Made by a program: the position numbers and the translations under genes | Source of the DNA: Pseudomonas sp. SCB32 | GTDB lineage: Bacteria; Pseudomonadota; Gammaproteobacteria; Pseudomonadales; Pseudomonadaceae | Assembly (NCBI RefSeq): GCF_009189165.1 | Contig: NZ_CP045118.1 | Coordinates: forward strand, 3,038,001 to 3,102,000 | Reading direction: 5' to 3' | Length of the DNA: 64,000 bases | The notes under the pieces: model-generated | Told to the model about the DNA's origin: nothing | Databases searched by the model: none | The model's input: only the letters and a program-made list of their open reading frames with translations | Shown here: one piece after another, positions 1 through 64,000 of the stretch | Layout: each line of letters starts with the position of its first letter | Numbering within the stretch: the first letter of the stretch is position 1

Positions 1-735
1 GAGGAGCGAAACATTCCTCGCTTCTGCATCGTTTCCCTTGGCGAGCAGATTCGCCTGCACGCGCTGCAGGGCAGGGTGGATACCTGCCAGACACTGTGGC
101 GACGGGTCGAGGCGGTGACTCCCCCGTGCGTCGATGATCCCGACAGTCTGCTGGGGCCGGAGTTGCGTCTGCAGGTGGGGCTCGCACGCGCCTATCTGTT
201 GCTGGCGAAACTGGACTGGTCCGAGCTGCAGGTATGCGCAGAGGATCTTCATGAACTCGCGAGCCGGATGCAGCGTGGCCGTGAGCGGGTTCAGGCGTTG
301 TTGTTCAAGGCTCTGGCGCTGCGCGAGACGGAGGGCGATGGTCTGGCCAGCCTGCAGGAGGCGCACAGTCTGGCGCAGGAATTCGGAATGTGCCGCATCC
401 TGGCCGACACCCACCCGCTACTGGCTCGCTGGCATCTGTCCGTGGAGAGTTCCGGAGCTGCGGCTGCCGCGCCCAAGGGCCTAGTGACGGAGCCCGCGGC
501 TCGTGCGCCCGTGGCCAAAGTGGCACCCAGCAGGCTGCTGACACCCAAGGAGCAGGAGATCCTGCAACTGCTGGCCCGCAACCTCACCAACAAGCAGATC
601 GCGCTTGCCCTCAACGTCGGTGAGGAGACGGTCAAATGGCATCTGAAGAATCTCTTCGGCAAGTTCCAGGCGGGCACACGCCGGCATGTGGTGGACCGTG
701 CCTACATGCTTGGCATCCTGGAGCTGGAACACTAA
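1..735 (+). CDS. LuxR-family (MalT-like) transcriptional regulator, C-terminal part
   Basis: The reading frame is open to the left edge, so the gene begins outside the window; the GTG at 76 is only an internal codon. About 244 C-terminal residues are visible. The last 65 or so form a LuxR-type helix-turn-helix (LLTPKEQEILQLLARNLTNK, then a recognition helix with EETVKWHLKNLF). The part before it is Leu/Ala/Glu-rich and helical, as in the TPR-like arm of large MalT-type activators. By position it is the likely activator of the co-oriented DUF1302/DUF1329/RND cluster downstream; that role is inferred. HTH assignment is firm; the N-terminal ATPase domain cannot be seen. Confidence 0.85.
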   Translation, partial: EERNIPRFCIVSLGEQIRLHALQGRVDTCQTLWRRVEAVTPPCVDDPDSLLGPELRLQVGLARAYLLLAKLDWSELQVCAEDLHELASRMQRGRERVQALLFKALALRETEGDGLASLQEAHSLAQEFGMCRILADTHPLLARWHLSVESSGAAAAAPKGLVTEPAARAPVAKVAPSRLLTPKEQEILQLLARNLTNKQIALALNVGEETVKWHLKNLFGKFQAGTRRHVVDRAYMLGILELEH

Positions 736-1043
736 CCGTGTCTCAATCTCGCTCCGTGAACCCCTGAGCAGCAAGCCAGTCCTTGGCTGTTTCGCAGGCT
801 CGCAGGAGCCTGCTCCCAATCCCAAATCCCACCCGCAGGCCCGTTGCCTCTGCGCCGTGACTCACTGACTTTCAGCGATCCGCCAGCGCACGCCCATTGG
901 GGCGAGTGTGCCTTTCTCAGCCCATCCGCAGGTGCCCCCCCAGGCGTTGGGGGGGGAATCCTCGCCTTCCGAGAATACTTTCCCTCAACAGATTTCGAAC
1001 CTGACGGGAGCCTCCCCGCGGGTCGTTGACTAGGAAAGCAAGC
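736..1043. other. Intergenic region between LuxR regulator and thiolase-like gene
   Basis: No credible gene. It holds a short REP-like hairpin just after the regulator (GGAGC-CT-GCTCC at 805-816, with a CGCAGGAGCC context common in Pseudomonas intergenic repeats) and the C-tract/G-tract inverted element at 935-956 listed separately. A promoter for the downstream cluster most likely lies between 956 and 1030, but I cannot pick convincing -35/-10 boxes. Confidence 0.5.
935..956 (+). promoter_or_regulatory. C7-N7-G8 inverted tract, candidate activator site
   Basis: Seven C, the spacer AGGCGTT, then eight G, ending 87 bases before the ATG of the thiolase-like gene. The symmetry and the upstream position are what one expects of an activator site. 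Assigning it to the adjacent LuxR regulator is inference only. Confidence 0.4.
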
Positions 1044-2192
1044 ATGCCGGAACGAGTTCTGATCATAGGGGTTGGAGTAACGCCTTTCTCTGCGCCGCGC
1101 GCCGGCACTCCCTTGCTCGATCTCGTTGGGCGGGCAGCGCGAATGGCCCTTGAGGATGCTGGAATCGACGGGGACCTGGTTGACCAGGTCTTCATGTCAA
1201 GCGCAAACAGCGGCGTTGGGGTTTGCGAACAGTTGCTGGCGCAGACGGGCCTGGCCGGCCTGCCCATGTTCTGCATACGCGATGGGGGGGCATCCGCCAG
1301 TGCGGCGGTGCACCTCGCGCGCAACAGCATCCTGGCGGGGGAGGCGGAGGCGATTCTGGTCCTTGGCTTCGAGGACCTGCAGACGGGCTTTTCGAAGCAG
1401 AAGTTCTTCGGCCTGGACGGCTTCCCTCACGCAGAGCAGGGCGAGCTGATTCGGCCCGGCACCCCACTGGCCGTGATTGCGCAACGTGAGCACCCGGCGG
1501 CCCTGTATGCCGCGCAGATGAACTGGCTGCAGGTGCGCCTGGGGCTCACCGAGCTGTGTTTCGAGCGAGTCCTGGATCGGGCTCGTGCCCAGGCCCGCCT
1601 CAACCCGGGCGTCTGCACAGACACACTCGAGCGGGGGGCATGGTTTCCGCCCTACCTGAGCCCGCCTGCCCATGGCGCAGCGGCGGTGCTGCTGTGCTCG
1701 GAGGCCTTCGCCGCCCGATATGGCTTGCGCGGTGGGGTGGGCATCCTGACCTGCACGCGGGTTGGCGAACCGGTTTGCGAACTGGCCGATGGCAATCCGC
1801 TCGACCTTCTGGGGCGCTCCGCGACACGGCGCGCTGCCGAGCAGGCCTGCGCGCAGGCTGGGATCGGCGTGGAGGACCTCGACGTGATCGAACTGCACGA
1901 CCAGAGCGTGGGGGACTTCCTGGTCTCCAGCGCCGCGCTCGGTCTGTGCGAGGAGGAGGGGATGGCCGGGTTTGCGCTTCGCGCCCAGACCAGGCCCGCC
2001 GTCTGCCCATCGGGTGGACTGCTTGGATGCGGCTACGTGCCCGGGGCGAGCCCGCTGGCGCAGTTGGCGGAGCTGGTTCACCAGCTCCGTGGTGAGGCTG
2101 GAGATCGACAGGTACCGGGGGCGCGCACTGGCCTTCAGCACAGCGCCGCGGTCGGGCGCTCGGTCACGGTGGCGATTCTCCAGCGCCTTTGA
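1044..2192 (+). CDS. Thiolase-superfamily protein lacking the catalytic cysteine (lipid-transfer type)
   Basis: About 382 residues. ATG 1044 is preferred over the upstream TTG 1026 because AGGAAAG lies 5-6 bases before it. The chain follows the SCP-x/lipid-transfer thiolase fold: N-terminal VLIIGVGVTPFS, central ELHDQ, and C-terminal QLRGEAGDRQVPGAR. Compared with the intact thiolase at 16265-17503, the nucleophile block NACASGS reads DGGASAS (Cys replaced by Gly at about residue 82) and the GHPLGAT block reads GYVPGAS (His replaced by Tyr). It is therefore unlikely to be a thiolase. Ltp2-type side-chain aldolases are known thiolase-fold enzymes without this Cys, but they need a DUF35 partner, which I do not see. 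First gene of the DUF1302 run. Confidence 0.8.
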   Translation: MPERVLIIGVGVTPFSAPRAGTPLLDLVGRAARMALEDAGIDGDLVDQVFMSSANSGVGVCEQLLAQTGLAGLPMFCIRDGGASASAAVHLARNSILAGEAEAILVLGFEDLQTGFSKQKFFGLDGFPHAEQGELIRPGTPLAVIAQREHPAALYAAQMNWLQVRLGLTELCFERVLDRARAQARLNPGVCTDTLERGAWFPPYLSPPAHGAAAVLLCSEAFAARYGLRGGVGILTCTRVGEPVCELADGNPLDLLGRSATRRAAEQACAQAGIGVEDLDVIELHDQSVGDFLVSSAALGLCEEEGMAGFALRAQTRPAVCPSGGLLGCGYVPGASPLAQLAELVHQLRGEAGDRQVPGARTGLQHSAAVGRSVTVAILQRL

Positions 2193-2236
2193 AGTCTTGC
2201 TTGCAACAACGTCACAACAACTCAACGAGGATGACG

Positions 2237-4039
2237 ATGAAGAATAAGAACAATAAATCCTGTCACCACCTACCGCCGAGCCTGCTGGCATCGGCCGTGC
2301 TGGTCGGTCTTGGGATCATGCCTGCGCACGCTTTCGATTTCGACACGGGCGTGGAGGACCTCCAGGTACGCTTCGACAACACGGTCAAGCTGAACTACGC
2401 GCAGCGCGTGGAGAGTGCTAACTCCAAGCTGGCGAATGCCTGGAACAACAACGACGGCAACCGCAACTTCTCGGCGGGCAGCCCGGTCTCCCAGCGTGTC
2501 GACGTGCTGCACGAGCTCGACGTGGTCTACCGCCGCCAGTACGGCTTCCGGGTGAGCGGCAACACCTGGTACGACCATGCCTACGACAAGGTCGGCAGCT
2601 ACAACCCGGCGACCAACCAGCTGCAGGACGGCATGCCCGATTCGCACCGCCTGAGCAGCTACGCGGAGCGTTACTACAACGGGCCGTCCTCGGAATTTCT
2701 CGATGCCTTCGTGTTCGGCAGCATGGATATCGGCGAGGAGTCGCTGCTCAGTGCCAAGGCGGGGAGCCACACCCAGTACTGGGGCGAGAGCATCCTGGCC
2801 TTCGCCCATGGCAACAGCTACGGGCAGTCCGGCCTGGACATCGCCAAGGCCCTGGCGGTGCCCGGCACCGAGGCCAAGGAGCTGTTCATCCCGCGCGACC
2901 AGATTTCGCTCAACTTCACGCTGAACCCCGAGCTGTCCTTCGGCGCCCAATACTTCCTCGGCTGGGATGCCTCGCGCCTGCCTGAGTCCGGCACCTACCT
3001 GGGCTTCAACGATGCCATCCAGCATGGGAGCGACGATCTCTCGCTGATTGCCCAGCCCAATCCCATCTACGGCCTGGTCCCCGGCGCCCCGCAGTTCCTG
3101 CGCCTCACCGGCGGGCATACCTTCACGCCCGACAAGAGCGGCGATTACGGCGTGATGCTCAAGTGGAGCCCGGAGTGGCTCGACGGCACCTTCGGACTGT
3201 ACTACCGCAAGACCTCCGACATCCTGCCGAACCTCGTCCTGCAACCGACGGCCGTGGGCATGCCGCAACTGATGTCGGGCGTCGTCGGCGGCTACAATCA
3301 GTTCTACGTCGACGACATCGACATCTACGGCATCAGCCTGTCCAAGAGCATCGCCGGCGTCAGCGTCGGCATGGACTTGAACTACCGCGAGAACATGCCG
3401 CTGCTCAGCGTCCCGGCCACCGTCAATCCGAGCGCTCCGGCGGGCACTCCGGGCGTCATCGGCAGCTTCGACGGCGACAACGGCGTCGCCCGCGGCAAGA
3501 CGGTCCACGCGGTGGTCAACGGCCTGACCACCTTCGCCAACACCCCGGCATGGGACAGCGCTTCGCTGCTGGTGGAACTTGCCTACAGCCGCTGGCTGGA
3601 CGTGACGGACAACAAGCAGCTGTTCAAGGGCGAGGACTGGTACCGCGGCGTTGACAAGGTCACCCGCGACAACTATGTCCTGGGCGTCAACTTCACGCCC
3701 ACCTGGTACCAGGTCTTCCCAAGCGTCGACCTATATCTGCCGGCCACCTACAACGTGGGCCTCAACGGCAATTCCGCCGTGCAACTGGGGGGCAACGAGG
3801 ACACCGGCAGCTATTCCGTCGGCATCGGCGCCGACGTGCGCAACCAGTACCGCTTCGACCTGAAGTACGTGGACAACTTCGGCCCGTTCGACACCTGCGG
3901 GTCGCCGGTCGACGGCGCCACCCCGGGCGCCAACGGCAAGTACAACTGCACGCCGGGCCAGACCACCGCCTTCGCGGGCGTGCCGGCCCAGCTCAAGGAC
4001 CGTGGCATGGTCACCTTCACCTTCAAGACAACCTTCTGA
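2237..4039 (+). CDS. DUF1302 family outer-membrane protein
   Basis: About 600 residues. ATG 2237 has GAGG six bases upstream; the ATG at 2231 would sit directly on that site. A signal peptide (basic MKNKNNK start, hydrophobic stretch, cleavage after MPAHA) is followed by alternating polar/aromatic strand-like sequence rich in Tyr, Trp, Gly and Asn, ending in FTFKTTF with a C-terminal Phe as in outer-membrane barrels. Length and the immediately following DUF1329 gene match the DUF1302-DUF1329 pair common in Pseudomonas catabolic clusters for hydrophobic compounds. A role in substrate passage across the outer membrane is inferred from structure and context. Confidence 0.9.
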   Translation: MKNKNNKSCHHLPPSLLASAVLVGLGIMPAHAFDFDTGVEDLQVRFDNTVKLNYAQRVESANSKLANAWNNNDGNRNFSAGSPVSQRVDVLHELDVVYRRQYGFRVSGNTWYDHAYDKVGSYNPATNQLQDGMPDSHRLSSYAERYYNGPSSEFLDAFVFGSMDIGEESLLSAKAGSHTQYWGESILAFAHGNSYGQSGLDIAKALAVPGTEAKELFIPRDQISLNFTLNPELSFGAQYFLGWDASRLPESGTYLGFNDAIQHGSDDLSLIAQPNPIYGLVPGAPQFLRLTGGHTFTPDKSGDYGVMLKWSPEWLDGTFGLYYRKTSDILPNLVLQPTAVGMPQLMSGVVGGYNQFYVDDIDIYGISLSKSIAGVSVGMDLNYRENMPLLSVPATVNPSAPAGTPGVIGSFDGDNGVARGKTVHAVVNGLTTFANTPAWDSASLLVELAYSRWLDVTDNKQLFKGEDWYRGVDKVTRDNYVLGVNFTPTWYQVFPSVDLYLPATYNVGLNGNSAVQLGGNEDTGSYSVGIGADVRNQYRFDLKYVDNFGPFDTCGSPVDGATPGANGKYNCTPGQTTAFAGVPAQLKDRGMVTFTFKTTF

Positions 4040-4062
4040 CCTGCGTATCCAGGAGAACAGAA

Positions 4063-5427
4063 ATGGCCCTTATCAAATCCCTGATGGCCAGCGCGATGTC
4101 GCTCGCCATGGTCGCGGTCGCCCAGGCCGCCGTTTCGCCGGAACAGGCTGCCAAGCTCGGTCAGAGCCTTACCCCGGTGGGCGCCGAACAGGCCGGCAGT
4201 GCCGACGGTGAGATTCCCGCTTACAGCGGCGGCCTGACCACCCCGCCAGCGGGTTACCAGGCCGGCAGCTCGATGCGCGCGGACCCCTTCGCGAGCGAGA
4301 AAACACGGCTGGTGATCGACGGCAAGAATGCAGCCCAATATGCGGACAAGCTCACCGCCTCGACCCGCGAGCTGCTCAAGCGCTACCCGTCCTTCCACCT
4401 GGACGTGTACCCCACCCACCGCACCGTGGCGCTGCCGCAGCGCCTGCTGGACAACACCCGCAAGAATGCCATCGCGGCCCGCACCACGGGCGAAGGGCTG
4501 GCGCTGGAAAACGTCCTGCCGGGCGTGCCGTTCCCGATCCCCGGCAGTGGCTACGAGGCCATGTGGAACCACCTGTTGCGCTACCAGGGTTTCGCGATCA
4601 ACTCCAAGTACGACTCGTGGAACGTCGACTCGTCGGGCAACGCCACCCTGGCGACCACGGGCGACGCCTACCTGGAGTACCCGCTGTTTGATCCCAAGCG
4701 CAACGACGTTGCCGCCGCGCCCGAGGACATCTACTTCAAGACCAAGCTCTACTACCAGGGCCCGGCGCGCCGCGCGGGCGAGGCCATCCTGCTGGTCGAC
4801 GGGGTGAACCCGCTGGAGAAGGCCCGGCGCGGCTGGCAATACCTGCCCGGTCAGCGTCGCGTGAAGCTGGCGCCGGATATCGCCTACGACACCCCGAACC
4901 CCGGCTCCGCAGGCAGCTCCACCTATGACGACGCCTGGGTCTTCAACGGCGCGATGGACCGTTTCGACTTCAAGCTGGTGGGCAAGAAGGAGATGTACGT
5001 TCCGTACAACACCTACAAGCTGAACTACCACGCCAAGGCGGCCGACATCACCACGCCCAATCACGTCAACCCCGACCTGATGCGCTGGGAGCTGCACCGT
5101 GTGTGGGTGGTCGAGGCGACGCTCAAGCCGGGCAAGCGCCACATCTACAGCAAGCGCACCTTTTACATCGACGAGGACAGCTGGATCGCCCTGGCTTCGG
5201 ACGAGTACGACGCCCGTGGCCAGCTCTACCGTGGCGGCTTCGCCCACATGGCCTACAGCTACGACGCGCAGGCGCCGAACTCGGACAACCACATGATTTA
5301 CGACTTCGCCTCCGGCAGTTACAACATCACGGGTGTCTACGGCCCCTACGGCGGCGTGAAGTACATCGAGCCGCTCTCCAAGGCTCAGTGGGCCCCCGAA
5401 TCCCTGGCTGGAGCCGGTATCCGCTGA
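4063..5427 (+). CDS. DUF1329 family exported protein
   Basis: 454 residues, with AGGAGA seven bases before ATG 4063. Signal peptide MALIKSLMASAMSLAMVAVAQA, then a mature domain of the usual DUF1329 length with the typical opening (AAKLGQSLTPVGAE...AGSADGEIPAYSGG). DUF1329 proteins resemble LolB/LolA-type lipid-binding folds and nearly always follow a DUF1302 gene, as here (23-base gap). It probably hands a hydrophobic ligand between the DUF1302 barrel and the RND permease at 6590; this is inference. The family is certain, the ligand unknown. Confidence 0.92.
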   Translation: MALIKSLMASAMSLAMVAVAQAAVSPEQAAKLGQSLTPVGAEQAGSADGEIPAYSGGLTTPPAGYQAGSSMRADPFASEKTRLVIDGKNAAQYADKLTASTRELLKRYPSFHLDVYPTHRTVALPQRLLDNTRKNAIAARTTGEGLALENVLPGVPFPIPGSGYEAMWNHLLRYQGFAINSKYDSWNVDSSGNATLATTGDAYLEYPLFDPKRNDVAAAPEDIYFKTKLYYQGPARRAGEAILLVDGVNPLEKARRGWQYLPGQRRVKLAPDIAYDTPNPGSAGSSTYDDAWVFNGAMDRFDFKLVGKKEMYVPYNTYKLNYHAKAADITTPNHVNPDLMRWELHRVWVVEATLKPGKRHIYSKRTFYIDEDSWIALASDEYDARGQLYRGGFAHMAYSYDAQAPNSDNHMIYDFASGSYNITGVYGPYGGVKYIEPLSKAQWAPESLAGAGIR

Positions 5428-5440
5428 TAGCAGCGCCGCG

Positions 5441-5470
5441 CCATCGGAGTGCCTCGCGGTGCTCCGATGG
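5441..5470 (+). other. Intercistronic hairpin between DUF1329 and YCF48-like genes
   Basis: Perfect 9-base arms CCATCGGAG (5441-5449) and CTCCGATGG (5462-5470) lie in the 62-base gap. No T tract follows, so it looks more like an mRNA-stability or attenuation element within the operon than a terminator. Confidence 0.5.
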
Positions 5471-5489
5471 CCACGTACGAGATCAACGC

Positions 5490-6566
5490 ATGAGCATTTC
5501 CAAATGGGTCCTGTTGGCCGCCCTCGCGGCGGCGCTGTGTGCGCCGTTCTGCCGTCCGGTGGCGGCGCAGGGCTTCGTCGATGTCCTGGATACCCCCGCG
5601 CAGATGAGTCCCCTCGCGCAGCACGGCCTGCTGGTGGGGGTGACCCGTGCCGGCGAGCGCCTGGTGGCGGTCGGACAGCGCGGGCACATTCTCTACTCCG
5701 ATAACGGCGGTGAGCGTTGGCAGCAGGCCAGCGTGCCGGTCAGCTCGGACCTGGTGGCCGTGCACTTCCCCTCGGCCAGCCAGGGCTGGGCGGTGGGCCA
5801 CGACGGCGTGGTGCTGCACAGCAGCGATGGCGGCGTGACCTGGGAGCGGCAGTTCGACGGCCGCCAGGTCGGCCCGGCCATGCTCCGCCACTACCAGCCC
5901 CTAGCGCAGCGCGCGCCGGACGACGAGCGCCTGGCGACCCTGGTGGGCGAAGCCCAGCGGATGACGGAGGAGGGCGCCGACAAGCCGTTCCTCGATGTCT
6001 GGTTCGAGAACGAACGGGTCGGTTACATCGTCGGCGCGTTCAACCTGATCTTCCGCACCGAGGATGGCGGGCGCACCTGGACCCCCTGGATGGAACACAC
6101 CGACAACCCCAGTGCGCTCAATCTCTATGCCATCCGGCCGGTTGGTGACGAGCTCTATATCGTCGGCGAGCAGGGCCTGCTGCTGAAGCTCAATCACGCC
6201 ACGGGACGTTTCGAGGCCAGGCCCACGCCCTATAGCGGCAGCTTCTTCGGCATCCTCGGCAAGCCCGGCGTGGCGCTGGTCTACGGCCTGCGCGGCAACG
6301 TCTACCGCAGCATGGATGGCGGCGAGAACTGGAGCCAGGTCCAGACCGGCCTGCCGGTGAGCATCACCGCCGGCACCGAGCTGGCCGATGGCCGACTCGC
6401 GTTGTTCAGCCAGGCCGGCCACCTGCTGGTCAGCAGCGATGGCGGCAGCAGCTTCCAGTTGCAACCGCAGCCGGCCATGGCGCCGGTCGCCGGCGCCCAG
6501 TCCGCCGGCGCGAAAGGCCTGGTGCTGGTTGGCACCCGCGGCGTGCGTCAGTTGCCCGTCCAATGA
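5490..6566 (+). CDS. YCF48/BNR-repeat exported protein
   Basis: 358 residues from ATG 5490. The signal peptide (MSISKWVLLAALAAALCAPF... to VAAQ) identifies the start. The mature part has repeated beta-propeller motifs of the sialidase/BNR and photosystem-II-assembly YCF48 type: SDNGGERWQQ, SSDGGVTWER, TEDGGRTWTP, SMDGGENWSQ and SSDGGSSFQ. In proteobacteria such proteins recur between DUF1329 and MMPL-type RND genes. A periplasmic assembly or adaptor role for the DUF1302/DUF1329/RND complex is inferred; no enzymatic residues are evident. Confidence 0.85.
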   Translation: MSISKWVLLAALAAALCAPFCRPVAAQGFVDVLDTPAQMSPLAQHGLLVGVTRAGERLVAVGQRGHILYSDNGGERWQQASVPVSSDLVAVHFPSASQGWAVGHDGVVLHSSDGGVTWERQFDGRQVGPAMLRHYQPLAQRAPDDERLATLVGEAQRMTEEGADKPFLDVWFENERVGYIVGAFNLIFRTEDGGRTWTPWMEHTDNPSALNLYAIRPVGDELYIVGEQGLLLKLNHATGRFEARPTPYSGSFFGILGKPGVALVYGLRGNVYRSMDGGENWSQVQTGLPVSITAGTELADGRLALFSQAGHLLVSSDGGSSFQLQPQPAMAPVAGAQSAGAKGLVLVGTRGVRQLPVQ

Positions 6567-6589
6567 TCCCGAACCCGGAGAGATAGCCA

Positions 6590-8992
6590 ATGGGTAATTA
6601 CGAGCACGACAGCATGCCGGTGGTACGGGAGCTGCGGGGCTTTGACGCGCGTTCGGGTAACCTGCTGGAACGCATCATCTTCAACAACCGCCTGGTGGTG
6701 GTGCTGGTCTGCGCCCTGATCACCCTGGTACTCGGCTACGCGGCGGCCACCCGCCTGAGCCTGACCGCCAGCTTCGAGAAGATGCTGCCGCAGAGCCAGC
6801 CTTTCATCCGCAACTACCTGGACAACCGCGACTCCCTGCGCGGCCTGGGCAATGCCGTGCGGGTGGTGGTGGAGAACACCCGCGGCGACATCTTCGACCC
6901 GGCCTACCTGCAAGCGCTACGGGAGATCAACGACGAGCTATTCGTGACGCCCGGCGTCGACCGCGCCTGGATGAAGTCGTTGTGGACGCCGGCGGTACGC
7001 TGGACGGAGGTGACCGAAGAGGGCTTCCAGGGCGGGCCGGTGATGCCGGATTCCTACGATGGCTCGTCGGCCAGCGTCGAACAGCTGCGCATGAACATTG
7101 CCCGCTCCGGCATCGTCGGCAGCCTGGTCGGCAACAACTTCCGCTCCAGCATGATCTTCGTGCCGCTGCTGGAGAAGGACCCGGTCACCGGCCAGGCCAT
7201 CGACTACCATGCCTTCTCCAAGGTCCTGGAGGAGAAGCTCAGGGCCAAGTACGAGGCCGCAAACGACGGGGCGCTCAAGGTCCGCGTGATCGGCTTCGCC
7301 AAGCTCATCGGCGACCTGCTCGACGGCCTGCTGCAGGTCATGGCGTACTTCGCCGCCGCCGCGGTGATCGCCGCGCTCATCATCTATGCCTACACCCGCT
7401 GCGTGCGCAGCACCACGCTGGTGATCTGCTGTTCCCTGGTGGCGGTGGTCTGGCAGCTGGGGCTGGTCACGCTGCTGGGCTATTCGCTCGACCCGTTCTC
7501 GATCCTGGTGCCGTTCCTGGTGTTCGCCATCGGTGTGTCCCACGGCGCGCAGAAAATGAACGGCATCATGCAGGACGTGGGGCGCGGCACTCACCAGCTG
7601 GTGGCCGCGCGCTACACCTTCCGCCGCCTGTTCCTGGCCGGGCTTACCGCACTGATGGCCGACGCCGTGGGCTTCGCGGTACTGATGCTGATCGACATCC
7701 CGGTCATCCAGGACCTGGCCATCACCGCCAGCGTCGGCGTGGCGGTGCTGATCTTCACCAACCTGGTGTTGCTGCCGGTGCTGCTCTCCTATTGCGGCGT
7801 CAGCCCGCGTGCCGCCGCGCGCAGCCTGCAGCACGAGCGCGAGGAAGTGCGCGGCAAGGGCCTGGGCGCAGTCTGGAGCTTGCTGGACCGCTTCACCGAG
7901 CGGCGCTGGGCGACCGTGACCCTGCTGGTGGCCAGCGCGCTGGCCGTGGGTGGCTTCCTCGTCAGCCTGCACCTGAAGATCGGCGACCTCGACCCCGGCG
8001 CTCCGGAGCTGCGGGCCGACTCGCGCTACAACCTGGACAATGCCTACATCACCGCCAACTACTCGCTGTCCAGCGACCTGTTCGCGGTGATGCTGAAGAC
8101 CCCCAAGGAAGGCTGCCTGAAGTATGAAAGCCTGATTGAGGCCGACCGGCTGGGCTGGCTGCTGCAGCAGCAGACGGGCGTGCAGACCACCGTCTCGCTG
8201 GTCAACGCGGTGCGGCAGATCACGGCGGGCTCCTACGAGGGCAACCCGAAGTGGCTGACCATCGCGCGCAACCAGAACGTGCTGAACTACGGTGCCCAGC
8301 AGGCGTCGGTGAACAACCCTGAGCTGTTCAACACCGACTGCTCGATGATGCCCATCGTGGCCTACCTGGCCGATCACAAGGCCGAGACCCTGGATCACAT
8401 GGTCAAGGTGGCCGAAGGCTTCGTGCGCGAGCACAGCACCGACCAGCGGCAGTTCATGCTGGTCGCCGGCAGCGCGGGGATCGAGGCCGCCACCAATATC
8501 GTGGTGCGCGAGGCCAACCGGATCATGCTGCTGTACGTCTATGCCGCGGTGATCCTGCTGTGCTTCGTGACCTTCCGCAGCTGGCGCGCGGTGCTGGTGG
8601 CAGTGTTGCCGCTGATGCTCACCTCGATCCTCTGCGAGGCGCTGATGGTCTGGCTGGGCATGGGGGTGAAGGTCGCCACGCTGCCGGTGATCGCGCTGGG
8701 TGTTGGCATCGGTGTCGACTACGCGCTCTACCTGCTCAGCGTGCAGCTGGCCCAGCAGCGCGCCGGCGTACCGCTGGCCGCCGCCTACCGCAATGCGGTG
8801 GCCTTCACCGGCAAGGTGGTCGCGCTGGTGGGTGTGACCCTGGCCGCCGGCGTGGTGACCTGGGCCTGGTCGCCGATCAAGTTCCAGGCCGACATGGGCA
8901 TCCTGCTGACCTTCATGTTCCTCTGGAACATGATCGGCGCCCTGGTGCTGATTCCGGCGCTGTCGCACTTCCTGCTGAGAAAGGCCCCCTGA
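6590..8992 (+). CDS. RND/MMPL-type inner-membrane transporter
   Basis: 800 residues, 23 bases after the YCF48-like gene, with GGAGAG before the ATG. It has the duplicated RND layout: a single N-terminal membrane helix (LVVVLVCALITLVLGY), a large periplasmic loop (about 50-240), a five-helix block (about 245-400), a helix around 440, a second periplasmic loop (about 460-640) and a second five-helix block to the end. The second block contains the SSD/MMPL-like segment GVGIGVDYALYLLSVQLA. At 800 residues it is shorter than drug-efflux RND pumps and matches the hopanoid/MMPL-like class associated with DUF1302/DUF1329. Likely moves a lipid-like substrate; direction not determinable. Confidence 0.9.
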   Translation: MGNYEHDSMPVVRELRGFDARSGNLLERIIFNNRLVVVLVCALITLVLGYAAATRLSLTASFEKMLPQSQPFIRNYLDNRDSLRGLGNAVRVVVENTRGDIFDPAYLQALREINDELFVTPGVDRAWMKSLWTPAVRWTEVTEEGFQGGPVMPDSYDGSSASVEQLRMNIARSGIVGSLVGNNFRSSMIFVPLLEKDPVTGQAIDYHAFSKVLEEKLRAKYEAANDGALKVRVIGFAKLIGDLLDGLLQVMAYFAAAAVIAALIIYAYTRCVRSTTLVICCSLVAVVWQLGLVTLLGYSLDPFSILVPFLVFAIGVSHGAQKMNGIMQDVGRGTHQLVAARYTFRRLFLAGLTALMADAVGFAVLMLIDIPVIQDLAITASVGVAVLIFTNLVLLPVLLSYCGVSPRAAARSLQHEREEVRGKGLGAVWSLLDRFTERRWATVTLLVASALAVGGFLVSLHLKIGDLDPGAPELRADSRYNLDNAYITANYSLSSDLFAVMLKTPKEGCLKYESLIEADRLGWLLQQQTGVQTTVSLVNAVRQITAGSYEGNPKWLTIARNQNVLNYGAQQASVNNPELFNTDCSMMPIVAYLADHKAETLDHMVKVAEGFVREHSTDQRQFMLVAGSAGIEAATNIVVREANRIMLLYVYAAVILLCFVTFRSWRAVLVAVLPLMLTSILCEALMVWLGMGVKVATLPVIALGVGIGVDYALYLLSVQLAQQRAGVPLAAAYRNAVAFTGKVVALVGVTLAAGVVTWAWSPIKFQADMGILLTFMFLWNMIGALVLIPALSHFLLRKAP

Positions 8993-9006
8993 CCCCGGGG
9001 CCTGCC

Positions 9007-9052
9007 AATGACTCCGGGGAGCGCGAGACCTTCGTCGGCTCCCCGGTCATTT
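9007..9052 (+). terminator. Probable transcription terminator after RND gene
   Basis: AATGAC-T-CCGGGGAGC and GCTCCCCGG-TCATT pair around a 15-base loop with a small bulge, and TTTC follows. It lies directly downstream of the RND stop and separates the cluster from the phosphatase gene. The T run is short. Confidence 0.5.
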
Positions 9053-9124
9053 CGAGGAACCGGAGCATGCACCGGGAATCGAATCTGGTGGATACTCTCC
9101 CGGCATAACCTCGAGAGAGTACCT

Positions 9125-9958
9125 ATGGCCGAAGAGATCGCATCCCTGTTGTCAGTTGCCGCCCCTACCGCGCTTGCGCAGGCGGAGGGCGTTGGTACAG
9201 CGGCTCTCACCGGCACGGCCCTGCCGTTGGAGAACATCCATAACCTGCGCGACCTCGGTGGTCTGCAAAGCCGGGATGGCCGGCGTGTACGTACGGGCCG
9301 GCTGTTTCGCAGCGCCAATCCGGGCCTGGCCAGCCAGGCCGATATCGCACGACTGCAAACCCTTGGCCTCGACCGGGTGATCGATTTTCGCGCCCCTCAG
9401 GAAAAGTCCGCTGAAGAGGGCGGATTCGCCGACAGCTTCGATTGGCTGGCCCTTCCCGTGCAGGAAGGCAGCATCAGCCTTCAGGAGCTGTTGCCGAGAC
9501 TGCAAGGCGGCACGCGGCAGGACATGGATGACTTCATGCTGCAGGCCTATCGCGATTTTCCGGTCAGGTACCAGGCTGCCTTCGCCGCATTCATGAAGGA
9601 GGCCGAAGCCGGCCGGACCTTGCTCTACCACTGCAGTACCGGCAAGGATCGGACGGGCTTTGCGACCCTGCTGCTATTGTCGGCGTTCGAGGTGGCTCCG
9701 GAGGTGATCCTGGCCAACTACCTGGAATCGAATCACTGGAATCAGCGACTCATCCAGGGCCTGCTTGCGCGCCTGGCGCCTCTGGGTATCGCCGCCGAGG
9801 TGGCGATGCCCTTGCTGGAGGTTCGGGCTGGTTATCTTCAGGCGTCGATGCAGACCATCGAGCAGGAGTGGGGCAGTACTGCGGACTTCCTGCGCAAGGC
9901 GCTGTCGGTGGACGTCGAGTGCCTGCAGGCCAATTATCTCGAGGAAGGCGCCGGCTGA
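9125..9958 (+). CDS. Tyrosine/serine protein phosphatase family (Y_phosphatase3)
   Basis: 277 residues from ATG 9125, with GAGAG about eight bases upstream. The active-site loop HCSTGKDRTG carries the CX5R signature (Cys about 170, Arg about 176). The N-terminal half has the NLRDLGGL...GRLFRSANP segment typical of the family annotated as tyrosine phosphatase, which includes phosphoinositide- and protein-phosphatases. The first 30 residues are Ala-rich without a clear signal peptide, so it is probably cytoplasmic. It stands alone between a terminator and the convergent sulfatase-maturase gene; its link to the catabolic genes is unknown. Confidence 0.88.
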   Translation: MAEEIASLLSVAAPTALAQAEGVGTAALTGTALPLENIHNLRDLGGLQSRDGRRVRTGRLFRSANPGLASQADIARLQTLGLDRVIDFRAPQEKSAEEGGFADSFDWLALPVQEGSISLQELLPRLQGGTRQDMDDFMLQAYRDFPVRYQAAFAAFMKEAEAGRTLLYHCSTGKDRTGFATLLLLSAFEVAPEVILANYLESNHWNQRLIQGLLARLAPLGIAAEVAMPLLEVRAGYLQASMQTIEQEWGSTADFLRKALSVDVECLQANYLEEGAG

Positions 9959-9991
9959 CGGCGGCGTTGGCCGGCGTGCCCTTGCAGCGCC

Positions 9992-11251
9992 TTACAGCTT
10001 GATCAGCAGCGGGCCATGGAACGCCTGCATGATCAGCTCGGCGGGTTGGCCGTGGGCGACCAGCTTGGCCATGGCATTGAGGTACGGCGTGATGTGGCGG
10101 AAGTAGCGCTTGTAGCTCGCGCACAGGTAGTTGAGCCCGGGCGCGCCATCCGGTGTTTCGATGAAGCGGTTCTTCGGGCATTCCCCATTGCAGGCGAACA
10201 GGTAGTCGCATCGGCGGCAGTAGTCCGGCAGTGCCTCTTCCTTCGCCGCGCCGAATGCCTCCTGTGCGGGGGAGGCCAGTAGCGCGGCCGGGTCCTGCTC
10301 GGTGACGTTGCCCAGGCGGTACTCCGGGTACATGTAGTGGTCGCAGGAGTACAGGCTGCCGTCATGCTCGACTATCGCCGCCTTGCCGCAGCGCGGCGCG
10401 AACAGGCAGACGCTGGCCGGTAGCTGGCACCAAGCGGCCAGGGCCCACTCGAAGTTCATCACGTGGACGGTGCCGACATCCTGGCGCACCCATTCATCGA
10501 AGATGGCGACGAGAAACTCCCCGTAGGCCTCGGTCTCCACGCTTTGCGGCGTCACCTTTGCGGCGGGTGCCTGAACATCTCGCAGGCGTAGCTCGGGCGG
10601 GGTGGCGAAGTGTTGCCCACGGGCCATGTCAGGGGCTGTTGGAGCGCGCTCGACGACCGGGTTGAACTGGATATGCCGGGCACCAGCCTCCTTGAGGAAG
10701 CGGTAGACCTCCAGGGGGTATCGCGTGGTCTCGCGGGCCACGGTGACCAGCACGTTGTAGGGGATCGCGTACTGCTGCAACAGACGCAGTCCCCGCAGGG
10801 TGTTGTCGAAGCTGGAGCGGCCGCGTTTGTCCGGCCGGTGCAGGTCATTCAGCTCTCGTGGACCGTCGAGGCTGATGCCGACCGTAAAATTCTCCTTTGC
10901 CAGGAAACTGCCCCAGGCATCGTCCAGCAGCGTGCCATTGGTCTGCAGGGTGTTGCGGATCGCCTTGCCCGTGGCGAATTCCCGTTGATAGGCCAGGGCG
11001 CGCTGGAAGAACTCCACGCCCAGCAGCGTGGGCTCGCCACCCTGCCAGGTGAACTCCACTTCAGGGCTGTTCTGACTGGCGATGTAGCGCTGCACAAAGG
11101 CCCGCAGCACCTCGTCCGACATGCGAAAACGATTGTCCCGGGGGTGGAACTGCTCCTTCTCTAGGTAGAAGCAGTAATCGCAGTCGAGGTTACACATCGG
11201 CCCGACGGGCTTGGCCATCAGGTGCATGCCTTGAAGCTGGGTCTCGTTCAT
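9992..11251 (-). CDS. Anaerobic-type sulfatase-maturating enzyme (radical SAM, AtsB-like)
   Basis: 419 residues. The radical-SAM cluster motif CNLDCDYC (Cys 20, 24, 27) is followed by the FYLEKE segment typical of anSME. The C-terminal SPASM region supplies further Fe-S ligands (CGKAAIVEHDGSLYSCDHY and CRRCDYLFACNGECPKNRF). Known members oxidise a Cys or Ser in the sulfatase motif to formylglycine in the cytoplasm without O2. The sulfatase at 12153-14513 has a Ser at that position, which requires this class of enzyme. It is the last gene of the minus-strand block, 24 bases behind the SDR. Confidence 0.95.
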   Translation of the reverse strand: MNETQLQGMHLMAKPVGPMCNLDCDYCFYLEKEQFHPRDNRFRMSDEVLRAFVQRYIASQNSPEVEFTWQGGEPTLLGVEFFQRALAYQREFATGKAIRNTLQTNGTLLDDAWGSFLAKENFTVGISLDGPRELNDLHRPDKRGRSSFDNTLRGLRLLQQYAIPYNVLVTVARETTRYPLEVYRFLKEAGARHIQFNPVVERAPTAPDMARGQHFATPPELRLRDVQAPAAKVTPQSVETEAYGEFLVAIFDEWVRQDVGTVHVMNFEWALAAWCQLPASVCLFAPRCGKAAIVEHDGSLYSCDHYMYPEYRLGNVTEQDPAALLASPAQEAFGAAKEEALPDYCRRCDYLFACNGECPKNRFIETPDGAPGLNYLCASYKRYFRHITPYLNAMAKLVAHGQPAELIMQAFHGPLLIKL

Positions 11252-11275
11252 GGAGTTTGCGACCGGGTTGGGAGA

Positions 11276-12109
11276 TCAGAGATAACCGATCTTGCGCGCA
11301 TCGTTGAGCACGATGCGCCGCAGCAGGCCGACCGAGATGCGCCGGAGCTGGAAGATCAGGCGGGCGAAGGGGCCGACCAGTACCAGGTCGCGTCCTTCCT
11401 GTACCGCCCGGACCATGCTCCGGGCCACCTGGTCCGGGCTGCAGCCCTTGCGCTGGTAGTAGTCCTGTAGCCGGGCGATCTGCTCGCTGCCCACCGATGG
11501 GGCGATGTTCCCGTGGATGGCCACGATCGGCGTGTTGATCACCCCGGGGCAGACGGTGGTGACCTGGACCTGGGTATCGCTCAGCTCCATCTTCAACACT
11601 TCGCTCAGGCCGTAGACGGCATGCTTGGACGCGGCATAGGCGGCCATGCTGGGGGAGGGGAAGAGAGCCGCCGCCGAGGCCACGTTGATCACCTGGCGCG
11701 GGCCGTCAGCCTCGATCATGTGCGGGATGAAGCTGTAGCAGCCATGCACCACGCCCATCAGGTTGATGTTCATGACGCGCTGCCAGTGCTTCAGATCGCT
11801 GTCCAGGAAGCGTCCCAGGTAACCGACGCCGGCGTTGTTGATCAGCACGTCGAGCGCGCCGTGGTTGAAACGCACCTGGGCTGCCAGTTCCGCCATGGCG
11901 ACGGCATCGGTGACGTCCGTGCAGTAGGTGACGCAGGTTCCGCCGGCGCTCACCAGTTGTTGGCGCAGCGCTTCCAGGCCCTGGGCGTCGATGTCGCACA
12001 GCAGCAGCGTGGCGCCGTGGCGGGCGAACGCCAGCGCCGTGGCGCGGCCGATGCCGGAGGCGGCTCCGGTGATCAGGACTGTTTTGTTGCTCAGGTCGGC
12101 AATAGCCAT
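11276..12109 (-). CDS. Short-chain dehydrogenase/reductase
   Basis: 277 residues. ATG 12109 is chosen for the GGAGAC site just upstream; a longer frame running back to 12259 would overlap the sulfatase gene. Classical SDR motifs: VLITGAASGIGRATALAF (cofactor loop), INNAGVGYLG, a Ser in NVASAAALF, and YAASK for catalytic Tyr and Lys. The extended C-terminus with VARSMVRAVQEGRDLVLVGP resembles SDRs of lipid/steroid-type catabolic operons. It probably oxidises a hydroxyl of the operon's substrate or an acyl-CoA intermediate. It lies between the sulfatase and its maturase. Confidence 0.88.
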   Translation of the reverse strand: MAIADLSNKTVLITGAASGIGRATALAFARHGATLLLCDIDAQGLEALRQQLVSAGGTCVTYCTDVTDAVAMAELAAQVRFNHGALDVLINNAGVGYLGRFLDSDLKHWQRVMNINLMGVVHGCYSFIPHMIEADGPRQVINVASAAALFPSPSMAAYAASKHAVYGLSEVLKMELSDTQVQVTTVCPGVINTPIVAIHGNIAPSVGSEQIARLQDYYQRKGCSPDQVARSMVRAVQEGRDLVLVGPFARLIFQLRRISVGLLRRIVLNDARKIGYL

Positions 12110-12121
12110 GGTCGTCTCCGC

Positions 12122-12142
12122 GGGCCGCACGGCGTGCGGCCC
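12122..12142 (-). other. Intercistronic hairpin between sulfatase and SDR genes
   Basis: Perfect arms GGGCCGCAC (12122-12130) and GTGCGGCCC (12134-12142) with a 3-base loop lie between the sulfatase stop and the SDR ribosome binding site. With no T tract, it may limit read-through or stabilise the upstream mRNA. Confidence 0.5.
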
Positions 12143-12152
12143 TTGAGTCTGG

Positions 12153-14513
12153 TCAGGGGAGGTAGCTGATGTGCAGGTCCTGCACCTTGCCGTTGAGGGC
12201 GAAGGGCGCGCGCTCGAAGTAATCCAGCGATACCGGCGAGCCCAGGTCCTCCGCGACATCGAAGGTTTCGCTGGCGGTGAAGGTCAGCGGCGGCGAGAAG
12301 GGCGTGACGCCGGTGGCCACTTCCTCACCGTTGACTTTCAGCGTCAGCTTCACCGGCGAACCGGGCTTGGCGTCGGTCGGCTCCGTGAGCACTTCGATCT
12401 GCGCGTCCCCGGCGGCCAGGGGGCGTTCGGAGCGCAACTTGATGCGGGCGATGGCCAGGTCGTTGTACTCGTAGTTCACATGCCCCTCGTCCAGGTAGAG
12501 CGTCACCCCACCGCCGATGCCGCCGAGCGCGTAGATCACGCCGCTGGCCTTGTCGGGCAGCTGGATGTTGGCGCGGACGCTGCTGTGGCGGCTGCGCAGG
12601 TTGGGCGCGGCAAACTCCGGCAGGCGGTTGACCCGCTCGTTGAAATGCCATTCCTTGCGGTCGCCACGGGCGAGCACGGACGGGTTGAGGAAGGGATACA
12701 GGCCCGCACCGATGGGGTAGACGTGGTTGGCCTTGGCCTGCACATCGAACTCTGTCTTGAGTTCGGCGAGCTTCTCCGGGAATTTCTCCGAGAGGTCGTT
12801 CGCCTGGGAGTAGTCGTTGCTGAGGTCGTACAGCGCCCAGTGGTCGTTCTGCGGATTCCAGCCCATGAACTGAGAGAAGCCCTGCACCCAGGGTTTGCGC
12901 GGGCCGAACACCGAGGCTATCCAGCCGTCCTTGTAGATGCCACGGCTGCCGAGCACCTCGAAGTACTGCGCCGGCTTGCGCGACTCGGCCTGGGCATCGG
13001 CAAAGGTGTAGCGCAGGCTGACCCCGTCCAGCGGGTCCTGGGCCACGCCGTTGACCGATTTAGGCGGGGTGATGCCGAGGATGTCGTAGACGGTCGGGGC
13101 GATATCGTTCACGTGGTGGAACTGCTTTCGCACCGCCTTATCCGCGCTGATGCCCTTGGGCCAGGAAATGGCCAGCGGGGTGCGCGTGCCGCCGAAGTAG
13201 CCGGCCACCAGCTTGGTGCCGGGGAAGGGGCCGGAGCCCGCCCAGGCCCAGGCGGCGTTGTACATGCTTTCGAGCTTGGCGCCGCCCAGTGCCGGCAGTC
13301 CGCCGTACATGCCGTCGAGCACCTTCAGCTGCTGTTCCTTGGGAACCGGGATGCCGTTCTGGGCGAGCAGCTCGTTGATGGTGCCTTCCATGCCCTCCGC
13401 CGATGCGCCGTTGTCGCCGAACACGTAGAAGATCAGGGTGTTGTCGCGTTTTCCCTCCTGTTCGAGTTCATCCAGGATCTTGCCGGCCTGGGTGTCGGCA
13501 TGCTCCATGAAGCCGGCATAGACCTCCATCAGGCGGGCCTGGTAGCGCTTCTGCTCGGGGCTCAGGCTGTCCCACGCGGGGAGTTCGGCCGGGCGCGGCG
13601 TGAGCTGGGCGTTCTGCGGAATGAAGCCGAGCGCCTTCTGGCGCTTGAAGGTTTCCTCGCGGTAGCTGTCCCAGCCGGAGTCGAACTTGCCCTTGTACTT
13701 GTCCGCCCACTGCGCGTTGACCTGGTGCGGGCCGTGCACGGCGCCGGGCGCCCAGTAGAGGAAGAAGGGCTTGGAGGGGGCGAAGTTCTGGTGGTCCTGC
13801 AGCCAGTCGATGGCCTGCTCGGCGAGGTCTTCGCTCAGGTGGTAGCCGGGCTTGCGCGGCGGCTCGATCGGCGTGGTGTTGCGATAGAGGCGCGGCTCGT
13901 ACTGGGAGGTCTCGCCGGCGAGGAAACCGTAGAAGTATTCGAACCCGTAGCCGGTTGGCCAGGTGTCGAAAGGCCCGGCCGCAGTGGTGTCGCGGGTGGG
14001 CGTGTTGTGCCACTTGCCGAAGGCTGCGGTGCTGTAACCGTAGTCCTTGAGCACCTCGGCGATGGTCGCCGAGCTCTTGGGGATTTCGCCGGTATAGCCG
14101 TCCCAGTCGGTGGCCAGCTCAGCGATGACGCCATTGCCGACGCGATGGTGGTTGCGCCCGGTGAGCAGCGCCGCGCGCGTGGCGGAGCTGATTGCGGTGG
14201 TGTGGAAGGCGTTGTAGCGGATGCCGCTGTCGGCGACCCGGCTCAGGGTCGGCGTATGGATGCCGCCGCCGACGGTGTCCGCCTGCGCGAAGCCGGCGTC
14301 ATCGAGCATGATCACCAGGATGTTCGGCGCGTCCTTGGGCAGGTGCGACGGCGCCTGCCGTTGCTGGTGCCTGGATTCCTGCAGGGTCGGCTTGGCATCG
14401 CTGGCCGAGGGAGTAGGAGGGAAAGGCAGGCTGTCCTGGGCTGTCGCGACTGGGCTGCCGAGCAGCGCCCCAACAGCGACGGCAAGCTCCCCTGCACCGG
14501 GTTTCTTGATCAT
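12153..14513 (-). CDS. Exported arylsulfatase, Ser-type formylglycine motif
   Basis: 786 residues. N-terminal export signal (hydrophobic AVAVGALLGSPVATAQ), then the alkaline-phosphatase/sulfatase fold. Metal ligands begin with NILVIMLDDAGFAQ (Asp 71-72). The modification motif reads ISSATRAALLTG: the residue to be converted is Ser 109 in an S-x-A-x-R context, as in Klebsiella AtsA, rather than Cys in CxPxR. The GKWH segment is also present. Length fits the large arylsulfatase subfamily. It would hydrolyse a sulfate ester in the periplasm, but the maturase is cytoplasmic, so modification must precede export. Substrate is unknown. Confidence 0.93.
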   Translation of the reverse strand: MIKKPGAGELAVAVGALLGSPVATAQDSLPFPPTPSASDAKPTLQESRHQQRQAPSHLPKDAPNILVIMLDDAGFAQADTVGGGIHTPTLSRVADSGIRYNAFHTTAISSATRAALLTGRNHHRVGNGVIAELATDWDGYTGEIPKSSATIAEVLKDYGYSTAAFGKWHNTPTRDTTAAGPFDTWPTGYGFEYFYGFLAGETSQYEPRLYRNTTPIEPPRKPGYHLSEDLAEQAIDWLQDHQNFAPSKPFFLYWAPGAVHGPHQVNAQWADKYKGKFDSGWDSYREETFKRQKALGFIPQNAQLTPRPAELPAWDSLSPEQKRYQARLMEVYAGFMEHADTQAGKILDELEQEGKRDNTLIFYVFGDNGASAEGMEGTINELLAQNGIPVPKEQQLKVLDGMYGGLPALGGAKLESMYNAAWAWAGSGPFPGTKLVAGYFGGTRTPLAISWPKGISADKAVRKQFHHVNDIAPTVYDILGITPPKSVNGVAQDPLDGVSLRYTFADAQAESRKPAQYFEVLGSRGIYKDGWIASVFGPRKPWVQGFSQFMGWNPQNDHWALYDLSNDYSQANDLSEKFPEKLAELKTEFDVQAKANHVYPIGAGLYPFLNPSVLARGDRKEWHFNERVNRLPEFAAPNLRSRHSSVRANIQLPDKASGVIYALGGIGGGVTLYLDEGHVNYEYNDLAIARIKLRSERPLAAGDAQIEVLTEPTDAKPGSPVKLTLKVNGEEVATGVTPFSPPLTFTASETFDVAEDLGSPVSLDYFERAPFALNGKVQDLHISYLP

Positions 14514-14586
14514 GTGGGCTGTCCGTTTCTTGTTTTAGGTAAGGAGCCCGCCGGGCGCGGAGGCCCGCGGGCCGGGGAGGGTGGGA

Positions 14587-15063
14587 TCAGGCGGCGAAGC
14601 TGGTGATGTCCTTGGCTTCGATGCCATTGGCCTGGCAGTAGGCGAGGTACCGTTCGACGCCGCTCTTCCAGTTTTCGATGGCGAACAGGTTGTCGTTTTC
14701 GTCGAAGTACAGGAGGTCGCCCTGGGTGATGTTCAGGGTGATGATCTCGTCGCCGTACTCGGTCAGGGCGATGGGGGTATGGCGGGTGCCGGCGGTCTCG
14801 AAGACCACGCCACCTTCGCGGGAAATCCAGTCATGCTCGATGTATTTCCAGGCGCCCTTGATGGTGTAGACGATCACCGTGCCGGAATGATGGTGCTTGG
14901 GCAGTGTGGCCCCCGCCGGCACCTTGAGCAGGGTGATGGTTTCGCCTCGCACCGGGTCGCATTTGATGTACTTGAGCAGCACATCATTGCTGTAGGGGGC
15001 GAAGGGAATCCAGGGGAGATCCTCGTCATTGATGGCGGCAGTGTCGATCGATTCGTAAAGCAT
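14587..15063 (-). CDS. Cupin-domain protein, 2,4'-dihydroxyacetophenone dioxygenase-like
   Basis: 158 residues. ATG 15063 is preceded by AAGGAG about nine bases upstream. One cupin barrel: the metal-binding part of motif 1 reads LPKHHHSGTVIVYTIKG, with adjacent His as Fe ligands, and motif 2 includes AGTRHTPIAL. The opening (DLPWIPFAPYSNDVLLKYIKCD) fits the ChrR-like/2,4'-dihydroxyacetophenone dioxygenase group, which cleaves a C-C bond of a hydroxy-ketone. The actual substrate here is unproven. It is the first gene of the cupin-sulfatase-SDR-maturase run, with a GC-rich palindrome (GGCCCGCGGGCC at 14562-14573) between it and the sulfatase. Confidence 0.85.
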   Translation of the reverse strand: MLYESIDTAAINDEDLPWIPFAPYSNDVLLKYIKCDPVRGETITLLKVPAGATLPKHHHSGTVIVYTIKGAWKYIEHDWISREGGVVFETAGTRHTPIALTEYGDEIITLNITQGDLLYFDENDNLFAIENWKSGVERYLAYCQANGIEAKDITSFAA

Positions 15064-15122
15064 GGGGGAACGCTCCTTGGCACAGGTTCGACATGGGTTT
15101 GGAACTCGTGGTCGATTGTGCT

Positions 15123-15160
15123 GGGGGGGCCGACTGTTCACCCCCCTCTCACCCGGGGGT
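15123..15160 (-). promoter_or_regulatory. G7-N11-C6 tract pair plus CCCGGGGG, candidate operator
   Basis: In the 100-base gap upstream of the cupin gene there are seven G (15123-15129), then six C (15141-15146) after 11 bases, and then ACCCGGGGGT (15151-15160). The position, 60-97 bases before the cupin ATG, fits an activator region. The resemblance to the tract element at 935-956 suggests common control, but spacing and orientation differ. Confidence 0.35.
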
Positions 15161-15163
15161 ATC

Positions 15164-15958
15164 TCAGCTCAAGCGGCGCACCAGGGCCGGGTAGCTGTTG
15201 GGCAGCAAGCGCACCAGCCAGTAGATGGTGCGGGAGAGGTGTCCGGTGAGAATGCGTTTCCTGCCCTTGCGCAGGCCGCGGATGATGTCGGCGGCGCAGG
15301 TTTCCGGCGGGGTCACCAGCATCTTCTCCGCCTGGCCGGCGAATTTGTCTTCTTCGGCCCCCGCTGCCGCCACCCGCCGGCCGGCGCGCTCGATGTTGGT
15401 CCTGATGCCCCCCGGATGCACGCAGACCGCGCGCACTCCGGTGCCCTCCAGCTCCTGCCATAGGCATTCGGTGAGGCCGCGCACGGCGAACTTGGACATG
15501 TTGTAGGCGCTCTGGCAGGGGAAGGCGAGCAGGCCGAACACGCTGGAGATGTTCACGATGCAGCCTTCGCGCTGCTCCAGCATCATCGGCAGGAAGGCCT
15601 TGGTGCCGTAGAGCACGCCGTAGAGGTTGAGGTTCAGCTGCCACTCGTACTCATCCACGGAGGTATTGGCCACCGTGCCGACCACGGTGGCCCCCGCGTT
15701 GTTGATCACATAGTGGACGCCGCCGAAATCGCGCCGCACCTGCTCCGCGTGGGCGAACACCTCCGTGCGGGAACTGGCATCGAGTTTGTAGCCCTGGGCA
15801 GATGTATTGGCGGGCAGCAATCGCAGGGTTTCCTGCAGGGCGCTCTCGTTGATGTCGGACAGCGCCAGGCGCGCACCGGCCTGGGCGAGCTGCCGTGCCA
15901 GCGCGCGGCCGATACCGGAGCCGGCGCCGGTGATGACCACCACCTTGTTCTCGAACAT
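15164..15958 (-). CDS. Short-chain dehydrogenase/reductase
   Basis: 264 residues from ATG 15958, which has AGAGG eight bases upstream. ATG 15964, overlapping the previous stop as ATGA, is an alternative adding two residues. SDR hallmarks: VVITGAGSGIGRALA, INNAGATVVG, catalytic Ser in NISSVFG, Tyr and Lys in YNMSK. The C-terminal YWLVRLLPNSYPALVRRLS tail resembles SDRs that associate with membranes in fatty-acid or steroid operons. Probably a hydroxyacyl or sterol-like dehydrogenase of the same pathway as the neighbouring ligase and thiolase. Confidence 0.88.
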   Translation of the reverse strand: MFENKVVVITGAGSGIGRALARQLAQAGARLALSDINESALQETLRLLPANTSAQGYKLDASSRTEVFAHAEQVRRDFGGVHYVINNAGATVVGTVANTSVDEYEWQLNLNLYGVLYGTKAFLPMMLEQREGCIVNISSVFGLLAFPCQSAYNMSKFAVRGLTECLWQELEGTGVRAVCVHPGGIRTNIERAGRRVAAAGAEEDKFAGQAEKMLVTPPETCAADIIRGLRKGRKRILTGHLSRTIYWLVRLLPNSYPALVRRLS

Positions 15959-15960
15959 GT

Positions 15961-16251
15961 TCATTTCCTCTGCAGAGGGTATTGGGCCGACATCGCATCG
16001 GTGTTCCGGCGCAGGGGCCACCAATGCAGGAAGCCGAACAGCAGTGTGAGCAGCAGGCTTGCGGCCAGGGAGCCCGGATAGCGGCGCACCGTACGCAGCA
16101 TCAGCAGCGCTTCCAGCGCATGGCCGGCCAGCAGGATCGCGGCTGCATACAGCAGCGGCGTCTGCAGCCCGTACGGCAGGCGAGCGAACAGGCCGGCGAG
16201 GGCCAGTGCGTAAATGGCCAGGCAACCGGCCTTCAGGATCGTGCTTATCAT
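15961..16251 (-). CDS. Small integral membrane protein (DUF1145-like)
   Basis: 96 residues with three hydrophobic helices (LKAGCLAIYALALAGLF, LLYAAAILLAGHALEALLML and LAASLLLTLLFGFLHWW) and basic connectors. Its stop overlaps the possible first ATG of the following SDR and it starts 13 bases after the thiolase, so it belongs to the operon. It resembles the small Pseudomonas DUF1145 membrane family; function unknown. Confidence 0.75.
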   Translation of the reverse strand: MISTILKAGCLAIYALALAGLFARLPYGLQTPLLYAAAILLAGHALEALLMLRTVRRYPGSLAASLLLTLLFGFLHWWPLRRNTDAMSAQYPLQRK

Positions 16252-16264
16252 CGGAGCCTCCTCG

Positions 16265-17503
16265 TCATTTGCTCAGGATGTGGATGGCCAGTGCGGCTTC
16301 CTCTACACCCTGCAGGCCGCCGCCGTTTTCCTGGATCGCATGGCGCGCGCCTTCTACCTGGCGAGCGCCGGCTTCCCCGCGCAATTGCGTCACCAGCTCA
16401 TATAACTGGCCGATGCCGGTGGCGCCCAACGGGTGCCCCTTGGATTCGAGCCCGCCGGAGGTGTTGATCGGGATGCGTCCGCCAAGCGTGAAGTCGCCAC
16501 GCTCGGCCGCCGGGCCGCCTTCTCCCAGGGGCGCCAGGCGAAGATTTTCCGCCTGGATGATTTCGCCCATGGCCGAGGCATCGTGCACCTCGGCCACATG
16601 CATGTCCTCCGGCCCCACGCCGGCCATCTCGTAGGCCAGGTCCGCGGCCCGCCGGCCGACATGCAGGTCCGGCCGCTCCAGGGGCCGGTGGCTGAAACTC
16701 TGGATCACGCTGGCGGCCACGCGGATGCAGCGGCTCCTGTCCGCGCCGATGCGCTTGAGACCCTCTTCGGTGCACAGGATGACCGCCGCCGCGCCGTCGG
16801 AGAGCGGGGCGCACATCGGCAGGGTGATGGGGTAGGTGATGGGCGGTGCGGCGAGGATTTCCTCCACCGAGAACGGCTGGCGGAACTGCGAGTAGGGGTT
16901 GTGTACCGAGTGGCCGTGGTTCTTGGCGGATACCGATGCGATCTGTCGCTGTGTGGTGCCGAAGGTCTTCATGTGGAAGCGGCACATGGCCGCGTAGATG
17001 GCCATGAACTTGCTGTACGGCCGATCCGATTCCGAGCCTTCGGGGATCTCCACCCCTTCGCCCATCTTCACCAGGGTCTGGTAATTCTCCTGCGCCCGCG
17101 AAACATCCCAGCCGCCCTCGAAAATGGCGAAGGCCTTGGCCTTGTCGGGAATGTTCATCTTCTCCGCACCCAGGGCCAGGGCCACGTCGGTGACGCCGGC
17201 CTTCAGGCTCTGCACGGCCAGGTTGACCGCGGAGCTGCCCGAGGCGCAGGCGTTCTCCACGTTGAAGATCGGGATGCCGCTGATACCGATCCTGCTGAAA
17301 ACCACCTGCCCGGGGATGGAAATCTGCCCCTGCAACAGACCGTTGGTCATGCCCGAGTAGTAGGCCACGCCGATGTCGTCGCTGCGGCAGCCGGCATCCT
17401 TCAGCGCACTGTGCAGGGCCTCCCGGGCCAGGTCCTCGATGCTGCGGTCCGGATGCCGACCGAATACGGTCATGGCGATGCCGGCAATGTAGATAGTGCT
17501 CAT
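16265..17503 (-). CDS. Thiolase (acetyl-CoA acetyltransferase, SCP-x type)
   Basis: 412 residues. ATG 17503 follows an ACAGG/GAGAA stretch; the frame could run 24 bases further back but without a better site. All thiolase residues are present: nucleophile NACASGS (Cys 86), EVHDAS block, GHPLGATG (His) and the QLRGEAGARQVEGARHA tail with ENGGG. It would cleave a 3-ketoacyl-CoA to a shortened acyl-CoA plus acetyl- or propionyl-CoA. It is the intact counterpart of the Cys-less homologue at 1044-2192 and sits between the ligase (27-base gap) and the small membrane protein. Confidence 0.93.
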   Translation of the reverse strand: MSTIYIAGIAMTVFGRHPDRSIEDLAREALHSALKDAGCRSDDIGVAYYSGMTNGLLQGQISIPGQVVFSRIGISGIPIFNVENACASGSSAVNLAVQSLKAGVTDVALALGAEKMNIPDKAKAFAIFEGGWDVSRAQENYQTLVKMGEGVEIPEGSESDRPYSKFMAIYAAMCRFHMKTFGTTQRQIASVSAKNHGHSVHNPYSQFRQPFSVEEILAAPPITYPITLPMCAPLSDGAAAVILCTEEGLKRIGADRSRCIRVAASVIQSFSHRPLERPDLHVGRRAADLAYEMAGVGPEDMHVAEVHDASAMGEIIQAENLRLAPLGEGGPAAERGDFTLGGRIPINTSGGLESKGHPLGATGIGQLYELVTQLRGEAGARQVEGARHAIQENGGGLQGVEEAALAIHILSK

Positions 17504-17530
17504 CCTGTTCTCACCTTCTCGAGCCACTGC

Positions 17531-19102
17531 TCAGATGCTGCGGCGGGTGTCGGCCCAGTAGCGGGCACGGAGGTCCTTTTTCAGCACCTTGCCCACCGGG
17601 CTGCGCGGCAGTGCCTGGACGAAGTCCACCGACTTGGGCGCCTTCACGGAGCCGAGCTTTTCCTTGCACAGGGCGATCAGCGCCTGCGCGTCGATCTCCT
17701 GCCCGGCATTGAGCTCGACCACGGCCTTCACCGCTTCGCCCCAGTGCTCGTCGGGCACGCCGATCACGGCGCAGTCCTGCACCGCCGGATGGCTCCACAG
17801 CACCTGCTCGACCTCGCTGGGGTAAACGTTGAAGCCGCCGGAGATGATCATGTCCTTCTTGCGGTCGGTGATGTGCAGATAGCCGTCGGCGTCGATATGG
17901 CCGATGTCGCCGGTGTGCAGCCAGCCGTCACAGAGGGTCTCGGCGGTCTTGTCCGGAGCCTTGTAGTACCCCTTCATCACTAGGTCGCCACGCACGCAGA
18001 TCTCGCCGCTCTCGCCCTGGGGCAGTATCTCGCCTGCGTCATTCATGATTTCGCATCCGATCAGCGGGCTGGGGCGGCCCACGGAGGACAGGCGCGCGTC
18101 GGAGGCGACCTTGCCGTCTGCGTCGAAGTGCTCGACAGGTCGCAGGAAAGCGATGGAGCCCGGCGCTTCGGTCTGACCGTATCCACCGGCCATGACCGGG
18201 CCGAAGGTTTCGATGGCCTGCTTGAGCTTCTCCACCGACATGGGCGCGGCGCCGTACATGAAGTATTTGAGCGACGAGAAGTCCACCTTGTCCTTCAGTT
18301 GCGGTATGTCCAGCAGTCGGTAGATCACCGTGGGCGGCAGGAAGAACTCCGTCACCCGGTATTGGGGAATCGCGGCCAGCAGCAGCGCCGGGTCGGGCTT
18401 GGTCACCACTACCACGGTGCCGCCCAGCGAGGTGCAGGGCAGGGACAACAGGCCGGCGGTGTGGGTCATGGGCGCGGCGGCCAGGTTGACCGGCCGCTCG
18501 TTGGCGGCGTAGGCGTTGCCCAGCAGGAAGTGCGCGCAGAAGGTCTGCACGCTGCGGTGCGTGTTCATCACGCCCTTGGGCGCACCGGTGGTGCCGCCGG
18601 TGGCGGAGACCATGATCACGTCGTCCAGGTCGACTGCCAGCTGGGGGCGATCGGCTGGCTGCCGCTCGACCCAGCGCGCGAGCGAAATGCTGCCGGCTAC
18701 CCCGGTCGCCTCGCCGTCGATGCATACCCAGCGTCTGATCCGGGGAAGCTGCACCTGCAGGGTGGCGATGATGTCGGCGAAAGCCTGCTGGAAGAACAGG
18801 ACCTCGCAATCGAAGGCGTCCAGTACGTAGCGATTTTCCTCGGCCGAATTGCGCGCGCCGACGGGAATCCAGCACAGGTTCGCGCGCCACAGTCCCAGGG
18901 TGCAGGTCCAGGCGCCGACATCGTTGCCGGCCCAGATGGCGCCCTTGGTTTCCTTGGGAAAGCCTTCCGCCAGCAGGGCATTGGCGATGCGGCAGGACTG
19001 TTTGCCCACCTCGTCGAAACTGTAGAGACGGTCGTCCTGGATGTAAGCGCTGCCCTGGGGGTTGCCCCGCCAGCCGCGGTCAAAAAAATCGATGATGGCC
19101 AT
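17531..19102 (-). CDS. Acyl-CoA synthetase (AMP-dependent ligase)
   Basis: 523 residues. Adenylate-forming signatures in order: P-loop VSATGGTTGAPKGV (about 165-178), GGYGQTEAPGS (about 306-316), GWLHTGDIG, DRKKDMIISGGFNVYP, and a C-terminal GKVLKKDLR with the adenylation Lys. It activates a carboxylic acid to its CoA thioester in the cytoplasm. The binding-pocket region gives no confident substrate; the setting with thiolase, acyl-CoA dehydrogenase and SDRs indicates a beta-oxidation-like pathway for a long-chain, aromatic or polycyclic acid. Confidence 0.93.
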   Translation of the reverse strand: MAIIDFFDRGWRGNPQGSAYIQDDRLYSFDEVGKQSCRIANALLAEGFPKETKGAIWAGNDVGAWTCTLGLWRANLCWIPVGARNSAEENRYVLDAFDCEVLFFQQAFADIIATLQVQLPRIRRWVCIDGEATGVAGSISLARWVERQPADRPQLAVDLDDVIMVSATGGTTGAPKGVMNTHRSVQTFCAHFLLGNAYAANERPVNLAAAPMTHTAGLLSLPCTSLGGTVVVVTKPDPALLLAAIPQYRVTEFFLPPTVIYRLLDIPQLKDKVDFSSLKYFMYGAAPMSVEKLKQAIETFGPVMAGGYGQTEAPGSIAFLRPVEHFDADGKVASDARLSSVGRPSPLIGCEIMNDAGEILPQGESGEICVRGDLVMKGYYKAPDKTAETLCDGWLHTGDIGHIDADGYLHITDRKKDMIISGGFNVYPSEVEQVLWSHPAVQDCAVIGVPDEHWGEAVKAVVELNAGQEIDAQALIALCKEKLGSVKAPKSVDFVQALPRSPVGKVLKKDLRARYWADTRRSI

Positions 19103-19155
19103 GCATCTCTTCCTGATCTAACTCAATGGCGTTGGCGCCGGGGCGGCAGGGTTCT

Positions 19156-19182
19156 CCGCAAAGGGTGTCGAGTCCTTTGCGG
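19156..19182 (-). other. Intercistronic hairpin upstream of the acyl-CoA ligase gene
   Basis: Perfect 9-base arms CCGCAAAGG (19156-19164) and CCTTTGCGG (19174-19182) with a 9-base loop, in the 107-base gap between the reductase-like gene and the ligase. No T tract follows on the minus strand. Confidence 0.5.
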
Positions 19183-19209
19183 GCCTGCGTCCCGGTATCT
19201 GGCGTGACG

Positions 19210-20343
19210 CTACAGGCGGGTGACGCTGGCGCGGGCCAGGCCGCGCTCTTCGAGGAAGCCCAGCAGGTAGCGATGGCCGAAGGCCTTGGAGCCGGAGGCG
19301 AAGCCGACCTTGTGGGTCTCGCCGTCGATCAGCTTGATCGCTGCCGCCGCCTGCAGGGCGCCGGTGGCGATATAGGCGGTGGTGCCGAAGACTTCGGCGC
19401 GCACGGCGGACAGCTGGCCGCGGCCGATGGCGGTGTCGACCATGCGTACCTGGGTGGTGCGCTCGCGCGGCGGCATGCTGGGCGTGGTGGATTCGACCAC
19501 CTGCCTGATCACCGCATCCTGGTGCGTGCGCGGCAGGTCCTTGTATTCCTCCTCCCACTTGTAGCCCAGCTGATGCACGCTCTGCATGACGTTGTTGTCG
19601 TAGAAGCCGACGCAGGAAACGCAGCTGCGCACGCGGGGGTCGTTCTCGAAATAGATCGGCAGGGAGGTGCCGCCCCACGGCAGGGCGAAGACCGGCTGCA
19701 TGAAGTGTGGCGAGGTGATCTGGAAGGAGGTGTGCGCCGGGTGCTCCTTCAGCTTACCGTCCCACAGATAGTGCTGCCTGGCGCGCAGCATCTCGAAGAT
19801 GGAAGCGGTGGAGCCCACGGTGACGCCAGCCACGCCCTCGCGCGGGCCCCGGCACAGGGTGCTGGTTTCCAGGGCATCGATGCCCGGGTGTTCCAGGGCC
19901 AGTTCGGCGGCGATCTCGGCGAAGCTGTACATGTAGGCCAGCGACGGCGACACCAGCAGGCCGGCCTGGCGGTAGAGCTCGCCGAACTCGTCGCGCACCG
20001 CGCGGATGTACTCCTGCTCGCCGGTGGTGTCGATGTGGTGGCAGCCGGCCTTGAGCGCGGCCTCGACGGTGGTCAGCCCGTAGTTGACGAAGGGACCGAC
20101 GGTGTTGCAGACCACCTTGGCGCCAGTGAAAGCCTTGGTCAGAGCATCCACATCGTGTTCGCACTCGATGATCTCGTAGGTGGCCGACTCCAGGCGCACC
20201 ACCCGTTGCGCCATCATTTCCTGCACGCGCCGGGCGCTGCGGGCAACGGCGGTGAAGGGGATGTTCTGGTCGATCAGCCAGTCCATGATCAGCATGCCGG
20301 TGTAGCCACTGGCGCCATATACGACTACGGGATAGTTGGCCAT
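19210..20343 (-). CDS. Saccharopine-dehydrogenase-like NAD(P)-binding oxidoreductase
   Basis: 377 residues. ATG 20343 is chosen because the Rossmann motif VVVYGASGYTGMLI follows immediately; the frame runs 165 bases further back without a good site. The middle has VVCNTVGPFVNYGLTTVEAA and CHHIDTTGEQEY, typical of the saccharopine dehydrogenase/trans-acting enoyl reductase group. Such proteins occur in actinobacterial and pseudomonad lipid or steroid clusters as reductases of unknown substrate. Expressed with the acyl-CoA dehydrogenase upstream (140-base gap). Confidence 0.85.
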   Translation of the reverse strand: MANYPVVVYGASGYTGMLIMDWLIDQNIPFTAVARSARRVQEMMAQRVVRLESATYEIIECEHDVDALTKAFTGAKVVCNTVGPFVNYGLTTVEAALKAGCHHIDTTGEQEYIRAVRDEFGELYRQAGLLVSPSLAYMYSFAEIAAELALEHPGIDALETSTLCRGPREGVAGVTVGSTASIFEMLRARQHYLWDGKLKEHPAHTSFQITSPHFMQPVFALPWGGTSLPIYFENDPRVRSCVSCVGFYDNNVMQSVHQLGYKWEEEYKDLPRTHQDAVIRQVVESTTPSMPPRERTTQVRMVDTAIGRGQLSAVRAEVFGTTAYIATGALQAAAAIKLIDGETHKVGFASGSKAFGHRYLLGFLEERGLARASVTRL

Positions 20344-20482
20344 CTCTTGTTTCCTCGAAGCTTTGTTGTTGTAGGAACTTCCCAGGCCGGAGCCGAACTC
20401 AGGCGGCCAGCGTCGGCGTGCAGCGCTGGCGTCGCCGACGAGTTTCCGGGGCAGGGGAGTTGGGGCGGTCAGGCAGGTGCAG

Positions 20483-21763
20483 TCAGTTCTGCGCCCAGCC
20501 TTCGGCATAAAGCTGCTGGGCGAGCAGGCCCAGGCGCATGGTCAGCACACGGTTCTCGCCGTCCTCGATCAGCGCGGCACGCGCATCACGGAACAGTTTC
20601 TCGATGGGGTATTCGCGGGAGGTGCCGGCGCCGCCGAACAGCTGCAGCGCCTCGTCCGCCACGCGCATGGCTTCCTCGGTGACCGTGACCTTGGCCGAGC
20701 CGGTGACATAGGGATGGCTGTTGGCGGACAGGCGTGCGTAGGCCAGCGAACGCCGCGCGGTGGCGCGTGCCAGTTCAACCCGGCGCAGCATGTCGCCCAG
20801 GCGATAGCGAGTGAGCTGGTGATCGATCAGCAGCCGGCCTCCCTGTTTGCGCTCATGGCAGTATTCCAGCGCCATCTCGAAGGCGGCACGGGCCAGCCCG
20901 GTGAACACCTGGGACATGTGCGTACCGGCATAGGACCAGGCGGAGGCCATGTTGCCGTAGTACTCGTCCTGCAGGGCAACGGCGTAGCGCTTGGGCACCC
21001 GCACGTTGTCGAAGTAGATCTCGCCCTGGGGCAGGGGGCGCTGGCCGATCTTGTCCAGGGGCCGGCCACGGCTCACGCCCGGCAGGTCCAGGGGCACTAT
21101 CACGGCTATGCCGTGCGGGCGGCCATCGGCCTCGAAGAAACCGGAGCCGTAGTCCGCACCGATGTAGCAGAGGGCGACCTGCGCCACTGCGCCGTTGGAA
21201 ACCCAGGCGGAGCACTGGCCATTGATGACGATGTCGTCGCCGCGCAGCTGGCCCCAGATATTACCCTTGTTGCCGGATTGGCCGGGGACCCACTCGCGGG
21301 CCATGTCGAACACCTGCACGTCGCTGCCTTTGTCGGGCTGGGTGATCATCCAGCAACCGATCTTGCCCGTGCACAGCTCCACCAGCTCCCGGTTGCCCGC
21401 TGCCACCGCCATCTGCAGCGGGAAGCCGGCGGCGCCGAGGGATACGCCAAGGCCCGCATCCCCCCAGCCCAGCTCCTCGCCGATCATGGACTCCACGCGA
21501 ATCGCCATTGCCGGCGGCAGCTCGGTGAGCAGCTCGGGGCTCAGGCCCAGCTTGGCGTATTCGGCGAACACGCTGTAGTAGGCGGAGCCCGGCGCGACCA
21601 CGTCACTGGCGCTCATCTTGTCCAGCTCGGCGCCGAGGGGACGCAGGACCTCGCGGGCGAAGCGATGCACCGAGGCCTGGATGGCGGATTCTTCTTCGCC
21701 CAGTGGAGTTTCGAAGCCGGTCAGGCCGACGTCGGGCAGGGTCAGGTGAGATTTCAGTTGCAT
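20483..21763 (-). CDS. Acyl-CoA dehydrogenase
   Basis: 426 residues from ATG 21763. FAD-enzyme architecture: helical N-terminus, beta domain with WMITQPDKGSD and CSAWVSNG, then the C-terminal helical domain with the FGGAGTSREYPIEKLFRDAR signature. The loop IEDGENRVL aligns with the YEGTSQIQ region of classical members and supplies the likely catalytic Glu. The extended N-terminus (about 30 residues before the first conserved helix) is a little longer than usual. First gene of the minus-strand catabolic block, divergent from the AraC regulator across the palindrome at 21841-21862. Confidence 0.92.
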   Translation of the reverse strand: MQLKSHLTLPDVGLTGFETPLGEEESAIQASVHRFAREVLRPLGAELDKMSASDVVAPGSAYYSVFAEYAKLGLSPELLTELPPAMAIRVESMIGEELGWGDAGLGVSLGAAGFPLQMAVAAGNRELVELCTGKIGCWMITQPDKGSDVQVFDMAREWVPGQSGNKGNIWGQLRGDDIVINGQCSAWVSNGAVAQVALCYIGADYGSGFFEADGRPHGIAVIVPLDLPGVSRGRPLDKIGQRPLPQGEIYFDNVRVPKRYAVALQDEYYGNMASAWSYAGTHMSQVFTGLARAAFEMALEYCHERKQGGRLLIDHQLTRYRLGDMLRRVELARATARRSLAYARLSANSHPYVTGSAKVTVTEEAMRVADEALQLFGGAGTSREYPIEKLFRDARAALIEDGENRVLTMRLGLLAQQLYAEGWAQN

Positions 21764-21840
21764 GGTTTCCGCGCCTCGCGCTGTTCTTGTCGTGGTCGGA
21801 ATAGTGCTCCTGATCGGCGCTGGTTCCTTTCAGCAATTGC

Positions 21841-21862
21841 GCGTATTTTTGTCAAAATACGC
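21841..21862. promoter_or_regulatory. Perfect palindrome in the acyl-CoA dehydrogenase/araC divergent region
   Basis: Arms GCGTATTTT (21841-21849) and AAAATACGC (21854-21862) are perfect complements around the spacer TGTC. It lies 78 bases upstream of the dehydrogenase ATG and 20 bases upstream of the likely regulator start, so it can control both directions. AraC proteins usually prefer direct repeats, so a TetR-like or other dimeric repressor is also possible. Confidence 0.6.
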
Positions 21863-21881
21863 TCATCATGGAGTACGGCAT

Positions 21882-22751
21882 TTGCTGCAATCCAACTGGC
21901 TGCAGGTGCGAGAGGAACTGGGGCAGAAACCCATTCTCGAGGGCACCATCGGCGGTGCGACTCCCCTGTTCGTGGAGCGCTACATGTACCAGACCATCGA
22001 GCGCACCGTGTCTGGATTGGGCTGCACCGGCCTGGTGAGCCAGTTTGGGGGCGGGCAAGTGCTGGAGGGCGAGCAGGATCACTGGCGCAGCCAGAACATC
22101 CCCACCAATACGTTGCTGATCCCGCGCGGAGCCGCCACTCATTGGCATTATTCGGGCACCGTGGATTTCGCTGTTTTCTACTTCCTCGAAGACGGCAACG
22201 ACACCATGGCCAACCTTGAATCGCTGGCTGATGCGCGAGGCCAGCCCCTGTCGTTCAGCGACCCACTGGTGGGTGCCGCCGCGCAGCAACTGGTGAGCGA
22301 GTTGCACAAGGGCATGATGGCGGACCAGGCCTTCATGGCCCAGCTGGCGGCCGTGATGCTGGAGCAGACCTATCGTGTGCTGACGACGCCTGTCTGCGGT
22401 GGCATCAATCCGCGCCATGCGCACTTTCCGCGCTTGCAGGCGGTGCTCAACCACATCCACCAGAACCCGGCGGAGGACTTGTCCGCAGACGCCCTGGCTT
22501 GCCTGGCCGGCGTCAGCCAGGCGCATTTCCGCCGCCTGTTCCTGGAGGCGGTGGGCATGACGCCGCATCGCTATGTGCTGGCGGCGCGCCTGGAGCACGT
22601 GCGCAAGTTGTTGAGCCTGTCGGAGATGCCGCTGGTGCGCATCGCCCAGGAGTGCGGCTTCAGCAGCCAGAGCCACCTGACCGCCAGCTTCCGTGCGGCC
22701 CATGCGGTGACGCCGGCACAGTTCCGCGCCAGGCTGTCCAGACAGGGCTGA
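21882..22751 (+). CDS. AraC-family transcriptional regulator
   Basis: About 289 residues if translation begins at TTG 21882, which has GGAG 8 bases upstream. The open frame extends back to 21762 but would then overlap the palindrome and the dehydrogenase start. The C-terminal 100 residues form two helix-turn-helix motifs (LSADALACLAGVSQAHFRRL and VRIAQECGFSSQSHLTASFR). The N-terminal half has a cupin-like IPRGAATHWHYSGTVDFAVF effector region. Divergent placement makes it the likely regulator of the dehydrogenase-to-thiolase operon. Start codon is uncertain. Confidence 0.88.
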   Translation: MLQSNWLQVREELGQKPILEGTIGGATPLFVERYMYQTIERTVSGLGCTGLVSQFGGGQVLEGEQDHWRSQNIPTNTLLIPRGAATHWHYSGTVDFAVFYFLEDGNDTMANLESLADARGQPLSFSDPLVGAAAQQLVSELHKGMMADQAFMAQLAAVMLEQTYRVLTTPVCGGINPRHAHFPRLQAVLNHIHQNPAEDLSADALACLAGVSQAHFRRLFLEAVGMTPHRYVLAARLEHVRKLLSLSEMPLVRIAQECGFSSQSHLTASFRAAHAVTPAQFRARLSRQG

Positions 22752-22793
22752 CGGCGGCGGATATCCCGCGCCGTTCGGGGCGCGCAAACAAGA

Positions 22794-22817
22794 AGCCCCG
22801 CCGGGTGCGGCGGGGCT
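22794..22817. terminator. Bidirectional intrinsic terminator
   Basis: Ten-base perfect arms AGCCCCGCCG and CGGCGGGGCT with loop GGTG, between the convergent AraC gene and the glycine-zipper lipoprotein gene. Read on the minus strand the stem is followed by TCTTGTTTG, so it best terminates the lipoprotein gene. Confidence 0.75.
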
Positions 22818-22874
22818 CCGAGACATCGGGATTGTGGCGATGCTGGCTGTCCAGCCGGCTCTTCCGCCGCCGGG

Positions 22875-23333
22875 TCAGCCCTGCGGCACGACGCGGGCGT
22901 CGCCGCCAGTGCCTTCGATGTAGACCGCCATGCCCTGGCTCAGGCCCTGATTGACCGGCTGGGTGACGGACACCAGTACGCCGCTCTTCATGCGGACAAT
23001 GATCTGCTGCGCTTCCTGGGGCTGGTCATACTTCTTCTTCTCCGCATAGTTGCCGGCCAGGGCGCCGCCCAGAACGCCTGCGACCATGGCTACGTCGCGG
23101 CCGGTGCCCTGGCCGATCAGGCTCCCCAGGGCCGCGCCACCCACGCCGCCGAGCACGGCGCCGATCCCGCTGTCATGGTTGGTCTGCATCTGCGTCAGGG
23201 TGATCTGTTCGATGCGTCCGGTGCGAATTTCCATTTCACCCGGTCCGCCATTGCCTGGGCCAACATTGGCGCAAGCGGTCAGGGAAGCGGCGACGACGAG
23301 AGCGGCGATCCATGAAGTCATGGGTTTCATCAT
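22875..23333 (-). CDS. Glycine-zipper outer-membrane lipoprotein (SlyB/PcP-like)
   Basis: 152 residues. ATG 23333 has GAGG six bases upstream. Lipoprotein signal with lipobox LTAC (Cys about 20). The central GIGAVLGGVGGAALGSLIGQGTG... stretch is a 2TM glycine-zipper with regular GxxxG spacing, and the C-terminus IIVRMKSGVLVSVTQP is the SH3-like part seen in SlyB/PcP/OmlA-type envelope lipoproteins. It probably sits at the inner face of the outer membrane and contributes to envelope integrity. Monocistronic by context. Confidence 0.88.
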   Translation of the reverse strand: MMKPMTSWIAALVVAASLTACANVGPGNGGPGEMEIRTGRIEQITLTQMQTNHDSGIGAVLGGVGGAALGSLIGQGTGRDVAMVAGVLGGALAGNYAEKKKYDQPQEAQQIIVRMKSGVLVSVTQPVNQGLSQGMAVYIEGTGGDARVVPQG

Positions 23334-23742
23334 TAGGTTCCTCACAAAGGGCTGTTGCACTGGCAATCATTTTTTGTGTGATTTTCGAGTGCGGGTTCCA
23401 TGCCATCCGGATGCTCAGTCCTGGCTGATCCGGATATCTGCTCCATTGAAATCGGCGCAGGCAACTGGAGCGTAGCGACGCAGCGTTGGCGTGGCTAGTC
23501 CATGAAGTGAAACACCGTTGATTCCCGTGACCGTTTGTTGCTCGTCAGTGCCGTCGGCGGGAATCGGGAGGCTGTTGACTGGCCCAGGCACCCAGATCCT
23601 CGCGCGGCTTTGTGATTAATGTCCCGTGGAAGTCGTTACGGTTTGGCCTGATTGCACTATGCTGGCGTTGGTTATTGATCTCGGCACGGTCCGGTGCCGA
23701 CGCAGAATAAGAAGTACGACTTAATTCGGAAGGGATACCAGA
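23334..23742. other. Divergent intergenic region upstream of fadL copy 1
   Basis: No gene seen in 409 bases. It must hold divergent promoters for the glycine-zipper gene and the first FadL gene. The only clear structure is the inverted repeat at 23681-23700. Confidence 0.5.
23681..23700 (+). promoter_or_regulatory. Inverted repeat upstream of fadL copy 1
   Basis: Arms TCGGCAC and GTGCCGA around GGTCCG, ending 42 bases before the FadL start. Either an operator or a leader hairpin; no equivalent precedes the second FadL copy at 30993. Confidence 0.45.
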
Positions 23743-25029
23743 ATGAAGTATGCATTTGCCCCAGTCCTTGCGGTGGGTATGTTCGCTTTGCCTTTGTCGG
23801 CAATGGCCGGGGGAATCATGCTGTACGAGGTCGGCACCGATAACGTCGGGCTGGCCAACGCCGGTGCTGCTGCAAGGGCCCAGGGTCCCAGCACCCTGGC
23901 CAGCAACGTGGCGGGCATGGCCCTGCTGAAAGGCACCCAGATCACCGCCGCCGGGCAGTTGCTGCACAGCAACCTGGAGTTCCATACCGACTCGGATACC
24001 AACATCGACGGCGGCGACAGCGGTAACGCACTGGAGTGGCTGCCGGGCGGGAGCTTCTTCGTCACCCAGGAGTTGAACGATGGCTGGTCGGTCGGCTTCG
24101 CCGCGTACGGGGACTTCGGTCTCAGCCTGAACTACGACAACGACTGGCAGGGCCGTTACTTCCTGCAGAACGGCTCCATTGCCGGCATGACGTTGATGCC
24201 CTCGGTGGCTTACCGCATCAACGATCAATGGGCCGTGGGCCTGGGCGCGCGCGCCTTCTATGCCGCACTCGAATCGAAGATGGCGGTGGACAACGATCCC
24301 CTCGGCGTCCTGGATCGCCCTGATGGGCGCATGAAGTACAAGGACAACGATTGGGCCCTCGGCGGCAACCTCGGGGTGATCTACGAGCCCCGGGAAGGCA
24401 CCCGGCTGGGCCTGAGCTATACCAGCGAAATCCACGTCAAGTTCGAGGATCGCATGGACCTGGAAGGGCTTGGCCCGGTCGCCACGACCGCGTTGGGCAA
24501 CCGTGGTGTCCTCGATGCGAACACCAAGATCGATATGAATGTTCCGCAGACGCTGACGCTGAGTGTCTTCCAGCAACTCGATACGCAATGGGCCTTGCTG
24601 GGTAGCCTCGGCTGGCAGGACTGGTCGCGCTTCGACGAGATCGGAGTCGATCTGGACAGCGCCAATCCCCATTCGGCGACGCTGAATACCCATTACAAGG
24701 ATACCTGGCATGCCTCCGTGGGCGCCCAGTATCGCTTCGATCCGCAGTGGCTGTGGAACATGGGCCTGGGCTACGACAGCTCCGCCGTCAGCGATCACAA
24801 CCGTACCCTGACCGTGCCCACGAACGAAACCTGGCGCCTGGGCACCGGCTTCACCTATTCGCTGGATAAGAATACTGACATCAACTTCAGCTACGAATTG
24901 GTGTGGATGGGCGACATGTCTGTCGATCAGCAGAAGCCGTTGCCGCTCAACGATCCCAAGCGCGTCTCGGGCGAGTTCGACAATGCCTGGATCCAGGCCT
25001 TTGCCGCGAGCGCGACCTGGCACTTCTGA
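23743..25029 (+). CDS. FadL-family outer-membrane hydrophobic-compound transporter, copy 1
   Basis: 428 residues with GGAAGGG before the ATG. Signal peptide to SAMAG, then the FadL N-terminal hatch signature (GIMLYEVGTDNVGLANAGAAARAQGPSTLASNVAGM in two overlapping blocks) and a 14-strand-barrel-like remainder ending in WHF, with the terminal Phe needed for BAM recognition. FadL proteins pass fatty acids or aromatic hydrophobics laterally through the barrel wall. The gene at 30993-32279 is about 92% identical, with differences concentrated near residues 245-325. Confidence 0.93.
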   Translation: MKYAFAPVLAVGMFALPLSAMAGGIMLYEVGTDNVGLANAGAAARAQGPSTLASNVAGMALLKGTQITAAGQLLHSNLEFHTDSDTNIDGGDSGNALEWLPGGSFFVTQELNDGWSVGFAAYGDFGLSLNYDNDWQGRYFLQNGSIAGMTLMPSVAYRINDQWAVGLGARAFYAALESKMAVDNDPLGVLDRPDGRMKYKDNDWALGGNLGVIYEPREGTRLGLSYTSEIHVKFEDRMDLEGLGPVATTALGNRGVLDANTKIDMNVPQTLTLSVFQQLDTQWALLGSLGWQDWSRFDEIGVDLDSANPHSATLNTHYKDTWHASVGAQYRFDPQWLWNMGLGYDSSAVSDHNRTLTVPTNETWRLGTGFTYSLDKNTDINFSYELVWMGDMSVDQQKPLPLNDPKRVSGEFDNAWIQAFAASATWHF

Positions 25030-25226
25030 TGGAGTGCAAGCCTGCTGACCGATGCGGCCGCATCCCAAGGCTCGGGCAGCTTTAGGGGCGCTTGAGAGCG
25101 GGGTACGTCGTATGCGCAGATGAGACGCTCCATCGGCGTTTCGCCCGCACATTTCGAACCACTCGGATTGCCACGGAAGCTGAATTCAAGGGTCCTGACG
25201 TACCCGTCGGCCGCTGGAGTCACTGT

Positions 25227-25835
25227 ATGGACACCCGCATGCCCCAGACCAACGACCTGATCATCTGTGAATACTGCGACGCCGTATACCAGCGCGCGCC
25301 GCTGCAACGTCACCAGCGTGCGCTGTGTGTGCGCTGCGGTGGGGTGCTACAGCGCCACGTCGCGCTGACCGTCGAGCAGCGCCTGGCACTGAGTCTGACG
25401 GGCGCGGTGTTGCTGGCCTTCGCCAATTTCTATCCGGTGATGACGATCGGCATGCAGGGAATTCGCAATTCGGCGACCCTCTGGGACTCGGTGTTGATCC
25501 TCAGCACCGGCAACATTACCTTCATCGCCCTGGTGGTGGCCCTGGCCGTCATCATCGCGCCGGTGCTACAGGTGGCGCTGCTCATCTGGCTGCTGGGTTT
25601 CGCTCTGCGCGAGCGCCGCGCGCCCGGCTTCGCCCTGTGCATGCGCGCGCTGGAGGGCGTGCGGCCGTGGAGCATGCTGGAGGTCTGCCTGCTCGGAACC
25701 CTGGTGGCGGTCATCAAGCTGGCTGGGCTGCTGGAGGTGATCCCCGGCATCGGCCTGATCGCGCTGGCCGCCCTGAGCATGCTGCTGATCTACGTGGCTG
25801 GACGCGATATCCGCGACCTCTGGGGGCAAGTGTGA
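25227..25835 (+). CDS. pqiA: Paraquat-inducible protein A, N-terminal half homologue
   Basis: 202 residues from ATG 25227, with GGAG seven bases upstream; the open frame extends back to 25092 without a better site. A zinc-ribbon-like CEYCDAVYQRAP...CVRCGG pair is followed by four membrane helices (starting at about 45, 90, 145 and 170). This matches one half of E. coli PqiA. With the next gene the two chains total 417 residues, the length of the fused E. coli protein. Inner-membrane partner of the MCE protein PqiB in lipid transport between membranes. Confidence 0.88.
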   Translation: MDTRMPQTNDLIICEYCDAVYQRAPLQRHQRALCVRCGGVLQRHVALTVEQRLALSLTGAVLLAFANFYPVMTIGMQGIRNSATLWDSVLILSTGNITFIALVVALAVIIAPVLQVALLIWLLGFALRERRAPGFALCMRALEGVRPWSMLEVCLLGTLVAVIKLAGLLEVIPGIGLIALAALSMLLIYVAGRDIRDLWGQV

Positions 25836-26479
25836 GTGAACCGCCGCTGGCCGCGGAACTGAACCTGCGCCTGTGTCATGGCTGCGGCCATGCTTGCAAC
25901 CTCGCACGGCAGATGCACCAGTGCGAGCGCTGCGGGGCCCCGTTGCACGCCCGCAAGACCGATGCCATTACCCGTGGCTGGGCCTTCCTGGTGGCAGCAC
26001 TGGTGTTCTACGTGCCGGCCAACCTGCTGCCGGTGATGCGTACGGAAATGCTCGGGCAGGGCGCCGACAGCACCATCGGCGGCGGGGTGCTGGAGTTCTG
26101 GGAGGCGGGTGCCTGGGACATCGCGCTGATCATCTTCATCGCCAGCGTCGGCGTACCGGCGATAAAGTTCTTTTCCCTGGGGCTGCTGCTGTTCACCGCC
26201 CAGCGCCGCAGCGCCTGGGCTCGCCGGCAGCGCTCGCAGCTGTACCGTTTCGTCGAGCTGATCGGCTACTGGTCGATGCTCGACGTGATGGTCGTCGCGC
26301 TGGTCGCCGCCCTGGTGCAGATGCAGGGTTTGGGCACCATCGAGCCGCGCCCCGGCATCCTGTTCTTCGGCATGGTGGTGGTGCTCACCATGCTTTCGGC
26401 CATGAGTTTCGATCCACGTTTGATCTGGGACAGCGATTCGCAGAAGGGAGACAAGGTCAATGGTGCAGGACGCCGCTGA
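25832..26479 (+). CDS. pqiA: Paraquat-inducible protein A, C-terminal half homologue
   Basis: 215 residues from a GTG that overlaps the previous stop (GTGA, 4 bases), implying translational coupling. Again a Cys4 ribbon (CHGCGHAC...CERCG) and four membrane helices, including FLVAALVFYVPANLLPVM and a FFGMVVVLTMLSAMSF end. It is the second half of the PqiA arrangement and is followed by PqiB with a 20-base overlap. Confidence 0.88.
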   Translation: MSEPPLAAELNLRLCHGCGHACNLARQMHQCERCGAPLHARKTDAITRGWAFLVAALVFYVPANLLPVMRTEMLGQGADSTIGGGVLEFWEAGAWDIALIIFIASVGVPAIKFFSLGLLLFTAQRRSAWARRQRSQLYRFVELIGYWSMLDVMVVALVAALVQMQGLGTIEPRPGILFFGMVVVLTMLSAMSFDPRLIWDSDSQKGDKVNGAGRR

Positions 26480-28100
26480 GCAGTCGCAGCCAGGACAGGG
26501 GGAGGTGCAGACCCGTCGCTGGAGCGTATCGCTGGTGTGGATAGTGCCGATCGTGGCAATGCTGATCGGTGCGTCGCTGGTGGTCCGCAGCTGGCTGGCG
26601 GAAGGGCCGGTGATCTCGATTTCCTTCCACACCGGCGAAGGCCTGGTGCCGCACAAGACCCAGGTGAAGTACCGCAGCGTGGTGATCGGCGAGGTGACTT
26701 CGGTCGAGCTGGCGCCCGATCGCAAGAGCGTGATCACCAAGGTCCAGCTGTCCAAGGAGGCCGAGTCGTTCGCCCGACGTGGCGCCCAGTTCTGGGTGGT
26801 TCGGCCGCGTATTGGCATTGGCGGTGTTTCCGGAGTGGATACGCTGCTGTCGGGTAATTTCATCGGTGCCGATTCGGGTGATTCGAAGCTCTCGGAAAGG
26901 AGCTTCATCGGCCTCGAGTCGCCGCCGCCGATCACCTACGGCGAGAAGGGCAAGCGCTTCATGCTCAGTGCAGACGACCTTGGCTCGCTGGATATCGGCT
27001 CGTCGATCTACTACCGGAAGATCCCGGTGGGGCAGGTGGTGTCCTATGCCCTGAAGCCGGACGGCAAGGGCGTGGACATCGGTATCTTCGTCAACGCTCC
27101 CTACGACGTCTTCGTCACCCAGAACACGCGCTTCTGGAACGCCAGCGGTGTCGACGTGGCCGTGGACGCCAACGGCCTGCGGGTCAATACCGAATCCATG
27201 TCCTCGATCCTGGTTGGCGGCCTGGCCTTCGGCAGCCCGCCGCATACGGTCGATGCTGCGCCGGCGGTGGACCAGCAGGCGTTCCAGCTGTTCGGTGATC
27301 GCGAGACGGCACTGGCGCCACCCTCCGGCAAACCGGTCTACCTGAGCCTGCGCTTCGACCAGACCACGCGCGGCCTGTCAGTGGGCGCGCCGGTGGAATT
27401 CATGGGAGTGGAGTTCGGCAAGGTCACCTCGGTGCAACTGGACTATGACCCGGCCACGCGGAGCTTCCCGTACATGGTCGAGGCGGTGGTCTATCCGAAG
27501 CGACTGGGCCCGATCCACCAGAAGATGCTGCAGATCTTCCATCACACGCCGGAGGATGAAGCGGGTACCCGGGACCTGGTGCGCACCTTCATCGAGCGTG
27601 GCCTGCGCGCCCAGACCCGCAGCGGCAACCTGATCACCGGGCAGAAGTACATCTCCCTGGACTTCTACCCCGACGCCCCGCCAGTGGCGTTCAACGACAC
27701 GGCCCAGCCATTTTCCATTCCCACCATCCCCAGCAACCTGGAGAAGCTGCAGGAACAGTTGCAACAGGTGGTGGAGCGCATCAGCAAGCTGCCGCTGGAG
27801 CGTATCGCCAACAACCTGGATGGCAATCTGCGCGAGCTGCAGAACAGCCTGAAGCAGTTCAACAGCCAGACCCTGCCCGGCGTGAGCAGCACGCTGGCCG
27901 AGGTCCGGCAGACCTTGCAGGCGGCCAACTCGGCGCTGGCGGCGGACTCTCCGCAGCGTGAGCAACTCAGCGTAACGCTGGACGATCTGGATCGCACATC
28001 GCGCTCGTTGCGTGACCTCTCCGACTACCTCAGCAGGCACCCCGAATCGCTGATTCGCGGCCGCCCGAAGTCCGCGGACGCGAACAACCTGCAACCCTGA
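26460..28100 (+). CDS. pqiB: PqiB, MCE-domain intermembrane transport protein
   Basis: 546 residues, equal to the E. coli PqiB length. One N-terminal membrane anchor (VSLVWIVPIVAMLIGASLVV) and three successive MCE/MlaD domains (from about 45, 160 and 285; for example GPVISISFHTGEGLVPHKT and VYLSLRFDQTTRGLSVGAPV), then a long C-terminal helical region (from about 420) that forms the needle-like tunnel in the known hexameric structure. Its 20-base overlap with the preceding pqiA gene supports one operon. Role: lipid transfer between inner and outer membrane. Confidence 0.95.
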   Translation: MVQDAAEQSQPGQGEVQTRRWSVSLVWIVPIVAMLIGASLVVRSWLAEGPVISISFHTGEGLVPHKTQVKYRSVVIGEVTSVELAPDRKSVITKVQLSKEAESFARRGAQFWVVRPRIGIGGVSGVDTLLSGNFIGADSGDSKLSERSFIGLESPPPITYGEKGKRFMLSADDLGSLDIGSSIYYRKIPVGQVVSYALKPDGKGVDIGIFVNAPYDVFVTQNTRFWNASGVDVAVDANGLRVNTESMSSILVGGLAFGSPPHTVDAAPAVDQQAFQLFGDRETALAPPSGKPVYLSLRFDQTTRGLSVGAPVEFMGVEFGKVTSVQLDYDPATRSFPYMVEAVVYPKRLGPIHQKMLQIFHHTPEDEAGTRDLVRTFIERGLRAQTRSGNLITGQKYISLDFYPDAPPVAFNDTAQPFSIPTIPSNLEKLQEQLQQVVERISKLPLERIANNLDGNLRELQNSLKQFNSQTLPGVSSTLAEVRQTLQAANSALAADSPQREQLSVTLDDLDRTSRSLRDLSDYLSRHPESLIRGRPKSADANNLQP

Positions 28101-28128
28101 TTGCGCATTGCCAAAGGAGTGAATTCAG

Positions 28129-28683
28129 ATGCCGAAGCTGCCGACGCTGTTGATTGCCGGCCTGCTCCCGTTGTTCTGGGGATGCAGCAGCGCGCCCCTT
28201 CATTATCACACGCTGGTGCCGTCGCAGCCGGGGCAGCAGGGCAGTGCGAACATTCGGATCGAACGGGTGAGCCTGCCGCCGCAGGTGGATCGCTCGCAGA
28301 TCGTGGTACGTCAGGGGAGCAGCGGACTGGTCATCCTGGAGACCGAATGGTGGGGCGCCAATCTTACGGACGAGTTCCAGAGCGCGCTACAGGACCAGCT
28401 CGGCGCGCCCGCCGGTGGTGCCGCGCCCACACTGTTGCGCGTGGACGTGCAGCGCTTCGACTCGGTCCCCGGCAGCTATGCATTGCTGGATGCCACCTGG
28501 CGCCTGAAGCGCCCGGGGGAGCAGAAGGGCCTCATCTGCCGCACCACCGTACAGACGCCCGCGGACAACCGGGTGGAGAGTCTGGTGAGCGCGCACCAGG
28601 CCAATCTGCGCAAACTCGCCGGAGCCATCAGCCTGGCCGGGAGCGGCCCGCTGGCAGGACGTTGTCCTGCCAGCGGGCGCTGA
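28129..28683 (+). CDS. pqiC: PqiC, outer-membrane lipoprotein of the Pqi system
   Basis: 184 residues (E. coli PqiC is of similar size). Lipoprotein signal with FWGC at Cys 22, then the PqiC/YmbA (DUF330-type) fold opening HYHTLVP. AAGGAG precedes the ATG. It would receive the PqiB tunnel at the outer membrane. The last 12 codons coincide with the strong hairpin at 28647-28677. Confidence 0.9.
   Translation: MPKLPTLLIAGLLPLFWGCSSAPLHYHTLVPSQPGQQGSANIRIERVSLPPQVDRSQIVVRQGSSGLVILETEWWGANLTDEFQSALQDQLGAPAGGAAPTLLRVDVQRFDSVPGSYALLDATWRLKRPGEQKGLICRTTVQTPADNRVESLVSAHQANLRKLAGAISLAGSGPLAGRCPASGR
28647..28677 (+). terminator. Strong hairpin inside the end of pqiC
   Basis: Perfect 14-base arms CCCGCTGGCAGGAC and GTCCTGCCAGCGGG with a 3-base loop, ending 6 bases before the pqiC stop. 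There is no T run, so it may terminate with Rho, protect the 3' end, or both. A terminator stem lying inside the coding sequence is unusual. Confidence 0.5.
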
Positions 28684-28822
28684 AGCGCGCGGGCAACCCT
28701 ATAATTCAGTTCCAGCCGCCCCCAGTCCGATGGCGTGTGAGGGAAAAATGCCCACCCCTTCTCCAGTTGCGCAATGCACTTATTTGACCACCTGATTGCA
28801 TTCGACTTGACCAGGCATTTTC

Positions 28823-29806
28823 TCATGTCGACTTCAAGGTATTTGATGGAAGCTCTGCGAATGCTCTGCGGTAGTCCATTGCGAAATTACCGAGATTGCT
28901 GAACCCACATTGTGAGGCGACTGCTGCCACGGTTGTGCCGGGCGAGGCGTGTAACAGCATCTGGCGCGCATGGCGAAGGCGTACCTGCTTGACGAAGCCC
29001 ATCGGAGAGTAACCGCGGCTTTTCCTGAATGAGTAGAACAAGCTGCGAACACTGACATTTGTAAGCTGCGCCAGATGCTCCACGGTGATGGGCTGATCCC
29101 AGTGTGCTTCGATATATTCCTCGGCGAGCCGGACCGTCCTGGGGGCAACTTCCCGCTGGACACTCAAGGCGTCGCTGAAGTTGTGGTTGCTCGCCTTGAG
29201 GAGCATAACGATGAGCGCCTGCTCGATCTCACTCAGGGCAATCAGCGGAAGTTCAGTTTCGCGCGTCTCAGCCTCGTTAATGAGGAACCACAATAATCTC
29301 CACCATTGCCTACCGATAGGGCTCTCTAGATTGAGCGTAGGGTCGATGGCAATGCTGCCATTGACTTCGGCTCCAATCAGGCTGGTGAGCTTCCGAGCTA
29401 CAACAGCGGCGTCGAGTAGAAGCGCAATCTCTTCAAAATCAGGGGCGGTATGCAGAGCGGTTCGCTCCCCCGGCGACGCAATCAGACCTTGTCGAGCTTT
29501 GAGGCCTACTACTTTTCCTCGTGTTTCTCCCCATCCGTCCCCGGTAAGGCCGATGGGAATCGCATAATGGGCTGAAGCACTGGAATAGTGGATCTGATCG
29601 ACTGCTGTTGTGAAGCTTACGTAGGAGATTGCAATATCATTGAGTTGACAATGGTTGCCGTAGGCATAGAAACGTTCGTGCTCGCATGGAACTGAAAAGC
29701 GGAGCTCCCCATAGAAGGGTTGCGCAGCAGCTCTCATCTCTTCGACATCGTTGGTGCGAATGACCATAAAGCGGTCAAGCGGCTTCTTATCTGCTTCAGT
29801 TCCCAT
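28823..29806 (-). CDS. AraC-family transcriptional regulator
   Basis: 327 residues. The C-terminal AraC domain is clear (ITVEHLAQLTNVSVRSLFYSF and VAAVASQCGFSNLGNFAMDY). The N-terminal about 200 residues match the AraC-binding-like-domain regulators of aromatic/alkyl catabolic operons (an RFYAYGNHCQLNDIAISYVSF region; no periplasmic signal). Lower GC than the flanking pqi and fadL genes. Divergent from the beta-barrel gene at 30032, which it most likely regulates. Confidence 0.88.
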   Translation of the reverse strand: MGTEADKKPLDRFMVIRTNDVEEMRAAAQPFYGELRFSVPCEHERFYAYGNHCQLNDIAISYVSFTTAVDQIHYSSASAHYAIPIGLTGDGWGETRGKVVGLKARQGLIASPGERTALHTAPDFEEIALLLDAAVVARKLTSLIGAEVNGSIAIDPTLNLESPIGRQWWRLLWFLINEAETRETELPLIALSEIEQALIVMLLKASNHNFSDALSVQREVAPRTVRLAEEYIEAHWDQPITVEHLAQLTNVSVRSLFYSFRKSRGYSPMGFVKQVRLRHARQMLLHASPGTTVAAVASQCGFSNLGNFAMDYRRAFAELPSNTLKST

Positions 29807-30031
29807 TGGCGTTCCCTGCGATCCTACGATGCACTATTGCACAATCTGGATGGGATTTGCATTTTACGGGTAGACGGCGTCTTTCTGGAGCAAGAGTATC
29901 CGTGTAAACGGCGGGGCCGCCGGCATCGAGTCACCCGGTCCTGCGTGTTGGGTCCGAGCAGGGAAGGGTTATAGCGTGCGCTACGTATATGCGAGCCACG
30001 ACTATTGGATCTACAGAGGCGGGGTATTGAG

Positions 30032-30853
30032 TTGAAACAACAAGAAAATCTTCAGGTTTCTTTTGTATTCATCATCACCCTAGCTTTATGCGGCGAGGCT
30101 GCAGGGGCTGATGATTCGGCAGAGCTGGCAAAGAAGGCATTAAACCCTGTCGCGGACATGTATAGCCTGCCGGTGCAATACAACTGGGACCAGAAAATGG
30201 GACCCACGGGCGAGGGCATGCACAGCGTTACGAATATTCAGCCGGTCCTGCCATTTACACTGAATGACGAATGGAACCTCATTTCCCGCACGATTCTTCC
30301 GGTTATTGACCAGCATGGTTTGGCACCGGGTAGCGTGGCGGACAAGTCCGGCATCGGTGATGTAACGCAGAGCTTCTTCTTCTCGCCGAAGAACGCCACG
30401 GAGAGTGGCTGGATACTGGGTGCCGGGCCGGTACTGTTGATTCCTACTGGCAGTGACGAACTATTGAGCAGCGAGCAATGGGGGGCCGGTCCGACAGCTG
30501 TCGCATTGAAACAGTCGAACGGCTGGACGCGTGGCATCCTGGCAAATCACATCTGGGGAATGGACGGAAGTCCGCCGGATGATAAGGACAAGGTCAATCA
30601 GACGTACCTTCAACCCTTCTTTTCATACACCACCAGCACCTATACAACCTACGGCATAAACACTGAGTCCACTTACGATTGGCAGTCTCGTGAATGGTCA
30701 GTGCCGGTCAACCTGACCATTACCCAATTGCTCAAGATCGACGGGCAGCCACTTACAGTACAGGCAGGGCCGAGATACTGGCTGGATAGTCCCGAGGACG
30801 GACCGCAAGGGTGGGGCTTCCGCGCTGCGGTGACCCTGTTGTTTCCACGTTGA
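30032..30853 (+). CDS. Outer-membrane beta-barrel protein, phenol-MetA-degradation-type transporter family
   Basis: About 273 residues from TTG 30032 (AGAGGCGGGG upstream); TTG 30005 is an alternative. Signal peptide ending CGEAAGADD. The mature chain starts KKALNPVADMYSLPVQYNWD and has NIQPVLPFTLNDEWNLISRT, hallmarks of the small barrel family often annotated as transporter or neuromedin U. It ends in TLLFPR. Function is unproven; family members sit in catabolic loci and may allow passage of aromatics. Forms a divergent pair with the AraC gene. Confidence 0.8.
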   Translation: MKQQENLQVSFVFIITLALCGEAAGADDSAELAKKALNPVADMYSLPVQYNWDQKMGPTGEGMHSVTNIQPVLPFTLNDEWNLISRTILPVIDQHGLAPGSVADKSGIGDVTQSFFFSPKNATESGWILGAGPVLLIPTGSDELLSSEQWGAGPTAVALKQSNGWTRGILANHIWGMDGSPPDDKDKVNQTYLQPFFSYTTSTYTTYGINTESTYDWQSREWSVPVNLTITQLLKIDGQPLTVQAGPRYWLDSPEDGPQGWGFRAAVTLLFPR

Positions 30854-30992
30854 AAGAACCCTGCTGATGACTTTGATATCGATGGGGTGAATGGCAAGAG
30901 CGGGGACTGACTTCCTGCCCTTGTTTAGAGTTTGCAGATTATCGAGCCAGCTTTCGTTAAAAGTCCGACAGGCTTTGGACAAGGATAAAAAA

Positions 30993-32279
30993 ATGAAGTT
31001 TGCCTTTGCCCCAGTTCTTGCGGTGGGTGTGTTTGCTTTGCCAGTGTCGGCGATGGCCGGGGGAATCATGCTGTACGAGGTCGGTACCGATAACGTTGGC
31101 CTGGCCAACGCCGGTGCCGCCGCCCGGGCCCAGGGGCCCAGCACCCTGGCCAGCAACGTGGCGGGCATGGCGCTGTTGAAAGGCACCCAGATCACCGCCG
31201 CCGGGCAGTTGCTGCACAGCAACCTGGAATTTCATACCGACTCGGACACCAACATCGACGGCAGTAATAGCGGCAATGCCCTGGAGTGGTTGCCGGGCGG
31301 GAGTTTCTTCGTCACTCAGGAGCTGAACGACGGTTGGTCGGTGGGCTTCGCCGCGTACGGGGACTTCGGTCTCAGCCTCAACTACAACAATGATTGGCAG
31401 GGCCGTTACTTCCTGCAGAACGGCACCATTGCCGGCATGACGCTGATGCCCTCGGTGGCGTATCAGATCAACGATCAATGGGCCGTGGGCCTGGGTGTGC
31501 GTGCCTTCTATGCCGCGCTCGACTCGAAGCTGGCGGTGGACAACGATCCCTACGGCGTCCTGGATCGCCCCGATGGGCGCATGAAATACAAGGACAACGA
31601 CTGGGCCCTTGGTGGCAACGTCGGGGTGATCTATGAGCCCCGGGAAGGCACCCGGCTGGGCCTGAGCTACACCAGCGAGATCCACGTCAAGTTCGAGGAC
31701 CGCATGGATCTGGAAGGGTTGGGGCCAGTTGCCACGACCGCGCTGAGCAACCGTGGTGTGCTCAATGCGAACACCCAGCTCGACATGAATGTCCCGCAGA
31801 CCCTGACGCTGAGTCTCTTCCAGCAGCTCGATCCGCAATGGGCCTTGCTGGCGAGCCTCAACTGGCAGGACTGGTCGCGTTTCGGTGAAATCGGGATCGA
31901 CCTGGACAGCCCCAATCCTCATTCGGCCACCCTGGAAGCGGACTACAAGGACACCTGGCATGCCTCGGTGGGCGCCCAGTACCGCTTCGATCCGCAGTGG
32001 CTGTGGAACATGGGGCTGGGCTACGACAGCTCCGCCGTCAGCGACCACAACCGTACCCTGACCGTACCCATGAGCGACACCTGGCGTCTGGGCACCGGCT
32101 TCACCTATTCGCTGGACAAGAATACTGACATCAACTTCAGCTACGAACTGGTGTGGATGGGCGATATGCCCATCGATCAGCAGAAGCCGCTGCCGGCGAA
32201 TGATCCCAAGCGCGTTTCGGGCGAGTTCGACGATGCCTGGATCCAGGCTTTCGCCGCAAGCGCGACCTGGCGCTTCTAG
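30993..32279 (+). CDS. FadL-family outer-membrane hydrophobic-compound transporter, copy 2
   Basis: 428 residues from ATG 30993 (AAGGA upstream); the in-frame extension to 30891 lacks signal-peptide logic. Same hatch and barrel as the copy at 23743, about 92% identical by hand comparison (about 35 differences). Differences cluster in the signal peptide and about residues 245-325, where DANTKIDM becomes NANTQLDM and NTHYK becomes EADYK. A recent duplication; the ligand specificity of either copy is unknown. Confidence 0.93.
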   Translation: MKFAFAPVLAVGVFALPVSAMAGGIMLYEVGTDNVGLANAGAAARAQGPSTLASNVAGMALLKGTQITAAGQLLHSNLEFHTDSDTNIDGSNSGNALEWLPGGSFFVTQELNDGWSVGFAAYGDFGLSLNYNNDWQGRYFLQNGTIAGMTLMPSVAYQINDQWAVGLGVRAFYAALDSKLAVDNDPYGVLDRPDGRMKYKDNDWALGGNVGVIYEPREGTRLGLSYTSEIHVKFEDRMDLEGLGPVATTALSNRGVLNANTQLDMNVPQTLTLSLFQQLDPQWALLASLNWQDWSRFGEIGIDLDSPNPHSATLEADYKDTWHASVGAQYRFDPQWLWNMGLGYDSSAVSDHNRTLTVPMSDTWRLGTGFTYSLDKNTDINFSYELVWMGDMPIDQQKPLPANDPKRVSGEFDDAWIQAFAASATWRF

Positions 32280-32361
32280 TCACGCTATAGCGGCTCTTAC
32301 CCGTCTCGCCAGGCCCAATTTCAGCGCCGGGCGATCTGCATGCCATTGGAGGGTCAATCCC

Positions 32362-32682
32362 ATGCGTCGCATTCGATTCGCTGCTGTCCTTCTTCCCATC
32401 GCCAGTCTGGTTGCTTGCGTTTCCAATGAGCAGTTCCTGGCTTCTAATCAGGATGCGGCTACCAAGGCTGCAACCAGTCGTGCGTCCTTCGACCTCAATT
32501 GTCCGAGCGTTACTCCGACAATACTTTCAAACAAGGTCATCGAGACTCGATTTGGCTATGCCCGTACCGAATACACCATCGGTGCGCGTGGTTGCGGTAA
32601 GCAGGCCGTGTATCTGGCCTACTGTCTGGATGCCCATAACTGCAATGCGATAGATGACAGTACTCAAGCGGCTAAGCTGTAG
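32362..32682 (+). CDS. Small putative lipoprotein
   Basis: 106 residues; GGAGGG lies 8-12 bases before ATG 32362. Signal MRRIRFAAVLLPIASLVAC gives a lipobox at Cys 19. The mature part has four further Cys (LNCPS, ARGCGK, AYCLD, HNCNA) that could make two disulfides. No family recognised. Followed by another lipoprotein gene. Confidence 0.7.
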   Translation: MRRIRFAAVLLPIASLVACVSNEQFLASNQDAATKAATSRASFDLNCPSVTPTILSNKVIETRFGYARTEYTIGARGCGKQAVYLAYCLDAHNCNAIDDSTQAAKL

Positions 32683-32795
32683 CGCTTTCGCTTGATAGGC
32701 CCAGTGTTCCTCGAGGTGAGTGTTTTTATTGAATCAGACTGCTGTTTCGTCAGCGGCTCAGTGCTTTCCATACTTCCATGAATAGGATTCAAATA

Positions 32796-33470
32796 ATGAA
32801 ATCCAAGCTTGTGCTTGTTGCCTTGTGCGCCAGTTCTCTCATGCTCTCCGGTTGTGCCAGCAAGTATGTCGAGCCGGACCAGTATTCCGGTTTCCTCAAG
32901 GACTACAGCATCCTGAAGGAGGAAAAATCTCCCTCTGGCGCTGACGTGATGCGCTGGGTTGAGCCCGGCCTGAACAGCAACAGCTTCACCAGCGTGTACA
33001 TCGAGCCCAGCCAGCTCTACCCGCAACCCCAGGCCACGGAGCAGGTTCCGCAGAGTACGCTCCAGGGGGTTACCCAGTATTACGACCAAGCGTTGAAGCG
33101 CGAGGTCTCCCAGGTATTGCCGCTGGTCTCCACGCCTGGCCAGGGCACCCTGGTCGTGCGTCCGGCGATCACCGCGGTCAGCGCCAAGACCGAGGGTCTG
33201 AAACCCTACGAAGTCATCCCGATCGCTCTGATCGTCGCGGGCATCACCACTGCCACCGGGCATCGTGACATGGACACCGACATTGCCACCGAAGCGGCCT
33301 TCCTGGATGGCGGCAGCGGCAAGCTGGTGGCCGAGGTCGTACGCAAGGGCGCCGGCACCGAGCTGGAAAATTCGTCCCAGGTGATGACGGCGAAGGATGC
33401 CAAGCCTGTCCTGGATGCCTGGGCTTCGGACCTAGCCAAGTCGATCCGGGCGATTCAGAACGTACAGTGA
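32796..33470 (+). CDS. DUF3313-like lipoprotein
   Basis: 224 residues. ATG 32796 has AGGA eight bases upstream; the earlier ATG 32778 is less likely. Lipobox LSGC at Cys 20. The mature chain (YSGFLKDYSILKE and VRPAITAVSAKTEGLKPYEVIP segments) matches the DUF3313 group of Pseudomonas envelope lipoproteins. Function unknown. Confidence 0.82.
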   Translation: MKSKLVLVALCASSLMLSGCASKYVEPDQYSGFLKDYSILKEEKSPSGADVMRWVEPGLNSNSFTSVYIEPSQLYPQPQATEQVPQSTLQGVTQYYDQALKREVSQVLPLVSTPGQGTLVVRPAITAVSAKTEGLKPYEVIPIALIVAGITTATGHRDMDTDIATEAAFLDGGSGKLVAEVVRKGAGTELENSSQVMTAKDAKPVLDAWASDLAKSIRAIQNVQ

Positions 33471-33490
33471 GTTTGAGAGCGGTCATCGGG

Positions 33491-33512
33491 CAGTCTCTGA
33501 AAAACGAGACTG
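33491..33512 (+). other. Hairpin between DUF3313 and DUF1254 genes
   Basis: Arms CAGTCTC and GAGACTG with an 8-base A-rich loop in the 89-base gap. Weak terminator or attenuator candidate; no T run. Confidence 0.35.
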
Positions 33513-33559
33513 TCTCCGCTATCGAATTCAGGAACCTGCCATTCAACGGGAACACAGCG

Positions 33560-35197
33560 ATGCAAACCTGCCCTGAAAAAAAATCCATGCTCACTCACTG
33601 CGTGCGCGTTGCCGGCGCGCTGGGGATGTCCTTCGCGCTCACCTGTTCGGCAACCGAGCAAGCCGCGATTCCGCCGTCGCTGGTGACGCCGGACAGCGTC
33701 GAAACCAGCTTCGGCTCACTCAAGTTCCGCGATGGCGTGCCTGACGCGGAAACAGCAGCGAAGCTCTACGAAGAACACGATTTCAGCCTGGCCTACCGTG
33801 CCTTCATGGACAACATGCGCGGCGTCAGCATCCTGTCGTTGCGCAAGGGGATGCAGAGCCTCGGCGTGAAGGACAACGAGGTCCTCATCTTCTCCGAGCT
33901 GATGGACTCCAAGTCGCTGTTCCTCACGGCCAACGCCGACACCGTTTATGTCATGGGCTCTATCGACCTCAGCAAGGGGCCGGTGGTGATGGAAGCGGCG
34001 CCCGAGCTGCTGGGGGTCGTCCAGGACGCCTGGTTCCGCTGGGTGACCGACGTCGGCGTGCCGGGGCCGGACCGTGGTGTCGGCGGCAAGTACCTGATCG
34101 TTCCTCCGGACTACAAGGGGCCGCTGCCGCAGGGCGGGTTTTTCGTGGCCCATGCCCGCACCAATCACGTGCTCTGGTTCGGTCGCTCCTTCCTGAAGGA
34201 CCACAGCGATCCGAAGCCGGTTGCCGAGACGATCCGCAAATTCACCAGGATCTATCCCTATGAGCCGGGCGGCGTCGGTACCCCGCTGGCCGAGTTCCTG
34301 GCCGGCAAGGCACCGCTCGGACGTCCCGCGCCGGTGCCGGCGACCGTATTCCACGAGGGCAGCGGCAAGGTGATGAACACCGTGCCGCCGAGCGACTGGA
34401 CCTTCTTCGAGATGCTCAACCAGATCGTGCAGGAGGAGCCGGCGACGTCGCTGGACCCTGAGCTGATGGGACCGATTGCCGCCCTGGGCATCGTCAAGGG
34501 CAAACCCTTTGCGCCTGACGAGCGCATGAAGGGCATCATGACCCGCGCGCTTGCGGTGGGTAACGCCACGGCGCGCACGCTGTTCATGAGTCCGCGTGAT
34601 CCGAGCTGGTTCTACTACCCGAAATCCTCGTGGTTCAATTTCCTGTTCGAGACCGGCTACGAGTTCGAGACACCGATTCCGATGATCACGAAGGAGGGCG
34701 TCAAACCCTTCCCGGACACCGGCTACCGCACCATGGATGCGCGCACCAACTTCTTCTACGGCATTACCGGCATCACGCCGGCCATGGCCATGCGTCTGCC
34801 TGGCGTGGGCTCGCAGTACCTGCTGGCGACCATGGATGGCGAGAAGCAGCATTTCGACGGCGGCAAAACCTACAAGGTGACCCTGCCCAAGGGGATTCCC
34901 GAGGCGAATTTCTGGTCGCTGACCGCCTACGACAACATGACCCGCTCGATGCTCGAGACGCCCCAGCGCTTCCCGCGTGCCGGCAGCCAGAGCTATCCGT
35001 CGCCCGCGGCCGAAGCCGGTTCCGATGGCGCCACCACGGTGTATTTCTCGCCGGAACAGCCCAAGGGCGTGGCGCGTGGCAACTGGATTCAGACCATGCC
35101 GGGCAAGGGCTGGTTCGTCGTTCTGCGTCTGTACAGTCCGCTCGAGCCCTTCTTCACCAAGCAGTGGCGGCCGAGTGAAATCGAGTTGGTCAAATAG
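33560..35197 (+). CDS. DUF1254/DUF1214 domain exported protein
   Basis: 545 residues from ATG 33560. A signal-like N-terminus (VAGALGMSFALTCSATEQA) precedes the DUF1254 domain (about 60-190, with TANADTVYVMGSIDLSKGPVV) and the DUF1214 domain towards the C-terminus (YKVTLPKGIPEANFWSLTAYD and FVVLRLYSPLEPFF). These tandem-domain proteins are widespread and periplasmic; their biochemical role is not established. An earlier TTG start in the preceding gene's tail is unlikely. Confidence 0.9.
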   Translation: MQTCPEKKSMLTHCVRVAGALGMSFALTCSATEQAAIPPSLVTPDSVETSFGSLKFRDGVPDAETAAKLYEEHDFSLAYRAFMDNMRGVSILSLRKGMQSLGVKDNEVLIFSELMDSKSLFLTANADTVYVMGSIDLSKGPVVMEAAPELLGVVQDAWFRWVTDVGVPGPDRGVGGKYLIVPPDYKGPLPQGGFFVAHARTNHVLWFGRSFLKDHSDPKPVAETIRKFTRIYPYEPGGVGTPLAEFLAGKAPLGRPAPVPATVFHEGSGKVMNTVPPSDWTFFEMLNQIVQEEPATSLDPELMGPIAALGIVKGKPFAPDERMKGIMTRALAVGNATARTLFMSPRDPSWFYYPKSSWFNFLFETGYEFETPIPMITKEGVKPFPDTGYRTMDARTNFFYGITGITPAMAMRLPGVGSQYLLATMDGEKQHFDGGKTYKVTLPKGIPEANFWSLTAYDNMTRSMLETPQRFPRAGSQSYPSPAAEAGSDGATTVYFSPEQPKGVARGNWIQTMPGKGWFVVLRLYSPLEPFFTKQWRPSEIELVK

Positions 35198-35221
35198 CCT
35201 TCAGCTCTGCAACACCCTCGG

Positions 35222-35250
35222 CAATCCCCCGCCAGGACGGCGGGGGATTG
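35222..35250 (+). other. Perfect 12-base hairpin between DUF1254 gene and the next gene
   Basis: Arms CAATCCCCCGCC and GGCGGGGGATTG around AGGAC. No T tract follows, so either a Rho-type or weak terminator, or a C-tract/G-tract operator like the one at 935-956; it lies 50 bases before the next start codon. Confidence 0.5.
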
Positions 35251-35299
35251 CCTGCTGTCCCAGGAATCCCACCGTACCGAGCCCAAGGAGGGTTCAACC

Positions 35300-35890
35300 A
35301 TGCATCTCCTCAAATCTCTGCCGATGATCGGCGCCCTGGCCCTGGCGATCGCCGCTCCGGTGATGGCCGCCGATATTCCGCTGGGCGTGACCGTCGAGTC
35401 CGACGAGATCGTGACCAAGGTCATTTCCGTCGATGCCAAGGATCGTCGCGTCGTCGTCGAGGGCGTAGCGGGCAAGCCCGTTACCGTCCAGGTGACCGAT
35501 GTGGCCCAGGACCTGGGGCATTTGAAGTCGGGTGACCACATCGCAGCGCTGGTCGTGCATTCGGCTGCGTTCGATCTGGATACCCAGGTTCAGACCCAGG
35601 CGCCGGGTGGTTTCACGGAAGAGGGCATTGCCCTGGCCACGCCGAGCAACCCGCATCCGGGCGGCGATGCCTTCCGCATGGCGCGCGTGCAACTGAAGAT
35701 CATCGGCATCAACCTGAAGAAGCACGAGCTCACCTTCGAAGGGCCGAATGGCACCAACAAGGTCATCTCCGTGGAGGATCCGAAGCTGCACAGCAAGATG
35801 GGCGCGCTGAAGGTCGGGCAGACGCTCAACGTGACCTACGAGGACACCCTGCAGATCATCACTGCTCATCCCGCAAAGTCCGTTAATTGA
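35300..35890 (+). CDS. Exported protein of unknown function
   Basis: 196 residues with AAGGAGG before the ATG. Signal peptide MHLLKSLPMIGALALAIAAPVMA. The mature part has two related beta-rich segments (VTKVISVDAKDRRVVVEGVAGKP and LKIIGINLKKHELTFEGPNG, each followed by a KxGD/KVGQ turn), suggesting a tandem OB- or SH3-like fold. No catalytic motif. Probably periplasmic. Confidence 0.8.
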   Translation: MHLLKSLPMIGALALAIAAPVMAADIPLGVTVESDEIVTKVISVDAKDRRVVVEGVAGKPVTVQVTDVAQDLGHLKSGDHIAALVVHSAAFDLDTQVQTQAPGGFTEEGIALATPSNPHPGGDAFRMARVQLKIIGINLKKHELTFEGPNGTNKVISVEDPKLHSKMGALKVGQTLNVTYEDTLQIITAHPAKSVN

Positions 35891-35897
35891 TGTCTGC

Positions 35898-35920
35898 GGA
35901 GTACCTGCCACAGGTACTCC
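35898..35920 (+). terminator. Terminator-like hairpin after 35300-35890 gene
   Basis: Perfect 10-base arms GGAGTACCTG and CAGGTACTCC with loop CCA, eight bases after the stop, followed by ATCTCTTGCT (weak T content). Confidence 0.6.
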
Positions 35921-35988
35921 ATCTCTTGCTGCTCATTGCTGCCCAAACCGCCGCCCATACTCTTGGCAGAATCGACTGAGACGAGCGT

Positions 35989-36004
35989 CCCCCCTCGAGG
36001 GGGG
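35989..36004. repeat. Perfect 16-base palindrome CCCCCCTC/GAGGGGGG
   Basis: CCCCCCTC followed immediately by GAGGGGGG, about 100 bases after the last envelope gene. Too tight to be a normal hairpin loop; more like a dimer-binding site. Confidence 0.5.
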
Positions 36005-36214
36005 TAATGGGAGTACTGAACGATGAACGCATCGCTGGTAAGGGGCATAGGCAATCGTCGCAGCAGGGAGATCGGCGGTTGGTGAACTCCTGTATCGAAT
36101 GCAGCCTGTGTACAGCTTCGTAGCGGCAATCTGATTGCCATACTGGTGCTTCCGAGTCGGCACTGGAGCCGATCTCCCAGTTCGAGTCATTTCATCTCTA
36201 ACGGCTAATATTTT

Positions 36215-36229
36215 TGGGAAGTTTCCTAC
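36215..36229 (+). promoter_or_regulatory. BvgA-type heptad operator 1 (TGGGAANTTTCCTAC)
   Basis: TGGGAAGTTTCCTAC. The right half TTTCCTA equals the known BvgA heptad (T/A)TTC(C/T)TA; the left half TGGGAAG is a near match to its inverse TAGGAAA. A TATAAA box begins 20 bases downstream. It lies upstream of the first RocA/BvgA-like response regulator, suggesting autoregulation. Confidence 0.6.
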
Positions 36230-36653
36230 AAGAAATTGGGCGGTGACCTATAAATCACTATGGCGCCATTTCTCGAAAATGCGGCGTTTTCTTACATCAC
36301 CGCATTCGTGTAGGCATCCGATTGCTAGGACACCGTCTATTGACCTCTGGTTTGACCTTGGATCAGGTCAGCCGCCTGCTCTGGAGGAGTATCTGGGGAT
36401 GTTGGGCTACAAACCCACTGCTAGTAGCGATGCCTGATCCAGAATCAGCACGCGAATCGGCATAGCTGCTCGCCCATAGACTGGACCCACGTCTGAGCAC
36501 TGGCTGGTTAGTAACATTTTTTGCATGGATACGTTTGTAAGTAAGACGCCTAGTGATTTGGCGTTTCGGATTTGGTTACGCTCGGTCCATCGCGTCGATT
36601 CTATTGACGGGGCGATGTACTGATGCCGATGTCTGCATACGGAGCAGTAGTAA

Positions 36654-37280
36654 ATGCCGAGAGTTCTGATCGTGGATGACCACCCCTTCGTTCGGGCTGG
36701 AGTAAAGCTGGTTCTGAGCCAAGAAGGCTTCGAGGTAGCAGGCGAGGCAGATAATGGTATTGATGCAGTGCAGATGGCCCGTGACTGCTCGCCAGATCTT
36801 ATAGTTCTGGACATCTCCATCCCACGTCTAGACGGTCTGGAGGTAATTGGTCGGCTTAATGGCGCTGCATCCGGTATCAAGGTTCTGGTGTTGACCTCCC
36901 AGTCGGCTGAATGCTTTTCCCCGCGCTGCTTGAAGGCCGGTGCATCGGGCTTCGTCTCTAAGTCCGGCGATTTAAGTGAATTGGTTCGAGCAGCCAAAGC
37001 TGTTATGGACGGCTATACCTATTTTCCAGCAATCGCCGTCAACTCGGTACGCCGGACCGACATAGATGCCACCGAGGCTGATCGTATCGCCTTGCTTTCT
37101 GATCGAGAGCTGATGATTCTTCAGCATTTGGCGCGAGGGCTTTCTAATAAGGAAATTGGCGATGCCATTTTGCTGAGCAATAAGACAGTTAGCACATATA
37201 AGGCGCGAGTAATAGAGAAACTCAATGTCAGGACGCTTGTGGATCTTGCTGACTTGGCACGGCGCAATAATCTGATCTGA
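36654..37280 (+). CDS. rocA: RocA/BvgA-like response regulator (NarL family), copy 1
   Basis: 208 residues. Receiver domain 1-120 with acidic pair VDDHP (Asp 8-9), phospho-acceptor Asp 53 in LIVLDISIP, and Lys in GFVSKSG; then a LuxR-type HTH (LSDRELMILQHLARGLSNKE, NKTVSTYKARVIEKLNV). Size and sequence style match BvgA, EvgA and RocA1. The sensor gene starts 8 bases after its stop, so the two are coupled. A second regulator of the same type lies at 41377. Predicted to bind the TTTCCTA elements of this locus. Confidence 0.92.
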   Translation: MPRVLIVDDHPFVRAGVKLVLSQEGFEVAGEADNGIDAVQMARDCSPDLIVLDISIPRLDGLEVIGRLNGAASGIKVLVLTSQSAECFSPRCLKAGASGFVSKSGDLSELVRAAKAVMDGYTYFPAIAVNSVRRTDIDATEADRIALLSDRELMILQHLARGLSNKEIGDAILLSNKTVSTYKARVIEKLNVRTLVDLADLARRNNLI

Positions 37281-37288
37281 ACATAGAC

Positions 37289-40200
37289 GTGAGGTTGTCC
37301 CCTGTGCTCTCGTTTCCTCAGCGCCTCTGCAGCCTACTTTGGATTGGCTGTATTTGGGTTCTCACAATTGCCTGCGCACATAGTGAGGAACTGCGCTTAT
37401 TCGGTCGATCCACAGTGGACGGTTACCGAGCCGAACTCAGTAACGAAGACTGGAGTTGGTTGCGTGAGCGTCGAGTATTGCGCCTTGGCATTACGACTCC
37501 GGACTACCCTCCTTTGGACGTGATTAACAATCAATCCGACTACGAAGGTATAAGCGCCGACTATGCTTCGCTGATCGGTGAATTACTAAATGTACGCATA
37601 GAATTGAGAGTTTTTGGGGGGCGCAAGGAAGCTGTTCAAGCCTTAAAGGAAGGCAGTATAGATATCTTATCCACTGCCAATGAATATGACACCACAGAAG
37701 GGGTGGCGCTTTCGTTGCCTTATGCTACCGATCAACCGGTATTAGCTGCACGCGTAGGGAGCGAGGCTGCCGAGAGTCCAGAGTTAAGCGGAATGCGCTT
37801 AGCAATGGCCTATCACTATCTTTCCGAAGCATCAGTAAAGGCTCATTACCCTAACGCTCGACTGCAACTATACCCGTCAACGCTCGCGGCGATGGGGGCG
37901 GTCGCCTTCGGTCAAGCGGATGTCTACTTGGGAGATGCCATTGCTACTGATTACCTAATCAATCGAAGCTACTTAAATAATATTCGCTTGATGAATTTTG
38001 CAAACATCAATTCTGGGTCGTTTGCATTTGCACTGAACAAGGATAATTCTCAGTTGTTGCGGGTGCTCAACAGGGCCTTGGAAGCTATTCCTGAGCGTGA
38101 GCGGATGGTTATCCTCCGACGTTGGGATGCCGATCGCCCCAGTATGCCTGGTAGCCGGATACAATTGACTCGTGCTGAGCAGCAGTGGGTTGCCGAGCAT
38201 CCAGTAGTGAAGATGGCAATCAGCGAAACTGCTTTGCCTTTCACATTCTTTGACGATGATAAAAAATTTCGCGGAATTAGCGCGGATGTGTTGGAGCGGA
38301 TTAGTCAGCGCACAGGACTTCACTTTGAGGTTAATTATACTGGAAAATTGCGAGAAATAGTCTCCAGCGTAGTTAGTGGTGAGTCGGATATGCTGCCTGC
38401 CTTCACTTCAATTATACAAAGTGACGGGAAACTAAGCCTTACTCGCCCGTACTTTACCTCCGCATTCGTGCTGGTCTGTCGCGCATCGTGTGGTGATGTA
38501 ACCCTTAACGATCTGAGCGGGAAAACCATCGCGCTGGTTCGTGGGATTTATCTGCAGGAGTACTTGCGCCAACATTTTCCCAACATCAAGCTTGTAGAGG
38601 TTGATGATGCTGCTGAGGCTATGGAGATGGTTGCTAATGGCAGTGCCGATGCAACGATTAATTCATTGATTGGTGCGCGCTATCTAATCTCCCAGCGCTA
38701 TCCAGGAAGACTGCGCATTACCTCAACTATTGGGACTGCTCCCGGCCAGGCCGCATTTGCGACTGCACGTAGCTCATTAGAGCTGATTTCAATTCTAAAC
38801 AAAGCTCTATTGAGTATTTCTCCTTCAGAAATGGCTGATCTGACTCGGCGCTGGAGTGGTGAGGTCGTAGTTTCAGAGAGCTATTGGTCGCGCTATGGAG
38901 GACTTATTGTCAAAGGGGGAGTTGCCGGTAGTCTAGCTTTGGGAATGGTACTGTTTTGGGTGTATTGGTTGCGTCGGCAAATTCGCAGTCGTATACAGGC
39001 CGAACAAGCTTTGAGTGATCAAATGGAGTTCATGCATGTATTAGTGGACGGCACTCCGCATCCCATTTATGTGCGCGACAGTCAGGGCCGGTTAATATCC
39101 TGCAATGCCAGTTACCTAAGGCGATTGAATGTACGGCGAGAGGATGTGATAGGTCGGAAAGTTTGCGATGGTGCTTTGGCGTCTCCAGAGGAGGCGAGAG
39201 ATTACGAATCCATCTATCAACGAGTGATGGCCAGTGGCGAGCCGGATGTAGGGGATCGTAAATTAACGCTGTCCAATGGCGAGATTCTGACCATTTACCA
39301 GTGGGTATTGCCTTACCGTAATTCCGACGGTGCGGTAGATGGCATCATTTGCGGATGGATCGATATCAGTGAGCGCAAAACTCTGCTCGATGCAGAGCAG
39401 GAGGCACGCGACGCGGCAGAAAGCGCTAATCGCGCCAAGACAACCTTCCTTGCAACGATGAGCCACGAAATCCGCACGCCGATGAACGCTATCCTAGGCA
39501 TGCTTGAACTGGCACAGAAGAAGTCAGAACAGGGCATCATCGACCGAAAAGCTCTAGAGGTGGCGTCTAACTCAGCGCACGGCTTGCTCGGCCTCATTGG
39601 TGACATTCTTGATATTGCTCGTATCGAGTCAGGCAAGCTGAGCCTCAATCCCGAACGCGCAAACCTACGCACACTCACCGAGTCGACCATATGGGTATTC
39701 GAGGGACTGGCCCGACAGAAGCGCCTTGGTTTGCACTTCGATTGCACTGGCGAGACCGTCGCAGACGTCCTAGTCGATCCATTGCGCTACCGGCAAGTGT
39801 TGTCAAACCTGATTGGCAACGCCATCAAGTTTACCGACCAAGGCGAAGTGCGGGTGACTTATCGGGCTAAGGCAGATGGCGATGAGTTGGCAGTTTGCGT
39901 GGAGGTTACCGATAGCGGTCAGGGTATTTCTGCTGAAGACCTGCAGCGCTTGTTCGCACCGTTCTCACAGGTCGGTAGCAGTCAGATGTCTCCGCGCAGC
40001 GGCACCGGCCTCGGGTTGGCCATTAGTCGTACTCTGTGCGAAATGATGGGGGGAAGTTTGGAGTTGTTCAGCGAGTTGGGCCGCGGTACACGCGTGGTGA
40101 TCCAATTGAGCATGCCAATACTGGGTAGTTCCGAACCTACTGCTCCATTGGTGCTCGATAGTACAACCGAAGAAGATCCGTCACTCAGCGTCTTGGTGGT

Positions 40201-40909
40201 AGACGACTATCCCGCCAATCGCCTGCTGCTGGCTCAGCAGCTGGGCTATCTCGGACATCAAGTGCAGGATGCCGAGGATGGTGCCCAAGGCCTACAGGCT
40301 TGGCGTCACGGTCAGTTCGATATAGTGATCACAGACTGCAATATGCCAGTTCTCAACGGCTACGACCTGGCTCGGGAAATTCGAAAGCGAGAGCAGTTGG
40401 ACGGTCTATCTCCCTGCGTGATTTTTGGCTTTACTGCCAACGCATTGCCAGAAGAGCGCCAACGTTGTCTTGATTCTGGAATGGATGATTGCCTATTTAA
40501 GCCCATCACTCTTGAGGATGTGCGCAGCTATCTCGCCGGCATAACCCCACGCACAAAGAGCAAGAGCGGACCCTCAACGTTTGACTTGGCCTATCTGCAG
40601 AAGCTTACGCTGAATAATGCAGAAGCTCTTTATGGCCTGCTGAACGACTTGCTGCGCTCCGTCCGGGAGGACCGGAAGCGGCTTGCCGATTACTCTCCCG
40701 AAACAAACAACCACCAACTTGCTGACCTTGCGCACCGTATCAAGGGGGGCGCGCGACTAGCCAGGGCGGGGTTGCTCTTGGAAGCATGCGAGCATCTGGA
40801 GAGTATGTGCCGGATAGACATTGATCACGATCAGAGGCAATCAGCCGTCGCTCGTGTCTGTCGGTCGTTGGATGACTTGGCCCAGGAGTTAGAAACGCAG
40901 TTGGTCTGA
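37289..40909 (+). CDS. rocS: BvgS/RocS-like hybrid sensor histidine kinase
   Basis: Up to 1,206 residues (GTG 37289; GTG 37304 is an alternative start). Order: signal peptide ending ACAHSEE; two periplasmic solute-binding (SBP_bac_3, Venus-flytrap) domains, about 45-275 and 300-535; membrane helix about 542-562; PAS about 580-700; HisKA with phospho-accepting His 726 in LATMSHEIRTPMNAILG; HATPase with NLIGNAIKF and GTGLGLAIS; receiver with Asp 1016 in ITDCNMP; Hpt with His 1149 in LAHRIKGG. This is the unorthodox phosphorelay of BvgS, EvgS and RocS1. It would phosphorylate the two neighbouring regulators and possibly the EAL protein. Confidence 0.95.
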   Translation: MRLSPVLSFPQRLCSLLWIGCIWVLTIACAHSEELRLFGRSTVDGYRAELSNEDWSWLRERRVLRLGITTPDYPPLDVINNQSDYEGISADYASLIGELLNVRIELRVFGGRKEAVQALKEGSIDILSTANEYDTTEGVALSLPYATDQPVLAARVGSEAAESPELSGMRLAMAYHYLSEASVKAHYPNARLQLYPSTLAAMGAVAFGQADVYLGDAIATDYLINRSYLNNIRLMNFANINSGSFAFALNKDNSQLLRVLNRALEAIPERERMVILRRWDADRPSMPGSRIQLTRAEQQWVAEHPVVKMAISETALPFTFFDDDKKFRGISADVLERISQRTGLHFEVNYTGKLREIVSSVVSGESDMLPAFTSIIQSDGKLSLTRPYFTSAFVLVCRASCGDVTLNDLSGKTIALVRGIYLQEYLRQHFPNIKLVEVDDAAEAMEMVANGSADATINSLIGARYLISQRYPGRLRITSTIGTAPGQAAFATARSSLELISILNKALLSISPSEMADLTRRWSGEVVVSESYWSRYGGLIVKGGVAGSLALGMVLFWVYWLRRQIRSRIQAEQALSDQMEFMHVLVDGTPHPIYVRDSQGRLISCNASYLRRLNVRREDVIGRKVCDGALASPEEARDYESIYQRVMASGEPDVGDRKLTLSNGEILTIYQWVLPYRNSDGAVDGIICGWIDISERKTLLDAEQEARDAAESANRAKTTFLATMSHEIRTPMNAILGMLELAQKKSEQGIIDRKALEVASNSAHGLLGLIGDILDIARIESGKLSLNPERANLRTLTESTIWVFEGLARQKRLGLHFDCTGETVADVLVDPLRYRQVLSNLIGNAIKFTDQGEVRVTYRAKADGDELAVCVEVTDSGQGISAEDLQRLFAPFSQVGSSQMSPRSGTGLGLAISRTLCEMMGGSLELFSELGRGTRVVIQLSMPILGSSEPTAPLVLDSTTEEDPSLSVLVVDDYPANRLLLAQQLGYLGHQVQDAEDGAQGLQAWRHGQFDIVITDCNMPVLNGYDLAREIRKREQLDGLSPCVIFGFTANALPEERQRCLDSGMDDCLFKPITLEDVRSYLAGITPRTKSKSGPSTFDLAYLQKLTLNNAEALYGLLNDLLRSVREDRKRLADYSPETNNHQLADLAHRIKGGARLARAGLLLEACEHLESMCRIDIDHDQRQSAVARVCRSLDDLAQELETQLV

Positions 40910-41376
40910 CTCGCGGGCATAGACCTCGGCTGCAACTACATCTTCGTGGGTGGTTCCTGGTTCGAGTTGATGAGTCTCGACAGCGCCGATGTGGCCGTGT
41001 CAGAGGACCGGCCTCATAAACTATTTCCCAATCATCTCCGCTTCGCGGCCTGCTTGCTCAGTCAGCGATAGCCTCTTTGTGCTCATGCCTGCCCCAATAT
41101 CGACACTCTCAGCACCTGGGAGCGAGTCGTTGTGCTGTTGACCCAGTTCGCATTTGGCGGGATTGAGGAATAGGCCTACAGCCCCAAGAGAAGTCGCCTC
41201 CTGACTTTTCGATTTGAAGTTCGCACAATCCAGAAGTCTGGTAAGCCGCCCGTGAGCAGGTCGTTTTTTGTAGCAGGGTAGGCGCTCGAAGGCTTGACCG
41301 CCGAGTGGGTCCCTCCAGGCAATCTGCTTATAGGCAGCGTTCAGCGACTAACGCTGTGGATGGAACGGAGGTAAAT
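40910..41376. other. Intergenic region between sensor kinase and second response regulator
   Basis: About 470 bases without a credible gene. Only the GGAGG site directly before ATG 41377 is clear. I see no TTTCCTAC element here. Confidence 0.4.
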
Positions 41377-42003
41377 ATGTCTAGAGTTCTGGTCGTGGAT
41401 GACCACCCCTTCATGCGGGCTGGCGTTAGGTTGATACTGAGTCAGGAAGGCTTTGAAATTGTAGGGGAGGCTGAAAGTGGTTTGGCCGCGGTTGAGATGG
41501 CTCATGAGTTGCTGCCCGACTTAATTGTATTGGATCTCTTTATCCCCAATCTAGACGGCTTGGGAGTGCTTGAGCAATTGAACGCACCTGTCTCTGGCTT
41601 CAAGGTGCTAGTGCTGACCGAGCAGTCGGCCGATCATTTTTCCAGTCGCTGCATGAAAGCTGGTGCTTTGGGCTTCGTTTCTAAGAGCAGTGATCTTAAT
41701 GAATTAGCTAGTGCAGCTTTGGCTGTGATGAATGGGTATACCTATTTTCCACAAAACACCTTTAGTTCTGTCCCTTGTGCCGTCATGGAGGTCAGCGAGG
41801 CCCGACGCATTGCGTCGCTCTCTGAGCGAGAGCGGATGGTGTTGGATCAATTGCTACAAGGCCTTTCTAATAAAGAAATCAGCAAAGATACGCAGCTGAG
41901 TAGCAAGACTATCGGCACCTATAAATCACGTGTGTTTGCAAAACTGAAAGTCAGGTCATTAGTGGGGCTATCACAGATGGCACGTCGAAATGGATTGCTC
42001 TGA
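41377..42003 (+). CDS. rocA: RocA/BvgA-like response regulator (NarL family), copy 2
   Basis: 208 residues from ATG 41377 (GGAGG five bases upstream). Same length and layout as the regulator at 36654: VDDHP, Asp 53 in LIVLDLFIP, GFVSKSSD, then HTH LSERERMVLDQLLQGLSNKE and SKTIGTYKSRVFAKLKV. The two are clearly paralogous (most of the receiver is shared) but the linker and recognition helix differ, so they may share the kinase and diverge in DNA targets. Confidence 0.92.
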   Translation: MSRVLVVDDHPFMRAGVRLILSQEGFEIVGEAESGLAAVEMAHELLPDLIVLDLFIPNLDGLGVLEQLNAPVSGFKVLVLTEQSADHFSSRCMKAGALGFVSKSSDLNELASAALAVMNGYTYFPQNTFSSVPCAVMEVSEARRIASLSERERMVLDQLLQGLSNKEISKDTQLSSKTIGTYKSRVFAKLKVRSLVGLSQMARRNGLL

Positions 42004-42028
42004 CCTGAACTTCAGGTCATCCATTTTT
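42001..42028 (+). terminator. Intrinsic terminator after second response regulator
   Basis: TGACCTGAA (starting at the TGA stop) and TTCAGGTCA are perfect complements; TCCATTTTTCG follows. Confidence 0.6.
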
Positions 42029-42702
42029 CGAAAGCTGTTTCAGGCTTATGGTGCCATGGCCCAGCAAGGAGGGTGTACTGATGGTCGCCAATAAGCTATG
42101 GGAGCCGATGTGGTCGCTTGAGCGGTTTTCGGCCTGCCTGTATCTTTAGTTTTGCTACAGATATAAGTCTGCTTGCTCTGGCACGGCAAGTAGGCTATTT
42201 CTGGATACTTTGGCCGGTTTGCAGATGCAGATCCAGCAACGTGGCATGCGCGCCTCAGATCTGCTATCCGCTCCGTATAGGCGATGCGCCTAGCGGTGCA
42301 CTATACGTGCCGAGATTGTTGAGCGATATATTTCTTATATTTCGATAATCATCAAGAGCTATACAGTTCACCAAATTCGACCGTCACCTTCAAGGATGAG
42401 GAATTGCCCACATTATTTCTATTTGCACGAAAAAAATTTGAGGCTCTATCCCTCGATGCTTCCGCTGCACTCGTCTTTCGGCCAGGAGCCTTAATCTCCT
42501 GTGTCAGCGCTTGGATGGCCCCAGCAACTTCCCGGCAAAGTACCCATCACGGCGCTGGCCAGAAAGGGGAGGAGGCTGTTACGACACAAAACCTTTTGGC
42601 TGATTGCCAAGAGGCGTTACCCCTGGCTCAAAGGGCATCGGGCTTAAAATTAGTCGAGCAGAGCCCCTCGCAGGGTATGGGGTATTTCGCGGAGGTTGGC
42701 TC
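42029..42702. other. Non-coding stretch before small unknown gene
   Basis: About 670 bases with no supported gene. A heptad-like TTTCTTA within an AT-rich patch (42326-42347) is the only candidate regulatory feature. Confidence 0.4.
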
Positions 42703-43017
42703 ATGCCCGACTCTCTGACAGCCGCGCAATTGGCTCAGTTGATTCCACGTGAATGCCTAGTTACCTACCGCCTGGATGGTCAATATGTGCTCTATGACCG
42801 CGAGGGCGCCATGCGCTATCGGATTCGCCAAGCGCGCATGCTTGATTGTTGTGATCGCCAAGGCGGTGAGTTGTTTCTGGGAATGGTAATTCGCCGTCGA
42901 GCGGCATGCTTCGCAGTTATGGCGGGAGCGCAGCCGCTTGGAGTGATCGAAGGGCAGTGGTTTATTGATGTGCAAGGCGAGCGCTTTCGCTTGGTTGATG
43001 CGCCGATGCTGGATTGA
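42703..43017 (+). CDS. Uncharacterised small protein of the adhesion locus
   Basis: 104 residues; ATG 42703 has GGAGG seven bases upstream. No signal peptide or membrane helix. Features: an N-terminal helix (SLTAAQLAQLIPRECL), then alternating beta-like strands with Cys-Cys (MLDCCDRQGGELFLGMVIRR) and a C-terminal FIDVQGERFRLVDAP. I do not recognise the family. Its place between the second regulator and the RocR-like gene suggests a signalling accessory. Confidence 0.65.
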   Translation: MPDSLTAAQLAQLIPRECLVTYRLDGQYVLYDREGAMRYRIRQARMLDCCDRQGGELFLGMVIRRRAACFAVMAGAQPLGVIEGQWFIDVQGERFRLVDAPMLD

Positions 43018-43236
43018 AACGAGCGCATTGAGCCGACTTACGCCTCGCCTGGTGCCCCACCGGATCACCAACTGTCGGTGAAAGGTTGAGTGACATCAGA
43101 GGGTGCATCTGCCCCATCTCGAAGTCCGCACGGACAGGAGTGGCCTTTTCCGCTTGTGTGCGGTAGAGACTTCTCACTGATGGTTTGAGCGCATTTCTTC
43201 GTCCCTCTTTCGCATTGATTGATGGCTTCTCAATTC

Positions 43237-43263
43237 AATTCCCAGGCCATGCGCCTGGGAATT
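43237..43263 (+). terminator. Hairpin overlapping the operator upstream of the RocR-like gene
   Basis: Perfect 11-base arms AATTCCCAGGC and GCCTGGGAATT with loop CATGC, running into TTTTCC. It could terminate the gene before it, and its right arm forms the left half of the TTTCCTAC operator at 43256. The remainder of the 43018-43352 gap shows nothing else. Confidence 0.55.
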
Positions 43264-43270
43264 TTCCTAC
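43256..43270 (+). promoter_or_regulatory. BvgA-type heptad operator 2 (TGGGAANTTTCCTAC)
   Basis: TGGGAATTTTCCTAC, identical to operator 1 except at the central variable base, 82 bases before the RocR-like start codon. Confidence 0.6.
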
Positions 43271-43352
43271 GCAATGCCAGGAGCGTGCCTCGCAACATCT
43301 TCCATACGGTCGGGGAGAATTCTTCCTTCCCCATCGTGTCCAGGAACTGACT

Positions 43353-44558
43353 ATGCGCCCGTCATCAGCGTTGATTCTGCAAGATCCCGCCTCTCAGCGA
43401 TCTGGTATGTCGGCCCTGCTGCATCGGCTCGGCTATGGTCACGTCCTAGAAGCGACAAGCGCCGCTCGGGCACTCGAGACTTTGCGTAAGTGTGGTGGTG
43501 TTCAGCTACTGCTTTGGGATTTGCGGACTTGTCCGACGGTTTGTCTGGACTTCCTTCTAGTTGCAGCAAGAGAACATCTCACTCATGCCCTAGTCCTTAT
43601 CGGAGAGCCCGCACAGGGAACCTGGCCTGCGCTGAATAGACTGCTGCGCCTGCACGGACTCCAGGTATTGCGCCTTGAGGGGGAGGGTGTAGTCCCCGAA
43701 GGTCTGTCAGCACTGCTGCAGACCTTGGAGCTGAGCGATCCAAATACACTGGAGCTTCCAATTCTTCGGGAAATTCCAGCAGATGCAGATGTGGTAACGG
43801 CGTTGTGGCGGGGAGAAATTCTTCCCGCATTTCAGCCGAAGGTCTCGGTGAGCACTGGGCAAATTTGCGGATTTGAAGTGTTGGCGCGCTGGCAGCGGCC
43901 GGACGGCGATCTTCTAGCCCCTGATCAATTTCTGCCGGCCCTGCGTGATGCCGAACTACTTGATGCACTACTTTTCACACTGATGAGCCAGGCATTCAGC
44001 AAGCTGTCCACTCTCGGTCGTACGGACATCAAGCTAGCGTTCAATCTTGAGCCTTCACAGATTGCCCTGCCCGGATTGGCCTCTAGGGTTGAACAAAGGA
44101 TGCGGCGCCAGGGAATTGATCCTCGTCGCGTCACTTTCGAGCTGACAGAAGTAGGTCTCTTGGAAGCGCCGATAGTCAGCTTGGACAATCTGCTGCGGCT
44201 TCGCATGCTCGGTTGCGGCTTGGCCATCGATGACTTCGGTAGAGGCCAGTCCACGCTGCAGCGCTTGATAGAGCTGCCCTTTACCGAATTGAAGTTGGAT
44301 GCCTGCTTTGTTCAGGGGCTGGATTGCGACTCTCGTCGAGGCGCGATACTCAGCAGTGCTGTAGCGCTAGGACGAGCCTTAGAGCTGCCTGTGGTAGCTG
44401 AAGGAGTTGAAACGGAAAGGCAACTTCATCACCTGCAAGATCTTGGTTGTGAATATGCGCAAGGGTATTACTTCAGTAAGCCGGTAATGGGCGAGGCGCT
44501 GAATCGCCTGCTGCACACCAAGGCGGCTGGTAATGTGGTTAGTAGACGTTTCCGCTAG
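43353..44558 (+). CDS. rocR: RocR-like receiver-EAL cyclic-di-GMP phosphodiesterase
   Basis: 401 residues from ATG 43353 (AGGA eight bases upstream; the longer frame to 43185 is unsupported). The N-terminal receiver (1-125) keeps the phospho-acceptor-like Asp in LLLWDLRT but has QDP in place of the acidic pair and no Lys in LRLEGEG. The EAL domain (about 150-390) has the full catalytic set: GFEVLARW (EVL, as in RocR), NLEPSQ, ELTEVG, IDDFGRGQ, KLDACFV, AEGVET and QGYYFSKP. It should hydrolyse c-di-GMP; the receiver may be phosphorylation-independent. In P. aeruginosa RocR works against RocA1 downstream of RocS1. Confidence 0.92.
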   Translation: MRPSSALILQDPASQRSGMSALLHRLGYGHVLEATSAARALETLRKCGGVQLLLWDLRTCPTVCLDFLLVAAREHLTHALVLIGEPAQGTWPALNRLLRLHGLQVLRLEGEGVVPEGLSALLQTLELSDPNTLELPILREIPADADVVTALWRGEILPAFQPKVSVSTGQICGFEVLARWQRPDGDLLAPDQFLPALRDAELLDALLFTLMSQAFSKLSTLGRTDIKLAFNLEPSQIALPGLASRVEQRMRRQGIDPRRVTFELTEVGLLEAPIVSLDNLLRLRMLGCGLAIDDFGRGQSTLQRLIELPFTELKLDACFVQGLDCDSRRGAILSSAVALGRALELPVVAEGVETERQLHHLQDLGCEYAQGYYFSKPVMGEALNRLLHTKAAGNVVSRRFR

Positions 44559-44612
44559 GAGTCGGCGCGAAGCAAGCATTGTTGGCAGCTCATGCCGTCA
44601 CGACCACTTTTT

Positions 44613-44631
44613 AGCCGTCTGGGCGGCTTTT
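44613..44631 (+). terminator. Intrinsic terminator after RocR-like gene
   Basis: AGCCG and CGGCT with a 6-base loop TCTGGG, followed by TTT. Short stem but well placed, 55 bases after the stop. Confidence 0.5.
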
Positions 44632-44809
44632 GCCCTACCGCTCTAGCCTAGTCGTCTTTTCGCTCGCCCTTCTTCTCATTTTGCTCCCGGCCGACATTTC
44701 TAGCATGGCGGTCGGGACCAATACGGCTAGGTGACGGCTCTATATATCCTCCCCTGATCCGCGCTTGATTGCGCCGCACCGAGAGATGTTTTCCCATGTG
44801 ATCACTTCG

Positions 44810-44824
44810 TCAGACATTTCCTAC
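44810..44824 (+). promoter_or_regulatory. BvgA-type heptad operator 3 (TCAGACATTTCCTAC)
   Basis: TCAGACATTTCCTAC, 146 bases before the lipoprotein gene at 44971. The same 15 bases occur at 47219. Only the right half matches the BvgA heptad. A second heptad-like TTTCTTA lies at 44874-44880. The rest of the 44559-44970 gap holds the terminator and no gene. Confidence 0.55.
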
Positions 44825-44970
44825 GAAATGGCGAGACCGATCCTGCTCCGATCTTGGCTTGTACTCAATAGTCTTTCTTACCAATCGATCTGCGGTGAAC
44901 GCACTGCCGGATTCTGCAGTTCGGTGTAAGGAGCCAACCCATCTCACAAGCTCTCGGAGGCCTGACTTTA

Positions 44971-45834
44971 ATGAAATACAAAACTATTATCGGCATCGCG
45001 CTTATTGGCGGTGTCAGCACTCTCTACGGATGCCTACCTCAGAAAGCGGCTCCAAGCCGGAACTTGGTGGACATGCCCATTTTGCCGATTATCCAAGAAT
45101 CGATTTCCGGCCTGCGCCCCCAGTTTGATGGTCCGAATGCAAAGCAAATGGTCGGATATATCTGTGCACTGGCGCGTGGTGAGGCAACACTGGAGCAGGT
45201 GAGCGGAAGCTTGCTCAGCACTGGGATTGATCCGTCAAAACTGCCTGCCAATAGCTCTACCTCGCTTCTGCTCACTGGAGACCGTGCCGGGCAGGCCGCA
45301 GCCTGTGCGGCATACATTGCCTTCGATGCGCAGTCACCAGTCGACTTGAGCGACGTCACGGCTATCGCTCCTGCGTCTGCGAACGACGGTAAAGTGCCCG
45401 CACCTCAAATCGACAACGCTCGTTTGGCCCAAACTCTGCGAGTCAAGTTAGCATCGGCTCACGCCACTGCGGATATTTTCGCGCTGATTGGTGCGGAGTT
45501 ACGGCGTAACCCTGGTAAAAGCACTGCGCAGTATCGCGAGCAGGCCAACCAGTTGTTTGTTCGCTTGGCTCCTGTTTTCCTTGAGCGAGTCAAGCAGCAA
45601 TTGCCTCCGCCGAATGTTACCTACAGTGTGGACCGCCTTGAGCCTACCGCACTGGCTTTCAGTGCCTCCAATGGAGTTCAGCTCAACGTATCTCCGGGCG
45701 TGGGTCTGACTATGCGGCAAAACGGCGTTCTCTGGTATGGAGAGGGCAAGTTGCTCGGCCGTGAGTACAACGTACCGGTGGCTTACTTCCCGCTTTCGGT
45801 GAACGCGCTGTTGACCTCTCCGGAAAAAACTTGA
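44971..45834 (+). CDS. Lipoprotein of the adhesion locus, paralogue 1
   Basis: 287 residues. Signal MKYKTIIGIALIGGVSTLYGC gives a lipobox at Cys 21. It shares an architecture with the lipoprotein at 54856: LPIIQ near the N-terminus, a Cys-containing YICALA/ICGLA segment, ACAAYIA, KLASAHATADIFALIGAELR and the C-terminal VLWYGEGKLLG...VAYF. No known family recognised. Two such proteins bracketing the adhesin suggest envelope components serving it. Confidence 0.85.
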   Translation: MKYKTIIGIALIGGVSTLYGCLPQKAAPSRNLVDMPILPIIQESISGLRPQFDGPNAKQMVGYICALARGEATLEQVSGSLLSTGIDPSKLPANSSTSLLLTGDRAGQAAACAAYIAFDAQSPVDLSDVTAIAPASANDGKVPAPQIDNARLAQTLRVKLASAHATADIFALIGAELRRNPGKSTAQYREQANQLFVRLAPVFLERVKQQLPPPNVTYSVDRLEPTALAFSASNGVQLNVSPGVGLTMRQNGVLWYGEGKLLGREYNVPVAYFPLSVNALLTSPEKT

Positions 45835-45998
45835 GTTGCTGCTGCCCCTGGATGCGGGTTTGGCTCGTAATTTCGAGTTTGAGTCGAACCGACGACAAGG
45901 GCGACACGCATCAGCGGTAGCCACTTCAGGCGCCAATTGATTCTTCGCTAGTAGCCTACCGCTATAACGGGCTCCCCACCCATCAAACAAGCGAATCG

Positions 45999-46952
45999 AT
46001 GAATATGAAAAGCTCCCTTGCCATGCCAAGCAATCTAAAACCGTTGTCGCAAGATATTAAAGTTCCCATGCTCAATCTCAGGATGGATCAGCTATCGCAA
46101 AGCTACTTTGGTCAACTGCCAGAGATGGCGCGAGCCGGGCAGGGGAGGTTCACCACTCAGCAAACTCCTGGCTCTTCAGCGGACGTCAGTAGTGGTGGGG
46201 CGAACTTGGAGCTCGACGACGCCTCCGAATTCAGCGAATTGACTGCTATCCAGGAGTTTCTGTCCATGCCACTTCAGGCGACTGCAGAGACCGAGCCGAA
46301 GCTTATGCGGGGCCAGCCTGAATTAGCAGCGGCCATTTCACAACCAGAGTCCGCAACTCCTCCTGAAGTTAGTGAGACCGACAGGGTGCTGCAAGGTGTC
46401 CAGTCCACGCTCGACTCTCTGGCAGGCATGGCCCATGAGCTGTCGCAGCAAAAGCTCAATGCACAGAAAGCACAGGAAGCATTAGATCATCGTTGCCGGC
46501 AAGCTCAGGAAGATGAGCTGAGACTTACTGAGCAGGCCGAGCGCTTGCAGCAGTTGGAGCAGAGCTTGCTGATTGGCAGGCAATCTCTTGAGCGAGACGC
46601 CCAGGAACAGGCTGTGAGCCTCTTCGAGCGCCGCCAGGCTCTCCAGGTTCTGGAGGAAGCGGTCGACAGGCGCGAGCGTGCCCTTGCTAATCGAGTCGAA
46701 CTGCTCACCAAGGAAGAGCAACGGATGGAGCAGCAGCAGGCGCATCTTCTTTTGCGTGCTGCCGAATTGGATGAACGTGAAATTGCCCTGCAACGCCTTA
46801 GCGACGACCTTGCTGCAAAATACTCTCGCCTCGTTGATGCCAAGAATCGCTTAGAAATTATTGTTAAGAGTTACAGCGAGAAAAATCTACGGCTGGTTCG
46901 TGGCGCCTTGAGTGCTATCGACAAGACCATTCCTACAGATCTTGATGAATGA
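45999..46952 (+). CDS. Coiled-coil protein of the adhesion locus
   Basis: 317 residues from ATG 45999 (MNMKSS; an ATG six bases on is also possible). No signal peptide. Residues 1-125 are low-complexity and Ser/Pro/Glu-rich; residues about 130-300 are a continuous heptad-like coiled coil (QAERLQQLEQSLLIGRQ, VLEEAVDRRERALANRVELL, LDEREIALQRLSDDLAAKYS). No family recognised. A cytoplasmic coiled-coil inside a run of exported proteins is odd; a scaffold or polar-localisation factor is possible but unproven. Confidence 0.8.
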   Translation: MNMKSSLAMPSNLKPLSQDIKVPMLNLRMDQLSQSYFGQLPEMARAGQGRFTTQQTPGSSADVSSGGANLELDDASEFSELTAIQEFLSMPLQATAETEPKLMRGQPELAAAISQPESATPPEVSETDRVLQGVQSTLDSLAGMAHELSQQKLNAQKAQEALDHRCRQAQEDELRLTEQAERLQQLEQSLLIGRQSLERDAQEQAVSLFERRQALQVLEEAVDRRERALANRVELLTKEEQRMEQQQAHLLLRAAELDEREIALQRLSDDLAAKYSRLVDAKNRLEIIVKSYSEKNLRLVRGALSAIDKTIPTDLDE

Positions 46953-46959
46953 CGCCTAC

Positions 46960-46989
46960 AGGCCTCCTGTCTTCATGGAGGCCTTTTTT
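46960..46989 (+). terminator. Intrinsic terminator after coiled-coil gene
   Basis: AGGCCTCC and GGAGGCCT with a 9-base loop, followed by a run of six T. The clearest terminator of the locus. Confidence 0.88.
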
Positions 46990-47218
46990 GACTGCGACAT
47001 CCTCTTTTACCTCAAAGATACACTCATAGCGCTCAGTGTTAAGCGCTAGTCTTCATTCCTCTGCTTCAATTCAAGCCCCTTTCACGCCACTGCTTAAAGA
47101 CGTAAGCGTTCCAAGCCATTGCACTCTTTAGCTAGGAACAGCTGCTTGATGTGGTTGCGTCGTGCATGGACGGAGAGGGGCAGCTAGGAGCTTCGTTGGG
47201 TGCCACGCCTCCTTCGCT

Positions 47219-47233
47219 TCAGACATTTCCTAC
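47219..47233 (+). promoter_or_regulatory. BvgA-type heptad operator 4 (TCAGACATTTCCTAC)
   Basis: Same 15 bases as operator 3, 80 bases before the periplasmic repeat-protein gene at 47314. The rest of the 46953-47313 gap holds the terminator and no gene. Confidence 0.55.
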
Positions 47234-47313
47234 ATTTCGGTCGGAACCTGCTTCGGTTCATTCAGATGACGCCTCCCTAACATGGCTGCAGTCCCAATCA
47301 AATAGCTGTGACC

Positions 47314-48054
47314 ATGAAAAACACTCTCAAATCCCGTATCAAGCAAGCTGCTCAAGCCTCCAGTGTTGGGCATATGCGTTCCCGTCTATTTCTTTCGCTT
47401 ATGCTGATCGGCCCGATGGGCATTGGCGCTACTAATGCATTCAGCCAAACGCACTCTTCGGTTCAGGTCGCCCCGCAAGTTTCTTACACCCAGGCCCTCG
47501 CTGACGACACCAGTGGCCGCCATGAGCAGGCACGGCAACTGTTCGATGCGCTCTCCAGCACCGAGTTGAAGACTGTCAGCGCAGTGCCATCGGCAGTGAA
47601 CCTGGTCCTGTTGGAGCGTTATGCAGACGCTCGCAAGGCCTTCGGCGTGATTGCTAGCAGCGCTATTCCCCGTGATGCTGCTTACGCCCAAGTTTGGCAG
47701 CTGTGGCTAACGGCGCGTACTTGGCAGGGCGAGCCAGAGGAGCTGCGTAAGCAACTTAAAGTCCAGACCCGCAGCCTGAAAGGCAAAGATCCAGTGCACC
47801 AGGCGCTGATTGATCTGTACGCAGGTCAGGGCCGTGCCGAGGCGGTATTCACTGCCATCAACGCCATGTCTATCGCCGATGCCGATCGTCGCGATTTGCG
47901 CGCTGAGTCGGCCTTCTTCGCTGGCGGATTTGCCCAGTACGTCGTTAATGATCAAGCCGCGGCCTTGCGGTTGTATCAGCGTGAATATGCCAATGCCAAT
48001 GAGTCTCTTGAGCGCCCGTTGCTTGAGCGCGCTATTGCCGAGCTCTCCCGCTGA
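47314..48054 (+). CDS. Exported TPR-like helical-repeat protein
   Basis: 246 residues from ATG 47314 (GTG 47308 also in frame; no strong ribosome site). A long basic N-region then a hydrophobic stretch (RLFLSLMLIGPMGIGATNAFSQ) indicates export; this extended signal resembles that of the adhesin. The mature part is a TPR-like solenoid: GRHEQARQLFDAL, RYADARKAFGVIA, YAQVWQLWLTARTWQGEPEE, GQGRAEAVFTAI. Likely a periplasmic helper for adhesin assembly, inferred from position and a shared operator type. Confidence 0.8.
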   Translation: MKNTLKSRIKQAAQASSVGHMRSRLFLSLMLIGPMGIGATNAFSQTHSSVQVAPQVSYTQALADDTSGRHEQARQLFDALSSTELKTVSAVPSAVNLVLLERYADARKAFGVIASSAIPRDAAYAQVWQLWLTARTWQGEPEELRKQLKVQTRSLKGKDPVHQALIDLYAGQGRAEAVFTAINAMSIADADRRDLRAESAFFAGGFAQYVVNDQAAALRLYQREYANANESLERPLLERAIAELSR

Positions 48055-48112
48055 TTGCTAGTGAATCGGCCATGGTATCTCGTTTCGTTGCTCCAGGCGT
48101 TTCTGTGCAAAT

Positions 48113-48127
48113 TGGGAAATTTCCTAC
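48113..48127 (+). promoter_or_regulatory. BvgA-type heptad operator 5 (TGGGAANTTTCCTAC)
   Basis: TGGGAAATTTCCTAC, the best symmetric version (left half TGGGAAA against ideal TAGGAAA), with a further CAGGAAA half-site at 48135-48141 and a TATAAA at 48155-48160. It lies 249 bases before the adhesin start. The rest of the 48055-48376 gap would be leader. Confidence 0.65.
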
Positions 48128-48376
48128 ATCTCATCAGGAAAGGGCTGGCAGGCTTATAAAGAGCTTTTCGCAATCATATATCTATCGGGCTTGAGAAATA
48201 TTGACTCTCACTTAGTCCTGAAACTAATTCGCTCCATTGGGTGCTCCAGTAACTCTTGCGCTTAAGAGAGCTCAAGGCTGCGCTATCAGTGCTCTAAGGC
48301 TGCCCTTATCCCTTCGCTCAAAAATAACTTTGGGCAAACAAATATGCCGATCGATTGGAGAGGCAAGGATATATTT

Positions 48377-51300
48377 ATGAACAAAGTTTACCGTCTCGTT
48401 TGGAACGCTACTCTTCAAGCTTGGGTGGCTGTGAGTGAATTTGCCAAGACTAATGGCAAGAGTGGCAAGTCGCGTATCGTGAGTGGCGGAGTTGGAGTGC
48501 TGCTGGTTGCTGCAGTCGTGGGTCCTGCTCAAGCTTACAAGGCCGGTACTGGCGCAGATGATGCAGGTGTCACCACTAACGTTGCAGTAGGTGATAATGC
48601 AAAGACCGTCGTAGGAACTATCGCACAGACACCCGTGTATGCAACAGCTGTTGGCGCAGGCGCTATCGCTGTAAAGGGGGGGACTGCACTAGGCGCCGCT
48701 GCACAGGCCAATGGTCAGAACTCTACGAGTATCGGAAACGGCTCTACAGCTGGCATGACCTATGATGTGGCTCTTGGATATCTCGCCAGTACGACATCGA
48801 GTGGGGCAGGTGGATCTTCACTTGCCATCGGTCATGCTGCAACAACTCTTGCAGATGGCGTTACCGCCATTGGTGACGGAGCAGTAGGTAGTGGCCGCCT
48901 ATCTACAGCAATTGGGGTCGCAGCTGGGACTGGTGGGGTTAACTCTGTTGCCGTTGGTGGTTATGCAAGAACCTCTGACAAAGAGGCCATTGCAATCGGC
49001 TATCAATCTGGCTCGGGTGTGGCTACCACCAACGGCTCGGGCATTGCTATCGGTGCGCGTTCTGGCCAGAACGTTTCCGGCGTGGGCGATAACATTGCCA
49101 TTGGTCGTGATGCTGGTAAGAACGTCAGCGTGGGCGGGTCGAACGTCGCTATCGGTACAAACGCAGGCACGGGTGCAGTTCAGGCTGACGCAACCACTGC
49201 CATTGGTAAAAACTCCCTGGCTACTAAAGACAATGCCTTGGCCATGGGTGCCGGTGCCACAGCCAATGGTACCGATGCGGTGGCTGTAGGTACCTCGACG
49301 CAGGCTTCGGTCAATAGTATTGCTATGGGTAAGGGTGCCAAGGCAACTGGTTCTCAGTCGATTAGCATCGGTACCGGCAACGTCGTTTCGGGCAATAACT
49401 CCGGCGCCATCGGTGACCCGAGTACTATCACTGGCAATGGCAGCTATGCGCTGGGCAATAACAATACCATCGCTTCTGACAACGCCTTCGTGATCGGTAA
49501 CAACGTCAATCTGGCTGTCGGCACCAATGGTGCCATCGCACTGGGTAATCAATCGCGCGTTAGTACTGCAGGAGGCGTTGCGCTGGGCGAAGGCTCCAAT
49601 GCCTCTCGTGCCTCTGGTGTTGCGGGTTATGCACCGACTAAGGCGCTTCCGGCCGATAAGGCCGCCATTAGTGCAACCACCGCAACTCGTGCTGCAGTCG
49701 ACGTAGGCAGCCGTCAGATCACCAGTGTGGGGGCAGGTTCGGCGGATTCCGATGCGGTAAACGTAGCCCAGTTGAAGTCTGTTGAGAACCTCGCCAGCGC
49801 AGGCTGGAACGTAGCCGATAGCTCCGGCACGAAGGCCAATATTGGCCCAGCTGGCAAGGTCACCTTTGGTGGTGACAGCAACGTCAGTGTGACGGCAGGT
49901 GGCGCCCAAGATGCGGGCACTGTGAGCGTTGCGCTGAACAAAGATTTGAACTTGTCTTCCGCCGGTAGCCTGACCATCGGTAATAGCCTGCTGAATGACA
50001 ACGGCCTGACTATCACTGGTGGTCCGAGCATCACCGGGACCGGTATCGATGCGGGCAGCAAGCAGATCACCAACGTGACTGCCGGCAGCGCCGACACCGA
50101 TGCGGTAAACGTGAAGCAACTGAAAGACAGCACCTACGAGGGTTGGAGCGTCCAGGCCAATGGTGGCGCCGGCGACAAGATCGGCACCGGTGAGTCGGTG
50201 AACTTTGCTGATGGCAGCAATACTTCGGTTGCCTACGACGCGGCCAGCAACAAGCTGCAGGTGAACCTCAACAACGACCTGAACCTAGGTGCAGCGGGTA
50301 GCCTGACCATCGGCAATAGCCTGCTGAATGACAACGGCCTGACTATCACTGGTGGTCCGAGCATCACCGGGACCGGTATCGATGCGGGCAGCAAGCAGAT
50401 CACCAACGTGACTGCCGGCAGCGCCGACACCGATGCGGTAAACGTGAAGCAACTGAAAGACAGCACCTACGAGGGTTGGAGCGTCCAGGCCAATGGTGGC
50501 GCCGGCGACAAGATCGGCACCGGTGAGTCGGTGAACTTTGCTGATGGCAGCAACACCTCGGTTGCCTATGACGCGGCCAGCAACAAGCTGCAGGTGAACC
50601 TCAATAACGACCTGAACCTGGGTGCAGCGGGCAGCCTGACCATCGGCAATAGCCTGCTGAATGACAACGGTCTGTCTATCGCTGGTGGTCCGAGCATCAC
50701 CGGGGCCGGTATCGATGCAGGCAGCAAGCAGATCACCAACGTGGCTGCCGGCACCGCCGACTCCGACGCAGTGAACTACGGCCAGTTGAAGGCCAGCACC
50801 TACGAGGGTTGGAGCGTCCAGGCCAATGGTGGCGCTGGCGACAAGATCGGCACCGGTGAGTCGGTGAACTTTGCCGATGGCAGCAACACTTCTGTTGCCT
50901 ATGACGCCGCCAGCAACAAGCTGCAGGTGAACCTCAATAACGATCTGAACCTGGGGGCAGCGGGCAGCCTGATCATCGGCAATAGCCTGCTGAACGACAA
51001 CGGCCTGACCATCGCTGGCGGTCCGAGCATCACCGGGTCCGGTATCAATGCGGGCAGCAAACAGATCACCAACGTGGCTGCCGGCAGCGCCGACACCGAT
51101 GCGGTGAACGTCAGCCAGTTGCAGGAGCTGGCCGATATCTCGGTGAAGTACGACCTCAACCAGGATGGCACTGTTAACTACAACAACATCACTCTGGGTG
51201 GCGACACTTACAACAGCGTGACCCAGACCGGCGGTACCAAGATCACCAACGTTGCTCGCGGTGTGGCTGACAGCGATGCGGTGAACATGTCGCAGCTCAA

Positions 51301-53785
51301 CGAGACCAACACCAACGTTACCAACCTCGGTGACACGATCACTCACATCGCCGGTGACACCAGCACCAGTTATACCGATATCCATGGTGTGGGCATCCGT
51401 TACGCTCGCACCAACGAAGCCGGTCTGATGGCAAGCGACTCCTCGGCCGAAGGTCAGGGCAGCACCGCTGTGGGTTACAACGCGTTGTCCGTTGGTGAGA
51501 ACAGCCTGGCGCTGGGCCGTGAGGCCATGGCCCTCAATGCAAATGATGTTGCTCTGGGCACCGGTTCGGAAACTGCAGCTGCCGTGGGCACCTCCGGTAC
51601 TACGATTGCCGGTAAGGACTACAACTTCGCCGGTGCTAACCCGCTGAGCACTGTGAGTGTGGGCTCCATCGGTAACGAGCGCACCATCACCAACGTTGCG
51701 GCTGGCCGCCTGAGCGCCGATAGCACCGATGCGGTGAATGGCTCTCAGTTGTTTGCCACCAACTCGGCGATCAATGGCCTGGGCATCGACATCGATATCC
51801 TGGACAAGGGCTCGGTGAAGTACGACATCAACCAGGATGGCACCGTTAACTACAACAACATCACCCTGGGTGGTGATACCTACAACAGCGTGACCAAATC
51901 CGGCGGCACCAAGATCACCAACGTTGCTCGCGGTATAGATGACAGCGACGCCGTGAACATGTCGCAGCTCAACGAGACCAACACCAACGTTACCAACCTC
52001 GGTGACACGATCAATTACATCGCCGGTGACACCAGCACCAGTTACACCGACATTCATGGAGTGGGCATCCGCTATGCTCGCACCAATGAAGCTGGCTTGG
52101 TTGCAAGTGACTCTTCGGCCGAAGGCCAAGGCAGCACTGCTGTGGGCTACAACGCGCTGTCCGTTGGCGAGAGCAGCCTGGCGCTGGGTCGCGAGGCTAA
52201 GGCCAACAATGCCAACGATGTCGCCCTGGGCGCCGGTTCGGAAACCGCAGCTGCCGTGAGCACCTCCGGTACGACGATTGCCGGTAAGGACTACAACTTC
52301 GCCGGCGCCAACCCGCTGAGCACCGTGAGCGTTGGCTCCGTTGGTAACGAGCGCACCATCACCAATGTTGCGGCTGGCCGTCTGAGCGCCGATAGCACCG
52401 ATGCGGTGAATGGCTCTCAGTTGTTTGCCACCAACTCGGCGATCAATGACCTGAACACCAGTGTTGGTGACCTGGATCAGAGCTCGGTGAAGTACGACCG
52501 GAATCCTGACGGCACCATCAACTACAACAACATCACCCTGGGTGGTGATACCTACAACAGCGTGACCAAAACCGGCGGCACCAAGATCACCAACGTTGCT
52601 CGCGGTGAGGCTGACAGCGATGCGGTGAACATGTCTCAGCTCAACGAGACCAACGAGAAGGTTACCTATATCGATAATCGCGTCACCACCATCGAAGGCA
52701 CCATCACCAGCATCAACAATGGTGGTGGCATCAAGTACTTCCACGCCAACTCCACCAAGGCGGACTCGGTAGCCAGCGGTGAGAATTCGGTTGCGGTTGG
52801 TCCGGATGCTAAAGCCAGCGGTAAAGGCTCTGTGGCCATGGGGGACGGTGCGGCTGCCAGTGCTGACGGTAGCGTGGCTTTGGGCCAAGGCTCCAGCGAT
52901 AACGGTCGCGGCGCGGAAAGCTACACCGGCAAGTATTCCAATGCGACCAATAACAGCGTCGGTACGATCTCTGTGGGCAATGCCGCCACTGGTGAGACTC
53001 GCACTATCAGCAATGTCGCTGATGGTAAGGAAGCGACTGACGCGGTGAACCTGCGTCAGCTTGATGGTGCCGTTGCAGAGTCGAAGAACTACACCGACAA
53101 CACGGTTAAGCAGATCAATGAGACGGTTACCAATGTCGACAACCGCGTTACTAAGGTCGAGGGCGATGTAACCAATCTCAAGAATGGCACCGACGGGATG
53201 TTCCAGACGAACAACACCAGCAACCTGCCCAAGCCTAAGCCCACAGGGAAGGATTCGACCGCTGGCGGCGCTGGTGCAGTGGCCTCGGGGGACAACAGTA
53301 CCGCCCTCGGCAGCAATGCAAAGGCGACTGCTAGCAACTCGGTAGCGCTGGGTAACAATTCGGTGGCTGATCGCGCCAATAGCGTGTCGATGGGCAGTGT
53401 TGGAGCTGAGCGCCAGGTCACCAACGTGGCAGATGGCTCGGCGGACACTGATGCAGTGAACCTGCGTCAGCTGAACAAGGCTACGGGTGATCTGAGCAAC
53501 AGCATCAACAACGTTTACTCGGACCTTAAGCGTGACCTGAACAAGCAGGACGACATTCTTAGCGCCGGTATCGCCGGAGCCATGGCGGCTGCAGCTCTGC
53601 CGCAACCCTACAGCCCGGGCGCCAGCATGGCCTCCGTGGGTGCGGGCAACTATCGCGGCCAGCAGGCACTGGCAGTTGGTGTGTCGCGAATTTCCGACAA
53701 CGGCAAGTGGGTCACCAAGCTGGCTGGTAGCACGGATTCCCAGGGTGAGTTCGGCGTGTCGGTCGGCGTGGGTTACCAGTGGTAA
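48377..53785 (+). CDS. Trimeric autotransporter adhesin (YadA-like)
   Basis: 1,802 residues from ATG 48377 (AAGGA seven bases upstream). It opens with the extended signal peptide region MNKVYRLVWNATLQAWVAV and a long hydrophobic core ending AQA. Next is a YadA-like head (about 60-430) with repeats such as ALGAAAQANGQNSTSIG and AIGYQSGSG. A stalk follows with twelve neck motifs of the DAVNxxQL type, most in the ITNVxxGxxDxDAVN form. The C-terminal about 95 residues (LNKQDDILSAGIAGAMAAAA to VGVGYQW) form the YadA membrane anchor ending in Trp. Surface-exposed trimer mediating attachment or autoaggregation. Internal DNA repeats are listed separately. Confidence 0.97.
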   Translation: MNKVYRLVWNATLQAWVAVSEFAKTNGKSGKSRIVSGGVGVLLVAAVVGPAQAYKAGTGADDAGVTTNVAVGDNAKTVVGTIAQTPVYATAVGAGAIAVKGGTALGAAAQANGQNSTSIGNGSTAGMTYDVALGYLASTTSSGAGGSSLAIGHAATTLADGVTAIGDGAVGSGRLSTAIGVAAGTGGVNSVAVGGYARTSDKEAIAIGYQSGSGVATTNGSGIAIGARSGQNVSGVGDNIAIGRDAGKNVSVGGSNVAIGTNAGTGAVQADATTAIGKNSLATKDNALAMGAGATANGTDAVAVGTSTQASVNSIAMGKGAKATGSQSISIGTGNVVSGNNSGAIGDPSTITGNGSYALGNNNTIASDNAFVIGNNVNLAVGTNGAIALGNQSRVSTAGGVALGEGSNASRASGVAGYAPTKALPADKAAISATTATRAAVDVGSRQITSVGAGSADSDAVNVAQLKSVENLASAGWNVADSSGTKANIGPAGKVTFGGDSNVSVTAGGAQDAGTVSVALNKDLNLSSAGSLTIGNSLLNDNGLTITGGPSITGTGIDAGSKQITNVTAGSADTDAVNVKQLKDSTYEGWSVQANGGAGDKIGTGESVNFADGSNTSVAYDAASNKLQVNLNNDLNLGAAGSLTIGNSLLNDNGLTITGGPSITGTGIDAGSKQITNVTAGSADTDAVNVKQLKDSTYEGWSVQANGGAGDKIGTGESVNFADGSNTSVAYDAASNKLQVNLNNDLNLGAAGSLTIGNSLLNDNGLSIAGGPSITGAGIDAGSKQITNVAAGTADSDAVNYGQLKASTYEGWSVQANGGAGDKIGTGESVNFADGSNTSVAYDAASNKLQVNLNNDLNLGAAGSLIIGNSLLNDNGLTIAGGPSITGSGINAGSKQITNVAAGSADTDAVNVSQLQELADISVKYDLNQDGTVNYNNITLGGDTYNSVTQTGGTKITNVARGVADSDAVNMSQLNETNTNVTNLGDTITHIAGDTSTSYTDIHGVGIRYARTNEAGLMASDSSAEGQGSTAVGYNALSVGENSLALGREAMALNANDVALGTGSETAAAVGTSGTTIAGKDYNFAGANPLSTVSVGSIGNERTITNVAAGRLSADSTDAVNGSQLFATNSAINGLGIDIDILDKGSVKYDINQDGTVNYNNITLGGDTYNSVTKSGGTKITNVARGIDDSDAVNMSQLNETNTNVTNLGDTINYIAGDTSTSYTDIHGVGIRYARTNEAGLVASDSSAEGQGSTAVGYNALSVGESSLALGREAKANNANDVALGAGSETAAAVSTSGTTIAGKDYNFAGANPLSTVSVGSVGNERTITNVAAGRLSADSTDAVNGSQLFATNSAINDLNTSVGDLDQSSVKYDRNPDGTINYNNITLGGDTYNSVTKTGGTKITNVARGEADSDAVNMSQLNETNEKVTYIDNRVTTIEGTITSINNGGGIKYFHANSTKADSVASGENSVAVGPDAKASGKGSVAMGDGAAASADGSVALGQGSSDNGRGAESYTGKYSNATNNSVGTISVGNAATGETRTISNVADGKEATDAVNLRQLDGAVAESKNYTDNTVKQINETVTNVDNRVTKVEGDVTNLKNGTDGMFQTNNTSNLPKPKPTGKDSTAGGAGAVASGDNSTALGSNAKATASNSVALGNNSVADRANSVSMGSVGAERQVTNVADGSADTDAVNLRQLNKATGDLSNSINNVYSDLKRDLNKQDDILSAGIAGAMAAAALPQPYSPGASMASVGAGNYRGQQALAVGVSRISDNGKWVTKLAGSTDSQGEFGVSVGVGYQW
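49966..51121 (+). repeat. 333-bp tandem repeats in the adhesin gene
   Basis: The block encoding SLTIGNSLLNDNGL recurs at exact 333-base steps (TGACCAT/TGATCAT anchors at 49971, 50304, 50637 and 50970), and the YEGWSVQANGG block at 50135, 50468 and 50801. Units are 111 codons; the copies around 50135-50800 are nearly identical at DNA level, so copy number can vary by recombination. Confidence 0.92.
51143..52655 (+). repeat. 672-bp tandem repeats in the adhesin gene
   Basis: Blocks opening with GTGAAGTACGA start at 51143, 51815 and 52487, exactly 672 bases (224 codons) apart. Two complete units, each containing an embedded head-like segment (STAVGYNALSVGE, NDVALG), and a third partial unit. 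Confidence 0.92.
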
Positions 53786-53805
53786 CCCGACGGTAGCTTA
53801 AAAGC

Positions 53806-53829
53806 GGGAGTCGGCTCTTGCCGGCTCCC
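53806..53829 (+). other. Hairpin between adhesin and tpgA
   Basis: GGGAGTCGG and CCGGCTCCC (one G-T wobble) around CTCTTG. No T tract, so probably partial attenuation between the two genes rather than full termination. Confidence 0.5.
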
Positions 53830-53855
53830 TGACAAAAGGTTTCGAGGTATTCAAT

Positions 53856-54656
53856 ATGTTCAAGCAATTTTCTCTGAGTGGCCTGCGTGTGGCTGTAGCT
53901 GTAACTGCGCTGGCGGTGTTGACGGCCTGCGGTACTGTGAGCAAGGTCGATGACGCTGGCAAGACCGCACAGCCGATCTTCCCGGCAATGAAGGATGCTT
54001 CCATGCTGGAAGGCTACTACGTCAATCTGGAGAACCTGGGCAAGATGCGTCCTGGTATGAGCAAGAAGCAGGTGATGGAGTTGGTCGGCCACCCCCAGTT
54101 CAGCGAGGGCATGATCGGCGTTCGTGAGTGGGACTACATCTTCAAGTTCCGCCAGCCTGCTGGCCAGCCGGACAAGGTCTGCCAGTACAAGGTACTCTTC
54201 GATAAAAACATGGTTGCACAGTCATTCTTCTACCTGCCGGCCAATTGCATGGAGCCGGTAGCTCCGGTGCAAGAGATGGCCGCAACTAGCGTCAAGAAGA
54301 TCAACCTGGCCGCCGACGCCACCTTTGGTTTCGATAGTGCGCAACTGCGCCCGGAAGGCCGCGCCAAGTTGGATCAACTGATCGGCGAGCTGAATGAAGT
54401 GAAGCTGATCAGCATCAGCATTGTCGGCTACACCGACCGCTTCGGTAGTCCAGCCCACAACAACAGCCTGTCGCTGCAGCGCGCCAATGCTGTGCGCACC
54501 TATCTGGTTGACCGTGGAGTGAAGGGCTCACAGATCGAGGTGGATGGCCGTGGGTCCGCTGAGCCTCTGGTGGTTTGCCCAGGAGCAAAATCGCCGCAGG
54601 TGATCGAGTGCCTGGCGCCTAATCGTCGCACTCAAATTACCATTCAATCCGAGTAA
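53856..54656 (+). CDS. tpgA: TpgA-like lipoprotein (BamE/SmpA domain plus OmpA-like domain)
   Basis: 266 residues. Lipoprotein signal with LTAC (Cys 25). Residues about 45-130 form a BamE/SmpA-OmlA domain (NLGKMRPGMSKKQVMELVGH...REWDYIFKF); residues about 150-266 form an OmpA-like peptidoglycan-binding domain (FGFDSAQLRPEGRAKLDQL, GYTDRFGS, RANAVRTYL, GRGSAEPL). This domain pair directly behind a trimeric autotransporter gene is the arrangement of Acinetobacter TpgA, which is needed for surface display of AtaA. Co-transcription with the adhesin is likely. Confidence 0.93.
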   Translation: MFKQFSLSGLRVAVAVTALAVLTACGTVSKVDDAGKTAQPIFPAMKDASMLEGYYVNLENLGKMRPGMSKKQVMELVGHPQFSEGMIGVREWDYIFKFRQPAGQPDKVCQYKVLFDKNMVAQSFFYLPANCMEPVAPVQEMAATSVKKINLAADATFGFDSAQLRPEGRAKLDQLIGELNEVKLISISIVGYTDRFGSPAHNNSLSLQRANAVRTYLVDRGVKGSQIEVDGRGSAEPLVVCPGAKSPQVIECLAPNRRTQITIQSE

Positions 54657-54712
54657 TCCTCCGCCCGATACGGTAGCGAAGGATCCGCCTCCCTAATCCA
54701 CAATTTGCCGGT

Positions 54713-54749
54713 CCCCCTCGGAATGGATGCAAGTCCCGAGGGGGCTTTT
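54713..54749 (+). terminator. Intrinsic terminator after tpgA
   Basis: CCCCCTCGG and CCGAGGGGG with a 14-base loop, followed by CTTTTC, 56 bases after the stop. Confidence 0.75.
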
Positions 54750-54855
54750 CAAGCTCTCAGCCTGACGCTACGCGACTGAATGCTCTTGGCTTCGATGGGG
54801 AGCCTGAATAGGCATGCGTAACCGTGGTTGGGAGCTCTTTTTTATGTGAAATCCA

Positions 54856-55836
54856 ATGAAAATCCGAATTCTTGCAGCCGCAATGCTTGCGGGCGCATTC
54901 TGTCTTTCCGGCTGTGACAACAAGGTCGCAGTGTCCAGCTTGGCTGTCATGAATCCTGTCGCTGATTCTCTGCCGCGGAATTGGCTAGAAATTCCTGCGC
55001 TTCCGATCATTCAACGCGGAGTGTCCGAATTGGCCCCTCGCTTCAGTGGCCAGCCTCACACGAAGTATATGGACCAGATCTGTGGCTTGGCCCAGGGAGA
55101 CCTCGAACAAGGCCAAGTAAATGAAGCTTTAAAACTCAGCAAGGCTGAAGCAGGGCAGATTCCGAAGGAGCTCTCCAGGCTGGTAAACGGCGACAAATCT
55201 AGCCAGCAAACGGCCTGCGCCGCGTACCTGGCGAGCAGTGTGTCGCGACAGTTGGATCCCCGCGAGCTCGACCAAGCGGAGGCGCCCTCTGTAGCTGAAT
55301 TCAGTGCTGAAGGATCTAGCGGACTCGCTAAGAAAGATGAGCAGATGGTCCCGAAACCAAACGCGGCTGAGTCTAATGCGGGATCTACAGCGTACGTTGA
55401 GCAGACAGTGCAGCACGTCGCCGCAGCTGACCTGCAACACGCCCTGTCGGTAAAATTGGCTATTGCTCGCACTAACGCGGATATATTTGCCTTGATTGCA
55501 GCAGAGCTGCGGCGCCGACCAGGGCTCTCCGTTGCTGAGTACGAAGTGGCATCCGGCCAGTTGTTCATGCAGTTTGCGCCGACGTACCTAGAGCGTATCA
55601 AAGCGCTAACGCCGTCATCGGGTGTTGAATATCGCTTACTGCGCATGGAGCCGGGGTCGTTCGCTTTTAGCTCCTCCGACGGTGGTTTGTTTGAGTCAAA
55701 CGCCCAGGGTCTGTCACTGCTTCAAAGTGGCGTGCTTTGGTATGGCCAGGGCAAGCTGCTTGGGCAGGACTATCGGTTGCACGTCGCGTACTTCGATCCG
55801 TCGATTAGCAAGCTATTGGCTCCCCCCGTTCAATGA
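54856..55836 (+). CDS. Lipoprotein of the adhesion locus, paralogue 2
   Basis: 326 residues from ATG 54856. Lipobox LSGC at Cys 20. Same plan as the lipoprotein at 44971: LPIIQRGVSELAPRF, ICGLAQGD, ACAAYLAS, KLAIARTNADIFALIAAELR, VLWYGQGKLLG...HVAYF. A 40-residue acidic/Ser-rich insert (about 135-185) makes it longer. Function unknown; probably an envelope partner of the adhesin. Confidence 0.85.
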   Translation: MKIRILAAAMLAGAFCLSGCDNKVAVSSLAVMNPVADSLPRNWLEIPALPIIQRGVSELAPRFSGQPHTKYMDQICGLAQGDLEQGQVNEALKLSKAEAGQIPKELSRLVNGDKSSQQTACAAYLASSVSRQLDPRELDQAEAPSVAEFSAEGSSGLAKKDEQMVPKPNAAESNAGSTAYVEQTVQHVAAADLQHALSVKLAIARTNADIFALIAAELRRRPGLSVAEYEVASGQLFMQFAPTYLERIKALTPSSGVEYRLLRMEPGSFAFSSSDGGLFESNAQGLSLLQSGVLWYGQGKLLGQDYRLHVAYFDPSISKLLAPPVQ

Positions 55837-56146
55837 CCTGCAATTGAAACCCCAACTGCTCGGATTTGGTGTTAGGGCGTTCAACGATCGCCGATGAGCT
55901 TGGGAAAATCACTCCGGTCGATAGTCCAGAAGCCATGAAGGGGCGACTCCAGCTGAAGGCCTGCGGTATTTGAGGAACACCTACGTAAAATATTGAAATC
56001 AGTGCTGCGCCGAGGCGTAACAGTGTGTTCGCGAATTGCGAGGTATCCAGCAAGGGGAGGGTGGCGCTTACTGGCAATGATGCACTACTGCTTGAGCAGC
56101 GGATGCGTTCTCTGCCAATCGTGGCCGGCAGAAACGCCCAGTGCTG
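55837..56146. other. Convergent gap between the adhesion locus and the Wadjet operon
   Basis: 310 bases between convergent stops. No gene, no clear terminator and no obvious attachment-site repeat. This is the likely junction of two separately acquired modules. Confidence 0.4.
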
Positions 56147-57340
56147 CTATATCGCAGCGACGGCATGATGCCATACGCCAAGTTGCTGCTCTACGTAGTC
56201 TTGAGACAACCGTTCCTGTTCTAGTCGACCAATTCCGAGCCGACCAGAGCGCAGGTCCTCAAACAGGGACCGCTCAGTAAGAGTCAGGCCATAGTCCGGT
56301 AGCTCGGCTGGTCGCTCTTCGCACACCCCGCGCTCAACATGGGCAATCAGCGTGTCGCGATCCATCATCACGGCCTCAACATGGGGCTGCCTCAACCGTG
56401 CATCGGCGAGGAATTTCAGCCCCCATGTATCGAGATCCCCCCAGTAACCTACCCTTCTGTCCTTCAGCCACTCGGCTTGTAACCAGGCGGTATTTGCGCC
56501 TCCTCCGAACACTGCAATGGTGCCTGGTAGCTCAGGAAGTCCGTAGCCAGCCTGGAGGTTCTCGATCACCAGCACACTCCGAGCGGGCAGCGGATAGGCC
56601 ATCAGTTGCTCAAAGGACAGCCGAACGAGATCAAGCCCAGCAAGGCGACCTTTCACGTCAGGGCAAAGTGGTTTCACGTGAAGCCAGTTGGATGGTGTGG
56701 CGCGGCAGCCTAACCAAGCCTCTAACCCGCCATGAGCGGAAACCTCTTGGTTGTGCATCGAATCCAACAGAGCGGCAATTAGGCTCTGGTTCAGCTCCAC
56801 GAACTTCGTATCCACCCTCTGTAGTGGCAGGGCCCGCAAGTATCGACGCTGGCCCATTCCACACTGTAGTTGCGGCAGCAGGCACGCCAGTAAATGGATG
56901 TCAGTCATGGAGAGCTTCTCCAGCTCTCCAAGCTGCTTGATGAGGGTAGTGAACAGAGCTTTATCCAACGAGAGCAACGGCTCCATTCGCTCCGCCCAGC
57001 CTCTGCTTCGTTCAACAGCCTCAACCCCCAGCGCAGCGATGAGGGCTTGCGTTGATTCGATCTCCAACCTTATCGGGACTTCGCATTCACCCAGTTGCCG
57101 AAATCGCTTCGTCACCCATACCACTTGATGTGGCCACAGCCATTTCCGCCAGGCCGCGATATAGCCATGGAAATGGTCAAGATCCTCAAGCGCCTGGCTA
57201 CCGGTTGGCGGCTTCAGCAAGCAAGGAATGGGGAAAGGTCGCGTACCCAAGAGTCGCTCCCGCAGCCGGCCTGTATGGTCCCACTCCAGTCGGCGCAGCT
57301 CCTCAACAACGTCATCTGGAAGCCGTCCCCAATCCCTCAC
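56147..57340 (-). CDS. jetD: JetD, Wadjet nuclease subunit (DUF3322/DUF2220, TOPRIM-like)
   Basis: 397 residues from GTG 57340, which overlaps the jetC stop as GTGA. N-terminal DUF3322-type region (to about 180), then a C-terminal TOPRIM-like domain with VIENLQAG (Glu) and GYWGDLDTWGL (DxD), the metal-binding residues of topoisomerase-VI/Spo11-like nucleases. In characterised Wadjet systems JetD cleaves circular plasmid DNA after loop extrusion by JetABC. Last gene of the operon. Confidence 0.93.
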   Translation of the reverse strand: MRDWGRLPDDVVEELRRLEWDHTGRLRERLLGTRPFPIPCLLKPPTGSQALEDLDHFHGYIAAWRKWLWPHQVVWVTKRFRQLGECEVPIRLEIESTQALIAALGVEAVERSRGWAERMEPLLSLDKALFTTLIKQLGELEKLSMTDIHLLACLLPQLQCGMGQRRYLRALPLQRVDTKFVELNQSLIAALLDSMHNQEVSAHGGLEAWLGCRATPSNWLHVKPLCPDVKGRLAGLDLVRLSFEQLMAYPLPARSVLVIENLQAGYGLPELPGTIAVFGGGANTAWLQAEWLKDRRVGYWGDLDTWGLKFLADARLRQPHVEAVMMDRDTLIAHVERGVCEERPAELPDYGLTLTERSLFEDLRSGRLGIGRLEQERLSQDYVEQQLGVWHHAVAAI

Positions 57341-60300
57341 AGAGCTGGCTCCACTTCGATCCCCAGTGAACTGGCTGTCTTTTGCAGCCTCTGCTGTTCA
57401 TGACTCGCCAACTGCTCGTCAATTTCCTCCCAGGTGACCTCACAGAGCCGACTTTCATGCTTGTCCTGGTCACGCTCTGCGATCAACAGCGAGCGCGCCG
57501 ATTCACGTGCAAGGTTGAGGTTCTTGTATGGAGTGATCAGATTCACGTGGATCTTCAATTCTCGGAAGACTTTGAGCACCCGGCGACTCACCGCCTCGGC
57601 GGTATTGGAGAACGCCTCATCCAGGAACACGGTGCAGTAGAGCGGACGGTCGCTGCCGTCGGGCGTCAGCACGTAAGCCAAGCTGGCAGCTACTATCGTG
57701 CCGGCAAACGACTCCTTTTCCCCGCCTGACTTACCGCTGGAAGACTCCAGCACATCGCGTACCTTTTTGCTGCCTTTCTCTACTTCCTCGGCGTAGAAGG
57801 ACAGCTGGTAGCGCGAGTCCAACAGTCGCAGACTCTCTAGATTGCCCGAGGTTGCAGGATTGGTGGCTTTCTCCAGTTTCTCGATCAGTTCCTTCAGCTC
57901 GACAAAGCGAGCCTCATGATCGTCACTTCCAGCTCGCGCCAGCACGCGCATCAACTGTGCATTGAATGCTTTCACGTGTTCGAAGATTTCTGGCCGACTT
58001 CCCAGACGAAGGTAGGTTCCCTGCCGAAACTCCGTGCGCTCCAGAACATCGTTGATCGTTTCGATTCGGTCCTGGATGTCCTCACGTTCGGCTTGGATGG
58101 TTTGGCTGATTCGAGCAAGCGACTGTGTTGCGTTGCGGTTCAAGCGCTCTCGGAAACGCTCGACCAGGTCTGGCAATCCTTCCTGCTCCAAATGGGCCAG
58201 GTGATCGACGTACTCTTCTAGGGCATCCACGCCGGCGAGCCAATCATTGGCGATGAGAGGCCATTTTGTTTTGAACTCGGAGACAATCCCACTAGCCTTG
58301 TTCGATGCTCGAAACTCTCGGTTGTGGGCCCCCTTACGGGCCTCTTCCAGCGCTGATCGATGGCGATTTTCGAGTTCTGAAACCATCTCCAAATCGTCAA
58401 GGTCTAGCTGTCCCACACGCTTAGAAAGCAACTCCCTGACCTCATCCGCCAAACCGGTCCGGGCGGCATCTAACGCCAGCTCCAGCTGTTGGTTCGCCTT
58501 GAGCTTGTCGCTCTCCAGCCCCCCGACTTTTTTGCTGACCAGTTCTTTCTTGCCTTGTACTTCCTTCAGTTCAGCACCTGCCTGCTCCCACCGAGCCTTC
58601 GCCACTCCCAATTCACTATCAGGCCGTTCAAGCGCCTCTAGATCCGCCCTCAGCGACTGCATCCGATCTTGCGCTGACTGGACATCAAGTGCCGCCCAGG
58701 TGAGCTGGGCGATGCGCTCCCACACCCGAGTGTGCTTCTCGAGGTCGTCCATGGCCGTGCGCGCATCTGCTGTAAGCTGGGCCAACTTCTTGACCTCTGC
58801 CTCCAACTCGACACGATCCTTCCTTAACGCCGCTAGACGCCCCTTGTTACTGAATCCCAAACACCAGAAACGTGGGTTATCAATGCGCTGCTGGTCCTTC
58901 TTCTCAAATCGCCCTTTATCCAGGTGCACCAGGCCCTGGATGGTCATCGAGAAGTCGGTCTGGTCCAGTATTTCAGTCGATGCCACACAGTGCAGGTCGA
59001 AGCGTGAGAGGTGCTTTTTCAGCCAATCACGATAGGGGTGCGGCTTCCAATCCAGCATTTTTAGAAAGCCATCCGGTAGGAACTCAGCAACCTGCGGATG
59101 CTGGTTCAGCCGAACAACCTGCACCCTGACATGGAGACCCGTGTGGCGAGTGTTCAGCCACTTGGTCACCAGGCGATATCGCTCATCAGGCACCAGCAGT
59201 GTGGTGCGATGCCCTCCCAGCGCCCGTTCAATGGCGCCTTGCCAAGGTCGATGCGCCTCCAGGACATCGATCAGCTCGCCAACGAAAACAACCTCCGCAG
59301 GATCTAGCGACAAGCTCTCTACCAGTTGGTCGCGGAGCTTCTGATAGGAAGGTTCAATGTTGGAGTCCGGTCGCGACTCCATGTCTTCGATTTCACCTAC
59401 CAGCTCCTTGAGCTGTGTTTGCTCACGGGAGAGGTTCGCTGCCGACGAAGCGAACTGATCCTGGCGCGCTTGACGTAACGCCGGCATATCCGCCAGTTCC
59501 GTTTGCGCTCTCACCTGGTTTTCCTTGAATACGTCGAGCGACAGCGTGTCGGGCAGACTAAGGTCTCGTACATCCATCTGATACAGGCGCGCATCGCGCA
59601 CACTGTCGTGATGCACCTGCGTTGCCGCTTTCAAGTCCTTCCGCAGCCCCTCCAGTCGCTCACCACCTTGCGACTGGTAGGCATGGAACAATGCCTGTAC
59701 CCGTTCCGTTGCTTGCTCCTCCAAAGCTCCAAGGCGGGTCATTTCCTCTGCCAACTGAAGCAGTTCCGCCTCGTATTGCTTCAGGCGCATTTGCCTCAGT
59801 CGAGAGCACTGTTCGCCAAAGTAGACCGGCAGGCCGGCTAGCTCAGCTGAGATCCGCCGCATCTCCTCCCTGGCCTGATTCAGTGCTTGGCTGGTCTCTG
59901 GCAACTCAAGCAGGGCATCCCGCTGTCGCCGAGCATCATCGAGTTCGCTATGGACGCTGACCAAGTCATCGAATTCACTGACCGCAAGCCGGGCATGCTC
60001 CTTGACCTGACTGGGCTCCAGGACCAGATCTCGAATCAAGCTGGTGAGGTCATCAATCTTCTTCAAACCCAGCGCCCGGGAGAGCAGGGCAGGAGCGTTA
60101 CGGTTCTCCATGCGTAGGAGCCGCACATACGTCTCTTGATACTCAGTAAACGAATCGAATGCCTCGACCAGCGGGTCCTCTTTGAGGTGCTGTTTCAGCA
60201 CACGGGCATTGCCCTCACCGAAGAGATGCAACAACTCATCCAAGCCCACATCGCGCTTACCCACCACAAAAAGGCGTTTGAGGTCGTTGAGCGAGTTGCT

Positions 60301-60723
60301 GGCCTGGGTAATCCAGAACAGGGCCGCCAAGGTGATCTTCGAACCATCGTCCGCTTGGTACAGCGCCCGAAGCCCCGTTGCGGTCGCCCCTGAGCGTTTC
60401 AGCAGGGTAGCCGTCTCGCTGCCATCATGGGCCTTGCCATAGTTTCCTCGCACATAGGACATCAAGGTGCGATCCGTACGGTCCCCTTGAGCAGCCGCGA
60501 TGTTGAACGACGCCTTGCTGGAGGGCAGCAACAGCGCCATCAACCCATCAATGAGTGTCGACTTACCGGCACCGTTGTCACCGGTAATGAGGGTGCCCTC
60601 GGGGTCAATCTTCGCGGAATGCAGGCCATGGAAGGAGCCCCAGTTGTATACCGACAGCTCGGCTAGACGGATCTGACCGGTGCTGAACAACTCACTCAGA
60701 CTTACCTCGCTTGCCTCAAGCAT
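57337..60723 (-). CDS. jetC: JetC, Wadjet SMC-like ATPase
   Basis: 1,128 residues from ATG 60723 (AGAGG upstream; overlaps jetB by 8 bases). Walker A GDNGAGKS at about 48-55; long coiled-coil arms flank a hinge-like middle region (about 470-640, with GELIDVLEAHRPWQGAIERAL); C-terminal ABC signature SSGKSGGEKES and Walker B VFLDEAFSN. MukB-like length and layout. ATP-driven loop extrusion recognises small circular DNA. Confidence 0.95.
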   Translation of the reverse strand: MLEASEVSLSELFSTGQIRLAELSVYNWGSFHGLHSAKIDPEGTLITGDNGAGKSTLIDGLMALLLPSSKASFNIAAAQGDRTDRTLMSYVRGNYGKAHDGSETATLLKRSGATATGLRALYQADDGSKITLAALFWITQASNSLNDLKRLFVVGKRDVGLDELLHLFGEGNARVLKQHLKEDPLVEAFDSFTEYQETYVRLLRMENRNAPALLSRALGLKKIDDLTSLIRDLVLEPSQVKEHARLAVSEFDDLVSVHSELDDARRQRDALLELPETSQALNQAREEMRRISAELAGLPVYFGEQCSRLRQMRLKQYEAELLQLAEEMTRLGALEEQATERVQALFHAYQSQGGERLEGLRKDLKAATQVHHDSVRDARLYQMDVRDLSLPDTLSLDVFKENQVRAQTELADMPALRQARQDQFASSAANLSREQTQLKELVGEIEDMESRPDSNIEPSYQKLRDQLVESLSLDPAEVVFVGELIDVLEAHRPWQGAIERALGGHRTTLLVPDERYRLVTKWLNTRHTGLHVRVQVVRLNQHPQVAEFLPDGFLKMLDWKPHPYRDWLKKHLSRFDLHCVASTEILDQTDFSMTIQGLVHLDKGRFEKKDQQRIDNPRFWCLGFSNKGRLAALRKDRVELEAEVKKLAQLTADARTAMDDLEKHTRVWERIAQLTWAALDVQSAQDRMQSLRADLEALERPDSELGVAKARWEQAGAELKEVQGKKELVSKKVGGLESDKLKANQQLELALDAARTGLADEVRELLSKRVGQLDLDDLEMVSELENRHRSALEEARKGAHNREFRASNKASGIVSEFKTKWPLIANDWLAGVDALEEYVDHLAHLEQEGLPDLVERFRERLNRNATQSLARISQTIQAEREDIQDRIETINDVLERTEFRQGTYLRLGSRPEIFEHVKAFNAQLMRVLARAGSDDHEARFVELKELIEKLEKATNPATSGNLESLRLLDSRYQLSFYAEEVEKGSKKVRDVLESSSGKSGGEKESFAGTIVAASLAYVLTPDGSDRPLYCTVFLDEAFSNTAEAVSRRVLKVFRELKIHVNLITPYKNLNLARESARSLLIAERDQDKHESRLCEVTWEEIDEQLASHEQQRLQKTASSLGIEVEPAL

Positions 60724-61471
60724 CCTGCACCTCTTCGCCCGTTTTGACGTCCGCATCACCCGCTAGGCGTTCGTACTCTTTCAACAGACGTTCAAGAAAA
60801 TCGGCATTGACGACATAGCGGATCACCGAGGTGATCTCAAACCGCTCGTCATCCCCACGGAGCGCACTGATGAGACGCTTATCTTTCAACAAGGCAAGCG
60901 ATCCGTTGAGCGTCCTCCGCTCGGAGCGGGAGCTGTAGGTCAGCGGCAAAAAGGGTGTCATCAATGCCTCGATCCGCTCGATATCAATGATGATCTTCTG
61001 TTCGCCCGCTGTTTCTCGCTCCTGGTAGTACTTGCGCAGCACCAGCAACAGCAGCGTGTCATAGAGGCTGAGCGTGCGCTTGTTGATCAGGCGTGACGCT
61101 TCGTCGGCCTCCTCGTCCTGCTCTGCCACCTCCTGCTGGAGCAGGATGGCGATACCGGCCTTCATGTCCAGCAACATGCGCATGAACATGTTGCCCAAGT
61201 GCTCTGCGATCAGGCCCTCGTGCCGGCACAGCGCTTCGAACGCCAGACGTTTGCTATCGGCCATCACCACCCCTTGGCGGAGTAACAGCACCAAGGCGCG
61301 CCTGGCTTCCAGTGGCATGCCGACCTCAGGATCCCCAACGACGGGCGGCTCAACGGGAGCATCCCCAAACGTCTCCACCTCACCGCTGACTGACGGCGTG
61401 TCAGGCCGATTCGTTCGATACTGGTCGAACAGGGCAGGGGCCTGTTGGGAATGCTGCTCTTCCTCGTTCAT
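60716..61471 (-). CDS. jetB: JetB, Wadjet kleisin-interacting subunit (DUF4194)
   Basis: 251 residues from ATG 61471, whose first bases overlap the jetA stop (ATGA). An acidic, disordered first 55 residues precede the DUF4194 winged-helix region (LNKRTLSLYDTLLLLVLRKYYQE-like block, IIDIERIEALMTPFLPL, RTLNGSLALLKDKRLI). MukE-like component linking JetA and JetC. Confidence 0.93.
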   Translation of the reverse strand: MNEEEQHSQQAPALFDQYRTNRPDTPSVSGEVETFGDAPVEPPVVGDPEVGMPLEARRALVLLLRQGVVMADSKRLAFEALCRHEGLIAEHLGNMFMRMLLDMKAGIAILLQQEVAEQDEEADEASRLINKRTLSLYDTLLLLVLRKYYQERETAGEQKIIIDIERIEALMTPFLPLTYSSRSERRTLNGSLALLKDKRLISALRGDDERFEITSVIRYVVNADFLERLLKEYERLAGDADVKTGEEVQDA

Positions 61472-62922
61472 AAGGCGAGTTCCTCCAAATCCGTTGGAAA
61501 CTGCTCGGCGGACATCAGCAAAGAGGGAATGTTGGCCCGAATCCAATTGCCGGTCCGATCCACTACAACCAGACTTTCAGGGTGTTCCAACACCACAGCG
61601 CTGACTGCTTTGGCGATCCGCACGTGCGCCACCAGCTCTTCCAATCCTCCGGTGATGGGGCGGTGACTAACGATGCCCGCCACCGTCATCGGGCCGTGCT
61701 CAGTGAGCAACTGCTTCACATCCTGAGCCACTTCTAACACCTTGACCGTGTTGAGGTGTTCCAGCATGCCGAGACTGGCGACGTGACTATTGGTATTTGC
61801 GGCCACCTGTCGGGTATCCAGGCGTTCTTCAGGTAGTCGTAGGTGAATACTGGATGGAGAACGCACGCGCAGACTGCCCGTGGGGAGGTTCACAACCACC
61901 GGCTCGCGTAGGCTCACCTCCTGGTCTTTGAAATTCACCGCCAGCCGCTCCAGTTGGCGAAGCAGACGTTCGACCGCACGATGCTCTTGCTGAGCGCCGC
62001 TTTCCACAAAAGCCCGCAGGCTCTCCTCGGTTCGGCGCCGAACTTGGAATACCCGCTCACTTTCCTTGCCCAGCTCGCGGACCAGATGGGATAGGTAACG
62101 CAGCTCGTCTGACTTCAGATACTGGGATGCCGGACGTGCCAAGATCGAGCGGATTTGTTCACGGAACTCAGTGATTCGATTCTGATCACAGAGCAACTGA
62201 TAGAAGCCATCGAAGGCCTGTCCGGCATCGGTCTGGATCAGTTCCCCTTCATGCTCCATTAGCGCCTTCACCACCTCACCGCGCCCAGACTCCGACTCGA
62301 TCATGCGGATCCGCATGAGCTGATCGAGTTGACGAATTTCGTCCTCCAACCGACGAAAGTCGCCCGTGAGCACTGACGTCAATTGATACAGCCCCCGGAT
62401 ACGCTCACGTTGCTCCGGCGCGCTCAGTTCCGGCATATCGCCCATCCGCAAGCGCTCAATTTCCCAATCGAGTTCCTGCCGGCGGGCAGTTAGTAGAGTG
62501 ATTCGCTCTTCCGGGTTTGGGCTCAGGGCGACAGCCAAATTCCGTACAGCATCTTGCACAATACGTAGGTGCGAGGCCGTGGCATTACTGTCTCGCTGAT
62601 CCAGGCTTTGGGCAAAGCGCAGTGCCAACTCAAAAGCATCGGTTCGGGTGAGCTTGTCATCAAGCTCACGTAACCAGCCCGCCTGGATCCATTGGCGCAG
62701 ATAGGTGCCTGCGTTGTCGTGAAGGCCATAGGCCTCCTGCCAAATCGGCAGCTCCGCCTCGAGCGCGACACGTGCTTTCCCGAACGGCGCTTCGCTGTCT
62801 TGAGTGAAGAGGTTATTAATGAAGGCAAGAATAATGGACGCATTCTCAGCGCGTAGCAGACGCCACGCCGCATGCTCGGAGAGCAATCGCCTAAAACGCG
62901 CCTGCTGCTCGTGCAAGCTCAT
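61468..62922 (-). CDS. jetA: JetA, Wadjet kleisin subunit (DUF3375)
   Basis: 484 residues from ATG 62922, with a full AAGGAGG five bases upstream; GTG 62928 is a weaker alternative. DUF3375 family: N-terminal FRRLLSEHAAWRLLRAENA, helical middle, and C-terminal winged-helix-like part (VLEVAQDVKQLLTEHGPMTV). MukF-like kleisin. First gene of an operon in which all four genes overlap by 4-8 bases, so expression is tightly coupled. Type I Wadjet by gene order JetA-B-C-D. Confidence 0.95.
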   Translation of the reverse strand: MSLHEQQARFRRLLSEHAAWRLLRAENASIILAFINNLFTQDSEAPFGKARVALEAELPIWQEAYGLHDNAGTYLRQWIQAGWLRELDDKLTRTDAFELALRFAQSLDQRDSNATASHLRIVQDAVRNLAVALSPNPEERITLLTARRQELDWEIERLRMGDMPELSAPEQRERIRGLYQLTSVLTGDFRRLEDEIRQLDQLMRIRMIESESGRGEVVKALMEHEGELIQTDAGQAFDGFYQLLCDQNRITEFREQIRSILARPASQYLKSDELRYLSHLVRELGKESERVFQVRRRTEESLRAFVESGAQQEHRAVERLLRQLERLAVNFKDQEVSLREPVVVNLPTGSLRVRSPSSIHLRLPEERLDTRQVAANTNSHVASLGMLEHLNTVKVLEVAQDVKQLLTEHGPMTVAGIVSHRPITGGLEELVAHVRIAKAVSAVVLEHPESLVVVDRTGNWIRANIPSLLMSAEQFPTDLEELAL

Positions 62923-63309
62923 CGACACCTCCTTGTGTATCGAATTACGTCAGGTGCTGGTCTCAGAGGTGCTCCAGCACTCCACGCACACCATATCTGG
63001 AAAACATGCTGAGTTTCAGTAGGTCAGATAGCCACACCATGGCTTATCCTGCTGATTAGTTCCAGCACCATCCGTGCATCTGCTTCCGTCAGCAGCCACT
63101 CGACGAGGCGGTGAGAAGCATACCGCGACAATTCGGGAGCCTGCGCCGTCATCATGACGAGGCAAGATGCTGCGCAGTGATTGTCAGACTAAGTGGCCGC
63201 TGGGGTACAAGAAGAGTCTAGAGGCAGCGGTGAAGGCCCGCGAGTAAGCTTATTTGGGAACGGCTGGTATTGACGGGAAAATAAAAAGCCCCATCGATTG
63301 GGGCTATTT
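62923..63309. other. Upstream region of the Wadjet operon
   Basis: 387 bases that should contain the jetA promoter. A short inverted repeat GTGCT-CC-AGCAC lies at 62969-62980. A minus-strand open frame at 63024-63155 (43 codons counting from the first ATG, MMTAQAPELSRYASHRLVEW...) looks protein-like but has no ribosome site; it may be a leader peptide, a gene remnant, or chance. Confidence 0.4.
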
Positions 63310-63311
63310 TT
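63287..63311 (-). terminator. Bidirectional intrinsic terminator
   Basis: AGCCCCA and TGGGGCT around TCGAT with AAAA on the left and ATTTTT on the right. It sits at the stop of the minus-strand gene 63310-63711 and would end it before the Wadjet operon. Confidence 0.85.
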
Positions 63312-63711
63312 ATTCGGATTCGGTTTCGACTAGCTCCACCCCGAATGATTTGGTGAAGGACTTTCCGTTTATTGTTATGGAGAGATTGTAGTCTCCATCT
63401 TTCTCAATCTTAATGTTCTGGAATTTTCCGGCAATGGTCATGGTGCCTTTGTGTTCGTCTGAATTTGGTATTTCTGCGTGAGCAAGCACTTCGCTATCCG
63501 GAATGCTTACCTGTATGTTAATACTATAAGGGCCATCGGCTTCATAGAACTCTGCGTAACAGGCAAGGGTTAATAGTCCGTAGCTTTCGCCTGGATTCTT
63601 GTGTATAACTATAGTTCCCGGAAATATTCCGGTCATAGTGAACTTTTGATCGACTTCTAATCGAACGTCGCTCGCAAGGATTATTGCAAAGGAAGATGGT
63701 AGCTTTTTCAT
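63310..63711 (-). CDS. Uncharacterised small protein, DUF6941-like
   Basis: 133 residues from ATG 63711 (a TTG 18 bases earlier is also in frame). No signal peptide despite FAIILASDVRLEVDQKFTMTGIFPGTIVI near the start, which resembles DUF6941-type beta-sandwich proteins. The rest alternates beta strands (YSINIQVSIP, GKFQNIKIEKDGDYNLSITI). AT-rich relative to the left flank. It starts two bases after the stop of the truncated gene at the edge, so the two form an operon. Function unknown. Confidence 0.7.
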   Translation of the reverse strand: MKKLPSSFAIILASDVRLEVDQKFTMTGIFPGTIVIHKNPGESYGLLTLACYAEFYEADGPYSINIQVSIPDSEVLAHAEIPNSDEHKGTMTIAGKFQNIKIEKDGDYNLSITINGKSFTKSFGVELVETESE

Positions 63712-63712
63712 G

Positions 63713-64000
63713 CTAATAAAGGTCGCCAAAAATTAATGCGCGATTTTTTTCAGAGCGCTGTGGCAGTTGTGCAACCTGAGATATGCCGCAGAACGAAAGT
63801 GCAGCCTCCGAAACCTCTGCTACTTTTTCGAAAAATGCAGAGAATGGTGCTCTGGGACGGTGTTCGCCGGTTGCAGAGCATGGTGCTGTATGAGGCGTCA
63901 CCTGCAGGAATATCTCTGTTGTGATCTTAGTGGCCAGTTCTCGTGTTGACTTGTATTCTTTAAGCGTTGCAAGGAGTTCTGGCTTGTCATCTAGAAGCCT
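63713..64000 (-). CDS. Uncharacterised protein, C-terminal part, cut by window edge
   Basis: The frame is open from the right edge to a TAG at 63713-63715: 95 residues ending QRSEKNRALIFGDLY. N-terminal visible part LLDDKPELLATLKEYKSTRE looks helical. Coupled to the next gene, whose ATG follows the stop after one base. No family recognised. Confidence 0.6.
   Translation of the reverse strand, partial: RLLDDKPELLATLKEYKSTRELATKITTEIFLQVTPHTAPCSATGEHRPRAPFSAFFEKVAEVSEAALSFCGISQVAQLPQRSEKNRALIFGDLY

Follow-up and report, generated by a model that had tools for sequence, protein, structure and literature searches.

Inverted heptads of the BvgA type as probable operators of a Roc-like locus with a trimeric autotransporter adhesin in Pseudomonas

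Five copies of a short element lie upstream of genes of a single adhesin locus in the 64-kb window, i.e., the whole stretch of 64,000 nucleotides of Pseudomonas sp. SCB32 DNA that was analysed; judged from sequence comparison, these elements, probably together with a sixth at 41164, are likely operators of the RocA/BvgA family that would drive a Roc-type adhesin locus within a dispersed regulon. The locus is best read as a Roc locus in which a trimeric autotransporter serves as the adhesin, and the assignment of the elements to BvgA in an earlier, sequence-only reading was right in kind. The positions of the sites are collected in Table 1; similar sites are conserved in promoters of related loci of other Pseudomonas, and the window sites are, on average, phased with weaker partners at 22 bp.

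Table 1. Putative Roc boxes and genes of the adhesin locus (positions in the window)
Feature	Position	Strand	Remarks
Roc box 1, TGGGAAGTTTCCTAC	36215..36229	+	before first response regulator; matrix rank 1 in the window
Roc box, TGGGAATTTTCCTAC	43256..43270	+	before EAL gene; matrix rank 6
Roc box, TCAGACATTTCCTAC	44810..44824	+	before lipoprotein; matrix rank 3
Roc box, TCAGACATTTCCTAC	47219..47233	+	before periplasmic protein; matrix rank 2
Roc box, TGGGAAATTTCCTAC	48113..48127	+	before trimeric adhesin; matrix rank 4; TATAAA at 48156
Likely sixth Roc box, CTGTAGGCCTATTCCTCA	41164..41181	-	196-213 bp before ATG of second response regulator
RocA_a, response regulator (receiver + LuxR-type HTH)	36654..37280	+	recognition helix LSNKTVSTYK
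RocS, unorthodox BvgS-type kinase	37289..40909	+	two SBP_bac_3, PAS, HisKA, HATPase_c, receiver, Hpt
RocA_b, second response regulator (receiver + LuxR-type HTH)	41377..42003	+	changed helix LSSKTIGTYK
RocR/PvrR-like EAL-domain protein	43353..44558	+	EAL by Pfam; PvrR model below cut-off
Lipoprotein, no family	44971..45834	+	named from N-terminus; 40.8% paralog beside the genome's second trimeric adhesin
Coiled-coil protein, weak SMC match only	45999..46952	+	extra matrix match 46921-46938 at 3' end
Putative periplasmic protein, no family	47308..48054	+	relatives adjoin RocA/RocS-like sequence in other genus genomes
Trimeric autotransporter adhesin	48377..53785	+	ESPR, YadA head, stalk and anchor all found
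OmpA-type lipoprotein	53856..54656	+	best named match TpgA, 142.6 vs cut-off 350

The octamer TTTCCTAC occurs on the + strand at 36222, 43263, 44817, 47226 and 48120, and it is embedded in two frames, namely TGGGAANTTTCCTAC, exact at 36215, 43256 and 48113, and TCAGACATTTCCTAC, exact at 44810 and 47219. The five copies and the two identical frames are indeed situated where the sequence-only reading had placed them, and they exceed chance in the window, where 0.51 copies of the octamer are expected and 100 shuffles reached a maximum of three, none of them containing five. In a genome-wide scan, which had been proposed as a check, the octamer on its own is only mildly enriched in the 6,311,241 bases of the genome, and since its 81 copies compare with 64 for the same pattern read backwards, it is not special genome-wide. 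The fuller joint pattern TNRGAMNTTTCCTAC, which was derived from the five window sites themselves, is rare and clustered here, with eight exact matches in the 6.31-Mb genome, five of them at the window locus, and none for the reversed control; when up to two mismatches were allowed, it fell to the background level (188 matches in the genome vs 171 in the control). The gap from box to gene is about 425 bp for the first regulator (box 36215), 83 bp for the ATG of the EAL gene at 43353 (box 43256), 147 bp for the lipoprotein (box 44810), 75 bp for the periplasmic protein (box 47219) and 217-250 bp for the trimeric adhesin (box 48113). Mechanical reading frames run over three of the sites (36135-36437, 47151-47435 and a longer version of the EAL gene that begins with TTG at 43185), and these were judged not to be real genes. 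The earlier list of five sites thus stands, and what it overlooked is the 22-bp phasing and the likely sixth site at 41164-41181, which is second best in the window by the site-1 part of the matrix described below and rank 7 by the joint matrix.

Structurally, each site, whether TGGGAANTTTCCTA or TCAGACATTTCCTA, is a complete 14-bp inverted heptad with dyad symmetry and shares its register with the published BvgA site TAAGAAATTTCCTA. According to PMC7250471, the latter serves BvgA as the primary site in Pfha, where a dimer binds the inverted heptad head to head; further BvgA dimers follow at 22-bp intervals, the nearest one abutting the -35 region. The site at 48113, TGGGAAATTTCCTA, differs from the Pfha sequence at 2 of 14 bases. 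The two abutting heptads are present at the window sites, the left half being degenerate in the TCAGACA class. It is to be noted that the sequence-only reading had seen the right half as the element and had taken the left half for a frame; its identification of a BvgA-type heptad is supported by the full inverted heptads, by the closeness of the 48113 site to Pfha, and by the occurrence of the box before rocA in many Pseudomonas. An origin of the boxes by repeat duplication was also considered and rejected, since the flanks of the six sites are unlike each other by eye.

Domain searches confirmed that the locus encodes two BvgA-like regulators and a BvgS-like kinase, as had been read from the sequence. 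RocA_a scored below the curated NCBIfam cut-offs of FimZ (162.3 vs 271) and EvgA (157.1 vs 251), and RocA_b below that of RcsB (44.8 vs 235). In the RocR/PvrR-like protein, Pfam reported EAL and no receiver, while the PvrR model spans 1-391 with 208.7 bits against a cut-off of 580. A first scan of the genome contigs with the lipoprotein 44971..45834 returned no relative. Cup fimbriae are not part of every Roc locus; here, no chaperone or usher was found among the 10 proteins scanned at 35300-53785, and a trimeric adhesin is present instead.

To bring in promoters of other species, the second regulator was aligned with its relatives and named Pseudomonas genomes were scanned, the best 80 of 579 relatives being kept as loci. 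By a strict pattern, two boxes exactly 22 bp apart stand before rocA in 64 of these 80 named loci (best 80 of 579 relatives). In the typical rocA promoter, some 129-137 bp upstream of the matched start, TTTTGTAGGA-N5-TC is followed at a distance of 22 bp by GTAGG-N5-TCT. A matrix was made from the 58 + 43 unique sites of the 64 promoters, with the window sequence excluded; the 16 loci that lack the strict double box gave it no sites, and four of them (L074, L083, L085 and L141) carry one or both boxes in variant form. This matrix ranked the five window sites 1, 2, 3, 4 and 6, identical to the ranks in its first version, and it replaced a matrix made from the sites of the window and of a second roc locus of the genome (L001), which was set aside as circular. 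At scores of at least 15, the first version found six matches in the window, compared with eight in 1,600,745 bases of reversed sequence from the 80 loci, or 0.32 per 64 kb. The remaining place among the top six, rank 5, is held by 46921-46938, a match within the coiled-coil gene at its 3' end and 370 bp upstream of the gene for the periplasmic protein. The strict double-box pattern itself was too weak for use as a search tool, because in 25 genus genomes it gave three matches in three genomes (two before rocA-like genes, one doubtful) and three in the control.

When the mean partner score over the five or six window sites was calculated, +22 bp downstream was the best of 218 offsets. The single partners at +22 in the window are weak (-14.7 to 0.9); the spacing expected of adjacent dimers is clear in the 64 of 80 rocA promoters, whereas in the window only the average peaks at +22. 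The same offset was also the top one at 14 sites of other genomes that were hand-picked and lie outside the matrix; two of these have partners that are themselves listed as matches, which raises the mean, and the set leaves out, e.g., the L114 pair, L026 11664 and two late L070 matches. At seven background TTTCCTAC sites, +22 ranked 75th. In the own genome, a +22 partner is present at the fimbrial site of the roc1 locus, and a good one is absent at three sites, namely those before the lipoprotein of the second trimeric adhesin, the L146 pilin and the roc1 rocR. At 36215, TATAAA falls within the presumed second box.

The earlier description of the locus as a self-contained regulon is not supported, since the box also precedes genes at three unlinked places of the same genome. 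These are L001 (roc genes together with fimbrial genes), L145 (a lipoprotein and the second trimeric adhesin) and L146 (an operon for a pilin). L001, at 3.91 Mb, has rocS-rocR-rocA beside genes for a fimbrial subunit, an usher and a PapD-type chaperone; the interval that separates rocA from the first of the fimbrial genes contains TAGGAAATTTCCTA, and TGGGAAATTTCCTA is found some 85 bp upstream of the probable start of rocR. L145, at 3.83 Mb, encodes a full trimeric adhesin according to Pfam, and no YadA-anchor protein besides this one and the window adhesin was found in the genome; the L145 box stands 113 bp before the lipoprotein paralog (40.8%), and matches of 15.6 and 14.9 lie 140-180 bp before the adhesin. 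At L146 (2.22 Mb), the box is 115 bp before a FimA-type pilin gene, which is followed by a PapD chaperone and an usher. Altogether, 23 genome places outside the locus match TNRGAMNTTTCCTAC with 0 or 1 mismatch, the palindrome being counted once, and all were inspected. Roc or adhesin genes lie downstream at four of the 23 (two in L001, L145, L146), 12 fall within mechanical frames of at least 80 amino acids, the extended rocR frame included, and some others precede norC-like, VipA/TssB and ABC-transporter genes. The notion that every exact site is a target was rejected, as the exact match at 6130605 (L003) and the one-mismatch place at 3673096 (L005) are inside VgrG-like frames by eye. Since the box is common to other Roc loci and to adhesin operons of this genome, the regulon is probably dispersed, with cross-regulation.

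Several further matches and regulators were observed in the course of these scans. A VipA/TssB gene of type VI secretion has a palindromic Roc-like box, TTGTAGGGAATTTCCCAA, some 270 bp upstream (L159 2703; 6120702 in the own genome), and strong box matches were seen just before a cytochrome c gene resembling norC (L160 2858) and, at a distance of about 485 bp, before a gene for an ABC-2 type transporter (L158 2814). An orphan RocA at L059 8590-9216, 60% to RocA_a and with a changed helix like that of RocA_b, has three box-like matches at 8126-8232, about 360-460 bp upstream. A Roc2-like locus of the own genome (L060 12684-12723) carries two GTAGGA boxes 22 bp apart before rocA, which score lower in the matrix. 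Single proteins of about 600-650 amino acids, in which a RocA-like receiver and DNA-binding part is joined to a PAS/histidine kinase part, are encoded at L061 10713-12602 (own genome; composition based on Pfam) and L026 9008-10825; among relatives, one such fusion sits in an adhesin locus between rocS and the periplasmic gene.

Boxes were also found at loci of other species. In P. fluorescens (L070), they precede genes for a fimbrial subunit, rocR, rocA, a lipoprotein-like gene and a pertactin/AIDA-type autotransporter; in P. yamanorum (L125), rocR, rocA and, at some distance, chaperone-usher genes on the usher side; and in P. vranovensis (L072), a CS1-type major pilin and an unnamed gene of that cluster. 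At L114, a pair of boxes 22 bp apart precedes a gene to which Pfam assigned no family. Relatives of the periplasmic protein occur in 15 of 25 genus genomes, the own included, and 15 of the 18 short loci around such relatives also contain RocA- or RocS-like sequence. Sixteen longer stretches were divided into seven (L025-L031) that are RocA-type or, in the case of L027, have no visible regulator in the stretch, and nine (L032-L040) in which a RocA-like match is directly followed by a kinase-like match, the two being fused in all three that were translated. Boxes scoring at least 12.5 numbered 13 in the former (2, 4, 2, 3, 1, 1 and 0, so that L031 has none although it is one of the seven RocA-type adhesin loci) and 0 in the latter (Fisher p 1.5e-5); with the first matrix, the counts were 14 vs 2. 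By the first matrix, the 22-bp pair stands before rocA in L026, L029 and L030. Boxes precede the periplasmic gene in L026 and L028; of two boxes in L027, one precedes the lipoprotein, and the other lies in the interval from the periplasmic gene to the approximate start of the adhesin. Among the 80 named loci (best 80 of 579), 12 are operon-type, 11 having a RocS-like neighbor and L072 fimbrial genes; no box scoring at least 14 was found at six of the 12 (L063, L064, L077, L088, L122 and L132), and the single matches at L073 (15.1) and L136 (15.0) could be due to chance. At L149 (genome G018), where the RocA is the nearest to RocA_a in the genus outside the own genome (65%), nothing scored above 12.1 despite RocS and a CS1-type usher nearby.

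The identity of the reader of these boxes deserves separate consideration. The own genome carries seven RocA-like matches at E<=1e-40, the window pair counted, and the boxes could be read mainly by another paralog, such as the roc1 RocA at 3.91 Mb or the orphan at 3.70 Mb, with the local regulators being minor. Such an arrangement would agree with the perfect palindrome at the roc1 locus and with the in vitro targets that P. aeruginosa RocA1-3 have in common in the available text of PMC12051241; however, five of the eight exact places of the genome are clustered at the window locus, and the helix of RocA_a is of the standard kind, and we therefore regard this arrangement as unlikely.

Still less probable is the proposal that the two site classes correspond to the two regulators, RocA_a reading TGGGAANTTTCCTAC and RocA_b reading TCAGACATTTCCTAC as private sites. 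It draws on the altered recognition helix of RocA_b (LSSKTIGTYK vs LSNKTVSTYK) and on the uniformity of the classes, all 15 bases being the same in the class II copies and a single one varying among the class I copies. However, both kinds of site are found 22 bp apart within single rocA promoters in 64 of the 80 named loci (best 80 of 579), where site 1 resembles the reverse complement of the TGGGAA class and site 2, which is GTAGGNAATGTCT in many, that of the TCAGACA class; because both classes pair at a fixed distance in one promoter, one class per regulator is disfavored. Both kinds also occur together in L070, as a CAGA-like site at rocA and a TGGGAA-like one at rocR, and tblastn detected a single RocA in the stretch fetched there, although such genomes may hold more RocA genes elsewhere. 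The LSNKTVSTYK helix of RocA_a is also present in 68 of 68 orphan RocA proteins, i.e., relatives without a RocS-like neighbor, and it is changed in RocA_b and in the orphan at 3.70 Mb (LSSNTIGTYK). Since its helix is standard, unlike that of RocA_b, RocA_a appears the likelier of the two to read both site classes. Lastly, it is scarcely credible that the repeats have no operator function and arose by chance, as the genome-wide frequency of the octamer might suggest (81 vs 64), or through the duplication of promoters, given that the flanks of the boxes differ by eye, the matrix of other species recovered the window sites, the average phasing peaks at 22 bp, and the joint pattern had no match in the reversed control.

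Under the favored reading of the boxes as RocA/BvgA-family operators, we infer the following course of phosphotransfer, binding, activation and c-di-GMP control. RocS would sense a periplasmic ligand and pass phosphate along its His-Asp-His relay to RocA_a; a head-to-head dimer of RocA_a~P would bind the 14-bp inverted heptad, and a further dimer would be recruited to the weak site 22 bp nearer the gene. RocA_a~P would thereby activate its own gene and those for the EAL phosphodiesterase, the lipoprotein, the periplasmic protein and the trimeric adhesin, the phosphodiesterase acting as a negative arm via c-di-GMP, and the trimeric adhesin would replace the Cup fimbriae of other Roc loci. In the available text of PMC12051241, the motifs of P. 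aeruginosa RocA1, RocA2 and RocA3 are highly similar and the in vitro targets include the roc1 locus and the cupB and cupC operons; the box may equal this published DAP-seq motif of RocA1-3. A literature text search with short motif strings returned no Roc paper by title among the matches listed, and, in the main text as available, PMC8041468 has no mention of RocA1, and PMC7532196 none of BvgA or EvgA.

A wider generalization is possible, although we would hesitate to favor it: the 22-bp-phased inverted heptad may be one operator code common to BvgA and the RocA family across Pseudomonas, marking a dispersed adhesin regulon with interchangeable cargo (trimeric adhesin-lipoprotein modules, other autotransporters and chaperone-usher fimbriae). 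In this lineage, the duplicated RocA with a changed helix would have diverged into a protein that modulates the first or competes with it. With the box, any Pseudomonas genome can be searched by sequence for members of the Roc network, and targets are predicted that would be missed from gene neighborhood alone, such as the unlinked trimeric adhesin and the pilin operon of the own genome. It would also join Roc and Bvg by operator sequence and spacing, beyond the similarity of their proteins. Moreover, a locus with a normal and a changed helix side by side makes target separation among RocA paralogs testable.

Among known systems, the Roc system of P. aeruginosa (RocS1-RocA1-RocR and its branches) likewise consists of an unorthodox kinase with two SBP_bac_3 domains and PAS, a DNA-binding RocA and the EAL protein RocR, and the roc/fimbria loci of the named relatives L070 and L125 bear the identical box type; the window locus differs in its second, diverged RocA and in having a trimeric autotransporter, a lipoprotein and a periplasmic protein instead of Cup fimbriae. 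In the BvgAS system of Bordetella, the architecture of the BvgS kinase is like that of RocS here, and the targets include adhesins. Common to both is the inverted heptad in the 14-bp register of Pfha; the 22-bp spacing described for BvgA in PMC7250471 recurs in the rocA promoters of other species and, as an average, at the window sites, where the secondary boxes are weak. The genus and the genes are different. EvgAS of E. coli provides the closest regulator with a solved structure (EvgA, 5f64) and the best NCBIfam match of the kinase (EvgS), but the window proteins are below the curated cut-offs of both models, and the targets are other ones. Finally, the Acinetobacter AtaA/TpgA system is a trimeric adhesin with its TpgA partner. 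A trimeric adhesin is here, too, followed by an OmpA-type lipoprotein for which TpgA is the best model; that match is below its cut-off, and the pair in the window differs further in being linked to Roc genes.
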